Shown here: positions 1 through 64,000 of the stretch, piece after piece
How the letters are laid out: every line of letters starts with the position of its first letter
Numbering within the stretch: position 1 is the first letter of the stretch
Assembly (NCBI GenBank): GCA_031763025.1
Contig: JASSKH010000009.1
Coordinates: 7,535,805 to 7,599,804, forward strand
Length of the DNA: 64,000 nt
DNA from: Macrocystis pyrifera
Taxonomy: Eukaryota; Sar; Phaeophyceae; Laminariales; Laminariaceae
Direction of reading: 5' to 3'
The notes under the pieces: generated by a model
Told to the model about the DNA's origin: nothing
The model's input: only the letters and a program-made list of their open reading frames with translations
Database searches by the model: none
Position numbers and translations under genes: made by a program

Positions 1-1221
1 GGACGGCTGCAAAAGCTTGACACCACTTGGCCACCAAGCACAATGGGTCAGATGGACGGCGTGCAGTAGGCATTGCGTCCCGGTGAAACCTGCGGTTAAC
101 AGTTGCGCTTGCATTAATACTCCCCATCCTCTTGAGGTGATAGAGACTGCGTCTGCTATTGTTTCCACTCCCGGAGCTGCTGGTTTCGCGCTGTCGCCCC
201 GTGGCTGCTACTTCTCCTGCTTCTGCCCCTACTGGCGCAGAAAGGTTGTGGGGCTGCGAACAGTACGTACATAGCCTATTGCGTCAATGTTTCGTAAGTT
301 GCAGTTCAACTAACTAAACCGCATCATGAGTATCGGGATATTTAGATGGCCTTTCAGCCGGTCTTGTAGTAGACGACTTGCAGCGACGAGCCGTCGATAG
401 ACATTGCTGTAAGAGGCCATCAAGGTTGGTGAACTGGAGTGTTTGCACACCCCCATGTTGACGCGTCAAACCGCACCTGACCTTACCACAGTTCATCGTC
501 CCAAACGTTTACTGCCCTCAAGCGGCCTGTTCTCAAGAGTCATCCATTCTCCACATCCTCGATACACAGCGTGTGTGCTGGGTCAATTTGACGACTGACG
601 GCGCGAATCTTTGCAGTCTACTGCTCAGGAGTACCCTCGAATATTCGTCACATATATTGGATCCATCATGTATTCAGCGCGCGCGAATCGGGAACCATCG
701 TGAACCCGGAGCAGGAGCAGCAGCAGGAGAGTTTTACAAAAAGACCCTCAGCTTTGCTCTGATCTTTTGGCAATCCGACGACACAGTTCGGTTCCGTGAT
801 TCAGTGGCACAACACAGGCTCGGGCGGATGTTGGTTTTGTTTTTCAGCACCGCGATCGAGACTCGGGTTCGTCTTCTATCTACTAGATGTTCCGACACAG
901 ACTCGGGTAAGTTTGTCTGTTGGTTTACTTGTTCGTTTGTTTGTTTTATTGTCTGTTGAGGTCTGTTTGTTTATTTGTTTCTGTGTTTTTTTTACAGTGC
1001 AGCCACCGAGAATCGGATTCGGCTTTTATCCACTATATCGTGTGTCTCGGAGAAACAGATTCGCTTTAGCATCGAGAGGTCGCCATGGAGAGCGTATAAA
1101 TAGATACAGGTGGACAAATATCTCTGGAGTGCTCTACTTCTCACCACATCTGGCTCCGCCAACAACACTATAACGAAGCTCGAGGGGAAGCGGCAAAGAT
1201 GGAGCGGGGCATGAACAACTG
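1..1221. other. Upstream spacer / possible Copia-A leader
   Basis: No protein family is recognisable on either strand. The right part (about 560-1170) sits directly before the 5'-truncated gag of Copia-A and could be its old LTR/leader: it has a TATA-like GTATAAATAG near 1096 and ends near 1167 in GCCAACA. No second LTR copy was found downstream, so LTR status is unproven. Confidence 0.3.
907..997 (+). other. Intron-like segment (GTAAGT...TTTACAG)
   Basis: A 91-bp stretch begins with a consensus donor GTAAGT, is dominated by TTTG/TTTGT repeats, and ends with a long T run and TTTACAG. This is a textbook GT-AG intron shape. Flanking reading frames are open but not recognisable, so it may be an intron of a leader/untranslated exon or a fortuitous T-rich repeat. 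Confidence 0.3.
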
Positions 1222-2051
1222 GCGTGGAAAGCTCTGACTGAGAAGTACAACGGCTGCACTAAGGAGGCCAGAAGGGCGTGCGACGAGAAACTCGTCAAGA
1301 CGAAGATGGAGCCCAGTCAGGATCCGGACCACTTGTTTGTCGTTCTGGACGAATACCGTGACCTCCTCGAGGAAACGGGACAGACAGTACACGACGAGAG
1401 GTATTGGGAAACCATTATCCAAGCCCGGCAGCTACGAGCGGCGGGACTCTGGACTGGACGGCATTTCGGCACATGGTACACACTGTACACGTCGACAACC
1501 TTTCGCGCTCTGTAAGCGCTAAGCCAATCGCAGGCCGCAGCATTGCCGTGAAGGTGGTGGACCACACCAGCAGTGGCGTGCAGTGCAACTACTGCGAAGG
1601 ATTCGGACATGTCACGCAGGGCTGCGCCATCCTGAAGAAGGATCATCGGCGTGGGCCCAATCCACAGGGTCAGCGACATCAGTGAAAACAGCACTTGCCT
1701 CGCCACGGAAAAGCAGGACCAGGAGACTCGAGGAGAGGGGGAGATATTTGTCATTTGTACTCTTTTCATGAGCGCACTACGCATGCCGAAGAGGACTGCC
1801 GCACCCAACATAGTATCGGCAGTGCAAACGCCGGTGACGCCAATTACGACGCAAACTATATCGGCCACCCGATCTCGTTCACCGCAGTGGAAGCGCCGAT
1901 GGAGGAGGAAGAACTTTGGCCATTCGGCCCCACGGATGAACCAGTCGACACAAGTGAGATGTTCGGATCTTTCGCCAGCGTCAGGGGAGAAGAGACGGGT
2001 GACTCGAACTTCATGGTCGAGGAAGGTCCGGCCCATCAAGTAGAATTTTGA
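1222..2051 (+). pseudogene. Copia-A gag remnant with CCHC knuckle
   Basis: This is a nucleocapsid/capsid remnant. Reading from 1222 gives AWKALTEKYNGCTKEARRAC, which parallels AWKALNERFDAPTQEARRAC in the gag of Copia-B (24.8 kb). The frame breaks near 1430. A second frame (1404-1685) carries a CCHC zinc knuckle, CNYCEGFGHVTQGC (C-x2-C-x4-H-x4-C), and a third frame (1695-2051) has a second Cys/His cluster and an acidic tail. The first roughly 100 codons expected for this gag are absent. At least two frameshifts make it non-functional. Confidence 0.7.
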
Positions 2052-2225
2052 CAGCACATCGTCGGGGGTTGGACGGTTAAAACGTGTGCTCTAGGGATTG
2101 AGGCTATTCTCCACTATCTGTGGCTCTCGTTTGGCAACTCCCTCGATGCTCGAATGGTCAAGAACACCTATTGATATCCCAGTGTTTTTGGTGCATCACC
2201 AGAACGGAAGACGGGTCGGCTCTCA

Positions 2226-3240
2226 CGATCGGTCCCACCGCGAGGCCGCGGACAAGCTGCAGCAACGACCCCGTAAATGTTCTGGTGGACAGTGGCGCGT
2301 CGGGACATTATTTCACTGACGCCATCATCCCCGGATTTCGGGACAGACTGGAAGAGTACAAGGTGCTGGACGTACCACGAAACATCTCAACCGACCGGGG
2401 AGGGAGAAATGGATGACATTGCGCAGGGAGGGTTCCAGGGCCACACCTCAACCGCACGAGTTCATACCTTCTCAAAAGCCTTGATAGCAACCGGGTGAGA
2501 TTCGACGGGCCTGTGCCAGGCTGCGATGTGTGCGCCGTGGGCAAGAGTCACCAGTTAGCTCACCCCAAGACCGCCGATTTCAAGATTAAACTCTTTTCCC
2601 AACTCGATTTCGCAGACCTGATGGGACCTTTAGCCCCAGAGGCCCTCGGAGGTTATAAGTAATTTACAATGATTTCCGACGAGTACACCAAGCGGACGGA
2701 GACTTATTGGTTGAAGTTCAAACACGGCGTTCTCTGCTCATTTCAGGTTTTTGTACAATGTGTAGTGATTCCAGGTGGTCTCCGCATCGAGCGGTTTAGG
2801 GTAAACAAATGAAGGGAGGTGAATTCATCAGCAAGGGTTTCCAGGATTACTGCCTTCAGACGGGGGTGTCGCTCGAGTACACTAGTACCAATACGCCGCA
2901 ATAAATAGGCATGTCCGAACGCGTTGGAAGAACTCTCGCAGCTATGGTGCGGTGTATGCTTGCCGACAGCGGACTGCCAAACTTTCTGTGGGGAGAATTG
3001 ATGCTCACGGTGGCGTTTCTTGGCAACAGGGCGCCGCACTCTGCGATTGACATGCAGTCTCCGAAACATGCTACACAGAACAGAGCCGGATGTGAGACTT
3101 CTTGGAGTCATCGGCACCAAGGCCTGCATACTAAGACCTACTCCGAAAAGCTTGAACTCAAGGCCGTGGAAAGACGATAGATTGGGCACAACAACAACAA
3201 CAAGAACAAAGGCTATCGAGTGTAAGTCCGGCCACCAGCG
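2226..3240 (+). pseudogene. Copia-A protease and integrase remnant
   Basis: An aspartic protease motif, LVDSGASGHYF, lies at about 2280-2315. A gag-pre-integrase/integrase start follows from about 2480 with the zinc motif CDVCAVGKSHQ and FADLMGPLAPEALGG, ending at a TAA near 2660. Another frame (about 2820-3180) carries the end of the integrase core with the glutamate region GMSERVGRTL and PNFLWGELM. The segment from 3241 to 4208 holds only fragments of the integrase-RT linker. Stops and frame changes separate every block. Confidence 0.7.
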
Positions 3241-4208
3241 CATTATGGAGAGGCGGAACGTCATCTTCATCGAGATACCATCGCGCCCATTCATTCCCGC
3301 CACCGTTGGAAGAAACTTCGCGCCAGATGAACCCGCCAAGCAACGGCATCGACGACCACAACTACAAAACAGACTTTGACGTTCTGCGAGATCTTGGCGA
3401 TTACATTTCCGTGTTGGAACCGCTTCCCGGTGCTACCGCTGGCCACATCGCCGTAAGCGAGCGCTCAGACAATCCATCGGTGGCTGAACTCTTGGAACAG
3501 ACAGACCGGAGAGATCACTGGGAAGGACACACTGGACGGAGGAGCTGCAGGACCACGGCAAGAAGGGGCGATGCCCGGGTGAGAGCCTACGGACGGAGTT
3601 TCGCAGGAGGTTGTTCTCGAACCACGGGAGCAGGTGATGTCACCCGCGGGAGCGTCCCGGAGATTACTACTGGCTGGATCACAGCCGCTTCAACAGTGGG
3701 GACATTTGTGTCAAGAAGCGACTCCTGCGGTTCCGCGTGCTGGCACTGCAGCACAATCGTTTGCAAGACGTAACGCTCACAACCGTTCATATTCTGTTCG
3801 CCTACGTAGCGGTGATTGCCACCGGGCCCGCGCTGTCTGAGCTCCGAGGGCTGAGACTCTATACCAAGGAAACAGCGCCGGATATCGCGCATGAAACGTA
3901 CTGAGCAGAATCTGCCGTTGCATACGCCTGCACCGCGACGACCATTCAAAGCTGTTCGGTCGGGGAGAATGCGGAAATATCTTCAAACACCTTTGACGTG
4001 GTCATGACTCTCCCGACTAAGCGCAGTGGAAAGCGGCTTCGGACAAGGAAAAGGCAAGCCTGAGAACAAATAACGTCTGCAACCTCCTGCCGGTGACTTC
4101 TGCCCCCGCAGGACACAATATTATCGGCAGTAGATAGGTTTGCAAGGTCAAGGCGGACAACTAACACAAGAGACGCGTTGTTGTACTAGGATGGGGGCAA
4201 TTCCCAGG

Positions 4209-5538
4209 CATTGATTGTGGCAGCACGTTCGCCCCATCTTCAGGCTCCAGATCATCTGCCTGGTGCTGGTAATAGCGGCGGAGTACAATCTAGAGTGTTG
4301 GCAGCTAGACTTCAACACCGTGCGTCTGAACGCCGATGTCACAGAGGAAGTGCACGTCAGGATGGCACCCGGATACCAGCAATTCGACGAAAACGGGGTC
4401 CCGCTGGTAATGAGACTGTTGAAACGCCTCTCCGGCCTCCACCGGAGCCCCACTGACTGGTGGAACACGATCGTCAAAGGTCTGGTAAGAGTTGGATTCA
4501 CAAGTCTCACGTCGGACCCGTGCGTCTACACCTACTCGTAGTGCGGTGCCGTTTATATACTGACGCTCTAGTTGGACGACGTTCTCTTGCTCGGAAAAGA
4601 CGTCCTGGTGCTGAAGTGGATCAAGCAGAAGCCTATGATTCTTTTCCTAATGACAGACATGGGAGATGTATCATTCTTGCTCGGCATGGGTGTTATGCGT
4701 GACCGCGAGAAGGGGTCGGTGACCATCACCCAGGAAAACTATACCAAGTACCTGCTGGAGAGATACGGTATGTCAAGAAGTATTTCATCGTCAACGCCTA
4801 GAGTAGGAAACAATCTGTCGCTGGACCAGCCGGAGGAGAGTTTTTTCAGTAAGGAGGAGAAACAGCGTTTGCAAGTCATCATCACGGGCAGTGTAATGTA
4901 TCTTGAACAGGTGACTCGCTACGGAATTTTTAATTCGCCGTCAATCAACTGGCAAGGGTGAAGTCTCAACTGTCCAAAGCTCACATGGCAGCTCGCAAAC
5001 ATCTACTTCGCTACCTGGCCGGAACGGTGGATTTCGCTATCACGCACAAGCAAGGTGGCTTCAAGTTGACTGCGTTCTCCGATGCAAACCGGGGCAACAA
5101 CCCGGATAACGATGAGTCGATGTCCTTGTATGTTGTCTTCTTTGCGAACGCCCCGGCTATCTTCAAGGTGGGGCTGCAGGGGCTGACAACGCTTTTGACT
5201 ATGGAGGCAGGACTCGTGGCGCACGCAGCACTAGCAATGAAGAAAGCGGCTTCCCTAACATTTACAGGAGCTGAGATTCGGCGCGCGCGCGCTGGACAGC
5301 TTACCTCTATACATCGACAATACCTCGACCCTGCACGTCGCCGGAAATCGGACTTACAGTTTGCGAGTCAGGCACGTGGCTCCGCGGTACTTGTTCAATC
5401 CAGGAACTAGTCAAGGAGGGCAGAACCACCATCAAATATATTAAGACAGAGGACCAGCTTCCTGTAATTGGCACGAAGCATCTCAGTAAGCATAGGCAGC
5501 GCTCCCTCCTCAAGTTGATCAGCGAATTCAGACCTTGA
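4209..5538 (+). pseudogene. Copia-A reverse transcriptase / RNase H remnant
   Basis: The RT_2-type reverse transcriptase starts with LDFNTVRLNADVTEEVHV (about 4300-4360), continues to DPCVYTY (4538), then hits stops. The active-site box reads TL-stop-LDDVLLLGK near 4563-4590: the tyrosine position of the usual YVDD box is a TAG and the next residue is Leu. RT thumb and connection follow to 4961. RNase H (AFSDANRGNNPDNDESMSLY, about 5074-5133) follows and a last frame runs to 5538. A stop inside the catalytic box shows the copy is inactive. Confidence 0.75.
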
Positions 5539-5750
5539 AATTGAGAAGTTCAGACGATCAAACCATAAGGGTGCTTTTTGTACCGTTCGGCTTCACTTGC
5601 TACTTTCGCGGGAATGAGGGAGTTAAATTGCACAAGCTTTATGGCTTTCTATTGATCGTCAGTGTGTTAGTGAAGAAGTTGCGTTGCTTCCAACATGTAC
5701 TGGCGATCGTTGGCCATAGTTCCTCCGAGGAGGATACGACCAGCTATAAC
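5539..5750. other. Spacer between Copia-A and the foldback MITE
   Basis: AT-rich sequence without a recognisable gene. It would be where a 3' LTR of Copia-A should begin. A purine-rich stretch GGGAATGAGGGAG (about 5610) could be a polypurine tract, but no LTR copy could be paired with it. Confidence 0.3.
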
Positions 5751-6189
5751 AGGATATTTTCGGACTTCAGGATGAAAGATTACTTCAGGATGAAATGCGA
5801 AAAAAATGCCATTTTTGAAAAAATACCAAGAAAGCCAACTTTTTTTTTTTCGTTTCTGGGGTGGGTAGATATCACCACAAGGCACCACCACACGATTTTT
5901 TTGGGTCCTAGGACCCAGCGTCGCCGCTCACTGTCGCAAACGGGTTTTTACCTATTTCCGCCGTTCTCGGTGCGGGTAATAATTCGATTTTTCGTTTTTG
6001 CGGTGGTGAGAGGCGATGCGAGATCGTATGACACCAAAAATTCGCGAGGTGGTGCTTTGTGGTGACTTCTACCCACCCTAGAAAAAGGAAGACAAAAAAT
6101 TTGTTTCCTTGGTATCTTTTCATCGATTTCTAAATTTTTTCGCATTTCATCCTGAAGTAATCTTTCATCCTTAAGTCCGAAAATATCCT
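5751..6189. mobile_element. Foldback MITE (long terminal inverted repeats)
   Basis: The left end AGGATATTTTCGGACTTCAG and the reverse complement of the right end match for about 50 bp with one mismatch. The similarity continues inward, with gaps, for roughly 140 bp on each side (for example GGGTGGGTAGA near 5860 and its complement near 6070). The 439-bp element could therefore fold into one long hairpin. It has no coding capacity. Target duplication is not clear; TA or short AT duplications are possible. It ends 21 bp before the LTR at 6211. Confidence 0.75.
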
Positions 6190-6210
6190 CTTTTATTCAC
6201 ACAGCAGTAC

Positions 6211-6774
6211 TGTTGCAGCGGGTGGCGCCAGGGAGGGAGGTTCATAGCGCTGTGACTGTCGTGACCAGCGCTATGGGGAGGATAATACGGCGCGAGACCA
6301 CTGTCCTGATCAGGGTCACGCGTCGGGTCTATTCGATAGGCAGAGGGCAAGCTTTGGTTAGCATCCTCTGGGCGGATCTTATAGGGGCAGGGAGGGTCCC
6401 CGGTGTGGGAACGCCTTCGGTCTCGGGTACAGAGCCAGTAACGAGGTTCCGGGACCACCCGGTGTTTACAAAACACCACCAAGAGTGAAGAAAGAAAGTC
6501 AAAGCCAAGTGATCTGTGATACCTGTCATATCGACCCCCAGCCCCTTGGGCCCTGCCTTGCCCGTCATGCCCGTCATCGTGTCTGTGATGCTTCGTTGAG
6601 TGTTCACGCTGGCTGCTTGCATCTACTGCATTGCATCGATCCATGTTCTGCGTGACCCGATCATTACTGCTTGAAGGCACTTCCTCGAACTCCCAAACAA
6701 CAGGTGAGCCGGCCTCAGATATATAACGAACGCGGGTCCTTTTTACTGTCTGAGAGCTGTACCCTGCTGTAACA
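6211..6774 (+). repeat. LTR copy 1 (TGTTG...TAACA)
   Basis: This 564-bp repeat is identical to 16051-16614 except for five or so substitutions (for example near 6612, 6644, 6660, 6723 and 6734). It starts with TGTTGCAGCG and ends with CTGTAACA, the TG...CA termini expected of an LTR. It contains a donor-like CAGGTGAGCC near 6700. Long minus-strand ORFs across it are shadows. Confidence 0.8.
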
Positions 6775-9317
6775 TGATGAACCCAGGCAGATCGAAGTGC
6801 ATTGCAGGAGATCGGAGTGTTCGCAAAACGTGTGCAAGAGATCGGAGCGATTGCAAACTTGTGAAATAATGTCATCGTATTCTTTGTATAATCCCACGTT
6901 TGATCTCGCATAATACTTCATTGCATACTAGTTACTTAGTATATGCATACATCCACATGTTTTCGTTGTTGCCTGCCTTGTGTGATATGGGTGGAGTATT
7001 CATGGGCTATAGATATAGATAATACGTTGCAGTCTTGTAGTCTCACGAATACGAGAATAATCCAAAGAATGGATTAACCCGGCGGATATTCCGTTAGTTG
7101 AGAGTAACGTTCTCTTAGGAATGTTCCCTAGGGCGGAAAACCCCTTAGATGAGAGTAATGTTCCTTAACGCAGATAGGATCACGAAGTGAGATATTCTTA
7201 TATTAGCAGAAGAACGATTGGTAGCCATAGGAAAGTTCTGTCGGCGTACATCAGATAAGAGGAATTTAGGAGAGCTTGTGGCGTGGGGTGGGACGAGTAT
7301 ATCTGGGCGTCGAGTCCCGCCCCCCTACCTCTCACTTCTCTACCAGAGCACCTCATCAGCTCTCGCCATCAATAAGAAGATCTAAATCAGAAGAAGCGAA
7401 GCACTGCTTTCCAGCTGCCAGAACAACCTGCGTCCCTTACCGCTACCCTTACCACTACCCTAGAGCGGCCTCCGCATCACACTTGTATGATGGTGATACG
7501 TGCAATATGCTGTTATGTATTCACGCTGCCAATGGTGCTCTGCTTGTTTGTTTCGTGAGGCTTTGAATATACTTATCTGGTCAATGCATGCAGGCATACT
7601 CGTTGCTCGTGCTCCGTTTGCCTGTTGCTCGTGCTCGTCTGTTCGCTCGTTGTTCATGATCGCACACTCATGCATGTTCGTTAATAAATGACTGCATGCT
7701 ATTGACCACATATTGTCTTCAAAACCGAATGCAATCGACGGGTATCGATACAAGCCAAGGGTGCCGTACGTACTAATGCATGCATGCTCTCGTGTACCGT
7801 TTGCCTGGTTAGGTGATACCGGAAACTTTCAACGTTGAGCCTTACGCCGTTTGGGCGTACGTAACCCTATAGAACCATGAACCCCTGGAAAACACCGTGC
7901 ATTGTCGGCTGGCAAACACAGAACTTTCAAGAAAACCACGTATATTTTTGTGACTACCAGGTAGTATTCTTGCCGCGATGCTTGTAGACTACATCAGTAG
8001 TAATAGATCAATCGTCGTATTATGCACACCAAATGGAAAGTCCGATGCACGTTTGACCCTCTTCGATGTCTCCGGTCGTACCATTTTCTGTGTTGTATAC
8101 CAACCGAGCGTTGCGCTCGAGTATCAGGTATAACACCTGGAGGACTGAAAGCCAAGTACAAGAGGAAAGGACAAAAAAAAACTGGAGCAGATAAAGATCG
8201 CCTACGCAAGCCCTCGGGGGGCACGGGTCACACGGGGTGACATAGTTTCAGCTAGACGATGATGAGCTTGCACACAACGGAGCAAGGTGTGGCTTGCTGT
8301 GTCCAGAGGGCTCGGGCTAGATGTATCGATGCAGCCCAACCTGAGTAGTACCAGGGCAACAGGTACGGAGCGGGTGAAACACAACCGTGGTGATCCTTCT
8401 CTTTTTCTGATGTCGTATCCACAGTCGAAAATGCTATATTATTCTTGCTGTACGTTTTTCCTCGAGCGCAAAAAAATAAAAATAAAAATGGGGGGGGGTA
8501 GGCTGCTGTGTCGCCCTGATTGACTTAGGCTTCAAGTCACGCACCAAAGCTAGAAAACTCCCGCAGCGCATGCCGTAATATGCGAGACCACCGATGTAAG
8601 ACCAGGGACATGGACCCAATGAGATGCCGGTAGCAAGCATGACATATCGCATACCAGTGACGAGCTGCCCGGTGTGTTCGGAAAGGCATGGTATCCGAGT
8701 AGTAAATTGATTGATGTGCCGTATTCATTTAGACTACCATGGAAAGTATTATAATAATTGCTGTGGGCTGTCAATATATTGACGACTCAATTAGTCAGCC
8801 CAACCTGATCAACCGTCAGTATTTTCGTTGTCACATATCACATGTACTGGAGTTGAAGAATGTCTCGCTGCTGGTATCGAAACAGCAGTAGTAGGGAGTA
8901 CTTTTGAATATCATTGCGGGATGAGCGCCTCCCATAGATGGTTCTAAGTGTGAAGCTGGACGTAGCTACTGATGAGCCGACCATGCCACGAAACCTTGCC
9001 TACCGCCGCCCGGAGCAAAGGCGCCTCAACTCGGAATTACACAGAAGAGCCGTATCTCCGTCTCTACAATGCTATCAGTAGTCTAAACACTACGCACGAT
9101 GCTCAAAAAGATTAAAAGAATATTGCTGACGACCTGCACTGCCGTACACTATTGGTATTAATATCAGTCTAAGTGCATGTAATTTGGAAGAAAATACAGG
9201 AACCATACTGCTGCTGTACGCTGTACCTGCAGTTTTTGTTTATTTATTTCCCGAACAAGGTTGATTTATCGATATACGGAGTTGGTGAATACTAAACCAC
9301 AAGCGTACAGGGGGGGT
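6775..9317. other. Interior spacer, no gene recognised
   Basis: No protein family is visible. A short internal repeat occurs at about 7098-7113 and 7151-7165 (TGAGAGTAAYGTTC). Around 7260-7470 there is a composition shift with a C-rich stretch. Palindromic tetramers GTAC and TGCATGCA are frequent. Nothing here looks like a primer-binding site directly after the LTR at 6775. Confidence 0.4.
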
Positions 9318-9512
9318 GGCTCGCAGTATGCTTTTTACCCATACGTACATAAAGGACGTATACAATATACCCATAATACAAAAACTGTACGGCAAGATCC
9401 CGAAGGACCCTTTGGCTCGCAGTACATCTGCTTTTTGCACAAACGTACGTAGAGGACGTATACAATATATCCATGATACTAAAATTGTATGGCAAGATCC
9501 CGAGGGACGCTT
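9318..9512 (+). repeat. Tandem duplication, about 96-bp period
   Basis: Two adjacent diverged copies start with GGCTCGCAGTA at 9318 and 9414. They share GGACGTATACAATATA and GGCAAGATCCCGA. The GGCAAGATC core reappears at about 9842 and 10009 in the next duplicated block. Confidence 0.7.
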
Positions 9513-9818
9513 GAGCCTATCTCTCTTCCTATCTTGACGAGTTATTATGTTGGCTCGTTGAAACAACACATACACAGCAGTATCTGCTGGATGCACTACA
9601 CAACACCCGTATGTATATATGTACGTAGGGTGAAGAATCAGCACGGACACTATTGCTGAATGTCGACGAGTAGAAGAACGGTTTAATGTGAAGAACACAC
9701 ACATACACCATATTCACACGGGACATACTTGAAGCTGGATGAACAGAGTGAAGCTGGGTAGAAGACATTGGTCTAAAAAACTCAAGACAACAAACAACCC
9801 GGAGGATGTATATAAATA

Positions 9819-10135
9819 TGTGGGTAATACTATTGGTCGTTCGGCAAGATCCCCCTCGATCCTTGTGCCTTACGATAGTTGTCCCTTACTACCGCAGCAA
9901 AGCATCAACACCACTGCCTCTCGGCATAAAGTACTGTCGTGAAGCCGTTCTATATGGTATTCATACTACTATAAAGAAATTGACTGTTGGTGATACTATA
10001 GGTCGTACGGCAAGATCTCCCTCGATCCTGGGCCCTAAAATAATGTCCCATACTGCCGCAGCAAAGTATCAACACTGCTGCTCGCAGCAAAGTATCAACA
10101 CTGCTGCCTCCCGGCATGAAGTACTGCAGTGAAAC
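9819..10135 (+). repeat. Tandem duplication, about 167-bp period
   Basis: Copies start at about 9819 and 9987. They share CGGCAAGATC, CCCTCGATCCT, GCAGCAAAGTATCAACAC and CGGCATGAAGTACTG. Inside the second copy a 26-bp part (GCAGCAAAGTATCAACACTG) is itself doubled at about 10059 and 10085. The block shows nested, stepwise tandem expansion. Confidence 0.7.
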
Positions 10136-10551
10136 CGGTCAGCTGTCCAGTACAGCAATCAGGTTTTTGTTCGGGTAAAAGCACCGCATGAAACCTACAT
10201 TGAAACTGAGTGAGCAATGAGATAATTACTGCTGTGCATGAGCTTCGTACGATACTATTCATATTGTACTTCTCCGTCCATGGCCAAAGATTCGATTGAA
10301 GCATTATTATCTGCTGTAGATTACGTAAAAAGTGTCCGCACAGAAACACAAAGAATATATTTATTAGGGTTCGACCTTCCATATACTTTTACCCGATCTG
10401 GGTCGTGGCCCTGAAAGAGTTTCGTTGGTTTTGACACGGTTGGCCTATTCCTTTCATCTAAAGGCCCGCGTGGTCTAGTGTGTCGCTTCTGTTTTTAGCG
10501 TTGAACCATGGAGCTCGAATCTCAAGATGGATGAGGCGGGGATTTACGCAA

Positions 10552-12486
10552 TATAGGGTTTCCCCGTGAAAAAAAAACGTCGCGAAGATCGTCGTCTGGG
10601 GAAAAAAAAGACATCTCGAGGTTACGCCGCTTTATTATCCGTAAAAATACGAAAATCTGGGAATTTTACCACGACGAAAAAATCTCACGAGAGGTACTTT
10701 TACGACCTGTTTTTTTTCGTCGTGAGGATGAACAGCTGCGAACAGACCGCACCTAGCCCATCCCCCCCTGCTCCATATATCCCAACCTTGGCATCCCTCA
10801 TCTGGATCGCTGAAAGCAATCCACAGCAGCAGTGAATACCACGACGACAATACCGCTTCAACGTGGGGCCGGCCGGCACCGCAGGAGATACTGCTTTCTG
10901 TTTGGGTGCGACCCATCTACAGCTCTGCGCTGATCGCCTGTTGAGTTTCTTGTCGACGGAAACATGTCCTCGGGTGCACGCAGCAAGGGGCATGCAACCA
11001 CACCAACAGCGAGCGCAAGACATTCCCTTCGCACTCGCACCCCGCAGAACCTAGGCCGTCGCGAAGGGTATGGAGAGCCGCAGCATGCCGGACTGGGGGT
11101 GGAGGGGGGTGGCGTTGGGCCAGTGAGGGCGACCGGGAGCAACAGCTCTTCTGTGCGTCTGGGTGATAGCTTTCAAATTGGCTCGCTGGGACTCTCACCG
11201 GAGTTGTAATTTGTGAGCACGAGGGGTGGGGGAGCTGCTGCTGTCACAGTGGTTGGAGGTTCGAGCGGGGTGGAGGAGGCAGATCACAAGGACGAGGATG
11301 AGCAGGGGGGGAATAACGCAGGCGGCGGTACCGCAGCAGGATATATATGCTTGGGGTTGTACGTAGCGGGTCATTCGGAGCATATGGCGTTCGTATGATG
11401 TACGAAGCAACATGCACGGAGGATCGCTGCCTACGTGATTTTGCGTTTTTGAAGAGACGTGATTTTGCGTTTTTGAAGATACTTCGTACTGCTGTAATGA
11501 CCAGATACTGTACGAGGTATGACACCTGGTACGAAGTACTGCTGTTTGCTCTATGTACTCGTGTGTGGGGCAACTGCTGCTGTACGACCTTCAGGCATCC
11601 AGTAAACAACACACGCGTGATTGGACCCACGAATGGAAGGGGTGCGCAATGGCAGTAGCGCCAGTTTAGCAGCTGTTAACCGTGTCATGAGATAGATGCG
11701 GGTTCATGAGTTACAGGTGATGAGAGCACATCAGGGATGCGCGAATCGGCATACTGTAAATAAATGTAGGAAATTGGATTTCACGAACTCTTACAGACGT
11801 GTGAACCTTCCCCCTCCCTTGCGTACAACGTCTGCTGCTGTACAAACTTGGGGCCGCCGTATGTGAATTTACACGCAGACATGCACGGTCGCAACGCACT
11901 ACTATTTTACCCCAACCTACCCGCCGTCCGTAGGGACTCGTACCACTTTTGTTAAACGAAAGCTTTTATCTTTACACACCCGCGGGGATAACTACCGTTT
12001 CCATGTCATCATCAGTGTCCCACGGAAAAAGAGAACCTGGGTTGTAAAATCTTTTGCTGCAATTCGACGACAGTTTATCGGCGACCAGCACCCCCCACTC
12101 CCCGACACAACACATTACCTCCTCCAACACAATCGAAACTACTCGTCGACATCCAGCCTCTAACCAAGACACCTCCAAGAGAGTATGCCGGACAATGATT
12201 CCTCTTCGAATCCTCAGTTTGGCGAGACGATTACGTACGAAGCGGACGACTCCTATCTTGAATGGTACGTGCGTGCGTTGGATTTTACTTTTTTGCGGAG
12301 CATGCGGGCCTTCGTTGTTCACGAAAAGGCACGAGCGGCGAGATCTCGAATAACTTTCGCAGACCACTCGCCAAACTGTCCTTCAAACGTCACGGCGAAC
12401 TTCACGGCGATATTTTATTAACTGAGACGACGTTCTCCGCGACGTTCTTTCACGGCGTTTTTTAAAAAATACGGGGAAACCCTATA
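10552..12486. mobile_element. TIR DNA element nested in the LTR interval
   Basis: The left end TATAGGGTTTCCCCGT (10552) is repeated in inverse at 12471-12486. Further inward AACGTCGCG and CGTCGTCT also match in inverse, giving imperfect TIRs of about 46-62 bp. AAT flanks the ATAGGG ends on both sides, a possible 3-bp target duplication. Possible exons inside include an ORF from 10964 (81 aa, MSSGARSKGHATTP) and one from 12185 (MPDNDSSSNPQF), but neither shows a transposase motif. The element is probably non-autonomous. A 23-bp direct repeat (GTGATTTTGCGTTTTTGAAG) lies at about 11435 and 11459. Confidence 0.6.
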
Positions 12487-14288
12487 ATATACACAATAAA
12501 AAGGTGTGGAATCAACCGCTGAGACCGCCGAACGAGTGTAGGCGCAACGAAGAACTGAAGTATTTCCGCAATAAAAACCCAAGGCACAGACCACATCGGG
12601 GAGAGGAATAAAGAGCTTTCTGTGTGACACCGGGTGTCTATACGTAGGAGGGATAGAGAAAAAAGGGCGAAGATAACAAATATGGGATGGAAATCAATGA
12701 TATATCTGTATCGTACATACATAACTACGTACGAAAAAATAGTATAAGGTACCTGGTGTGAAAAATCAGCAAACGAGTACAAAGAAACACTGCATGGTCG
12801 GTGGGCGTAGAGGGGTTTCAAGATCGGTTTTGTTTGAAGAATACACTGCCACTACTTACCGGTTGTTAGGTCCAGACCTTGCGTAAGTATGATCCGAAGA
12901 TTGGGTTGTCGGAGAACGAATCTGACCAGCAGGTAAACGCTGTAACTCCAAGAGTGTGGGGTGGTCAAATACATACTATTGTAGTACGCATTCCGTGTGA
13001 TGTTCTCACACAATAACAATAGTAGCTCAAACTCCTGAAATCCCACCGGTGGTCACAGAACAGGCTGTAAAACTAAAATACATCGCGACTGGAGCAAACA
13101 AACAAGTACGAAATAGTGCCGTGCCGGTAGGTGAGAGAAACGGTATTAACGAGCTATTCGATATGGTGTATACCATCCCGTACCAATCGCAAATGAATGA
13201 CACCATGAACATGTCCATGCTGTTGCATTTACACCCCATTAATAGAGCTAAAAACTAAAAGACAAAGAAAGAATAGTCTGTGCATGAACTAGAGCAGAGT
13301 GTGAGCGTGGCATGTATACCCAGCATAGAGCGGGCTAGAACTTTAGAAAAGAATACAAACCTTGATGTGAAAACTGGTCTTTGTTACATCGTGCCGAAAG
13401 GACCCCGGAGCGTTGGTTCCGATCATGAGTGCTTTGCGTGCAGGAATTGCGACTGCTCTCCCAGAACTGATACATGCATCCTAAGCGGTGGATTCGAGAT
13501 ACACTATGCAAACCAAACTGGGCAGAGAAAACCTGGCATTTTCCGATAGTAAAAACCCTCCCCAGGACGCATATACTCATTCGCTGCTTTACTGCTGCTC
13601 TCCAGGTGACTATCTTTGATCGCCACGATGGCACAATAACAGTGACAGTCGAATAAGAGGCAAGTCGACACAAAACCCCAGCTAAGAGAGTGGTATAGCT
13701 GGATACAGCCAAGCATCTATTAGGACCGACCAGGCTCTCTTAACCCAACATCAGGGGGATACAGAACATCAGTTTTTAGCTATACGTTTTCGTGATAATA
13801 CCTAGGCTTTGGGGTTGTTCACACAGATTTAGTTTATATACAGATACCTGACGTCACGCGCACAGGAGGTACATGAGAAGGCGTATACCAGATATCATAA
13901 CAATTGGATACGCACATGTAGGAAGGAACGAGTGCATGTGCAAGTCGCCACACCACGCGCAGGTACACATTTGTGAGACGCTAAACCGAGATGGAACGTG
14001 ACGACCTTTGGTATGATCTGCGCAACCTAACAGGATACTATTTGTCGCTCCAAGCATAGTGGTCGAGGGTTGAAGGAACGAATCGACAGGTGTGATTGGA
14101 ATGCCAGCAGGTGGTAGGCAGTTTCTGTTCTGGGGGGGTGTTTGTCTCCACCTTGCTGCAACTACTTCCACAAAAAGCATACGAGGCGTACGATTTGGAA
14201 GTAGGTCTGCACGAATGCCGTTTTAAGACGCGTGATTGATTTTAGCACGAACAAGTTTCACGAGTGGACAGTGTCCGTGCTGGGGGGG
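12487..14288. other. Spacer, no gene recognised
   Basis: AT-rich sequence with short ORFs in both directions. None shows a domain motif, consistent codon bias or splice-supported extension. Confidence 0.4.
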
Positions 14289-14531
14289 TGGCGTAAACGT
14301 CAGTACCCTCAAACACTTTTTAACTCGGAATCAAATATTTGCCTTGGCTAGCGCCAGTAAGTCGATGTGGAGTACCTTGAAACGACCTAGGTCACTCGAA
14401 TAGAGGTGGCGCAAACGCCAGTAGCTTCAAACACTTATTTAACTCGGAATCAAATATTTACCTTGGCTAGTGCCAGCAAGTCGATGTGGCGTGAACGTCA
14501 GTACCTTGAAACGACCTAAGTCACTCGAATA
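14289..14531 (+). repeat. Tandem duplication, about 118-bp period
   Basis: Two units begin TGGCGTAAACG (14289) and TGGCGCAAACG (14407). They share ACTCGGAATCAAATATTT, CCTTGGCTAG, AAGTCGATGTGG and GTCACTCGAATA. The second unit carries an extra short copy of the unit start (GGCGTGAACGTCAG). No coding content is visible. Confidence 0.75.
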
Positions 14532-15259
14532 ATAATTTTGGCCCGGAGTAGAAATAACTCATGAACTTCCTACAGCCCGTGATGGATGTATACATAAAAC
14601 GACCTCCACATTCGCAAGGAATACCTACTCTCAATGCAGAGAAGTTTGAGATCAACACTAAAAGAAAGGCCTATATAATATATAAAACGCGTGATACGCG
14701 CGACCGAAGTATCACACACAGCTTGCAAAGGACTAGCGTGGAAGCTGGCAAAGATGAGCTGGGAAGAAATCCTCGATCTCCTAGCTGTTTCTTTTGTTCT
14801 GTCAATATATCAAAATGTGGTATCCATACCAAGAAACTAGAGATATCTGGACAAACTTCAGAGTAGCAGATGGATTCTAACTTACGTAAAAAACATTTGT
14901 TGAAGGAAGGTACAGTGAGAAACGTCTGGCGAAGGTAAGTGAATGGTGGAAGCATCGACATAGTCCACTGCGCACGCTGAACCGTGACAAAGGTACGTGA
15001 AGTTTTGCCACATCGATACAAACAAGTACGTGAGTATATTGGCATACTGATCGGTGAACCGTTATAACAGGTTTGACAAGTCAAGCCCGCAGATATAAAT
15101 AGAGGGGCAAAGTGGACAGCCACGGCAGCGTCTCGGTAGTGTGGCCACGTATAGCCATACGACAAAGGACTGGCAGAATTATCTGAAGTCTCAGTTAAAG
15201 GTTAGGTGGTGGGGTAGGACGATGGTAGTTTTCAGTGGAATGTATGTCTGGCCAAAAGC

Positions 15260-15982
15260 TTAAACGTGTAGGTTATTGTCAAAGTGCAGACGTAGGCCTT
15301 CGAGAGGAACCCCCATCTCAGATGCAGGTGAGCCAGGAAGAAAACATGTTTTTTCGCCGATGAGTACATGCTCCGAGCGTGTTAGACAGATGTGGCGCTG
15401 GCAGTTGCAAGTGAAGACTGTACGAGGGTCAGGTCCGCCGCTCTTCTCAACACCGTCCAAGGTCAGCACCGCGGGAACTAGAGGAGCCGCGACATTGGTC
15501 CGACGGCTATAGACGGGGGAGGAAGGCTGAAGAACATCTGGACGAAGGTCAGGACCGCCGTTCTTCTTACCACCGTCCAATGGCAACACCGCGGAAATGA
15601 AGGGCGCTGCAACATCGGGCCGACGGCGATGGATGGAAGAGAAAAGCTGAAGAACATCTGGACTAAGGTCAGGACCGCCGCTCTTCTTACCACCGTCCAA
15701 GGGCAACACCGCGGAGAGGAAGGGCGCTGCAACATCGGGCCGACGGCGATGGATGGAAGAGGAATGCTGAAGAACGTCTGGACGAAGGTCAGGACCGCCG
15801 CTCTTCTTACCACCGTCTGAGGGCAGCACTAAGGGAAGGAGAGGAGTTGCAACATCGAGCTGACGGCGAGGTGCGGAGTTAGAAGGCGCAGGCGCTGCAG
15901 CGGTCCATGATCGTAATACCCGCTGAGCACCGTCGCTCATATGCGCCGCTCTGGGGGTGTGTCCGAGGAGGAAAGCGCACAC
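15260..15982 (-). CDS. Hypothetical repeat protein, four 40-aa tandem repeats
   Basis: This is a 240-codon open frame on the minus strand, ATG at 15982. Its middle is four 40-residue repeats encoded by 120-bp DNA units. Recurrent motifs are RRPDVAAPF, AVLPLDGGKKSGGPDL and RPDVLQ. All units keep exactly 120 bp without frame-breaking indels although they differ at many bases, which suggests the frame was under selection or recently homogenised. It lies next to the 3' LTR, antisense to the proposed element. No family is recognised. A chance open frame across a GC-rich array is the alternative. Confidence 0.35.
   Translation of the reverse strand: MCAFLLGHTPRAAHMSDGAQRVLRSWTAAAPAPSNSAPRRQLDVATPLLPLVLPSDGGKKSGGPDLRPDVLQHSSSIHRRRPDVAAPFLSAVLPLDGGKKSGGPDLSPDVLQLFSSIHRRRPDVAAPFISAVLPLDGGKKNGGPDLRPDVLQPSSPVYSRRTNVAAPLVPAVLTLDGVEKSGGPDPRTVFTCNCQRHICLTRSEHVLIGEKTCFLPGSPASEMGVPLEGLRLHFDNNLHV
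15409..15888. repeat. Four-unit 120-bp tandem array
   Basis: Units occupy 15409-15528, 15529-15648, 15649-15768 and 15769-15888. The core is GGTCAGGACCGCCG, CTTCTTACCACCGTC and AACATCGGGCCGACGGCGAT. The two middle units are most alike and the outer units are more diverged, the usual pattern of unequal exchange. Confidence 0.9.
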
Positions 15983-16040
15983 GCTGTCGCCGGGCTAGCA
16001 CCGGGGCGCCGGCTTTGTGCCGACAATGGTTATGTGTCGG

Positions 16041-16050
16041 GCAGGGGGGG
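16041..16050 (+). other. Polypurine tract before LTR copy 2
   Basis: GCAGGGGGGG directly abuts the TG of the right LTR, as expected for plus-strand priming in LTR elements. It sets the orientation of the 6211-16614 interval as +. Confidence 0.5.
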
Positions 16051-16614
16051 TGTTGCAGCGGGTGGCGCCAGGGAGGGAGGTTCATAGCGCTGTGACTGTC
16101 GTGACCAGCGCTATGGGGAGGATAATACGGCGCGAGACCACTGTCCTGATCAGGGTCACGCGTCGGGTCTATTCGATAGGCAGAGGGCAAGCTTTGGTTA
16201 GCATCCTCTGGGCGGATCTTATAGGGGCAGGGAGGGTCCCCGGTGTGGGAACGCCTTCGGTCTCGGGTACAGAGCCAGTAACGAGGTTCCGGGACCACCC
16301 GGTGTTTACAAAACACCACCAAGAGTGAAGAAAGAAAGTCAAAGCCAAGTGATCTGTGATACCTGTCATATCGACCCCCAGCCCCTTGGGCCCTGCCTTG
16401 CCCGTCATGCCCGTCATCGTGTCTGTGATGCTTCGTTGAGTGTTCACGCTGACTGCTTGCATCTACTGCATTGCATCGATCCACGTTCTGCGTGACCCGA
16501 TCACTACTGCTTGAAGGCACTTCCTCGAACTCCCAAACAACAGGTGAGCCGGCCTCAGATATCTAACGAACGCAGGTCCTTTTTACTGTCTGAGAGCTGT
16601 ACCCTGCTGTAACA
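16051..16614 (+). repeat. LTR copy 2 (TGTTG...TAACA)
   Basis: This is a near-identical partner of 6211-6774, at an offset of exactly 9,840 bp and therefore without indels. It is followed by GTACTGG, and the left copy is preceded by CAGTAC, so GTAC is shared by both outer flanks. Confidence 0.8.
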
Positions 16615-16661
16615 GTACTGGTAGCTACTACTAATACTGTATCTGGATGCATTACTCGTAC

Positions 16662-17762
16662 TGTTATAGAATCATACAAGCACGACGACTCGAATTTCCA
16701 ATGTAAACGTGAGCGGTATCAGTTACACTGCGTGCATCCAGAGGGTCCCGCCTAGATGGGCGTCTGCTATCAACTGCTACCGCAGTTTGGATTGTGCTAA
16801 CCGTGCGGGATATCCATCGAGCATCACTGCGTTGTTGGAGGTGTATGTACATCTCATCTCCTGCCATATTTCTCCTACGAAGTGTGAACTCCAAACTCTC
16901 GACCCAGAGTCGAGCATTATACTGCTGTACGCCGCCAATGGCAACATCAACACAACCCGGCACGCTGAGTTTAGGAGCTCTGCTAGGCACGATGGCGTGA
17001 GCCTTGGAATCCCCAAGCAACAGCGGTGTGGAAGCAAACCCCCGACAATCGTGATAGCTGTCTGCCAAAGGAGTCCCTGACTTTACCATTTTCCGACAGC
17101 ACTATCCATCGAGGAAGAACCTAAGAAATAGCAAAATCTCGATCAATACGTCGAGTATCTACTGTACGCTGTCAAGGATAACTTCGCCACAAACCACAGC
17201 ACCGCTGGGGTAAGGAGCTCTGCTCGTAGCGTCCAAGCCTGGATGCTCTGACCACCACGCGGTCTGATGATATTCTTTACAGTCGTTGTATTAGAGGACA
17301 GTGGAGGGGAGAGAGAGCGGAGCCTAGCTCGTAGCTCGGAGCAGAAAACGGAGCAGAGAACGGAGTGCTCAAACTCTCCTCATTAACACACGGCATAGTT
17401 CATAACAACGCCTGCGAAGATTTACGCAACCCTCTACAACTTGTAACCGTCGCTGCTGGAACGATCCAAACGAACACTCTCCCTGGCTCTTTACAGCAGT
17501 GACGAGACTGAAAAGACATTCAAGACTTGCTAGGACCTAAGAACAGCCAACGACAGTCCCGCAGGAGGAAACCCGACCACCGGGTAAAAACCCCCTGTAT
17601 AACACATATACTCCAAACCATGTGCAATTGAAACAACGGCCGCATTCCAAACGATGACCATGGTCAGAAAATAAAATGCCGAGCGGTGCCCTACTCCCCC
17701 ATGCCCCTCAAAGTAGCGCAGGGTTGGCGACCTGACAAAGTATTCCTCGCATCATTCCAACA
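16662..17762 (-). repeat. Candidate 3' LTR of Copia-C
   Basis: On the minus strand it starts TGTTGGAATG at 17762, just after a purine-rich tract behind the RNase H stop. A matching TG...CA end (TGTTATAG read on +) lies at 16662. The 1.1-kb length resembles the candidate LTR of Copia-B. There is no second copy to confirm it. Confidence 0.35.
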
Positions 17763-17792
17763 TGGTATTCATCGAATAATGCTCATACCCCC

Positions 17793-19240
17793 TTATTCAC
17801 CCTGCAAAGGCAGATTCAACAAGAACCTACGGTGAGACTTAAAAGGGGGCGCAGCAAGGGATTTCGTCAAAATATCCGCGTGCTGCTCCTCCAAAGCTAT
17901 GGACTGAATGTCGATCTTCGTAGCACGAAGTAGCTCGCTGACAACATGAAAGCGCACGTCGATATGCTTATTCCGAGCAGAACTATGAGGGTTCACAGCC
18001 AACGCAATGGCCCCCTGGTTATCCTCGAAAACCCGGGCACATGATCCGCTTAGCTCTCGAAAAAAACCCCGACAACACCGCGCCCGTAAACAAAGCTTCC
18101 TTCACCCATTCACCCAGGGCGACATACTCTGCTTCTGCTGTCGACAACGTAACACACCTCTGCGTGGTACTTGTCCAACTGACGGCCGCACCCCCTAGGG
18201 TAAATACCGTCCCCGATACCGAGCGCCTATCGTTCGACTTATTCGCATATTCAGCATTACTATACGAGTACGCAGTCAAATCCAATCCCGAGCCCCGCAC
18301 AAAGTCAATCTCATAAACCTGGTCCCGTGGAGGTAAGCCATAATCTTCAAAACTGCCTTCCAGTGCCTCTCCGGGTTGTGGGAGTGGCGCGCCACAGCAC
18401 GCACAGCGTTCGAGATGTCCGGTCTCGTCATGGTCGACAGCCACATCAAGCTGTCCACAGCCTCCCTGTACGGCCAGTCTCCTCCAAGTTCGCCCTCCTC
18501 TCTTGGACCTAGTTCCACACTGGGGGTCGCGGGGATGTCAGAGGCTGAGTTGACACCAAAACGATTCAGCATGCTCTCAATGAGCGCATTCTGCGTAATC
18601 TCCAATGTCCGCAGTTCCCAGTCGCGCTTGAAAGCACAACCAGTGTACCAAGTCAGTTCGCCGAGGATATTCGTGGGAAATTTCATAGCTAGCGCGGCAT
18701 GGAAATCTCTGCATGTCTCATCCGATCCTGCGATCACGATGTAATCTACATGAACGGCCATGATCAGTTCTACCTTGCCGTCCACAACCATGCGAAACAC
18801 ACACGGGTCAGACTACACTGCTCCATTCCGTACCTTACCACGGTCTCTACCAATAATCCGGGCCACTACCGTCCGCTCTGCTTTAGACCATACAGTGATC
18901 TGTTTAGGCGGACGATCTTTCCTGACATGTCACCACACCCGCCGGGTAGTTTCATGTATATCTCGGCGTCGAGTTTCGCACGAAACAAAACTTGTGCGAC
19001 GTCTAGATGAAAAATTTATAAACCATGTTCATTTTGCACCAGCGGCCAGAATTTTAACTGACGCTGATGAGGGAGTTGGTGTAAGCGTTTGAAAATAATC
19101 TAATCTACACCCTGCACCTGGCTAAAACCCTTCTAGTCACAAGTCTTGCCTTTGTCTTTACTATCAGGCCATGCTTATCCGTCTTTTGGGTAAACACCCA
19201 CTTCGCACCTACAGGTTTCCGCCTTTTGTCGGTGTCGCGG
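17793..19240 (-). pseudogene. Copia-C reverse transcriptase and RNase H
   Basis: From 19240 downward, segments with KWVFTQKTDKHG, KARLVTR, FSQVQGVD, EIYMKLPGG and LNRSLYGLKQS lie in changing frames with stops. Residues 18-25 of the 18800-18276 frame read HVDYIVIAG, so the second catalytic aspartate of the YVDD box is Tyr. RNase H (YSNAEYANKSNDRRSVSG, LSTAEAEYVALGE) runs from about 18300 to 18120, and the tail with HADILTKSL ends at 17793. Frameshifts and the Asp-to-Tyr change make it inactive. Confidence 0.75.
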
Positions 19241-20949
19241 CTTCGTACGTACCGGTCGTTTTGTGACCGTCCAACTCAATTTTCATGGCCTCGTGCCACG
19301 CCGCTTTGTATTGAGAACGCTCTGCATCTGCTACGGACTGTGGGGGCGGTTCTACGTCTTCCGGGAAACCGCTCGGCATGCACACGCTCAACTCCTCTTT
19401 ATTATCCACAGCAGGTCCTCCGAACATCAAAGCCACTGCGTCTTCCGCCGTCCAGGACGTACGATTCAGCATACTCCCAGGCTTCGTCCACGACTCGTAC
19501 GCTGCCGCAAGCAGCGTGTCTGCAGCTTCTTCATCCATCCTTACCTGGTGCACAGCAAGTTCACCCTCCAGGCATTGGCCCTGGCCCCGGGTCCGGTCCC
19601 GTACTGTCGGGGGGAGCCGGCCCCATCTGCTGAGCTCGTGTGCTGGCCTCCCGGACAGAACCGCGAGGGGATCCTCACCGTTCCCTTGGCCGGTGTCGCA
19701 GGCTGATGCTGCACCCAGGTCGCTTCCGGCCCTCCCTACCGGGACTGAGGAGGCGTCCACGGCGCCTCCTTGAGACGAAATCATCGTCTCGGCTGTTTCG
19801 GCCCTCCCTGCCGGGACCGAGGAGGCGTCCACGGCGCCCCCTCGAGACGAATCCGTCGTCTCGGCTGTTTCGGTCCTCCCTGCCGGGACCGAGGAGGCAT
19901 CCACGGCGCCCCCTCGAGACGAACCCATCGTCTCGGGTGTTTCGCTGCCGGCCTCGCCGGCGGCAGGTGCTTGCTGTGCGCGCTCCTGCATAAACGCGTC
20001 CAGGTCAAAACCCCACGTCACGTCGAGGTCGTTCAAGTGAGGAGCTCATCCACCACCCCCTCCACCACCTCGATCCGACGTGCTCACGTCGTCTGCCTCT
20101 GACCCCCCCCTTTTCCGTAGACAGGGAGTCATTCGCCTCGGCAGGTACAAGTGGTGCAGGCGACACGCGTTGCCAGGTGATATTGCGCGTGATTAGAACA
20201 GTGAATTTCCTTGTCGGCACTCGTACTGAGTCTCGGGGGTAGTTTGGTGCAGGGCCAAGGTAACAACACTCTTGTGCTTTCGCCTGTGACTTGTTTTCCC
20301 TCTCCACCTTGCAGTAGTCAGGATTGAGGAAAGGTAGTAGTTCTACCGGGGGGGGGCTACCATGCCACATCTCATGCGGCGATTTTATTTTTGGGTTAGC
20401 TGTTGGCGCTGTGCAGTTCAAGGCGTCACACGCCCAGTGGGACGCTTCCGCCCACTACGACGTGGTGGCCGGGAGTTTCGCGCCAGGAAAAAGCTCTTGA
20501 GCCTGGATTCGGCCCGCTATTGCGGCCGTCTAAATCAAACCTAGCGCGCGCTCTGCTACTCCATTTAATTTGGGACTGTCGGCCGTCGTGAATTCCTGCT
20601 TGATCCCTCGTGATCTACACAGGTCGCCAAACTTTCCCTCGCGGAATCCACCACCCCCATCAGATCGGACGATTACCACCGTAGAAGGGACACCGTCTGC
20701 ACGAGAATCCGCAAGGAACTGCTCGAACATTTTCGCGGCGTCCGACTTGTGACGCATAAAGTACACCCACGTATACCGTGAAAAATCGTCGCGCACGATG
20801 AGAGTATACCGCTTCCGCCCGAGAGACTCTACCACCTTTGGTCCACTCAAATCCACAATAACCCTCCCGAGCTTCTTATCTGCTCGTGTGTGTGTGTGGA
20901 CTGCCTGATACCTTTGCGGAGACCCTTGGCCATGGAGCACCCTTTGCAC
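19209..20949 (-). pseudogene. Copia-C integrase and linker
   Basis: The frame 20949-20530 holds the rve integrase core with all three acidic residues visible: VDLSGP, VRSDGGGGF and LNGVAERAL. The core continues in another frame (20421-20005: PHEMWHG, CCYLGPAPNYPRDS). A linker frame (20036-19209) has three imperfect repeats of about 26 residues (GGAVDASSVPAGRTETAET) and ends with AAWHEAMKIELDGHK, the start of RT_2. A GT microsatellite at about 20886-20897 coincides with the frame change between the upstream zinc-motif part and the core. Confidence 0.7.
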
Positions 20950-22070
20950 TCCAGCAGCTCTCTCTCGAGGACTATCCCTTGCTTCTCCGCGGTCTTGCGA
21001 TGATGAAGTCTCGTTTCTTCTTCGTTCAGTAGTGTATCCTCCGACTGGTTGTTGGAAATCTCCGGACCATAACCAGGCGTGCTGGTTGGTTTACAGTCCG
21101 ACATCCCGAACCTTTCGAGGATAGACTTACCGTAGGCTTCTCGGGAAATGGTCAATGTTCCTTTCTCACGGTTCCTTTTCATTTCCATTCCCAACACAAG
21201 CGATACCTCCTCCATGTGACGTCGTTTCAACTTCCTCTTAACCATCAAGATGACGTTCGAGTCGTTGCCGGCTACCAGAAGGTCATCAACATAGAGCGTC
21301 AAGATGATCTGGGTACCGTCGTGGTTGTACAGGTAGACGCAAGTGTCAGACTTGGGCGGAACGAAACCGATTTCAACAAGGACGGGGTCAATGGTGTAGA
21401 ACCAATTTCCGGGGCTTTGGGCTAGCCCGTAGAGGCTCTTCTCTATTAATAGCTGCATTACTAGATCACCTCCATTCTTGTTGTTGACCTCGAAGCCAGG
21501 TGCCTGTTCGACGAACACTTTCTTCTGAATATCGGCGTATAGAAAGGCAGTGGACACGTCCATGTGGTCCAAATCCAGGGTGAACTCCACGACTACGCAC
21601 GCTACCAGCCGAACGCTCTGTAGTCTGCACACCGGAGCGAAGGCACTGCCGCAGTCAAGTCCAGGTACTTGGTTCCAGCCTTGAGCCACTAGACGTCCCT
21701 TGAATGATCCGTCTGCCTTACGCTTGAATACCCACTTGGACTCAATCCGCTTCCTCCCAGGGGGAACTGCCGTACGCGGGACGAGTTTGTAGACTTTTCG
21801 TTCGTTAAGACTCGTTATCTCGCGTTCAGCAGCTGCATTCCATTGCGCACCATCCGGCATGGCCCGTGCTTCTTGGATCGTTCGTGGAACACCCGTTTGA
21901 GATGTCCCCACAGCATACGCATATTCCGTGAAACCGACGGAGCCGTCCCTATTGGCGACATCAGGAAACTCCGCTTTCGTGGTGAATGCGTATGAGATAC
22001 GACGGAGCTCGCGGACGGTCTTGGCATCAGGGATGTTCGTAGTCGACCTGGTGACAGCACGTGTCGACAT
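20847..22070 (-). CDS. Copia-B RT fused in frame to Copia-C pre-integrase
   Basis: This open frame of 407 codons starts at the ATG at 22070. Residues about 1-355 are an RT_2 reverse transcriptase with WVFKRKADGSFKGRLVAQGW, the first catalytic aspartate in MDVSTAFLY, KSLYGLAQSPGNW and an intact YVDD at about residues 260-263. After about residue 355 the sequence changes without a stop into KTAEKQG and ELLECKGCSMAKG, the zinc-motif region that belongs before the integrase of Copia-C. RNase H of Copia-B is lost. It would normally be part of a polyprotein; the ATG is only the first Met of the open frame. RT itself looks undamaged. Confidence 0.7.
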   Translation of the reverse strand: MSTRAVTRSTTNIPDAKTVRELRRISYAFTTKAEFPDVANRDGSVGFTEYAYAVGTSQTGVPRTIQEARAMPDGAQWNAAAEREITSLNERKVYKLVPRTAVPPGRKRIESKWVFKRKADGSFKGRLVAQGWNQVPGLDCGSAFAPVCRLQSVRLVACVVVEFTLDLDHMDVSTAFLYADIQKKVFVEQAPGFEVNNKNGGDLVMQLLIEKSLYGLAQSPGNWFYTIDPVLVEIGFVPPKSDTCVYLYNHDGTQIILTLYVDDLLVAGNDSNVILMVKRKLKRRHMEEVSLVLGMEMKRNREKGTLTISREAYGKSILERFGMSDCKPTSTPGYGPEISNNQSEDTLLNEEETRLHHRKTAEKQGIVLERELLECKGCSMAKGLRKGIRQSTHTHEQIRSSGGLLWI

Positions 22071-23470
22071 GGAACCTCGTCCACCACGGGAACCACGCCC
22101 ACCTGCCGAGCCGCTAGACGTGATGCCTCCCCGCGCAGATCTACCACGCGAAGAGTACTTCGGCTACCACGAGACGAACCACGCCCACGTACAGAGCCAT
22201 CTTGGGTTGCAGCACCAGACGGAGCAGGACCAGAAGGCGATGAACCAAGCGGCGTCGCAGGACTTGGACTTGGTGACGTACCAGGAGGAGACGCACCTCC
22301 GCCCAGCTCAGAGGGGCTTACTCCTACAGGTGATGCCGGGTTATCTCCCTCAGGGGTACCACCGGAAATTCCAAGCCCACCGTCAGCAGGAGGAGATCCA
22401 GCAGGACTCAGCCAAAGGTCACGAGTAGTTGTTTCACGAATTTTCTCGAGGAGTTCAGTCACACGCGGATCGCCAATCACATGATCAGGAGATAGCGAAT
22501 CAACTGAATGATTGAAAGTATGGTTTCGCACGTCTCTCACCATTTCGTCGTGGTCGTCGTACGTGAACTTCCCGTCGTCGAAACCACCCTCATCCGACGA
22601 AGGCACTACGGAAGGAGTCTCAATAAATACAATATTTCGACTCTCCCGTACACGTCTCGTCTCAGAGTTGTAGACCCGGTACGACTTACTGTCCATGCTG
22701 TATCCGGCAAGCCGTCCTTCCCAAGCACGACGCTCCATCTTCTTGGTGTAGGTCTCGAGGTGCACGAACGCGCTAGACCCAATCACCCGAAGGTGCCCAA
22801 GGTAGGCATCTTTGCCGTAGAGTGCCTTGTACGGCGTCCCGGTTTGCAGGGCTGCGTGAGGAGTCCGGTTGCTTAGATAAACAGCTGTCTGCATTAGCTC
22901 CCCCCAAAGGAAGTTCGGTAGAGTCGAATCAACGAGCAGGCAGCGTACGATGTTCACGATCGTTCGGCCCGCACGCTCCTTCGCCCCGATCTGCTGAGGG
23001 GTGTTCGGAGAGGCGAACTCCAGCTTGATGCCGACGTCGTGACAGTACTGACGGAATTCCGTACTCGTTAGTTCCGGACCTTGATCCCCGCGGAGGTAGT
23101 GGCTCGCCAGTAGGAATCACAGTCCCTTTGTTGAACACCGCAAGGGAGTCTACGGAACAGGTCTTGTCCTTCATGAGAACGATCTCCTTCCACTTGGTCT
23201 GCTGGTCAACGAACTTGGTGGCGTACTTGAAACCTCCCAACGCTGAAGGCGTAAAGGGGCCAAGGGTGTCCACTGAAACATGCTGGAAAGGGTGTAAAAC
23301 GCCCCATGAAGCTTGCCTAGGATGAGGTTGTTGTGTGCTTTTACCGAGCGGGCAGGCACCACAATCCTTAACGTCACCAATGTAGTCGACGCGTTGTCGG
23401 GCGCCTTCTTCAGGACGTCCAAGCTCTTGCTGTTAATATGCCCCATATCGTCGGTGCTAGAGATCAGCGG
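21815..23470 (-). pseudogene. Copia-B integrase and linker
   Basis: The gag-pre-integrase zinc motif DCGACPLGKSTQQPHP lies at about 23385-23340. The first catalytic aspartate is in VSVDTLGPFTP (about 23270), the second in LRGDQGPELTS (about 23095) and the glutamate in GAKERAGRTI (about 22985). A frameshift near 23105 and a second near 22960 separate them. From 22957 to 21815 the frame is open for 380 codons, with FLWGELMQTAVYLSNRTPHA, the integrase C-terminus and a Ser/Pro/Gly-rich linker. All DDE residues remain. Two small indels break the polyprotein. Confidence 0.75.
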
Positions 23471-25165
23471 ACTCCTCTTTGAAGGCAAGCCCGTCAGGGT
23501 TGTCCCCGAGGACCGTCTGGCCCCCAGCGCCACCCCCAAGCTTCACCTCGATAGAGCACATGGTCCTCCCTGTTGTGTCGTCCACCCCGAGGGTCTGCAT
23601 CGGGATAGCCACGCTCCCCGACTCCAACCTGGGGTTGGTCGGATGAAACAACGTTGCCACCCCCTTCAACATTGCTGCGGTCACGGAGAAAAAGTTGGTG
23701 CCTAGCCCCGGTACTATAACGACGCGAAAGGAGACTTGCCGGTCATTCCCATTGTCGTCTGTGTCGGCACCGACGATCGTCTGCGTAGTAACGTCTTTCA
23801 GGAGATGCTGGCCGGCGGCGACTATCGTGAGTGGGACCCGAAGGTCTTCGATATCGCGCATGTGGGCCCGCACTCCTGGTGTAAGCGCAGGGTCTAGGTA
23901 ATTGTCGGTCGCTCCACTGTCCACCACCATACGGAGGAATGTTCCGTCGAAGCGGAAATGAGCTGACGGCAACCCTGCAGGAGTCGCTATGAACGCACCA
24001 ACGAACCCTGAAGGTATGTGATGGTCCTGCATAGGTGACTCCGGTTTGGCAGCAGACGCCGCCGGGAGTTGCTGGGGAACGGCAGGCGACAAGGCGGCCT
24101 CTGCCAAGGAAGCACCGAGGGCGCTAAAGGTGAATCCAAACGTAGCCGGCTCGGACTGGGCCGGTTGTGCCACAGTTGGAGACGAGTTCGTCATGTGCGC
24201 GCCCCCGATGTTGGCGAAGTTGCCTGCTGACTGCAGCAGTGCCAGGTTCGCAGCCAAACCTTGGAGCTCCTTCTGCTTATGACACTCAGCATCGCTGTGC
24301 GTCTTGGTTTTGTGGTGGGAGCACCACTTCGACTGGTTACACCCCCCACCACCACTGCTTCGCTTGGGCTTCCTCCCCTTTGGCTTCCCTTGCCTTGGTG
24401 GTGACTTCTTGGCTGGTTGGGGGCAATCGCGCTGGAAGTGCCCGTATGCTTCACACCGGTGGCACTGGTCGGTATGGGACGCAACCGCCATCGCGGCCCC
24501 CAGGCCGGAGACCACGGGCCCCGACGCGCTGCGCGACTGCTGGTCTACATAAAAGCGGTTGGCCGTCTCCTGGAGGCGGTCCACAGAAGTAAACTCATCC
24601 CGGTAGTGCATCTCATGGATGAATTTGAACTCTGGGGCCTTGGTCAGGCCCGACAGCATTATGTCTAGGTATACCGCGTCAGAAACTTCCTCCCCCAGCA
24701 CCTTGAGGCGAAGTTTGAGATCCCAACACCCTTCGTGAAGAAGTCTATGGGGCCACCGCCAGCAAGGTGTCTCAAGTTGAAAAGCTCGGTGTGACACGCA
24801 CGCCGAGCTTCCTGAGTTGGAGCGTCGAAACGCTCGTTTAGGGCTTTCCAAGCCGCTGCCCCATCCCCCATAGCACAGGCCTCCGTCCCTTTGTGAGTAC
24901 GAACGGTTAGCTGTGCTGACCCGGAGGTCACGAAGAAGAGGAGGGAGTATAGGCGACCGTTGGCCTTGTCCCACGCGGCCGCAGTGCCCTCGTTCGGTGC
25001 GTTTGCCGATGGGCGCTCCTTGTCGAGGACGGGAAGAAGCTCTGGCGCGTGGAGAATGATTGCTTGTCAAAGCTTGGCCTTCCATTCGCGAAAACCCGAA
25101 TGTCCCGAGCATTTTCCAATGGAGTCCAGCATGCGGTTGAGCCCGGAGCCCGATTGTTCCGCCAT
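23457..25165 (-). pseudogene. Copia-B gag and protease
   Basis: The likely gag start is the ATG at 25165 (MAEQSGSGLNRMLDS). An in-frame TGA follows after 32 codons and a frameshift lies near 24745. The gag domain includes LYSLLFFVTSGSAQ and AWKALNERFDAPTQEARRAC. The downstream frame, open for most of 551 codons, has a CCHC knuckle CHRCEAYGHFQRDC, a second Cys/His cluster WCSHHKTKTHSDAEC and the aspartic protease motif VVDSGATDNYLD. It ends at 23457. One stop and one indel disable this copy, which is otherwise well preserved. Confidence 0.75.
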
Positions 25166-25296
25166 TGCTGAAGCCAGGGTAACACGAAGCTCCGTAGCTT
25201 ACAACGCACGTCCGGCGGAAGCAATCCTGCGTCCGTCCGGAATACTGCGCTCCTTCCGAGCACAGTTATAACCTACCGCAGATGGCTAGACTGCGG

Positions 25297-26434
25297 TGTT
25301 GCGGCGACGGAGGTGCCACCTCCGGCTTCGTCCTGCAGGCACACGGGTCAGATGTACTGCTCAGACTTGCTGCGAATCTTTCAGCGTAGACTTGTGGCTG
25401 CTGCACGGATGCAAACAGGCCTCGTCAGATCCTCAGCCTACACACGTACCGATCAAAACAACCAGCACGCGGAAGATTTCTTGGACAGACCTACCTCGCG
25501 TATGTAAATTCACGCGAGTCGATCACGTGTGCGTAGCTGTAGCAGCGGAACGGCTACCAGCTGTCAGTTGTATCCTCAACCCACACACGCTACCAAGCCG
25601 GCAACTCGGCACGTGGAAGATGTCTTGGACAGACCACGCCCGGCGAAAACACCACGCGCACGCGATTTCGATAGTCAGTTAAAGACACACAGGGCACCGA
25701 GGAGGCACTCCGCGCGTACAGAACCAACAACCCACACAACCCGATTCGCCACCCGAAGTCAACGCCTACAAATTACGCTCCCGAATGTTTTACACAAACA
25801 GTTGCGGACCGAAAGTGCAGCCGAAAGCCCAGGTAATCAGTCTGTGCCCAATACGCAAACGGGTTGACTCAGTGTGGCCTCCAGCAGCAAGCTGGCTCTT
25901 GCAGCAGTAGCTCCCCGCGGAAAATACCCTCTGGAAGACGTGTGTGCTCCACAGCTCTCGACAACAGCAGAAGTCGCAGTCGCCGCAGGCCTTCACTCAG
26001 ACAGACTATCGGGCTCATAAACCTATTATGGATATTGTGATATACCCGGGCACAGTGGTGAGAGGCTGTGTCGTCGACGTCAGTCGAGGTGATGACACGT
26101 CTGAGAGTGTAGCCTGGAAGAAGAGAGTCCTTCCACAGTGTGAAGAAGATGTAGAGATAATGTAACACTGGCGCTTAGATGGCCAACACACACAGACATA
26201 AACCACAGAGTATGCAGGAGCCGAGACGATGGCTGCTTCCTAGAGATGACCAGGACAGCTACGATCCACACGAGAGAGACACGAGAGAGTGTTCTACTCG
26301 GCTAGCAAGCAGAGTATTCTACGGAAGTATTTCCTCCGCAAGCACATACGTTACATTCGAACAGACATATATACATAAGAGATCTACGATATTATACAAG
26401 AGCAGTGCTACTAAACATTGACTCATACTGCTAA
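25297..26434 (-). repeat. Candidate 5' LTR of Copia-B
   Basis: On the minus strand it begins TGTTAGCAGTATGAG (26434) and ends CCGCAACA (25297), 132 bp before the gag ATG. It contains an internal direct repeat of about 65 bp (GTCTTGGACAGACC and GGAAGAT cores at about 25470 and 25610). About 25 nt after its end is GGTTATAACTGTG, which resembles half-tRNA-type primer sites of some copia elements. There is no second LTR copy. Confidence 0.35.
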
Positions 26435-27870
26435 CATTTCCATAACAAGCATACCCGAGGGAGATGCCTATCTGATAACAGTCTGTTTTGCTACAGCTTT
26501 AAGCTGGTAGTATCAAAAACTTGTTCCTTCGTTTGTTTTGTGGGCGACAGGAACGTTAGTAGTTTGTTCACTCCTATTCTTGTTGCGAAATGATGAACGA
26601 ACTCACTGTTTAAAGACTACCAGGTACTACACACATTTAATATTCCTTTCTTTGCAGTTTAACTGACTGGACGTTCACGGTTTGATGATTCTAGTATTGT
26701 GGACGGTCAGCTAAGCTTGCAGAAGCGCTTATAGTAGCAGATCTGGGTATTTTACGTCTTCTTGTTTCCTTTAACCCCCCGGGTATTGTAGCAGAATGAG
26801 TTAGCCCTCAGTAGTTTATGTGGAATACTTTCCCCGCAACAATTATAATTTTGTTCTGTGCATTTTTGGAAGTATGGGATGCAACGGAGAAGTAAAGAGT
26901 ATCTTGTAGCAGAGTTGAACTTCGAAATTCAGTTCAATTCGATGTGTTCACGCATCGAGGGGTCGTATTAGGGATGACACCAATTACAGCAGTAGTAAGT
27001 ATAATCTCTAGTCGATGCTGCATAACACAGGGCTACCAGGTATTCCTGCAGCAACCATAATTTAGGTACACACCCATCTTACATAAGCAGGTGTTACAGT
27101 AGAACAGAACGATTCCATGTCCAGCTATTTCGTTGTCCTGGATGTGTTGAATTCAGTCCTTGGATCTCATGCGGTAGGTACATAATATTAGCTTGATCCT
27201 TGGGACTCATATAGGTACATTACGTACAAATGTTTGTTTTCAATAACAACATCACTACTTGATGTTGCATGTGTTCCGTTTCAAGAAATTATATGTATCG
27301 CAGAGTAAGAAAGTGTACGCTTAACGGGAGGAGGCATTTTATAGATGATGATACTTGTCAGTAGCCATGATAGTCGTTACTCGATAACACTTGAGTCATC
27401 TGGTATACATTTACGCATGTCTAAATTACGACAGACGGTTTTCCAGTCTATGGGTTATAGTTTGTTTAATCCAGCAGCATACAGCAGCAGCAACTGTCTT
27501 ATACTATGTACTGCTGTGCACTCGTACACATCGCAGAACAAGTCTCAATAACTATTAATAGTATTAATAGTATCGTTGATCTACTGTGTGTAGTACGTAC
27601 GCACAGAATGCACATATAGCAGACTAGTACGTGCTACTGGTAAGTAATGGAAAGGATATCTTCAGTATCCCTCCGAGACGAGTAGCGTGGTTTTAGTAAC
27701 ATGGGCTACACGAGGGTCATGATTATATACCCCTAGAGATATTGATTTTTGAGCAGAGCTAGGGTCAGGGTCTCAGGGTCTCCGTTTTGTTTTTTTTTAT
27801 TGGAGCGAATTGGTTTTTGTTTGAACGAAGTGGAAGGGTCGCCCTATGTTGCGAGCTGCGAGCTGCGAGC
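26435..27870. other. AT-rich spacer, no gene recognised
   Basis: The sequence is low in GC, with short ORFs only and TATTAATAG repeats near 27550. The last bases before the Gypsy LTR hold GCGAGCT three times in tandem (27851-27871), into which the element may have inserted. Confidence 0.4.
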
Positions 27871-28148
27871 TGTAAAGATCAAGGGTTGCGGGACACTTGA
27901 TATCCCTGGACAGGTCTGCCTTTTAAGTCGGAAAACATTGTACTCACATGTGTTGTTCGCTTAGCTATATAAGAAGAGCAGTTTTATTCCTTTCGTGCAC
28001 GCGGAGACTGAGACCAAGCTCGTGCTCCTCTGGAAAACCCCTGATTTTCCATCTAAGATACGCCTTCCAAGTACTACAAATACGTTCCCAGCGACTGAAC
28101 CCAGGTAGTTACCGGGCTTTCAATCTCATACAAGACAATATCTTAACA
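27871..28148 (-). repeat. 3' LTR of the Gypsy element
   Basis: This 278-bp LTR pairs with 41271-41548. On + it reads TGTAAAGATC...TATCTTAACA. It differs from its partner at 11 positions, including two in the terminal TGTTAATATC. The internal side carries a weak purine tract (AGAGTGGG on the minus strand). Confidence 0.9.
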
Positions 28149-28798
28149 CTAGCCCACTCTGATGAGCCGTATATGCAGAATTATGGGAAATTCGTGGAAA
28201 CCCTGATTCCACGAACTAGAACATGAGTCGAAGATCCTCAAAACCCACTCGCACACCTCTGAACGGCGAGGCAACGAAGCCGGCAGAGTACGCAAAAAAA
28301 TAAAAAGGAAGACCTAGCCTTAAGGGGCAGGAAGAAATCGTCGATGAAAGCGATCGCCATATCGCCCGCACGGGGGGAGGCGAGGAAGATGCACGGAAAA
28401 AAAAAAAAGCGAGAAGTGCGTACGGGAACGAAAAGAAAAATAACACGGAAGACTGCAAGAACCACCTAAAACCAGTCCACAACTCTGAAAACACGTCCTG
28501 GCCGCAATTGAGCGGCCGAGTGCCCAGACCGGACCCAACACTGAGCGGGGGGGATAGGCAGGACAGAATACGCAAAAACACACCCCCAACCCAGTCCAAA
28601 AAAAAGAAAACACACCAGAAACATATGGGGCAGACAAAAATTCATCCCCCCCAAGGTCCAGGAAGACGACAAAAAAATAAATAAATAACGAGTGCAGTCA
28701 AGAAGCGAAAGTCAGCTATGCATGACGGCACCTCGAGATTCATCTACGTTACGCTGGACCCCCAGTGTAAACGCGCTAGCCAAGTTAATTTGCAGACA
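28149..28798 (-). other. Gypsy 3' untranslated region
   Basis: Purine-rich on +, with A runs near 28400 and 28610. The ORFs here are low complexity (Phe/Ser-rich on the minus strand) and show no domain. It lies between the Tudor-like tail and the 3' LTR. Confidence 0.5.
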
Positions 28799-29340
28799 TC
28801 AAGAACCTCGTACAGCTCTCGTCGAAGTCGTGTAGCGCGCCGGAGAAAGAGGAAGCTTGATTGGTCCCGGGTCGTCCAAAAATCGAACCAAATATACTCC
28901 ATCCGTCGGTGTAGTTGCGCTGATTTTCCCGAGCCACCAAAGACCGTCGTCGCCCTTGTACCAAACGTGGGCCCCGTTGGGAAGTACAGTGTTGCTGTAG
29001 CGGCGGAGCCAATCGGCGTGCGATACGCAACCATAGCCGGGTGCCAGAAACCGCTCGCCGTTACTCCGAGAAAGCTCCCGTTGTGCCGCGCCAATTCTCA
29101 TTCGGCGGTACAGGCGGTTGGTTTGGCGGTGTTGGTTCGGGGTGACGGCCCAATAGCGCAAAATTGCGTGGCGAGAAAGCTGAAGGTCCATTTCCCGTTC
29201 CCAAGATGGCCGGGAAAGTCCCTTCCAGTGCGCCTCGTACATCACCACGATGACGCCACCTCGACCTCTAACCGATTGATGTCCAGTAATCTTTTCAACT
29301 TCGAGTTGTTCAAGAGGGGTCGAAACGTCGTCCTCGATGA
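28799..29340 (-). CDS. Chromodomain plus Tudor-like tail of integrase
   Basis: In the frame 29689-28799, residues about 128-180 form a chromodomain: LEVEKITGHQSVRG, YEAHWKGLSRPSWE and LSRHAILRYW. Residues about 236-290 (GAHVWYKGDDGLWWLGKI, GVYLVRFLDDPGPIKLP) look like a compact SH3/Tudor-type barrel: aromatic pair near its start, then two beta strands. Chromodomains after the integrase steer chromovirus insertion to marked chromatin. A second reader after it is unusual. The frame is joined to the integrase through a frameshift near 29400. The Tudor call is by pattern only; an Agenet- or PWWP-like barrel is possible. Confidence 0.65.
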
Positions 29341-30581
29341 CGTGGTACGGAGGGGATTTTTTGGAGAAATTGTTGAGCACGGCAAATACTTCGGCATGTC
29401 GCCACGGTCGTGGGGGTTGGCACAGGGCTTGCAGCGTTGAACAGATACGCGCCGGCGAGCCTCGGCGCCGGGCATATCGGAAGGAAGATCCAAATACAGG
29501 AGCTTTGCTCCGAGAGGAGATCCATCCGGGGTGTCCGCTGAGGAGCAGGGGCCAACTGCGAGAACTTTGTAGGGGCCCGTCCAGTTGAGTGAGAGTTTGG
29601 CCTTGAGGACCTTGGCGTCCGTGCCTGGTTTCGCGCCCTGGCGGATGGTGCCGCCGTATTGTACACCCACACCCGACCACCAACGTCAAATTTGGGGACC
29701 GGACGCAGAGCGTCGGAGAGGGCGGAGTTGCGGCGGTTCACGCGAGCGACAGTGAGGGCGTGGTGTTCTCGAACGATTTCGTACGCGCGCTGCTGGCGGT
29801 CCGTCGCCAAGTCGCAGTAGGCGAGGTGGTCGCGGGCCAAGCTCTGGTGGTCGGCGACTCCAGCATGTTCGAAAATCGCGAGTGGGAGGCGTGGGAGCCG
29901 ACCCATATGTACCTCGTTGGGAGCCAGACCCGTGGCGGCACTGACGGAATTGTTGTACGCAAATTCGACGTGAGGGAGCTGTACATCCCAGTTGTTTTGG
30001 AGCTCGTCGACGACCATTGCCAACATCTGGGCCATCGTGCGGTTTACACATTCCACCCCACCGTTGCCGTTTGGGTGGTAGGAGCTGGTGGCAATTTTTC
30101 GAACCCCGAGAAGCTGATATACGGCGTGCGAAAGGTTGGAGCAGAACTGGAGGCCGTTGTCCGAGAGGATGCTGCGCGGGCACCCCCAAAGAGGGATACA
30201 CCGGTTGATGAGAATGTTAGCCGTGCCCTCAGCGGTGAACTCGGCCGCTGTGACGGCGTACATGTCCGCTCGGCGGCTGAAACGATCAATGAAAAGCAAG
30301 ATGTAGGTATTACCTCGAGGCGTCACCGGGAGGGGGCCGAAATAGTCGATGCTGACGGCGATGCCGGGCCCTTCTGGCAAGGGCAACGTGATGGAGGGCC
30401 ACCGGACCGTCTGCCGCGACGTTTTCCGTGCCTGGCACTTTAAGCAGTTGCGTAGCCACCACCGGGTGCAGATGCTCATGCCAATCCACCAGTAGAAACG
30501 TTCGAGCATACGTAGGGTGCGCGCGGTTTCTAGGTGGCAAGAAGCCGTAGAATGGCAAGCCTGCATGACCCAGGGGCGCAT
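29310..30581 (-). CDS. Gypsy integrase
   Basis: The open frame starts at 30581. The HHCC zinc finger is seen as H10, H16, C46 and C49 (NCLKCQARK). The catalytic triad is D79 (SIDYFGPLP), D141 (LSDNGLQF) and E177 (GGVECVNRT), a D,D35E spacing. The frame holds integrase sequence to about residue 310 (FDVGGRVWVYN). An indel near 29655 then shifts the true reading into 29670-29242, which carries the GPY module LNWTGPYKVL (about 29577). The enzyme inserts cDNA into the host genome. The core is intact; only the C-terminal part is split. Confidence 0.85.
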   Translation of the reverse strand: MRPWVMQACHSTASCHLETARTLRMLERFYWWIGMSICTRWWLRNCLKCQARKTSRQTVRWPSITLPLPEGPGIAVSIDYFGPLPVTPRGNTYILLFIDRFSRRADMYAVTAAEFTAEGTANILINRCIPLWGCPRSILSDNGLQFCSNLSHAVYQLLGVRKIATSSYHPNGNGGVECVNRTMAQMLAMVVDELQNNWDVQLPHVEFAYNNSVSAATGLAPNEVHMGRLPRLPLAIFEHAGVADHQSLARDHLAYCDLATDRQQRAYEIVREHHALTVARVNRRNSALSDALRPVPKFDVGGRVWVYNTAAPSARARNQARTPRSSRPNSHSTGRAPTKFSQLAPAPQRTPRMDLLSEQSSCIWIFLPICPAPRLAGAYLFNAASPVPTPTTVATCRSICRAQQFLQKIPSVPRHRGRRFDPS

Positions 30582-30824
30582 GAGCAGCGGAACAGTAAAT
30601 GCGAATAGGCTCGTCGTTCAATAAGCAGGCCGTACGACCCACCGGGCGTGGCGTATCCAACGCAGGGGGGGGAGACGGCTGTCAGACAAGTAGAACGATG
30701 CCCGCGTCAGTGGTGTGCAAGCGGCCTTTGGTGGCCAGCTCTTGAACTTCCGAAAAGGGAGGGCGCTAGTGGAAAGGGAAACATGACAAAAAGTCGTCTG
30801 GCAAAACTTCCGGTCGGCCAAGGG

Positions 30825-31502
30825 CTATCTAGCGCATGACGGCATTGCACGCGGGCTCAGCCTGTTGTTCCCGAGCCCAGTCGGCGTGCGAATAGCGCGC
30901 TGCGGAATCACCGAACTGAAACTCGGCAGCTGCGCCGAGGGCGTCCAAGTCGGTCGAGGTGACGGGAGGTGCGTCATTGGCGGCGGAAGTCGTAAAAGAG
31001 GAGTTTCCACGGGCTCGGTGCGGTCGCGGCCGGACGGGGTGGGTACCGTCGGGACGGACGAGGCGGCAGGAGTCGGGGCCAAAACGACGGGGGGCGGTCG
31101 CGGCCGTGGGGCTCGCAGCGGGGTGGTAGCACGCCGGGCTGATGGTCTAGGGGTCCCGCCGGGCCCGAAGCCATATTCAACAGCAGGCGGCACGGCGCCA
31201 GCGGCGGCGGCTGTCCGTCGACGCGTCCGCGATGAGATGCGGCCTGAAGACGGCAAAACGTTCGGCGGCGCCGGGTTGCCAGGCGGCGATGGTGTAGACG
31301 CGGTCGGATCAGTGATCACGCCGGAATCTTTTCCCTGTAAAGTGCTCGTCGGGGGAGGAGCATGCTGGGCGACAATCATCGTTGCAGCGGGGGCTTCTGC
31401 AGAGCCCTGGCATGAAAGGGAAGACGCGGCCGGAGTAGTGCTCACGACGGAACCTTCGACCTGTAAAAGTGCTCGTCGGGGGAGGAGCGCGCTGGGCGAC
31501 AA
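30825..31502 (-). CDS. Gypsy pol linker between RNase H and integrase
   Basis: This Pro/Ala/Thr-rich frame starts inside the 126-bp repeat array and runs toward the integrase. It shows no enzyme motif. It probably represents a spacer of the polyprotein, or noise kept open by high GC content. Confidence 0.35.
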   Translation of the reverse strand: MSPSALLPRRALLQVEGSVVSTTPAASSLSCQGSAEAPAATMIVAQHAPPPTSTLQGKDSGVITDPTASTPSPPGNPAPPNVLPSSGRISSRTRRRTAAAAGAVPPAVEYGFGPGGTPRPSARRATTPLRAPRPRPPPVVLAPTPAASSVPTVPTPSGRDRTEPVETPLLRLPPPMTHLPSPRPTWTPSAQLPSFSSVIPQRAIRTPTGLGNNRLSPRAMPSCAR

Positions 31503-31789
31503 TCGTCGCTGCAGTGGGGGCTTTTGCAGAGCCCTGGCCTGAGAGGGAAGACGCGGCCGGAGCAGTGCTCACGACGGAATCTTCGACCTGTAAAGTGCTC
31601 GTCGGGGGAGGAGCACGCTGGGCGACAATCATCGCTGCAGCGGGGGGGCTTCTGCAGAGCCCTGGCCTGAGAGGGAAGACGCGGCCGGAGCAGTGCTCAC
31701 GACGGAATCTTCGACCCGTAAGGTGCTCGTTGGGAGAGGAGCACGCTGGGCGACAATCGTCGCTGCAGCGGGGGCTTCTGCAGAGCCCT
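31321..31789. repeat. 126-bp tandem array, 3.7 units
   Basis: Units recur at about 126-127 bp with the cores GTGCTCGTCGGGGGAGGAGC, CTGGGCGACAATC, GCAGAGCCCTGG and GAAGACGCGGCCGG. On the minus strand each unit encodes about 42 residues (QRAPPPTSTL, PAASSLSGQGSA). Single-base length changes between units, for example in G runs, shift the frame inside the array. Confidence 0.9.
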
Positions 31790-33178
31790 GGTCGCCCCCG
31801 GAGGGTACGACAAAAACCGAAGCGAAAGCGGCGTTGGCGGGGGTGCAAAATCCCCCAAGCCAGGACGGCGGTCGACGGTGGCGACGGAGGCAGATACACG
31901 AGCGACGAATCTCCCCCCCGAAGGAGCAGAGAGGTCGTCAATCCTCATACGTGGCCCTTGTGTGCGAAAATCGCGAAAATCCGAAGAGGCGAGAGGTAGC
32001 CCACCCAAGACGGCACTTTCACTGCGGGGCACCAGCCCACCCAAACCGACACCAGGGGTCGACGAAGAGCGAGTGCAAAGCCCGAAGGCTCGGATGAGGA
32101 AGATACCACCGTCCTCGACGGGGTTGATGCAGCTATACCCACTGCGGTCGTGTTCTGTGGCGGGCTCTGGCAAGCGGGAGAGAAAGTCAGCATTTCCGTT
32201 GGCGCTGCCCTTACGGTACTCGAGGGTGTAGTCGAACGCGGTGAGGAACTCGAGCCACCGCTGGACTCGCGCGTTGTGGTCCCCTACTTTGGCGATACTC
32301 TCAAGTGCTTTGTGATCCAAAAATATTCGAAACTTCGTGCCCCACAGGTAACCTCGGAGTCGTTTGATAGCCCAGACAATGCTGCCAGCTTCCAGGTCCA
32401 ACGGTGTCCAGTGCCTTTCGGAATCGAGGGTAGCGCGGCTGATATAAGCAATGGGCCGTACCGAGCCGTCCGGTTGTTCTTGTTCGAGCGCGGCACCGAA
32501 ACCGTCGATGCAGGCGTCGCAGTACACGTGGAAGGGGCGGGAGCCGTCGGCTACGGCATCCCAGTCAGGGAAGACCAAAACCGGTGGGGCCGCGAGCTCG
32601 GCGAGGATCTGGCAGACGATAACTTCCATAGCCGGCGTGAAAACATACTTGACCCCCTTCCGGAGAAGGGCGGTGAGAGGACGTATCCGTTTAGACAGGT
32701 CGGGCAGGAATTTGCGATAATATGCTACGCCGCCCATCAGGGCGCGGACCTGCTTGAGGTTCTTGGGCATGGGCATTTTCAGCAAGGCCGAAACGTTTTC
32801 CGCATTAGGGTTTATACCCGCGGGCGAAATAGAGTGGCCCAGAAAGTTGGCGTCCGTGGCGCCGAGGCGAGCCTTCGAGGGGGAGAGCTTGAGGTTGTGT
32901 TTGCGTAGGCGTTCGAAGAGGGCTCGTATCGTCTTGACGTGGGCCGTCGGGTCAGAGTCGAAAACGATCATATCATCAAGGTAGGCCGCCACTTGTGTCA
33001 GGCCTTTAATGACTTCGTTAATCACTTTGACGAACCAGCCGGGCGAAGCACTGCTGCCTTGGGGCATGACGAGACACTCGTAAAGGCCCGTGGGAGTGCA
33101 GAACGCCGTAAGAGGGACGGTGTCCTTGTGCGCGGTAATCTGGTGGAACGAGGAGACCAAATCGAAGAGGGAAAACAC
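31697..33178 (-). CDS. Gypsy reverse transcriptase / RNase H
   Basis: This frame is open for 493 codons. The first catalytic aspartate is in SLFDLVSSFHQ (residue 6) and the YLDD box is at residues 66-69 (AAYLDDMIVF). RT connection follows (LGHSISPAGI, LMGGVAYYRKFLPDLS). RNase H of the RT_RNaseH type is at about residues 215-330 (HVYCDACIDGFGAAL, DLEAGSIVWAIKRLRGYL, GNADFLSRLP). The residues after about 335 are linker. An in-frame TGA at 33182-33184 separates it from the upstream fingers, where coding clearly continues. All catalytic acidic residues are present. Confidence 0.85.
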   Translation of the reverse strand: MFSLFDLVSSFHQITAHKDTVPLTAFCTPTGLYECLVMPQGSSASPGWFVKVINEVIKGLTQVAAYLDDMIVFDSDPTAHVKTIRALFERLRKHNLKLSPSKARLGATDANFLGHSISPAGINPNAENVSALLKMPMPKNLKQVRALMGGVAYYRKFLPDLSKRIRPLTALLRKGVKYVFTPAMEVIVCQILAELAAPPVLVFPDWDAVADGSRPFHVYCDACIDGFGAALEQEQPDGSVRPIAYISRATLDSERHWTPLDLEAGSIVWAIKRLRGYLWGTKFRIFLDHKALESIAKVGDHNARVQRWLEFLTAFDYTLEYRKGSANGNADFLSRLPEPATEHDRSGYSCINPVEDGGIFLIRAFGLCTRSSSTPGVGLGGLVPRSESAVLGGLPLASSDFRDFRTQGPRMRIDDLSAPSGGRFVARVSASVATVDRRPGLGDFAPPPTPLSLRFLSYPPGATRALQKPPLQRRLSPSVLLSQRAPYGSKIPS

Positions 33179-33181
33179 CCG

Positions 33182-34857
33182 TCACTTCCCCAGGGAGTCG
33201 AGGACTTGGTCCACGCGAGGGATAGACAGCTGGCTGAGTTTGCTGATCTGGTTGAGTTTTTTGTAGTTCACGGTGATCCGAACGCCTCCAGACTTCTTCG
33301 GGATAACCACCAGCGGGCTCGAGTACGGAGAAGTCGGGTGCTGGATCAGACCTGCCGCTAGGTACTGATCCAAGGTGGCCTCCATTTCCTTGGCCAGGAT
33401 GGGGTTGATGCGGTGCGGCCTGGATGTGACAGGAGCGCTTTCTTCCGGGACCGAGATCACGAAAGGCATCAACGAGCAGGAACCAAAATCCGTCTTGGAC
33501 TTCGAGAAAACGTCATGAAATTCGCAGAGAACGTCCCCCAGCTGTTCAATGACCGCGGGGGTCCAGTCTGTGCCGTGGAGATCAAAAGCCACCTCCCGCA
33601 GATGTGTCGGCAAGCGTGCCCAGACGCGCAGGAACGAAGCGTGCTGTTCTGAGGTCAAACGCTCAAGCAGTACAGGCGAGGGCGAGGCTGGAGCTGAGAG
33701 GGGGGGGGCAGTAACTGCGGAAACCGGACACACCTTATCTAGTCCGGAGGGAAGGCTGGGGGCTCGGTTGTCCTGCTGCAAAACGTCCAGCGGGACGCTC
33801 AGCAGTGGGGCGTGGGCGACGCCGAGGACATCCCCCGGCTCGAGAGCCGCCACTCCAACGAGGGGAAGAACCTGTCGTCCGGAGGAGACGAAGTGCTCCT
33901 CGACCGAGGGTAGGTTGGGCTGGGGCATCATGTCGACCAAGTAGTGTCCAGTGAGGACCGGGGAGCCATCGCTTCGAACCAAATTAACAGCAAGCAGCTG
34001 GGGATCGTCGGACAGGGTGACGCCTGCTGCGCCCTCGTGGCGTAGATGGAAGCCTCCACCCGAAGCGGCGGAGTCGATGGCGTACACGGACATGCCTGGT
34101 GGGGCGTGGTGAACTAACGCCAGCTCGCCAAAAACGCGTTGATCAGACGGTCGAGGTGGCAGAGAGCGGTAGGAGCGGCTATTAAAGCGCATCCAGCTGT
34201 CACGTCCCAATAGTACAGCATGCTGCATCACCGAGGGGGGAACCACGCAGGCCCAAACTGCGAGGGAGCAAGTAGGCTCATTTTCTCGAAAAAATTGGAC
34301 GCTCAGGCGCACACTCGTCGAAATCTTCAGAGGGGCCGATTCGCCAACACCCCACCAAGAACGAGGGGCGCCTTTCTGCTCGCACGCGAGGGATGCCGCA
34401 CCAACCGAGTGCATGCGATCCAAAACATCTCGTCGGATGAAAGTCTGCGGGGAGCCAGTGTCAAGAAGCGCCACGCAACCAAAAGGTGCAAGAACGCCAG
34501 CTCCGCTGTGAATCGCGATTTTCGTTGTAATAGAGGCGTCATCGAGGGCAATGGTGCCCCCGACGAGGCAGGGGCCGTGTTCTGGCAGCGCGAGGGAGGG
34601 GTCGACACTAGGTGCGACAGCCAAAATCTCGGAGCTGTGATCAGCCGGCGCGTCAGAAAAATAGGTCGAAAACTCCACAGGAGGACCTGGGCAAGCGCGG
34701 GCCACGGCCAAAGGGCGGGGCGGCGCTGGTGTAATCTCATGAATTCTGTCAGGTCTGGTTGGGGTGCAGAATTGGTGAGAGGAGGCGGGGTGTGCCAACT
34801 CGGCCTCACTTGATCGGAGGGTGTCGCAAACGGCGGAAAGAGCTTTACCGAGCAAAT
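33182..34857 (-). CDS. Gypsy aspartic protease and RT N-terminus
   Basis: This is the long frame (ORF start 34921, 579 codons). Its first residues after 34858 (NLLGKAL) are the end of the NADAR domain read in a shifted frame. A retropepsin motif ALLDTGSPQTFIRRD sits at about residues 151-165. A region of about 250 residues without a known motif follows. RT begins near residue 455: PHRINPILAKEMEATLDQYL, GLIQHPTSPYSSPLVVIPKK, VRITVNYKKLNQ. It stops at the TGA at 33182, a premature stop within the RT palm start. Confidence 0.8.
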
Positions 34858-35448
34858 TTTTCCATGCCACCGAGAGGGGTCGTGAGCTTGGGGGTCGTCT
34901 GCCCGCAGACCGATGCCCCACACGGCATCAAAAGGGCTGGCTTCAGCCAATTTTTTGGTGCCAGTGCTCAATAGGTGCTGCTTCATGACCGGGTTCTGCG
35001 AGAATTTGGCAAAATTACCAGCAAGGACGGCGTCTTCCCGAACACGGTCCCAGATAGCGCAGTCGAAGTTATGCACGCCTCGACCGAGGCGTTTGTGCTC
35101 GCGTGGGTCTGGCGAGGCCATAATCCGCTCCGCTGTGCCGTGGTCCTGGAAAAGGCGAGCCTTTTCAGCCATCATATACTGCTCCGCGCAGGAATATGAT
35201 GCATCGTCGACGACAAAAGACGAGGGGGACCACTGCGAAAAATAAGAGGGGGGCTGCCAGAATAGTACCACCCGCTCCGTTGTATACTCGAGAGTAGGGT
35301 CAAAAACCGACGGTGCCAAGTCATCGGTGGCCGCCGTTGCGGCGTGTGGGGGGGGGAGTGTGCTTCTCTGAGAACACTGAGCCCCTGGTGCACGAGACGA
35401 GTCCGGTTCCACGTATACTGGCTCTGTGTCACCATTGCCCGTAGGCAA
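34813..35448 (-). CDS. NADAR (YbiA/DUF1768-like) domain in Gypsy polyprotein
   Basis: In the frame starting at 35448, residues 59-197 match the NADAR fold in order: VVLFWQPPSYFSQWSPSSF, YSCAEQYMMAEKARLF, ERIMASPDPREHKRLGR, FDCAIWDRVRE, NFAKFSQNPVMKQHLLSTG, LAEASPFDAVWGIGL and RWHGK. The closing NLLGKALSAV continues in the next frame from 34858, after a run of five A. Family knowledge: NADAR proteins include bacterial YbiA-type N-glycosidases and enzymes that remove ADP-ribose from guanine bases, and they occur beside DNA-targeting ADP-ribosyltransferases. Here the domain lies between gag and protease of an LTR element. A role in protecting element RNA or cDNA is inference only. The signature residues look intact. 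Confidence 0.85.
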
Positions 35449-35637
35449 AAGATCGCCAGAAAGTTCTCTTGCTGCGCCCGATGATCTGTGTCCTGGACCA
35501 AAGGGGGCAGGGGGCTCTGAGCCCGTTCTGCTTGACGAGAGCTGCGATTCTTCCGAATTTAACGGGTATAATGTCCGGTTGATCTGACCGGAGGCCGTGG
35601 AGTCACCACTGGCTCGACGGACAGTGCCAGGTTTTTC

Positions 35638-36267
35638 CTATTCCACTGGAGCCGAAGGAGCGCTGCGCACGTGGAGTGGCGTGCGCGAAGACGAAAGAGG
35701 GCCTGCAGACCCTGTAGACGTCTTCAAGAACGGTGCTCGGGTGGGGGGCAACAAAGGGTCCACCGGAGGGGGCTTCCGTCCTGTAGACCTGGTGGGGAAG
35801 GGGGACGAGGCAGCTAATCTTGTCGACTCCTCCTTAATAGGAAAAAGGGTGGAGCGGCCACCGTTATTGCAAGGAAACGCCGAGTCGAGCTTCAACCGAG
35901 ATCTCGGGGTTTCGGTGTTTGCCTTCCCGCACCCCAAACCGACCGCCACCGCATGGCCGGGAGGTGTAGGAGGGGGACACCCTCGCTGAAACAAACGACG
36001 CGACGGCGCACCCGTCGTGTTGCGCGGTGCGTGATTTGGGAGAGAGGCGTTTATCGCGCCTGCTCTCGTGCCCAGGTTGAGGGGAGCAGCGTTTGAGGCG
36101 CGGGTTCCCGACGTCGGGGAAGGCGCCCGAGGGCTCCCCGGAAAAAGCAGTGGAGCTGAGTCGCTGCGTCGGTCCGAAGTACGGAGTAACGCGCGGGGCG
36201 GGAGCGGAGTACTGAGCGAGCCTGGGACGCAAGCATCTGGTGAAATCAAGGTTTTTTCTCCCGACAA
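35638..36267 (-). CDS. Gypsy gag-to-NADAR linker
   Basis: This is a 209-codon Pro/Ser/Arg-rich open frame between the gag tail and the NADAR domain. It has no recognisable motif. It probably represents the disordered part of the polyprotein. The joins on both sides need frame changes. Confidence 0.35.
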   Translation of the reverse strand: MSGEKTLISPDACVPGSLSTPLPPRALLRTSDRRSDSAPLLFPGSPRAPSPTSGTRASNAAPLNLGTRAGAINASLPNHAPRNTTGAPSRRLFQRGCPPPTPPGHAVAVGLGCGKANTETPRSRLKLDSAFPCNNGGRSTLFPIKEESTRLAASSPFPTRSTGRKPPPVDPLLPPTRAPFLKTSTGSAGPLSSSRTPLHVRSAPSAPVE

Positions 36268-36312
36268 TGCTGGCGGCGGGCGGTCAGGAGAAGCCGAACC
36301 GCCGTCGAGCTG

Positions 36313-37587
36313 TCAGTTACCGGCGCGGAAGATGCCTGGCTGCCGTCCATTCGGGTTTCCGCCCGAGTTATGCGAGGCACCGTAGCGAACCCCCGAGACG
36401 GGAGCCGGGGCGAAAGAGGTAGGGGCGGTCGAACCACCATGATGGCCGGAGTGAGACTGCTGGTGTCCTCGAGCCGCGTGTGTGTTGTAGCCATCACCTT
36501 GTCTGTGTTGCTGACCCTGGCCGTGATGTTGCCCACGCGAGTGGCCGGGACGACGCCTGGGTTTCTTCTGGTTGTATTTGTTCGGTCGTGAATTGTTCTC
36601 GCGGCGGTGTCTGATCATGCGTTTTTGCCAACGACGGAACGCCTCGCCGTCGTCGCCGAGCGTTCCGAGGTCGGGGTTTAAGATACCACTAAGGTTTAAA
36701 AAGGGATGTCTACACCGTCGAAGAGAGTGTGTGTCTTCGTGACAGTTTAAACAGCGTCCTCGGTTTTCGCTGAGGGCGGCTGCGCGAGCGGACGATGAAA
36801 GTAGGCCGCTCCAGAGGGGAGGGTCCTCGGTCTGGATGGACATGCAAACGGCGTGAACTTCGGCATAGTGGTGTTCTTCAAGAGGCCAGCAGTTGGAAGA
36901 GGTGTCAAGCCACGGGTCGAGGCAGTCAGGGATGGATTTGTGGACATTCATCACAAGCGGATTATTGCGCGATCCCGTCTGCCAAGAAGGCGACTGGGGA
37001 AGCGTCCGGCCCTGGCCGCGACCAATATTGGCGGGCCGGGGCCCCGACGGGGCGGATGACCGCGCACCCGTCGAAGAAGCAGGCAAAGAAAAATATTTTT
37101 CGCCGTTGACGGTAGGTGTCTTATTATTCGCAAGAGTCTCGAAAGCTAACCACATGGCGTCCAAAGTGCCGAACGGCCTCGATACCGTAGCCAAAACTCC
37201 CGGGTACAGCGTCGGCATCAAGCTAGGGCACTGCTCGTTCACTGCCATCCGAACTACCTCCAAAACAACCTCCACCCCCGGTGCCAAAACACGCTCAGTC
37301 CCCGTCGCTGCAGACACCACCCTTCGCAATGCACGACTAAAACCGCAATAGGGGTCCCGTTAGCCACGCCAAAATTATACAACTTAGTGTAGCTGGCCCC
37401 CGTGTTGGTGCGGTCAAAGTGGTTGCTCAGCAACCTCAGGAGGAGCGTGAACGCCTCCGGTCCCGACGATCCTGCTGCCAGGGCGCGCGACACCTGTCCA
37501 AAAAAAACATCCATCAAGGTAGTGAGAGGGGCGGTCGTAGGCTTGTCAGGCGTGATGGCGCGCGCGAAGGATTTCTTGAGAGGGTAG
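36313..37587 (-). CDS. Gypsy gag C-terminal part with CCHC knuckle
   Basis: Coding continues past the TAG at 37588-37590 (LMDVFFGQVSRALAAGSSG, LLSNHFDRTNTGAS) to about 37350. It then shifts to the frame 37329-36313, with AMWLAFETLANNKTP and a nucleocapsid knuckle CLNCHEDTHSLRRC (C-x2-C-x4-H-x4-C) at about 36740-36700. A His/Gln/Gly/Arg-rich RNA-binding tail follows. This is the capsid/nucleocapsid half of gag. One stop and one indel interrupt it. Confidence 0.7.
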
Positions 37588-37589
37588 TC

Positions 37590-39488
37590 CTAACCGGAGA
37601 TCCAGTTAGTAGAACTAAGGCCTTCATGGCCGCCATCGTTGCACATCGTGAGAATATCAGAGGCGGAGGCCTTGAGTTGCTGCGCGGCCTCGCAAGGGTC
37701 GATCGAGGAGGGGAAAGGCAAGACAGCAATGCGCGAAATATCCTTCAGTCCCAGGCGTTTGTACGCCCGTTGTACGTCGGCAGTGTGCTGTTTTGCGGCG
37801 GTGGCGGCGGCGGAGTCGATCGCCGAAGCTCGGTCGTGAGCAAGGTTAGATGACACAGGCAAGGCGGGGTCATCGGGCATGGTCAAACGACCAAGACGCT
37901 CGGCGGAAGAAGCAACCTCAGTCAGCGAGGGAATCATTTGCCTCTTGCTGGTTGCGTGCTTCGTTGGAACGGGGGCTCTGGTGCCGCCGTCCGAGGAAGA
38001 GCCGGGGGAAGTAGCTCGACCAGAGTTGCCCCGTGAGCCGTACCGGCCGTCACCCGATCTCTCCTTCCCCTTCCCCCGGTTTCTTCGCCGTCCAGTCCCG
38101 TTGCGCCGAGACGAACTGCCGCCCGTTTCCCCGCCCGAGTCCCGGCGGAGCCTGCCGTCCGGACCGGCCGAATCTCCTCCAATCCTCGGGCGCTGGCGGG
38201 CCTGGTCGCCAGCGCGGCAGCGAGAGCGGTCTCCGGCAACAGAGCTGTCGCCAGCTCCCCGGTGTCCGCTGGGAGAGGTGGGGTAGTGTCCAGCCTCCGG
38301 TCCCGAGTAAGGGAGGGAAGGCTCCTGGGGGGCGGCGCGCGACCGCCGCCTGCAATGAAGCTGGTACGCGGCCGGTCTCGGCCATTGGACGGTGGTGGAA
38401 GAAGCGTCATGGGCTTTCCGAAGGCTCACCACCAGAGCCATTGTGTAGGCCCGGCGCTGTTGGGCCGACCAGGAATCGTCTGACATTTCCAGCCAAGCGT
38501 CGTGGACCGAGAGGCCTTCGGCCGGCATCTCGCGTCGGAGGCGGCGAGCTGCAGAGACCACCAGAGCCGCCTCCTCAGGGGGGAAGTACGAGTTTGGCTC
38601 GGACGCCATGCAGGCGACACTCCCCTGCAAGAAGTCCAGATCCCCGGGACGCTTGGTCCGGGCGTCGATTGCGATGGCAGCGGGTGAACGCGGATCCGTG
38701 GGGCCAAGACCGGGAGCTGGAGCGGCCTTTGTTGTGGAAGAGGCGAGTGGAAGGTTCTCCGCTGGGGCCCTCGTCTCGGCGGCCCGACTGGTCGTGGAGG
38801 AAGCAGCAGCCCGGGCAGCCCGCAGCGCTTCACTGGCTCGAGGTATGGAGTCCCGCGCACAAGAGGCGGAGCGAGCGGCTTCCTCGGAAGCCGTGGCGGC
38901 AGCCGTGGCGACGGCGGCGGCGGCCGTGGAGGCGCGGGCGACAGCTGCAGAGGCGCGGGCGGCAACTGCAGCCTCTAGCTCGGCCGACACACGCGTCTGC
39001 GCTCGACAACTAGCCGTTGTCGCCGAGGCAGCCCCAAGGGCCTCGGCGGTGGCCAAAGCCTGCTCGGCCGCGTGGACGTCGGGGTGGGTGCCCACGGAAC
39101 CCGGAGCCCGCGTGGCCGCGGCAGTGTCGGCCTGGCTGGGCGCGGGGCGTTCGGCAGTTGTCTCCGCGCCGAGGCTCGGGTGGGTGGCCCAACGCTGGAT
39201 CACGACCGCCTGTTCCTGCGGCGAGAGGGAGGTCCACGCTCCAGGTAGTTGGGGGGGCGCCTGGGCACTGTCCGGGTCCTCGGCCGCCGGACCTGCGTCC
39301 TTCTCGGTAGCCAGCCGCTCGTCCTCGGAGTCAGGGGGCTCGAAGTCCACGGCGTCGTCCAGAGACTTGGGGCCCGCGGGTTCGGGTGTCCTCGCTCCCG
39401 AAGAGGGGGAGGAGCCGTAAGCCCTCAGGCCGCTGGGAGACCTGGCCAGGCTGGGTGATCCCTCCCATGCTTTTGTTGTCCGTGACAT
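37590..39488 (-). CDS. Gypsy gag N-terminal part
   Basis: The ORF has 632 codons from the ATG at 39488. Residues about 100-260 are an Ala/Glu/Arg-rich, coiled-coil-like segment (VAARASAAVARASTAAAAVA). A globular patch (SYFPPEEAALVVSAARRLRR, SVHDAWLEMSDDSWS) and a basic Gly/Arg/Ser region follow. It ends TNWISG at a TAG, after which the same frame continues with clear gag sequence. The stop may be a lesion or a leaky stop. Identity as gag rests on position and on the downstream knuckle. Confidence 0.6.
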   Translation of the reverse strand: MSRTTKAWEGSPSLARSPSGLRAYGSSPSSGARTPEPAGPKSLDDAVDFEPPDSEDERLATEKDAGPAAEDPDSAQAPPQLPGAWTSLSPQEQAVVIQRWATHPSLGAETTAERPAPSQADTAAATRAPGSVGTHPDVHAAEQALATAEALGAASATTASCRAQTRVSAELEAAVAARASAAVARASTAAAAVATAAATASEEAARSASCARDSIPRASEALRAARAAASSTTSRAAETRAPAENLPLASSTTKAAPAPGLGPTDPRSPAAIAIDARTKRPGDLDFLQGSVACMASEPNSYFPPEEAALVVSAARRLRREMPAEGLSVHDAWLEMSDDSWSAQQRRAYTMALVVSLRKAHDASSTTVQWPRPAAYQLHCRRRSRAAPQEPSLPYSGPEAGHYPTSPSGHRGAGDSSVAGDRSRCRAGDQARQRPRIGGDSAGPDGRLRRDSGGETGGSSSRRNGTGRRRNRGKGKERSGDGRYGSRGNSGRATSPGSSSDGGTRAPVPTKHATSKRQMIPSLTEVASSAERLGRLTMPDDPALPVSSNLAHDRASAIDSAAATAAKQHTADVQRAYKRLGLKDISRIAVLPFPSSIDPCEAAQQLKASASDILTMCNDGGHEGLSSTNWISG

Positions 39489-39676
39489 GCTGGGGCGGGG
39501 GGCGGGCGGAAAACACCGGGGCGAAGGGCGACACCGGGGCAGGGGGGGAACACCGAGGCAGGGGAGGACGGGAAATGGCGGTTCTCAGGGTCGTGGCGCG
39601 CAGAAACAGCGGCGGCAGGAGCCGCAGCTTGTGCTTCAGCAAATTGTATATCTGTGATCAAGGCCTGGCGCGCCAT

Positions 39677-40462
39677 TCAACGGGCACTACGAGCACTTGG
39701 GGAGCGAGCCTCGACCCCAGGTGGTGTCGTGATAGGGTGGCGGCTGTCGCGGTTTAGATGTGTACTAACAGCAAGTGTAGTTGGTGTTGGCGCGTCCCCG
39801 ATACTGGAGGGCCTATCAAAAGCCTCGTTCCCTCTAGCAGCAGTATTAGAACTCGCATCGGAACGAGAATGCTCAACCGGATCGCCGCGGGTAGCTACAG
39901 CAGTGGGCACGTCGGTACTGGAGGACCTATCAAAAACACCATCCACTCGAGCAACAGTATTAAAACTCGCATCAGGGCGAGAATTCTCAGCAGAAACGTC
40001 GCGGGTAGCCACAGTAGCGGGCACTCCGGTACTGGGGGGCCTGTCAAAAGCATCGTCCTCACTAACAGCAGTATTAAAACTCGCAGCAGGACGAGAACTC
40101 GCAGAAGAATCGTCACGGGTAGCTACAGCAGCGGGAACTGCGGTACTGGGGGGCCTATCAAAAGCATCGTCCCCTCTAACACCAGTATTAAGATTCGCAG
40201 CAGTAGTGGAATTTCCAGCGGGATCGGCGTGGGTGGTTACAGCAGCGGGCGAAAAGGACGTAATACTGAAATCCAGTGTGCCATCTTGTGGACGAGGAGC
40301 GGGAAAAATTTCGCGAGCGGCCGTGGTGCTCCCGCTATCAGCAGCATGAAAACTCGAACCAGCACTGTAATTTCCAGGATCTCTGTTTGCAGCTCCTAAT
40401 AGAGCAGCGCGGGAAGCAGGCTCAACAGCGAAACCCAGTGTGCCATCGTGTGGCCGCGGCAC
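39677..40462 (-). CDS. Gypsy 5' ORF with 38-aa tandem repeats
   Basis: This is a 261-codon frame just inside the 5' end. Its centre holds about four 38-residue repeats (DDAFDRPPSTGVPA, VATRD, SRPDASFNT) encoded by 114-bp DNA units starting at about 39810, 39924, 40038 and 40152. Unit length is a multiple of three and the frame stays open. There is no known domain. It could be an extra ORF, an N-terminal gag extension or a repeat-rich leader. Confidence 0.4.
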   Translation of the reverse strand: MPRPHDGTLGFAVEPASRAALLGAANRDPGNYSAGSSFHAADSGSTTAAREIFPAPRPQDGTLDFSITSFSPAAVTTHADPAGNSTTAANLNTGVRGDDAFDRPPSTAVPAAVATRDDSSASSRPAASFNTAVSEDDAFDRPPSTGVPATVATRDVSAENSRPDASFNTVARVDGVFDRSSSTDVPTAVATRGDPVEHSRSDASSNTAARGNEAFDRPSSIGDAPTPTTLAVSTHLNRDSRHPITTPPGVEARSPSARSAR

Positions 40463-40499
40463 GGGAAAAAAATTTCAGGAGTGGCAACATCACGCGTGG

Positions 40500-41156
40500 T
40501 CATCCTACGAGTACGAGCAGAGTCGAACAACAGTAGAATGCGAGGCGGAAAAACAGTCTCAAATACTCTCTCATCTGGCCCAGAAGCAGGTAGATCCAGC
40601 GGCGCAGAGCGCAACTGGGATGTCTGCAGATCGCTGCGTCCAGGTTTGTCCGACGTGCTCCGACCCGGCGCAGACGCAGCTGGCTCCACGGGCTGGCTGG
40701 GTACGCGCTCAGCGGAGCGGGGCTTCCAGGTGGCTTGGACAGCAGAGGGCACGGGTGGGGAGACAATGCTGCAAGACCCAAGGCCTGGCTGGTGGCGCGC
40801 GTCACGCGCTCTAAGGAGCGGGGGCGTCCAGTTGTCTTGGGCGGCAGAGCTCGCTCAGCCGAGCGAGGCACAGAAGGGGTCTTGGATGAGGTCCGTCTGG
40901 CGGAGGCTGCTCGGGCCCCGTCAAGGGGCTCCGGTCGAAGCTCTTTCTCCTCATGGTTTGTTGTACAAAGCGCTCGATCCACGTCGTTCTGTTGGGGCTC
41001 CCGCCGAGACTCGTGCTCCACTTGTTGGTCTGTTGTACAAGGCGCTCGATCCACCTCGACGGGCCTTGGGCGGTGGGGCACTGAGGGGCCCTGGGCCTCA
41101 GTGGCTCGGCCATCGTGAGGGAAAGCAGACCCTTCCACCTCTTGAGTCTCCATCAT
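40500..41156 (-). CDS. Gypsy leader ORF
   Basis: This is the first open frame after the 5' LTR (ATG at 41156, 114 bp from the LTR), 218 codons. It contains a doubled segment (VDRAPCTT and VDRALCTT, DNA copies about 66 bp apart near 40970-41065). Pro/Arg/Ser-rich, without a recognised domain. It may be untranslated leader that is open by chance. Confidence 0.3.
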   Translation of the reverse strand: MMETQEVEGSAFPHDGRATEAQGPSVPHRPRPVEVDRAPCTTDQQVEHESRREPQQNDVDRALCTTNHEEKELRPEPLDGARAASARRTSSKTPSVPRSAERALPPKTTGRPRSLERVTRATSQALGLAALSPHPCPLLSKPPGSPAPLSAYPASPWSQLRLRRVGARRTNLDAAICRHPSCALRRWIYLLLGQMREYLRLFFRLAFYCCSTLLVLVG

Positions 41157-41255
41157 GCAGTGGCCGGAACAAACTTACTCAACAACAATAGGAAAGCAAA
41201 CAAAAAAAAACAGTGGCACACAACGCAAACCGACAAAAAAAGCGGAAAGTCCTAA

Positions 41256-41268
41256 GCCGAAGACGCCA
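41256..41268 (-). other. Candidate primer-binding site
   Basis: On the minus strand, two nucleotides after the end of the 5' LTR, is TGGCGTCTTCGGC. Gypsy-type primer sites usually start TGG because they pair with the CCA end of a tRNA. The tRNA was not identified. Confidence 0.4.
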
Positions 41269-41270
41269 CT

Positions 41271-41548
41271 TGTTAATATCAAGGGTTGCGGGACACTTGG
41301 TATCCCTGGACAGGTCTGCCTTTTAAGTCGGTAAACATTGTACTCACATGTGTTGTTTGCTTAGCTATAGAAGAAGAGCAGTTTTATTCCTTTCGTGCAC
41401 GCGGAGACTGAGACCAAGCTCGTGCTCCTCTGGAAAACCCCTGGTTTTCCATCTAAGGTACGCCTTCCGAGTACTACAAATACGTTCCCAGTGACTGAAC
41501 CCAGATAGTTACCGGGCTTTCAATCTCATACAAGACAATATCTTAACA
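41271..41548 (-). repeat. 5' LTR of the Gypsy element
   Basis: This 278-bp LTR with perfect TGTTAA...TTAACA termini pairs with 27871-28148. It is followed on + by GAGCGC; GAGC also precedes the other LTR. Confidence 0.9.
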
Positions 41549-42517
41549 GAGCGCACACGCGCACCGCCCCCCTTTGAGCATACTCCACTTTTTTTGCTCA
41601 CCATCAGCTTCCAGGCGAGCAAATCAATCATCACATCGGCCTGGGGTCGCCATTATCTTCTTCTCTTCTTTTAAAGCTTCTCGTACAAGTCACCTGACCG
41701 CGACTACACGTTTCCCTCGAACATCGATTGTGTATTGACCGGCCATCAGCTATTGAGTCTAGGCGTACACATCAGATACGAGCTGATACACACACCAATC
41801 GCCATACCTAATATCCGTCGTGTACCCTGGTACTTTCTTAGCGGGGCGCAGCTCTACCACATGTAGTCCCATCCATTCCACGGTACAATACTACGTGGTA
41901 AATACCAGCAGCCCTATTGTCCCTAGTTTCGTACCTGGTACATAAGATGAATCACATTTGAAGTCTATCACGTAGACTATACAGAACTTGCTGGCGCAGC
42001 TTCGACAGTAAGGTTGGCAAATTATCTTTGGTTTTCAACCCTAGCCCAACCCTTACCCCGACCTCCCCGCCCATTCCCTCGGAATGAACATTTTAAAATG
42101 CTGACGTGTTTTGGTATGGACCTGTGGACCAAATCGTTGTCGAAGCTGGGCAACGTCCTAATCGATACAGACGGCATCAGGCTGTGAATACGAAGGGGAC
42201 ACATACAGGACGAGGGGTGCTACACTACAATAGGGGTGGCCTTTTTTGGCCGCAATATTTTGTGACTGAAGAGAGCCGCAGTCCCGTTTTGGCGAAAAAC
42301 AACTTAGAGTGTGAGTGGTTTGTTCCCGAAACGGGACTGCAGTCGTAAAAAAGGGCTACAAAATATCGTTGGGACACCATTATATTACATGCCGGTAGTG
42401 GTTTACCTGGTGCAATATTATTCGCGATGCACCTAGATTTGGGATTGCTCCTCGGGATGCACTTTGAGCTTTCTCGAAAATGGTTTTGTGGGGGAGATAT
42501 ATAGATATATATATATC
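41549..42517. other. Spacer with a palindromic repeat
   Basis: No gene is seen. It contains the GTCCCG palindromic repeat (42231-42390) and a TA microsatellite (about 42496-42523) at the edge of the tandem duplication. Confidence 0.4.
42231..42390. repeat. Palindrome-centred dispersed repeat, copy 1
   Basis: The inverted halves GCAGTCCCGTTTTGG and AAACGGGACTGC surround AACTTAGAGTGTGAGTGG. The related sequence at 54690-54840 keeps the same hairpin layout (GTCCCGCTTTGGGG, ACTTAGAATTTGACTGG, AAAGGGACTGA). It is probably a small non-coding DNA transposon. Confidence 0.5.
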
Positions 42518-42742
42518 TATATACAAGGCTTTCCTTCGGAGTGGGTATTCCGTCGTTTCGTGTACATATAGCTGCAATTAATTGGCGACATAGCCCAAAG
42601 CCAACCAAACTAAATATATTTGTTTAAGAAACGGTGAAGGATGTAATAATCGCGTTTATTTATTAATGTAATGTGAAACGTAAGATCGGGTGACGCAAGA
42701 GTAAGAATGACATTCGTCTAATAATAAGAATAACATCTTTCA

Positions 42743-45366
42743 TCAGTGTGGGGAGAGAGTGGAGTAGTGCTTGGCATGTGGATGATATACAACATACAGG
42801 CTGTTGTTTAAAGGAAGGTTTGGGACAGGAGAGAAAGCAGCAGTGCGGGCAACGACAACGGTTATGGAAATGTTGTATAGTTGCTGGGCGGCCGCGATTT
42901 CGATGTAGCCAGCATAGGAGTTTGGATGAGACATGATATGTAAATAGTCTTCCAGGATGCTGTAGTAACGAGGCGGGAGGCCCAGAATGTGGATCTGTTC
43001 GCTGTTGAACCCGTTGGATATGTGTAGGAAGAAATAATCGTGATTTTGGGAAATGTGGGAAACAATTTGTTTCCTTCGTCCTGGATGGCGTCCTGGATGA
43101 CAATCTGCTTGGCGTACTGCTTCGGAATTCCGCGAAGCCCTGGAGCAGGCGAAATGGAAGGGAGTCTTTTTGCGCTTGATGATGATGTCTCCGTCTTTGA
43201 TGGTGGAGTCCGTCAGGCGGCAGTTGTAGCACTTGCCACGGACCTGGTCGAAGTAAACATATAGGGTGCGCGGGGCGGGAGTGGCGTGCAGGGAATGGCG
43301 GGGGAGGGGGAAGGGGCATAATTCATTATTTGTACTACTCTACATTGGCACAACAGCAGTACGTAATCGCTTGCTATACGACGGCAGCAGCAGCAGCAGA
43401 AAGCAGCAAGTACGTAATTTCATTGACGATACAGAAATATGTAGACGCACAAGTGTAGTACAGCACACACACAAATCACGTCCAGCATGATGTACGGCAA
43501 CAACGCAGCAGCACCACAAAAAAAATCATTGACGATACAGAAATATGTACACACGCACAAGTTTAAGTGTAATAGACACACAAATCATGTCCAGCATGAT
43601 GTACGGCAACAACGCAGCAGCGCCACAAAACGACCAGGAAACACAAAATTGTCCGAGTACATACAAACATTCAGTGAATATTGCGGCAGCACTTAAAGTA
43701 GGGCAGCAGCAGCAGCAGAAGCAGCAACGGATCGCCACAGCGTTGGCAGCAGCAGCGTAGCAACGATATGAAAAGAAGGGAGAAAAAAAGTATGTACCCC
43801 GCGGCCGTCCGAAAAGTATTTTTGGTAACTCACTATAGACCCACCTCCGTTGTGCTGTACGGCAACAACGCAGCAGCATAGCATCAAAACGAATTACGAG
43901 AAAACGTAGTACGTACGCAAAATGCAGGAGCAAAACGACCAAAATATTTTTTTTACGTATAAAAAAAAAAAGCCATTTGGGTACAAAAATGGCCAATAAA
44001 AACAATAATCCGCGTTGGCAGCAGCAGCATAGCAACGATATGAAAATAAGGAAGAAAAAAAGTATGTACCCTGGTATGCCGCAATCGCAAAACCTACGGA
44101 ATTTCATTGACGATACCGAAATATGTACACACACAAGTGCAGCATGATGTACGGCAACAACGCCGCACCACCACAGCAGCAGCATAGCAACGATATAGAT
44201 GAAAATAACCAAGCCAAAAACGAGAAATTGCAGTACGTACGCAAAATGCAGGAGCAAAACGACAAAAATATTTTTTCACGTATCAAAAGGAACCATTTGG
44301 GTACAAAAACGACCAAGAAAAACAGTAATCCGAGTACATACGAACATTCAGTGGATATTGCGGCAGCATTAGCAGCAGCAGCAGCAGAAGCAGCTACAGC
44401 ATTAGCAGCAGCAGAAGCTGCAACGAATCGCCGCAGCGTTGGCAGCAGCAGCAGCAGCATAGCAACGATATGAAAATAAGGAAGAAAAAAAGCATGTACC
44501 CTGGTATGCCGCCATCGCAAAACCTACGGAATTGACGATCCGAAAATATGTACGCTTCCAGCATGATGCACGGCAACAACGCAGCAGCACTACATACGGC
44601 AGCAGCAAGTGCACAGGAGCAGCAGGTGCACAGCACGGCAACAACGCACCAGCACTACGGCAGCAGCGAGTGCACCGGATAAGCAGGTGCACAGCAGCAG
44701 CAGCACTCATAGCGTGGCGCTGACAGTAGCAGCAGCAGCGGCAGCCGAAAACGAGCAAAATGAGTACGTGGGGTCACCAAAACATGTACACACAGAAATC
44801 GTGTGCTTCACGTCCCGCAAACAGTTGTGCATGTGCGCGTTCGCGTGCACTGTGTGTGAGAGGAGCCGACCCAACGCACGAAGGGGAAACAACGAGCATG
44901 GATGAGTCAAAAAAAAAAAAACGCTTTTGACGTAGGTTTGTATGCAAAAAGGCATTTGAAAACCCTTAAAAGACGTACTGGCAACATACAGCATGCACAA
45001 TAGACGTAAGACACTCACCACTGTCAGCAGTCTCGAGGGAGTACGAGACAGTCCCTTCCTTGATCGGGCGAGCACAGAACTCGCAGTCGGTTGCCCTGTC
45101 AGGATGATCCCGCCACCACGCACGTGGGATCCTTGCAGGTGGCGAAGGCCACGTTTTTGCCACCAGGCGCGGAGTTCTTGACCAAGTGCTGGTCCGTGCA
45201 CTGGTCGCAAACAACAGCCGGCACCAGGTCGGTCGTTGTCGTTGCCGCTCTCTTGCCAGAGGGCGAGGACCACGCGCCTCTCGACGAGGGGGAGGTGAGC
45301 TTAGGGGGCGTGGAGAAGGGAGAGGCGGGGGTTGCAGCACCAGCAGGTTCGCCACCGACAGCAGCA
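42743..45366 (-). CDS. Finger plus OTU-like protein, copy A
   Basis: A putative two-exon minus-strand gene. The upstream exon (about 45366-45019) has VVCDQCTDQH, FATCKDPTC and, one frame over, ATDCEFCARPIKEG. It ends at the donor GTGAGTGT. The downstream exon (about 43275-42743) has a second finger, GKCYNCRLTDSTIKDG...FHFAC, then an OTU cysteine-protease-like C-terminus: NHDYFFLHI, ILEDYLHIMSHPN, YAGYIEIAAAQQLY and HAKHYSTLSP before the TGA. The His in HAKHY fits the OTU catalytic His; a DGNC-type cysteine motif was not found. The OTU part is fully open in copy A, but 1-nt shifts split the finger from it. The intron is full of CAG repeats. Confidence 0.45.
43365..44740. repeat. CAG/CAA-rich intronic repeat tract, copy A
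   Basis: Many short (CAG)n runs are separated by recurrent blocks such as TTGACGATACAGAAATATGT, CAGCATGATGTACGGCAAC and CGCAAAATGCAGGAGCAAAA, seen repeatedly at about 43420, 43530, 44105 and 44550. Long minus-strand ORFs rich in Cys and Leu are translations of these repeats and not genes. Confidence 0.8.
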
Positions 45367-45467
45367 GCTTGGCCGCCGACAGCTGCACCTATCTATGCCG
45401 TTCGTCGAAGGCGAGACGCCTCTTTTAGGCGCCGTGCGAAGAGCTGTCTATTGGTTGGCAGTTTGCG

Positions 45468-45625
45468 GAAGAAGAAAGAAGAAAAGGTTGTTTGGCTGTT
45501 TGGCGAAGAAGAAAGAAGAAAGGTTGTTTGGCTGTTCGGCTGTTTCAAAAAAGGAAGAAAGAAGAAAGGTTGTTCGGTTGTTCGGCTGTTTCAAAGAAGA
45601 AGGGCTGTTTGCGAAGAGCTGTCTA
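45468..45625 (+). repeat. GAAGAAAGGTTGTTTGGCTG minisatellite, copy A
   Basis: Imperfect units of about 45-50 bp contain GAAGAAAGAAGAAAGG, TTGTTTGGCTGTT and CGGCTGTTTCAAA. It sits 5' of the minus-strand finger/OTU gene. Copy B has a different unit number and order. Confidence 0.7.
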
Positions 45626-47385
45626 TCAGTCGGTCTGTCTGCCAAGAGCTAGCAAGTGACAACGACCTCAAAAATCGTAATTCTAGTTGTATCTATATAC
45701 AAGGCTTTCCTTCGGAGTGGGTATTCCGTCGTTTCGTGTACATATCACCGCAATTAATTGGCGACATAGCCCAAAGCCAACCAAACTAAATGTATTTGTT
45801 TAAGAAACGGTGAAGGATGTAATAATCGCGTTTGTTTATGAATGTAATGTGAAACGTAAGATCGGGTGACGCAAGAGTAAGAATGACATTCGTCTAATAA
45901 TAAGAATAACATCTTTCATGATCAGTGTGGGGAGAGAGTGGAGTAGTGCTTGGCATGTGGATGATATACAGCATACAGGCTGTTGTTTAAAGGAAGGTTT
46001 GGGACAGGAGAGAAAGCAGCAGTGCCGGCAACGACAACGGTTGGTTATGGAAATGTTGTATAGTTGCTGGGCGGCCGCGATTTCGATGTAGCCAGCATAG
46101 GAGTTTGGATGAGACATGATATGTAAAGTCTTCCAGGATGCTGTAGTAACGAGGCGGGAGGCCCAGAATGTGGATCTGTTCGCTGTTGAACCCGTTGGAT
46201 ATGTGTAGGAAGAAATAATCGTGATTTTGGGAAATGTGGGAAACAATTTGTTTCCTTTCGTTCGTCCTGGATGGCGACAATCTGCTTGGCGTACTGCTTC
46301 GGAATTCCGCGAAGCCCGGAGCAGGCGAAATGGAAGGGAGTCTTTTTGCGCTTGATGATGATGTCTCCGTCTTTGATGGTGGAGTCCGTCAGGCGGCAGT
46401 TGTAGCACTTGCCACGGACCTGGTCGAAGTAAACATATAGGGTGCGCGGGGCGGGAGTGGCGTGCAGGGAATGGCGGGGGAGGGGGAAGCGGGGGGGGGG
46501 GGGCATAGTTCATTATTTGTACTACTCTACATTGGCACAACAGCAGTACGTAATCGCTTGCTATACGACGGCAGCAGCAGCAGCAGCAGAAGCAGCAAGT
46601 ACGTAATTTCATTGACGATACAGAAATATGTACACACACAAGTGTAGTACAGTACACACGCAAATCACGTCCAGCATGATGTACGGCAGCAACGCAGCAG
46701 TACCACAAAAAAAAAATCATTGACGATACAGAAATATGTACACACGCACAAGTTTAAGTGTAATAGACACACAAATCATGCCCAGCATGATGTACGGCAA
46801 CAACGCAGCAGCGCCACAAAACGACCAGGAAACACAAAATTGTCCGAGTACATACAAACATTCAGTGAAATTGCGGCAGCACTAAAAGCAGAGCAGCAGA
46901 AGCAGCAACGGATCGCCACAGCGTTGGCAGCAGCAGCATAGCAACGATATGAAAAGAAGGGAGAAAAAAAAGTGTGTACCCCGAGGCCGTCCGAAAAGTA
47001 TCTGTGGTACCTCTCACTATAGACCCACCTCCGCATGCTGTACGGCAACAACACAGCAGGAGCAGCATAGCAACAATACGAAATACGCGAAAAAAGTAGT
47101 ACGTACGCAAAATGCAGGAGCAAAACGACCATTTTTTTTTTTTACGTATCGAAAAAACCATTTGGGTACAAAAACGGCCAAAAAAAACAATAATCCGCGT
47201 TGGCAGCAGCAGCATAGCAACGATATGAAAATAAGGAAGAAAAAAAGTATGTACCCTGGTATGCCGCAATCGCAAAACCTACGGAATTTCATTGACGATA
47301 CCGAAATATGTACATACACAAGTGCAGCATGATGTACGGCAACAACGCAGCAGCACCACAGCAGCAGCATAGCAACGATATATAT

Positions 47386-47395
47386 GAAAATAACC
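47386..47395. repeat. Left target-site duplication (10 bp)
   Basis: GAAAATAACC left of the transposon is repeated at 49252-49261. In copy A the same sequence occurs once (about 44204-44213), uninterrupted, as the empty site. Confidence 0.9.
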
Positions 47396-47439
47396 AAGGC
47401 TTATCACGGTAAATTCGGCGGAACGGTAACGGCGGTAAC

Positions 47440-47765
47440 GGCGGGGCGGGACGGGACGGGACGGTAAAACCGCCGCCAAAATGGTCCTGCCGTCCCGTAC
47501 CGTCCCGTCCCGCCGACAAAATCCCTGACCATCGTCGCTTAACCGTCCCGTCCCGCCTATAAAATCTCTCCCGTTGGAAATTACCGTCTCGTCCCGCCGT
47601 GACACAGAAAAATTACCGTCCCGTCCCGCCGTGGAACCGAAAAAGTACCGTCCCGTCCCGCCGTGACACCGACAAATTACCGTCCCGTCCCGCCGTGACC
47701 CCGAAAAAATACCGTCCCGTCCCGCCGATAAAATCTCTCCCGTAGAAAATTATCGTTCCGTCCCG
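47440..47765. repeat. Left subterminal CCCGTCCCG array
   Basis: About seven units of roughly 30 bp contain TACCGTCCCGTCCCGCCG followed by an A-rich spacer (TGACACCGAAAAAT type). The first part is in inverse orientation (GGGACGGGACGG), so the array changes orientation near 47480. Confidence 0.85.
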
Positions 47766-48096
47766 TCGTGGCACCGCCGCCGGCGGACATAACTTGCCTC
47801 TTCCCGTACAAGAAACATTCATGGTGGTCTGTTCCCATCCATTTCCACCACGAACTACGAAAATAATCAAGAAATTTCGAGTTGTACCAAACTTCAATAG
47901 TAATTCCTATATAAATACATGTGTTATCGTAAATTGTGCACAACTCCCATCTATAAATGAAATACGTATCAAATAGTAGTAGGCGTATTACCCAGCTTGC
48001 CAAATTGGGTATCAACTAGTCAACTATTAATCAGTCGAACTCACAGATGACGTATTTTCATCGTCTTGCTTATATAATACCTGGTCAGTGGTTGGT

Positions 48097-48199
48097 ATGA
48101 TATTGCTGGGCACCACATTTACTTGTGCTAGAAAAAGCTGTGCTGGTGGTGTTGATCACCAGCTGGTTGATGATCTGTTTGATATACTTTCAAATGAAG
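48097..48199 (+). CDS. Exon-like ORF inside the transposon
   Basis: ATG at 48097 lies about 25 bp after TATATAA (48070). The frame (MILLGTTFTCARKSCAGG, QLVDDLFDIL) runs to a perfect donor, GAAG|GTAAGTAC at 48199/48200. A possible next exon from about 48291 contains VRCQGCRVECYT (near 48470), a Cys-pair pattern like the zinc ribbons ending some transposases. No DDE motif is visible. It is a decayed or chimeric remnant at best. Confidence 0.3.
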
Positions 48200-48904
48200 G
48201 TAAGTACAAATATTACCGAAAAAGAATGAAAATTACTACCAGGTACCAAGTAGTCAGTGTATACCTGGTGTTGTATTTTCTTTTCATATCTTCATCCTTC
48301 ATTTCCGCTCGCAACTGAAAGCAGAGTATCATATCACAACACCTGCCACAGACTCGCCACCACACACAAAGAGCACACAGACCACGATCACACCAGTACC
48401 ACTGGTGTGGCCCAAAAAGATTTAGGAGACATGCCATCAAGCGGGACGCAAAACGTGCGCTGTCAAGGATGTAGGGTCGAGTGTTACACACTGTCAATGT
48501 CAATGCCAAGTTGCTGTCCGTCAAGGGGTGAAAGTGCTGTCTCCTAACATCTTTGGTGTGACCGGCACGGACGCCATGGATGCCTATCTCACACGGGCGG
48601 GGTCGATCGACCAGCAGCGGCATAGGAATCACCACCGCCGCCACCACCACCTCCATCTGCACAACCACCAGTAACACAGCGCAAGCACAACCATCAGAAC
48701 AGCCACCATGAGCTGGCAACGCAACAACAGCGCTTGGGGCAGGGGTGGAAGAAATCAGAAGACGTCGCCCGAGTAGTGGCAGCACTTCTCGGGGCTTGGG
48801 CTGCGCGGGTCGAGAAGAAAACGTCTGCGTCGGGACGGCTCCCTTCGCGGAACCAGCAGTGTGCGGGAATGTTTCACGTACAACCGTGCTGACCCTGCGG
48901 CGGG

Positions 48905-49225
48905 AAAGAAGAAAATTACCGTCCCGTCCCGCCGAGGAAGAAAATATTTTACCGTCCCGTCCCGCCGAGGAAAAAAATATTTACCGTCCCGTCCCGCCGA
49001 GGAAAAAAATATTTACCGTCCCGTCCCGCCGAGGGGAAAAATATTTACCGTCCCGTCCCGTCGTTAAATTTACCGTCCCGTCCCGTCGAGAAATTCGGCA
49101 CCCGCTGTCCCGTCCCGTTTCGTCCCGCCAAATTTTTATGTCCTCATTTTACCGTCCCGTCCCGTCCCGGTTTCATTTTTATTTCCCGCCAAACGACTCA
49201 AATCTGTCCCGTCCCGTCCCGTCAC
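48905..49225. repeat. Right subterminal CCCGTCCCG array
   Basis: Eight or so units of about 30-34 bp contain ACCGTCCCGTCCCGCCG followed by AGGAAAAAAATATTT. The final units switch spacer type. An ORF across it is a translation of the repeat. Confidence 0.85.
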
Positions 49226-49494
49226 GATTCTCAGTCACTGTGATAAGCCTTGAAAATAACCAAGCAAAAAACGAGAAATTGCAGTACGTACGCAAAATGC
49301 AGGAGCAAAACGACAAAAATATTTTTTCACGTATCAAAAGGAACCATTTGGGTACAAAAACGACCAAGAAAAACAGTAATCCGAGTACATACGAACATTC
49401 AGTGGATATTGCGGCAGCATTAGCAGCAGCAGCAGCAGAAGCAGCTACAGCATTAGCAGCAGCAGAAGCTGCAACGAATCGCCGCAGCGTTGGC

Positions 49495-49534
<40 letters not shown>

Positions 49535-50536
49535 CAACGATATGAAAATAAGGAAGAAAAAAAGCATGTACCCTGGTATGCCGCCATCGCAAAACCTACG
49601 GAATTGACGATCCGAAAATATGTACGCTTCCAGCATGATGCACGGCAACAACGCAGCAGCACTACATACAGCAGCAGGAAGTGCACAGGAGCAGCAGGTG
49701 CACAGCACGGCAACAACGCACCAGCACTACGGCAGCAGCGAGTGCACCGGATAAGCAGGTGCACAGCAGCAGCAGCACTCATGGCGTGGCGCTGACAGTA
49801 GCAGCAGCAGCGGCAGCCGAAAACGAGCAAAATGAGTACGTGGGGTCACCAAAACATGTACACACAGAAATCGTGTGCTTCACGTCCCGCAAACAGTTGT
49901 GCATGTGCGCGTTCGCGTGCACTGTGTGTGAGAGGAGCCGACCCAACGCACGAAGGGGAAACAACGAGCATGGATGAGTCAAAAAAAAAACAAACGCTTT
50001 GACGTAGGTTTGTATGCAAAAAGGCATTTGAAAACCCTTAAAAGACGTACTGGCAACATACAGCATGCACAATAGACGTAAGACACTCACCACTGTCAGC
50101 AGTCTCGAGGGAGTACGAGACAGTCCCTTCCTTGATCGGGCGAGTACAGAACTCGCAGTCGGTTGCCCTGTCAGGATGATCCCGCCATCACGCACGTGAG
50201 ATCCTTGCAGGTGGCGAAGGCCACGTTTTTGCCACCAGGCGCGGAGTTCTTGACCAAAGTGCTGGTCCGTGCACTGGTCGCAAACAACAGCCGGCACCAG
50301 GTCGGTCTTTGTCGTTGCCGCTCTCTTGCCAGAGGGCGAGGACCACGCGCCTCTCGACGTGGGGGAGGTGAGCTTAGGGGGCGTGGAGAAGGGAGAGGCG
50401 GGGGTTGCAGCACCGGCAGGTTCGCCACCGACAGCAGCAGCTTGGCCGCCGACAGCTGCACCTATCTATGCCGTTCGTCGAAGGCGAGACGCCTCTTTTA
50501 GGCGCCGTGCGAAGATCTGTCTATTGGTTGGCAGTT

Positions 50537-50722
50537 TGCGGAAGAAGAAAGAAGAAAGGTTGTTTGGCTGTTCGGCTGTTTCAAAAGAAGGAAGAAAGGT
50601 TGTTTGGCTGTTTGGCGAAGAAGCAAGAAGAAAGGTTGTTTGGCTGTTCGACTGTTTCAAAGAAGGAAGCAAGGTTGTTTGGCTGTTTGGCTGTTTCAAA
50701 GAAGAAGGGCTGTTTGCGAAGA
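50537..50722 (+). repeat. GAAGAAAGGTTGTTTGGCTG minisatellite, copy B
   Basis: Counterpart of 45468-45625 with extra units and different spacer variants (GAAGCAAGAAGAAAGG, AAGGAAGCAAGG). It shows rapid unit turnover between otherwise near-identical duplicates. Confidence 0.7.
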
Positions 50723-50796
50723 GCTGTCTATCAGTCGGTCTGTCTGCCAAGAGCTAGCAAGTGACAACGACCTCAAAATCGTAATTATAGTTGTAT

Positions 50797-53700
50797 TTAT
50801 ACGATATACAAGGTTCCCCTCCGGGAGGTGCCGTATTAATAGGGGAGTGGCGCAAGAGCGAAATAATAATACTCGTATGAAACCCTGCACACCTTTTTAG
50901 AAGTAGCACACCTGCACCCACCCATCATTTTAACGTGAAGAACACACAGCATATTTTTGAGGACAGACTATATTATACTGCTGTTCGCGGAATTAGTGTG
51001 GGATCATTACTATAATAATATATAATAGGGTATCGGTAAGTTGAGATATATTGATCCAGCTGACTCGCGGCGATTAATTCGTAAGTACATAAAAGTTGCG
51101 CTAGGTCGAGGTTGCACCATAATCCTTTTGACCGGCTGAGTAATAAGGTGCAGCACATACATACATACTGGTACTACAATATATAAGTTCCCCCAAAACA
51201 AATGTTTCTTGGTGCTCAGGGTATAATATCAAGGTTTCACAGGTAAATGCTCGAGAACAAATCGTAGTCCGAGTACTGAGAGTATTGGAGTACTGGCGGC
51301 AAAACTACTGCGAGTACTGAGAAGGCCCAAATACTGAGAGTAATGAGAGTGTGAGCAGTACCGAACCCCCAGAATACAGGTTGCTTAAAGTATGTACCCG
51401 CAGTAGTATCGAAACAAGACATAAATACTTGGGGTAAACGCAATATATGCCCAGTACAGAACCTCGAGATACTGAGAGCATTCGCAGTCATGCATAATAT
51501 TATACCTGGTAAATACCGAAATACTGGCAGACTGCTTTGGGTGCTCGAGTTGTCTCCAGCGAAAGTAGTTTGCTCCAACTCCCACTCGTGTGGGACTATC
51601 TGAGTGTGTTTTGTGCCGAACGCTGGGCCTGAGACTTGTCGACACGGTGCACAAACGGTTGAAGTATACTTTATACTCGAAGTATACTGGGCATATTGAG
51701 GGTATTTCACTACTGCGAGTACTGAGTCTCGCAGAAAAAGCAGCAGTACGAACACTACCAATGGACGAAATACTGCTATAGACTAGTACTTACTGGTATA
51801 CTTGTAGTACCCGCGGTACAGCACCCCGAGATACTTGAAGCACAGCAGGCGGTACCCATGCCAGCAGCAGTAGCGAACCCCGCATTAGTGCGAGCCCGAA
51901 GAAAGTATACGCAGTAGTATCTACAGAACCTCAAAATACTGCCAGTCAGTACTCGCAGTATCTCGAGTACAAAAACCCCGAAATACTGCGAGTGTACGAA
52001 GTACCCACGGTAATAGCAGCAGTATTTTCTCGAACATACTTTGCTTTACTCCCATGTATTCGGAGTATAATAGCTGTGAAATGTTGAGGTATGAACGCAC
52101 GCCACACGCAAGCGCGCCCAAACTCTTTAATTTGGGCTAAAACACACAAGTAAACATGTATGTACTCTTATCATATTATAGGTTCAGAAAAGCAAGGTGT
52201 GGACGAATGCATTATTATTACTGTAGTACTCTGTTGTAGTTCTGGTACAAAAATAGTCAAAAGTGAAATTACGAAAAAAAACGTGGATGGTGCGAGTCGA
52301 ACTTCGAAAACGAAAATGTGATCCAGCGCAGTTTAAACGTATACGCTAGAACAGTGCTCGTACAACTGGCATGTCGTGTTTTTTATGCGATCTAAAACAC
52401 TTTGCACGATCTCCTACAGCAGTAGAGTAGCTTGTATAGGTATGACTGCATATTCAGCAGTACTGCTGTAAAATGCAACGCGAGGAACGTACGTACGTGT
52501 ACTGATCCCCTTTCAGCCGGCTCTAGGATCTATCGGTCAGCAATGTAAGACACACTGTAATCAGAACTACTGTACTGCTGTAAGTATGTTACGAACGTTG
52601 CTGTACGAATGAGCCGCAGTACGATCATCCATACGCGCAAGGTGTGCTCACTGTTGCTGCTGGGCAGCAGGGTTGGTTGTGGTGCTGTAGGAAGCTGTAG
52701 GTAAGCACGCTCTGTGCACTGCTGTGGGTATTTTCATTGTTCTCTCGGCGGTGGTCCGTGCTCCGTGCAACAACCCAAAAAAAATGTATGTACGAGTATG
52801 GGATATTTTTATACGTCATCCTGGGTACATAAAGATAAAAATATATATATGGCAGACGATGGAATGTGGACGACAGGCTCTGACAGAGACACAACCAACC
52901 ACAGCAACACTGCGCATATGGGCGTGTCGAACACGCACGGTGTAGGCGGCAGCGTTGGAACGATGGGATCTGTGCATGTTGTCTGTTGTGTTCCTGGTAT
53001 ATGCCTGAGCTGTGTGCTGACAGCTCATGAGAGCCGGGGGGAGAAAACAGAGAGCATGACAATGTACCGATACGTACGTACAAAATAATAAGGCCTCTTT
53101 ACCGAAACCAGGGAAATCGTCTTATCCACTCCCGCCGGAAAAAAAACTTTAAGCGCTTGCCACGCGCTTCAGAGTGCACGGATCGCGCCGAGACCTAGAC
53201 CAATGTGTCCGGCAGGGCTTCCCGTGTCCGTGTACTTGCTGTTTTGCCTAAAAGTGCTCGTGCAAAGAGAAAAGTTGGCAACAGTACGAAAAATTGACAA
53301 ATATACGTATACATATATATATAGAGAGCTCCTATGCTTTAATCAAGTCAGGAGCCTCAGAAAATATTAGATACCACTACAGAGAATATTAGATACCGCT
53401 CTTACTGTATGTAGCATGCATCTCATTCATCATGATGTACAAGTATCCACTCTAAGTGCTGGGGGTCGGGGTGCTTGCTGGTTTTATACAAGGATAGCGA
53501 GACGCGAGACTTATTTGTAATTCATGGGGGTGTACTTTCAATGCCGGCTACGACGGCTTTGAGGTTTTTACCTGGGGCCTTATTAATATCAAAGAGGAAT
53601 ACTGCCGTGCAAGAGTGTTGGTTTGTGTGACACCCAAACAATGTGCATCACAAGCTTCAAATATATCACCCAAAAACATTCCTAAAAAGAAAAAGAAAAA

Positions 53701-54226
53701 ACCCAACGGAAAACAACTCAGGAAACCTACAACTGTCACAGCAGCACCAGGATAGTATGCAGTGCAGGTACAGTAGTTTATTGCGACTGCTTCTGAACCT
53801 GTACTTGCAGCTCGAAGGTCTTCTATTCTTCACGTGGTGTATGGACCATATACACACAGCAGGAGAGGACTATAGGTACAGTACAACAGTAGAACTGCAC
53901 TGTTGTATTAATAATCTACTTTTTAGTGAAAAAGGCGGCAAAACAAAATAACAGCTTCGAGTACGCACAACACAAATTCTGCCGCTTTCAACGACCTACC
54001 TGTACGGAGCATGCATGGCAATTTGGATTACAGTCCTGCATTATTACTATTATTGTAGGCTACTTACTGTACCTTGACGACTTCGCCCACAGAACACCGG
54101 CACCTTCCGGGAGCATATCTAGCAGTCACTTCCTGTAGAGTCGCGTTGTTTTCCCAAGAAGGCGGCTTCACCTCTCTCCCCCAACATTACTACCACAAAC
54201 AACCACCGCACCGAAGAACACTACAC

Positions 54227-54227
<1 letters not shown>
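50797..54227. other. Spacer, no gene recognised
   Basis: Short ORFs only. About 51235-52080 is a degenerate tract of GAGTACTG / AATACTGAGAG / GTACCCGCAGTA motifs, roughly one per 20-40 bp. GTAC and TACTGCTGT motifs are dense throughout. No splice-supported coding frame was recognised. Confidence 0.4.

Positions 54228-54257
<30 letters not shown>
54228..54257 (+). repeat. (CAG)10 microsatellite
   Basis: Ten perfect CAG units are followed by CAAGTAAGTGTT, so the run ends right before a consensus-like splice donor (GTAAGT). Confidence 0.9.
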
Positions 54258-54260
<3 letters not shown>

Positions 54261-54576
54261 GTAAGTGTTCTCGCTTCTCGCGCGCCTCCCAGTCTGCGCC
54301 TCACCCCCCCATCTTTTCACACCAACAATATCCGAGAACAACAGCAACATCTATAACACCTGGCTATATACCCACAGGCGGGCTTCGGCATCTATACTTC
54401 AGCGGTCAACTGTGTTCATTGCGAGAGAAGAACGTCATGAAGAAGGTGGGGCCCTGTCCTGACGTAGACCAGAAGAAGAGGATTACACGTAAGAGTACTG
54501 TATATTATAGTAGCCGTACCACGGGACGCGCTGCATGTAAAAGTGGGGACTAGTCCTTCGACATAGGTATTAACAT

Positions 54577-54669
54577 TACGGGGGGCCATAGTCCAATATT
54601 GTTGGTAAATATAGCGGATAATACGAGTATAGGTTTTTGTGTGTACCGTAGGTCCTATTTAATACGGGG
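54577..54669. mobile_element. Small TA-type MITE, copy 1 (degenerate)
   Basis: Left end TACGGGGGGCCATAGT, inner TTTTTGTGTGTACCG, right part GGTCCTATTTAATACGGGG. It resembles the better copy at 54932 but the right terminus is altered. Confidence 0.45.
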
Positions 54670-54689
54670 TAAAAGTATTTTATAGGACA

Positions 54690-54840
54690 AACTATGTCAC
54701 TGGGACTGACCGGGGTTTTCTGACCGCCGTCCCGCTTTGGGGACAAACTACTTAGAATTTGACTGGTTTTTCCCCCAAAAGGGACTGAGGTTCTAAAAGA
54801 CCCAATGTCACTGGTATCCCATTACTACAATAGTAGTTTT
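54690..54840. repeat. Palindrome-centred dispersed repeat, copy 2
   Basis: The hairpin-forming core GTCCCGCTTTGGGG...CCCCCAAAAGGGAC surrounds ACTTAGAATTTGACTGG. The outer parts TGTCACTGG also recur on both sides. It is related to 42231-42390. Confidence 0.5.
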
Positions 54841-54931
54841 TAAAATGTTAATGGTGACATATGCCTACTCGTACAGCAGTATTACTACTGTAATAACATA
54901 CTCGTATATATTTAATATTAAATACAGGTAA

Positions 54932-55034
54932 TACGGAGGACCATAGTAAATAGGACCAAATATTGCTTTTAAAAATGGGAAATACATAGGGTTTTGGTGT
55001 ATACCGCGGGTCCTATTAACTATGGTCCCCCGTA
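54932..55034. mobile_element. Small TA-type MITE, copy 2
   Basis: A 103-bp element. TACGGAGGACCATAGTAAAT at the left and ACTATGGTCCCCCGTA at the right are inverted repeats of about 26 bp. TA at each end fits a Tc1/mariner-type target duplication. No coding content. Confidence 0.65.
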
Positions 55035-55539
55035 GTATTTATAGTAGCTTTAGGATTGTTCATCGAGGTGCACCATTGATTTTCTCCAAATTCAATTTTT
55101 GGGCGACGTACTATAAAATATTATACTATTAATAGGAGTACTAATGACTAGTTTATAGTATGCAGCCCCTCGAGTGAGGAGCCTCAGAAAGATTAGGTGT
55201 CACACATCCCTACCATAGCACGCCTCATCGTACACGAGTGCATTTCTAAGCTCTTGCCCCTCTCAAGTATTTCCACAGCCCCGGTGAGTCGTGGAACGCG
55301 TCTACTTTCTTCGTAGTGTCGCATGCCCGGGTGCCTCTTCGACGCGGGGGTATGCGCGGCGTCCTGTGCTATGATTTTTTTATGCTTTTATAGAGATGTC
55401 CGTGCCGCCCGTGATATCAGTAGATATATTCATGCATGGCGAATCTACCGGCTATACTACAGCTGTATTATTATAGTGTATGTATCTGTGATTCCATCAG
55501 ACGGTGTGCCTGTTGCTGTTCAGCATCGCAGCGCGTCCG

Positions 55540-55640
55540 CGCAGTATTTTGTTGTCGTTATGCTCTGCACATCCCCGCCCCCCACAACGATTTTCGCGAT
55601 ATTACCAATCATTGCCCAACGAAGCACGCTTGGCCCACGA
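55540..55640 (+). repeat. Dispersed repeat, unexpanded copy
   Basis: The sequence GTCGTTATGCTCTGCACATC, CCCGCCCCCCACAACGATTT and CAACGAAGCACGCTTGGCCC is paralleled at 56275-56430. There the C-rich stretch has become a 45-bp poly-C run. Confidence 0.6.
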
Positions 55641-56301
55641 GCTTTTGATGCAAAACTAATCTGTCGTATTTCTCATCCTCTCATCAAAATGTATGTACAG
55701 GCTGGTTCAAGTTAAGCGGCGGACATTTATCTCCAAGCCAACGACCGTGCCGTTTTTTCAAGTCAGACCGTGAAGTTCTGCACGCGTCGTCTATGATGAA
55801 TCCTTATACGAACACCTGACCAAAATGGTTCATATAATTGCTGTTTTTGTTTTTGCCTGATTTTTCGTGTTGGAAGTTTTGTCTTGCAAAATTCAGACCA
55901 CCTTAGACCAACTATTTCGGCGAAAGAGAAGACCCCTCCCTACCCCGCAGGTCAGTCCTCGGGAAGGCGATGAATAACACGGGTGCAAAGTTTCAGGGTC
56001 TCTATCTCCAGAAATGGTATGGACATTTGAACTTTTGTGCCAAAAAAGTGCAAAAATTGGGCATTGCCTCGCGAATATACCTACAATTAAATGGCAGTAG
56101 TTTCAGTGTTGGGTCCATTTTTGGCAATGCTACGCTGAACTATGACAGAAGGGCAATACCGATGCCTCGCTTTACGACACCAGAACGTGGAAGGCAAGAC
56201 GGCAGCAACTACAAACATACACGGCGGTGCTCGACAACTCGGAAACCTCGTGTATCCGCATGGTAGAGTATATTATTTCGTTGCGGTTATTTACAACATG
56301 C

Positions 56302-56302
<1 letters not shown>

Positions 56303-56347
<45 letters not shown>
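56303..56347 (+). repeat. (C)45 homopolymer
   Basis: Forty-five consecutive C residues lie inside a repeat whose sister copy (55540-55640) has only short, interrupted C runs at the matching place. The length may be inexact because assemblies handle such runs poorly. Confidence 0.9.
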
Positions 56348-56350
<3 letters not shown>

Positions 56351-56472
56351 ACAACAACGATTTTCGCGTTTGTTACCGAAAACACTGTTTTTGTTCAACG
56401 AAGCACGCTGGCCCTACTGCCCAGCGTGGTGTCCTAAACTTTTCATTTTCTCCCCACCATCATGACTATACT

Positions 56473-56685
56473 ATGTCGCGTGCGTTTTTGTGTGCATCGT
56501 GTCTCGCATGCGCAATCTTTTCCTGGAACTATTTTGAACTACGACAGAGTTTCGTCGGGTTGACCGCCCTGCTGGCGGCGTTTCCTCCCTGCCTCGGCAC
56601 CGGGGCCCTCAACGAAGTTCATGCAACACAGCCTCTCCTCAGCGGGAGCGTGTGCAGGGTCCGGGACTCCCTCGACTTCCTAGAC
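56473..56685 (+). CDS. Possible exon, 71 codons, hydrophobic start
   Basis: ATG at 56473 opens a frame with a hydrophobic N-terminus (MSRAFLCASCLACAIFSW), a second hydrophobic patch (LTALLAAFPPCLG) and an end at a strong donor, CTAGAC|GTGAGTG. It lies 2.9 kb upstream of the first recognised haloperoxidase exon on the same strand. The phase does not match exon 1 directly (0 versus 1), so if it belongs to that gene another exon must intervene. It could equally be an unrelated gene or chance. Confidence 0.3.
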
Positions 56686-58054
56686 GTGAGTGTGCTGCTG
56701 TATCCTGATTCACTGGCAGTCCATACTGAGCTGCGGTACTGCTGTTTGAAACTGTTGTCATCGACAGTACCGTATACAGATCGTGATGTAAGCAGTCCAC
56801 AGAACAAACAGCAGCAGCAGCAGAATGACTTGAGCACACGGCAGCTACATACAGCAGGCTTGCAGATTACTGTCGTTCCAGGTACTCTTGATATTATGTT
56901 TCAGGTTCCACTCGGATTCCACGTGTATGCACTGTATTGTGAACTTACTTTTCAATGTGTCTGGTGTATATCTACACCACATCCTACTCTACGGGGGATT
57001 TGTCTGTTGGATTTCTCTGCTGTACAGCAAAAACGCCGACAGCGTCGCCAGGAGCAGCTTCGCGGTTGCCGGGAAAAAAATCGAGAAAAACCGAACGTGA
57101 AGTCATATTATCGTACAGCTTCGTACTGCAGTGTTACTGTTCAATAAAAATCCACAACCCACACCCCCCCCCTCATCAAAAGGAATGCTACATTTATTTT
57201 TCTATAATATTATGCAGGCATGCTATACCGTAGTACGAGGTATACTAGGGAGATGCACCACTTCTCTTGAGTCACCTGGCATATAGCCAGGGATGTGTGT
57301 TTACCGGTTACGGTTTCGCGAACGGTGAGTGCTCAGAAATCCACTCGTACGAAGTTCTTGGGATGGTCGTGGTTCGTTCTGGAACAGGTTTGGTAGCAGT
57401 CCCTGTAACAAGTACAGTGTATATACCGCCTCAATCTACGTACAAGGTTTGATAACTCCCCTTTTCACGTACTATCACGAGGGCATGGTATCGATGCATG
57501 ACCTGCCGCAAGTTTTGTTCTGCGGTGGTAGCCGTCCTTATTATGCGGGTGGGGTTTCTGCCAAGAGTGCTCATTTGGCGGTAATATCCGTGTAGTTGGC
57601 CGTAACACGCAGATACTTTATTCCTTTATTTTTCCTTCCCAATTACCATTATTAACTTCGTCCTTTTCTTCTCTTTCCCTCCTGTTAACAGTAGTGGTAA
57701 CTCACCCCCCCCCCTCCCCGCTACGGTTCTTGCTTTGCATTTTTTATATCGCGGGAAGACTTTAGCTCTCTCTTCCGTCGTCGACTCGCGTCGAGTGCGC
57801 ATACACGTTCGTTGCAAACCCTGCATACAATAGGGGTGAATGTGACCTAGTTAGAGTGAGGCTCTCCCGCTAGTTTAGCTATTAAAGTATATATTACGAA
57901 ACCGAGCTGGCTCCATTGACAGGTGAAACATTTCGACTTCGGAAACTTTGCGCCAAGGTTTTTGAGAGTTGGGGAACGACTTGTCTGCCTGACAACGTGA
58001 AAAACACCGAGGACTGGTCGGGCTGGTTCTTTTTTTTTCGTCTGTTTCGTGCGG
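56686..58054. other. Spacer, no gene recognised
   Basis: Short ORFs only. A (CAG)5 run lies near 56810 and C-rich homopolymers near 57165 and 57705. No domain or splice-supported frame was found. Confidence 0.4.
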
Positions 58055-58470
58055 GTCGGGCGTGTTCATGGTGCCTCCAAGGCGTGTCCATAGTGGGTCC
58101 GTGGCATCCCATGGCATCTTTATGGTGCCTCCGTGGTGCCTCCGGTGCACCATGATTAGTCTATGGCGTGTTCTTGGTGGGTTCATGGTTCTCCATGGTG
58201 TGACCATAGGCGTGTTCATGGCGCCTCAGTGGTGCCTCCGTGGTGGGTTCATGGTGCCGGCATAATTGGTCTATGGTGCCTCCGCGGTGAGTCCATGATG
58301 CTTGCATGGCGTGTCAATGATTTCTCCATGGCGTGCCCATGGTGGATACGTGGCGTCTCCGTGATGGGTCCGTGGTGCCTTCATGGTGCGTCCTTGGTGC
58401 CTCCATGATGAGTCCATGGTGACTCAATGGTGGGTCTTCATGGTGCCATGGCGCCTCCATGGTGAGAACA
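58055..58470 (+). repeat. ATGGTGCCTCC minisatellite
   Basis: About 35 imperfect copies of a roughly 12-bp unit (CATGGTGCCTCC, GTGGTGGGTTCATGG, CCATGGCGTGTC). The strand composition is biased (G+T-rich on +). It stays free of stops in several frames because the unit is close to a multiple of three, so ORFs across it are not evidence of a gene. Confidence 0.85.
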
Positions 58471-59627
58471 TACATGGTGATTACTACTGAACCACAGGGC
58501 CTTGAAACAAAGGTACACATAAATAAGGTAAATAATGCACATAATCGGGCCGAAAGCACCTGTACTGCATGGAAATATCCCTCCACTAGATGCACTGCAT
58601 GCGCACATCTGCCAGTAGTCCTCTTCCAACCCATACTTAAACATATAGGCAGCAGTGGTGAACCGATGGTTGATACCGTTCACTGTTTGCCCTTTTCAAC
58701 ACACACCAGCTATGAATAGACGCAGGCTGTACGGACGCACGAGCTACAGCCAGCAGTAGCATCTACTACATATTCTAGACGGAAATATAACACCCAGTTG
58801 GAGTTAAATATCAGTATCAAAGGTGGGCTATCAGGTATACTCCCGGAAATAGTGGTATTATGTTGCTGAAAACCGGTATCACGTTTCGGATACGCTGCAT
58901 CCAACTCACTCAACTCACGGGATTATACGTATACGTTTGGTGGACCTTGGTCACGGGCGCGCCTTCCATTCTCAACCGCGATGCATCACTCCATTCTCAT
59001 CGCGCAATGTATTCAGCGTCCTCACCGCTCGTTGGGACACTCTTCTTGCTGCTTTCTGTGTCTTCCATCCAGAACAGAGAACGCGAAACTACGCGAATAT
59101 CAACAAAAAGCGTGGACGAGCTGTACCGGTGCCAAATTCTTTTCATGATAGCAACCACGGGCTATATTGGTGTATATACTGGGGAGAAAAGTCCACACGC
59201 GAACTGTATGTACGTATACCATTCACAGCAGATTGACTAATTAATATTCCACCGCTCATTATGGATAAAATCTCCGACGAGTTGATGTGTCGGAAGCGAA
59301 AACAAATTTTCGAAATCGAAAACAACGAAATAAAAAAAACAAAACAAAAGAGGAGGTCTTGCACAAACTGCTGGCGGCATGATTTCAACTTAACACGCGC
59401 ACGACAGAGACTACACTAAGGGGTTCAATGGAATAAATTGAGATTTAGTCCACCGGGCACGACTAACTCGGCCTACTGTAGATGCTCACCGTTGTCAAAT
59501 AGTACGAAGTGTACCAAGTACAGCGGAAAAAAAAAATGTAATTCTAACACATTTTGTTTTATACACGTGCATATATAAGATGATTTTTCAGACACGATTA
59601 ATTAAGCAAGTTAGGTGGCCACTGCAG

Positions 59628-62600
59628 TAACTAACACTGTCGATTCGGATTTGCTGCACCGTCCTTCACCACGTCTACAGCCAGTGGCGCGCGCGAAGGT
59701 TACCCTCGAGAAGCGCCTGGCCATCGCCAAGAACGAGTTCGCAGTCGGACCGACGTGCCACATCACCAATGGCGACGAGGAAAATGTCCCGCTATTCGCT
59801 GCACAGTACCACAAGTCGCTCCCACACGACAAGTTCGGACAGGTATTATATAGTACGAACATAGGAGTATCTACGGACATCGTTTTTAACATTGACATGA
59901 ACACTGACTGCTATGAAACCTTGTTGTGAACAGTGTTGTGGACTTTGTTGGTCAATATGCTCTGCACGCTGTCTATCGTTCGTGAACGACAGCATAACGA
60001 GCCACCCGTGTAAAACGCTCCACAAACCTGTGAGGCGGAATCTACATCAAACAGTGTGGGGGGCCATACATAGTAAATACGACCAAATATTGCTAGTAAA
60101 AATAGGTAAATGTTGAGTTTTTTTTTGTGTCCTATTTACTATGCACCCCCGTAATAGTACTCACAGTAGTAGTACCTGTGCAGTCGATATTTCGGTGTCA
60201 AAGTTATGCGTTTGTGACCCCTGCTGGAACCCATGTCACCGTATTTGTCGGCGTACGAAAGAGTGAGATGGGCCACAACCCCCAACCTTCATAGAAGTGC
60301 GTTGTAGCATTATGGGAACCATCGTGCTGCGTTCAGGTCGTGTATATATAGCTGCTTGTGTTGCGCCTCAGATCCCCCCCCCGAACCCCATTGGCCTATG
60401 AATGCCGTGGCTCGTGAGGGTGATGCTGTAATCATCACAGGACTGCTGTGCAGTACTATCAATAGGTTTGTCACGTCCCCCTTCTGAAGGTCCTGGCGGC
60501 GTAAGGATGAGGAACGAGGTTGGATCCCATAGGTGGACACTCGGTATATGCAGAAGAAAAACGAACCCTAGATCGATAAAAAAACATCACTACTCGTACT
60601 GCTGTGTAGAGTATCACTTCGTCTGCCAGTGAAGCACTGTACAGCAGTGATGCACTTTCATCTACAGTAGTAAGGTCTGCCTCGAATGGGCAAAGTCTCA
60701 AATGTTTTGTAGGTATGAAACATTGTGGAGTAAATACGGTATCTTCATCATTTCGGCAAAACAAACTACCGGCATACGAATCATTCATGTATTTGTTGTA
60801 TGTATGAAATACTGTGCAGTAAATACGATGTCGTTATCCTTTCGATAAAACCAACTGCGAATCAATCATGTGAATCCTTTTCAACCGCATGCTTCCAGCA
60901 CCTCCAGCCACCTCAAAATGCAGGCACCCCTGCTGTTTTCGTTGTCGGGCGCGAACGGCGGCTCTATGTGCTATTGTTACAGGTGGACCCGGCCGACTAC
61001 CAGAAGTTGCTTGACTGCGTGTTTACGAGCGACATCAACGTGTGCGAAGAAGTGCCATCTGGGGCCACCGGGTCTGGTGGGGCTAAACTGACCAACCCCC
61101 TCGGTGGCACAGCGCATCAAGTTACTGGTGCCGACAGGTAGATACGAGCGCGCGCGTGCGTCGATGTATTTACACCCGTAATTCAAATAGAAAAATACTT
61201 TACGTACATCAGGAACTGGATGCAACGTATGGACGTTGTTTGCCTGACCTCACGCGGTTCGTGCAAACGCGCAAGTCCGATTGTGAGCACCGCTGTGGTG
61301 GACATGGCGGTTCAGTTTGTCTTTCAAAAATTGCCGATTTGCTCCTTCCCCCGTGTTTTACAGTCAATATCGCACTATTCGTCTAATTTTGTGCCGTGTT
61401 TGCTCCTACTCGCCTGACTGTCGATGTATATCCTCGGGCGTCCTGGCCATCGGTGTTGGTGTTCTGGTGATTCTACAGCGACAGTGTCTTCATCACCACG
61501 CCTGATAGCCTCCTCTCCGAAAGGCTGGTAAGCTGTCTTTGCTACTATTGGCCTGTAGTGACCCGAGCATACCAAAATGTACTTGGGGGAGACGCAGGTT
61601 TCGCCCGCACCTGATTGTCCGTTTTTGTGTTTGTCGCGGTGGGTGGGTGTATCTACTGTTCTGTAGAACCACCAGATACGCTGCTGCATCATTTCATTTA
61701 CACAAACTACTGTGTGTCGTGACGTATGGATTAACGCTGTTTCTCCTCTGCTTCGTGGATGCGATACCACATGACCATGCAGGCCGCCCAGCAAACAGAG
61801 GTTTACTGGATGGCCCTGACCAGGGATGTCCCCTTCTCGCAATACGGCAACGACGGTCTCGTCCAAGTCGCCGCAGGTTAGCCACACCGCATGGGCACTT
61901 AGCTCCTAGCTATTAATAGGTGCACGTTTCTAGAGCCGGAAGCGATCCTCATGGGCACGGATTCAATGGGCACTCGCTATTCTGCCACTGCCAAGGTTAC
62001 ATACATACCCTTCTCCAAACTTCCAACAGCGTACGCATACTGCAGAAAAGACGCACGCTACGACAGCGGTGCTATATTACGCTTAGCCTAGCATTCGTTG
62101 TGTCTGACGGGGCTCCTCAACTGAATATTTACCTCGATATCGCCGGAACACCGTCCTAGAATTTTTCTGCATTATTTCAGTAGTTGGATACATCTAGGCC
62201 GTTGGATTGTCCATCTGATCAAACTGGCGTTGTTTGTCCAAGTCAGTGTCTGGGTGAGGTATATGCGAGTACCTCCTGGGGTCAGCAGCCTCCAAACGTG
62301 TAGGGGCATTCTTACAGTAGCATGTGTCTACCTCTCAACACTTTCCATTCTCCCTCCTCCGATGCTTGCTTGGAATTTGATCAGAGAACTTGCAGGCTCT
62401 ACCTGACTTCACCGGGCTCAGCATCCCCAGGAGCGCGGACGGAACGATCGACCCTGTCACCCAACTGTTCCGGACAGAATGGCCGGGTGTAACCACCGGT
62501 CCTGTGGTCTCTCAGTTCATGCTGTCAAACTTCCCGATCGACTCTATTGTGGTGCCGCCCAAGGCGGTCACCCTTTTCCCCAGGATGGACTACATGACGG

Positions 62601-64000
62601 CCTTTCAGCCTGGCTCGATGTGCAGGTGGCCATATAGTTGTGGTGTGTATATGGTGTTCGCTTTGCTGTATTGCTAGATATTAGGCTGCTCAGAGTGAGA
62701 CGGCGTCTACCATTCATTCACGTTAAGCGTGCTTATAGAGTGTTTATTCGGCTGGGCTTGAGCGGTATCACTATTGTGCTTTCTGTTTCTATATCGTTAG
62801 AGCTAGATGGAAGGGTCTTACTCGAGCGAAAATATTCTGGGCGCACCTGCATCAAGGCAGAACCCGCCATCACTTTCTCCCAGTACTCGGAAATTTAGCT
62901 ACAGCCCCTATTCTGCCTGCATGTGCATGTTCGTGGCATAATTTTGTTTTTTTTTTCGCGCAACTGTTTCTGTACTTTCCTTTCTCTTGCTTCTTTTGAT
63001 GTAGCAACTCAAAGGTTTGACTACTGCTTCTTCCTGCGGCAACTGATACTACGGCTAACGCTTGCTCTTTCGGTGATTTTCTCTCCTGCTTCAGAACGGT
63101 GTTTCCACCGTGAAGACTATATTTATCGACCCGAATGAGCCGCTCTTCATCCGAAACGGCCGAGACTTGGCCAACCTCTCTTTCACCGATCAGCTCTACA
63201 CGGAGGCTTTCCGCGCCGCGCTGATCTTGTTCACGCAAGGCGTGCTCGGGGGCTCTGTTGGGCCCTACACGGGGTCCGAGCGGCAGCAGGGGTTTGCTAC
63301 CTTCGGCGCGACGCACATCCTCACCCAGATGGCCTCGGCCAGCTCTGCCACGCGCCATGCGTGGTATGTTAAGGTGCGATGTCCATCCGCAGAACACAGG
63401 GCCTCGTTTCCTTTCCCGTTTGGGTGCAACTGAAATGAAAGCTCCTGGGGTAGCCATGGTAGCACTGATGACTGGATCTTGGGAGTATTGTATGTAGCTC
63501 CAAACCTGACTACGTAAGCTGTTTTAGGTAACTATGCGGGTGCGGCAGCTACTGTAATGTGTGAGCATGTGTGAGCTCTGTCAAACCTATGGACGGCCTT
63601 TCCACCAGGTTACTCTCCGATGATTCTTGAAGCCAGTACAGGCCGCTTTGGCGAGATAGCTTATATGAAGGACGCAGCAACCAATTCGCGTTTGTACTAT
63701 TAAATAGTCCTTTAGGACCTTACCACCGCAGACAGTGTATGCTGCTCGGCAAGTCGCCTGCTTCAGAGAGGCAGTAGTGCACGGCCACGTCGCATTATTT
63801 TCCGCCCGCGTGCTGTAATCCCGGCCGCATGCCGCCACTTTCCCAAACTGTGAGCACTACAAAGACTTATCATTCGACGTATCTTCAAATTTCATTCGCG
63901 ATGATTTCAGCTCATCTATATCTCCCATCGACCCACCAATCCACCCCAAATGACATGCCAGTGGCAAGTGCACCGCGTGCTGAGGCCCGAGGCGTACGGT
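59628..64000 (+). CDS. Vanadium-dependent haloperoxidase (partial, 7 exons)
   Basis: Exons: 59628-59842, 60983-61137, 61479-61527, 61783-61876, 62385-62625, 63095-63373 and 63962 to beyond the window. All introns are GT-AG, and phases agree except after exon 5. Family signatures in order: NGDEENVPLF and SLPHDKFGQ (exon 1), VDPADYQKLLDC (2), TTPDSLLSERL (3), YWMALTRDVPFSQYG (4), TEWPGVTTGPVVSQF (5), NGRDLANLSFTDQLYTEAF (6), WQVHRVLRPEAYG (7). The Lys of WYVK (63371-63373) and the Arg of RPEA (63983-63985) correspond to the first two vanadate ligands. The remaining ligands and catalytic His lie beyond 64000. The enzyme oxidises bromide or iodide with peroxide, usually in the cell wall/apoplast. 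The signal-peptide exon is not identified. One base is missing near 62610. Confidence 0.9.
60055..60153. mobile_element. Small TA-type MITE, copy 3, in haloperoxidase intron 1
   Basis: About 99 bp. GGGGGGCCATACATAGTAAA at the left and CTATTTACTATGCACCCCCG at the right are inverted repeats. It shares GACCAAATATTGCT with copies at 54.6 and 54.9 kb. It sits in the first visible intron (59843-60982). Confidence 0.6.

Follow-up and report, generated by a model that had tools for sequence, protein, structure and literature searches.

A NADAR domain within the Pol polyprotein of Ty3/Gypsy retrotransposons in the brown alga Macrocystis pyrifera

The stretch of DNA analysed here (64,000 nucleotides of Macrocystis pyrifera, hereafter the window) contains a decayed Ty3/Gypsy copy from a brown-algal lineage in which Pol starts with a NADAR (YbiA-type ADP-ribosylhydrolase) domain. 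Across its copies and relatives the domain looks like a long-standing, built-in part of this Gypsy family, ancient and mostly keeping its active site. A NADAR-Gypsy fusion is already on record from Ectocarpus, in one Gypsy lineage that includes Gypsy-12_Ec32 (PMC12477816, Genome Biology 2025). As far as the relevant passages of that paper show, what is new here is the scale of the fusion in a second genome, the co-divergence of NADAR and reverse transcriptase (RT), the named free-standing algal kin and an RT-less derivative that often carries NADAR; neither that derivative nor RT-NADAR co-divergence was found in those passages.

The element is 13.7 kb long and lies entirely on the minus strand, with the following parts in the order in which they are read:

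41271..41548, minus strand: 5' LTR, 278 bp
41251..41268, minus strand: primer-binding-site-like stretch that opens with TGG, set 2 nt inward of the 5' LTR, recognized by reading
36712..36753, minus strand: gag CCHC zinc knuckle CLNCHEDTHSLRRC, CX2CX4HX4C, recognized by eye
~34817..35271, minus strand: NADAR domain (PF08719), C-terminal part (34861-34817) in another frame
34445..34468, minus strand: aspartic-protease-type motif LLDTGSPQ, downstream of NADAR, named from the motif
32234..33178, minus strand: reverse transcriptase and RNase H (PF00078, E 7.2e-22; PF17917, E 9.7e-31)
30072..30590, minus strand: integrase, H2C2 zinc binding and rve core (PF17921, E 2.9e-11; PF00665, E 7.8e-8)
29150..29302, minus strand: chromodomain-like stretch C-terminal to the integrase (Pfam Chromo, E 0.0022; 18.3 bits, below the cut-off of 25.1)
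27871..28148, minus strand: 3' LTR, 278 bp, TG..CA ends, identical to the 5' LTR at 267/278 positions

The succession of protease, RT, RNase H and integrase is that of Ty3/Gypsy (Metaviridae) elements, with the protease assigned by motif only (the Pfam profile search gave no protease match in the ORF carrying LLDTGSPQ). The LTRs likewise have the TG..CA ends and short target-site repeat of this group: GAGC flanks both of them, a 4-bp match that is weak by itself, as GAGC recurs in that stretch. The YLDD box of the RT is found at 32983-32960 and the N-terminal RT part in ORF 33182-34927, and the gag-side frame contains in-frame stops. Behind the chromodomain-like stretch we noticed a conserved sequence, WYK..DGLWWLGK...VRFLDDPGPI (ORF 28799-29737 in the window, ORF 5509-6522 in copy L024), which in the window copy received no Pfam name above cut-off. 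Tandem repeats occur inside the element at 31263-31771 (~127 bp x 4) and 39798-40250 (114 bp x 3), and elsewhere in the window adjoining stretches (42514-47398 and 44200-49801) are duplicated with spacings of ~3.18 kb and ~5.05-5.07 kb, 91-100% alike.

A preliminary description, made from the letters alone, had proposed that a nearly complete NADAR domain sits between gag and protease of this element. The NADAR/DUF1768 profile (PF08719) bears this out, matching ORF 34327-35637 (minus strand) with E 2.2e-43 and 148.8 bits (cut-off 35.1); strand and order, between CCHC knuckle and protease motif, are as claimed, and the quoted signature blocks are present, e.g. CAEQYMMAEK at 35190-35161 and AEASPFDAVWGIGL at 34947-34906. 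Two details need correction. Of the proposed extent, 34813..35448, NADAR occupies only ~35271-34817, whereas 35272-35448 is a linker in which the Pfam search found no match; and 'nearly complete' (the profile match covers positions 2-148 of 163) passes over a break, as the final part of the domain lies beyond a change of frame within its C-terminal end. A programmed frameshift at this point is disfavoured because relatives read it in one frame: this is true of all 36 fetched relatives from families F1 (the window's), F2 and F3 (19, 11 and 6 copies), which were picked by NADAR score, a choice that itself disfavours frame breaks, and of 9/10 further F1 copies picked by RT, the remaining copy (L212) shifting a few residues later.

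Among PDB sequences, the window NADAR matches that of Phytophthora (8bau, E 1.9e-15) and E. coli YbiA (2b3w, E 5.3e-6). An AlphaFold model of the window's own domain has a mean pLDDT of 90.3, and Foldseek aligns the predicted structure with 8bau (E 5.6e-11, TMq 0.79) and YbiA (2b3w, E 1.7e-6); as modelled, the window domain has the NADAR fold. All six of the ligand or catalytic residues E43, K50, R79, W89, E125 and W133 align in the window copy, while D86 is not kept.

Searching the genome (537 Mb, 223 contigs) for NADAR returned 1264 first-look candidates, and all of the 150 that were scored lie above the cut-off; with the domain of the window copy itself as query there were 1394 candidates and 152 matches. 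These counts reject a one-off insertion, and together with the strong profile match they support capture of NADAR by a Gypsy element. Matching Pol sequence was found downstream of NADAR at 36/36 loci fetched from these matches and from those of a genome search with the algal NADAR P0043 (see below); they fall into three families with NADAR in the same position (amino-acid identity 47-58% overall; to F1, ~49% for F2 and ~58% for F3). As these loci were chosen by NADAR score they are no gauge of how often Pol lacks the domain, and a sample chosen by RT was therefore taken, consisting of the 39 best of 126 RT matches listed (the window included, all close to F1). NADAR lies upstream of RT in 36 of the 39: in 26 it was found at the expected distance among the matches to the window NADAR (paired by eye), and of the other 13, which were fetched, ten carry a NADAR that is split over two or more frames and three have none within the 701 bases fetched.

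Beyond this genome, an RT protein search with F3 recovered 168 proteins, 120 of them listed, many named Ectocarpus. Precomputed PF08719 annotations are present in 29 of these 120 Pol relatives and our own NADAR profile matches 30, the additional one (P0157) by a weak 28-residue match; all 30 matches are upstream of RT, including in relatives named Ectocarpus. Among relatives in which 560 aa or more precede RT the domain was matched in 12/15 (P0157 included), but not in P0137 and P0145 (database gene products) or in P0200. The last has 630 aa upstream of RT without NADAR before the protease, so that a loss or a pre-capture branch exists. P0200 and P0203 form a separate RT pair. With F2, the NADAR search in long proteins yielded P0001 (a NADAR protein) and P0002 (NADAR and a protease-like motif) only.

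In the RT tree the window lineage and NADAR-bearing Pol of Ectocarpus are set apart together by a branch supported at 100/99, the comparison being with database proteins named Ectocarpus and not with the Repbase Gypsy-12_Ec32 itself. The main groups recur in the RT and NADAR trees, with P0140 and F2 shifting between them. RT and NADAR distances are correlated (r 0.88, all 21 sequences; 0.59 without 8 near-duplicates, n=13; 0.80 when F2 is also removed, n=12), and in each case 0/10000 permutations were as high; F2 was represented here by the RT of L034, as L030 is without RT. A topology that unites all element NADARs survives AU testing (p 0.108 and 0.144 with a first set, 0.306 with a better-sampled one). 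Independent capture by each family is not needed. Most simply, the sequences suggest that NADAR was acquired once, before the families of this genome and of Ectocarpus separated.

Element NADARs other than F2 cluster at 81/84. Free-standing algal NADAR genes (P0011, P0029, P0030, P0043; P0027 is eukaryotic) neighbour these element NADARs at support 84 in a quick tree but not in a careful one. Of the free-standing sequences with names, Nannocystis (Myxococcota) proteins and brown-algal genes stand closest, at ~57-63% identity, a ranking among named sequences only, with many matches scoring higher, some perhaps pieces of elements. An N-terminal Cys/His-rich stretch was seen in P0011, P0029, P0030 and P0043, i.e. 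in 4/5 algal free-standing NADARs. When P0043 was searched against the genome for a free-standing host gene, none of the 150 matches listed (of 1351 candidates) covered its Cys-rich residues ~22-50.

Family F2 departs from this pattern. Its RT is near those of F1 and F3 (distances 0.24 and 0.22), whereas its NADAR is far from theirs (0.50 and 0.52); the greater divergence of NADAR than of RT was noted for L030, L024 and L036 against L092. In the free tree F2 NADAR groups at 99/97 with a Desulfuromonadaceae NADAR, which comes from a contig with bacterial-looking ORFs, and F2 may therefore have made a second capture. From the sequences, its divergence could reflect either such a capture or replacement, or acceleration.

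F2 has also given rise to an RT-less form: in 8/11 fetched copies (L024, L029-L033, L036 and L038) the same deletion has taken out almost the whole of RT and RNase H. A pattern spanning the deletion junction occurs 129 times in the genome and one for the undeleted, RT-retaining site 69 times, an approximate ratio, as each allows up to 3 mismatches; reversed control patterns have no genome matches. We infer that the RT-less derivative must amplify using RT in trans. Copy L024 keeps a 386-codon frame matching integrase. In hand-picked samples (20 of ~100 junction places listed, 20 of 69 RT-retaining places) at least 80% of NADAR is present in 13/20 RT-less copies, with one open frame in 10/20, and in 12/20 RT-retaining copies, with one open frame in 7/20. 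Retention of NADAR in the derivative may be a matter of simple youth. Selection in cis on NADAR was looked for in 13 RT-less copies (leaving out those with less than 80% of the domain, and L207) and did not show: pN/pS was 0.73 for singletons, with 5 N and 2 S shared changes. As a separate observation, 4/40 sampled F2 copies start abruptly at nearly the same point of the NADAR C-terminus, following unrelated upstream sequence (L183 at ~452, L184 at ~453, L202 at ~443 and L206 at ~438-443, in fetched orientation), which would fit a shorter unit whose 5' end is fixed.

Coding changes show constraint on NADAR between families. Between families NADAR has a dN/dS (NG86) of 0.20 (F1-F2), 0.20 (F1-F3) and 0.25 (F2-F3), above RT (0.11, F1-F2) and N-terminal RT (0.07-0.13), with the protease region at 0.14-0.23; pS is ~0.65-0.75, dS is near saturation and saturated pairs were excluded from the mean dS (up to 70/114, for the protease region of F1-F3), and these ratios are therefore rough. 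Within families the constraint on NADAR is weak: pN/pS in F2 is 0.64 for singletons and 0.69 for shared variants over all copies, 1.30 for shared variants (9 N, 2 S) in RT-retaining copies, and in F1, where the figure is biased by the choice of copies, 0.41 for shared variants vs 0.18-0.22 for the protease region and RT. Many copies are broken, the window's included, as well as 10/10 RT-chosen copies with NADAR outside the window-NADAR match list, and one could read this as the decay of a gene of host or bacterial origin that the element picked up and carries as a mere passenger. We regard this as very improbable in view of the same position in three families at 47-58% identity, the between-family dN/dS of ~0.2, the co-divergence with RT and the presence of NADAR in 36/39 RT-chosen copies.

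Across 22 aligned element NADARs, a set that includes several near-copies, K50, W89, E125 and D130 (Phytophthora numbering) are invariant and R79 and W133 occur in 21/22; E43 is found in 16 of the 18 with letters there, P0143 and P0237 carrying D. Y84 is replaced by F in 22/22, while D86 (0/22) and R93 (12/22) also vary among 8 bacterial rows. The share of the commonest residue averages 0.89 at the 13 listed positions vs 0.68 at 138 others. By alignment, most residues holding ADP-ribose in 8bau are retained by the element NADARs. The domain might instead be kept for binding or structure, as a reader of RNA or ADP-ribose or a Gag-Pol spacer for which catalysis is not required, and the weak within-family constraint and the D at E43 (in two database gene products of uncertain quality) fit such a use; the four invariant residues and the excess conservation at the listed positions argue against it, and we consider it unlikely.

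What NADAR does for the element can be proposed from the biochemistry of the family: its enzymes hydrolyse ADP-ribose off guanine in DNA (PMC11543638), and the NADARs assayed on RNA, YbiA among them, undo the ADP-ribosylation of guanosine (PMC11833690). As the leading, N-terminal portion of Pol, the domain would enter the virus-like particle with it, and there it could strip ADP-ribose from guanine of element RNA or cDNA, so that reverse transcription would no longer be blocked by ADP-ribosylation of host or by-product origin. The role put forward in the preliminary description, cleaning of element RNA or cDNA or opposition to a host defence based on ADP-ribosylation, is plausible, and both this biochemistry and the retention of most ADP-ribose contacts speak for it. 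We would give an even chance to this view of an old, single-lineage NADAR-Pol that de-ADP-ribosylates element nucleic acid in the particle. The host background does not help it: a six-frame genome search, exon by exon, which would miss much, found no match to DarT, and no linked DarT such as accompanies the DarTG1 antitoxin NADAR, and a single partial PARP match above cut-off (51/199 profile positions).

Rather than element nucleic acid, NADAR may act on small molecules, be they ADP-ribose derivatives of Tpt1/KptA tRNA splicing, NAD-derived signals or riboflavin intermediates as in bacterial and plant NADARs. The host does have a Tpt1/KptA gene, in pieces (exons) on contig C194, and the YbiA-type glutamate E125 is present in 22/22 element NADARs; YbiA itself acts on guanosine-ADP-ribose RNA (PMC11833690), however, and the glutamate therefore does not discriminate. 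In its relevant passages PMC9503650 makes the case that phage NADARs target soluble ADP-ribose derivatives, which viral ones might also prefer, but favours macromolecular targets for the NADARs of eukaryotic RNA viruses. Fusion to Pol, moreover, would bring the domain to the particle, an odd site for clearing metabolites. Action on small molecules thus seems possible but doubtful to us, and de-ADP-ribosylation of nucleic acid in the particle remains, at about evens, the likeliest role, with soluble substrates next. A more elaborate version appears to us quite improbable: that the lineage carries its particle enzyme to resist an as yet unknown defence of the alga based on ADP-ribosylation, that F2 replaced its NADAR in situ with a second one of bacterial origin, and that the RT-less derivative, commoner than the RT-retaining form, keeps the enzyme as it works in cis.

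With the published Ectocarpus lineage the elements share NADAR at the N-terminal region of Pol and an RT in the same clade; they differ in coming from a second genome (537 Mb), where there are three or more families as well as an RT-less derivative, and the window copy is broken and its chromodomain match is below the Pfam cut-off. According to passages of PMC12477816, NADAR was likewise captured by a retrotransposon in ORF1 of Tx1 of Crassostrea gigas, which is a LINE and not an LTR element, uses another ORF and has a NADAR called divergent. NADAR is also described inside the replication polyprotein of animal nidoviruses and picorna- and hepe-like viruses, which, unlike the Gypsy elements, are RNA viruses with an RNA polymerase and animal hosts (PMC9503650, in the passages concerned). 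The Phytophthora nicotianae NADAR (8bau) has the fold and most ADP-ribose contacts in common with the window and element NADARs, at 30% identity in the structural alignment, and the relevant part of PMC11543638 describes no element around it; the Nannocystis and brown-algal proteins, closest among named non-element kin, are stand-alone.

The abundance of copies makes the role of NADAR testable with expressed single domains. The physiological role of eukaryotic NADARs is called unclear in PMC11125620, in the passage on them; if the domain acts on element RNA or cDNA, eukaryotic NADARs would gain such a role, and brown algae would be a place where nucleic-acid ADP-ribosylation is used against retroelements.
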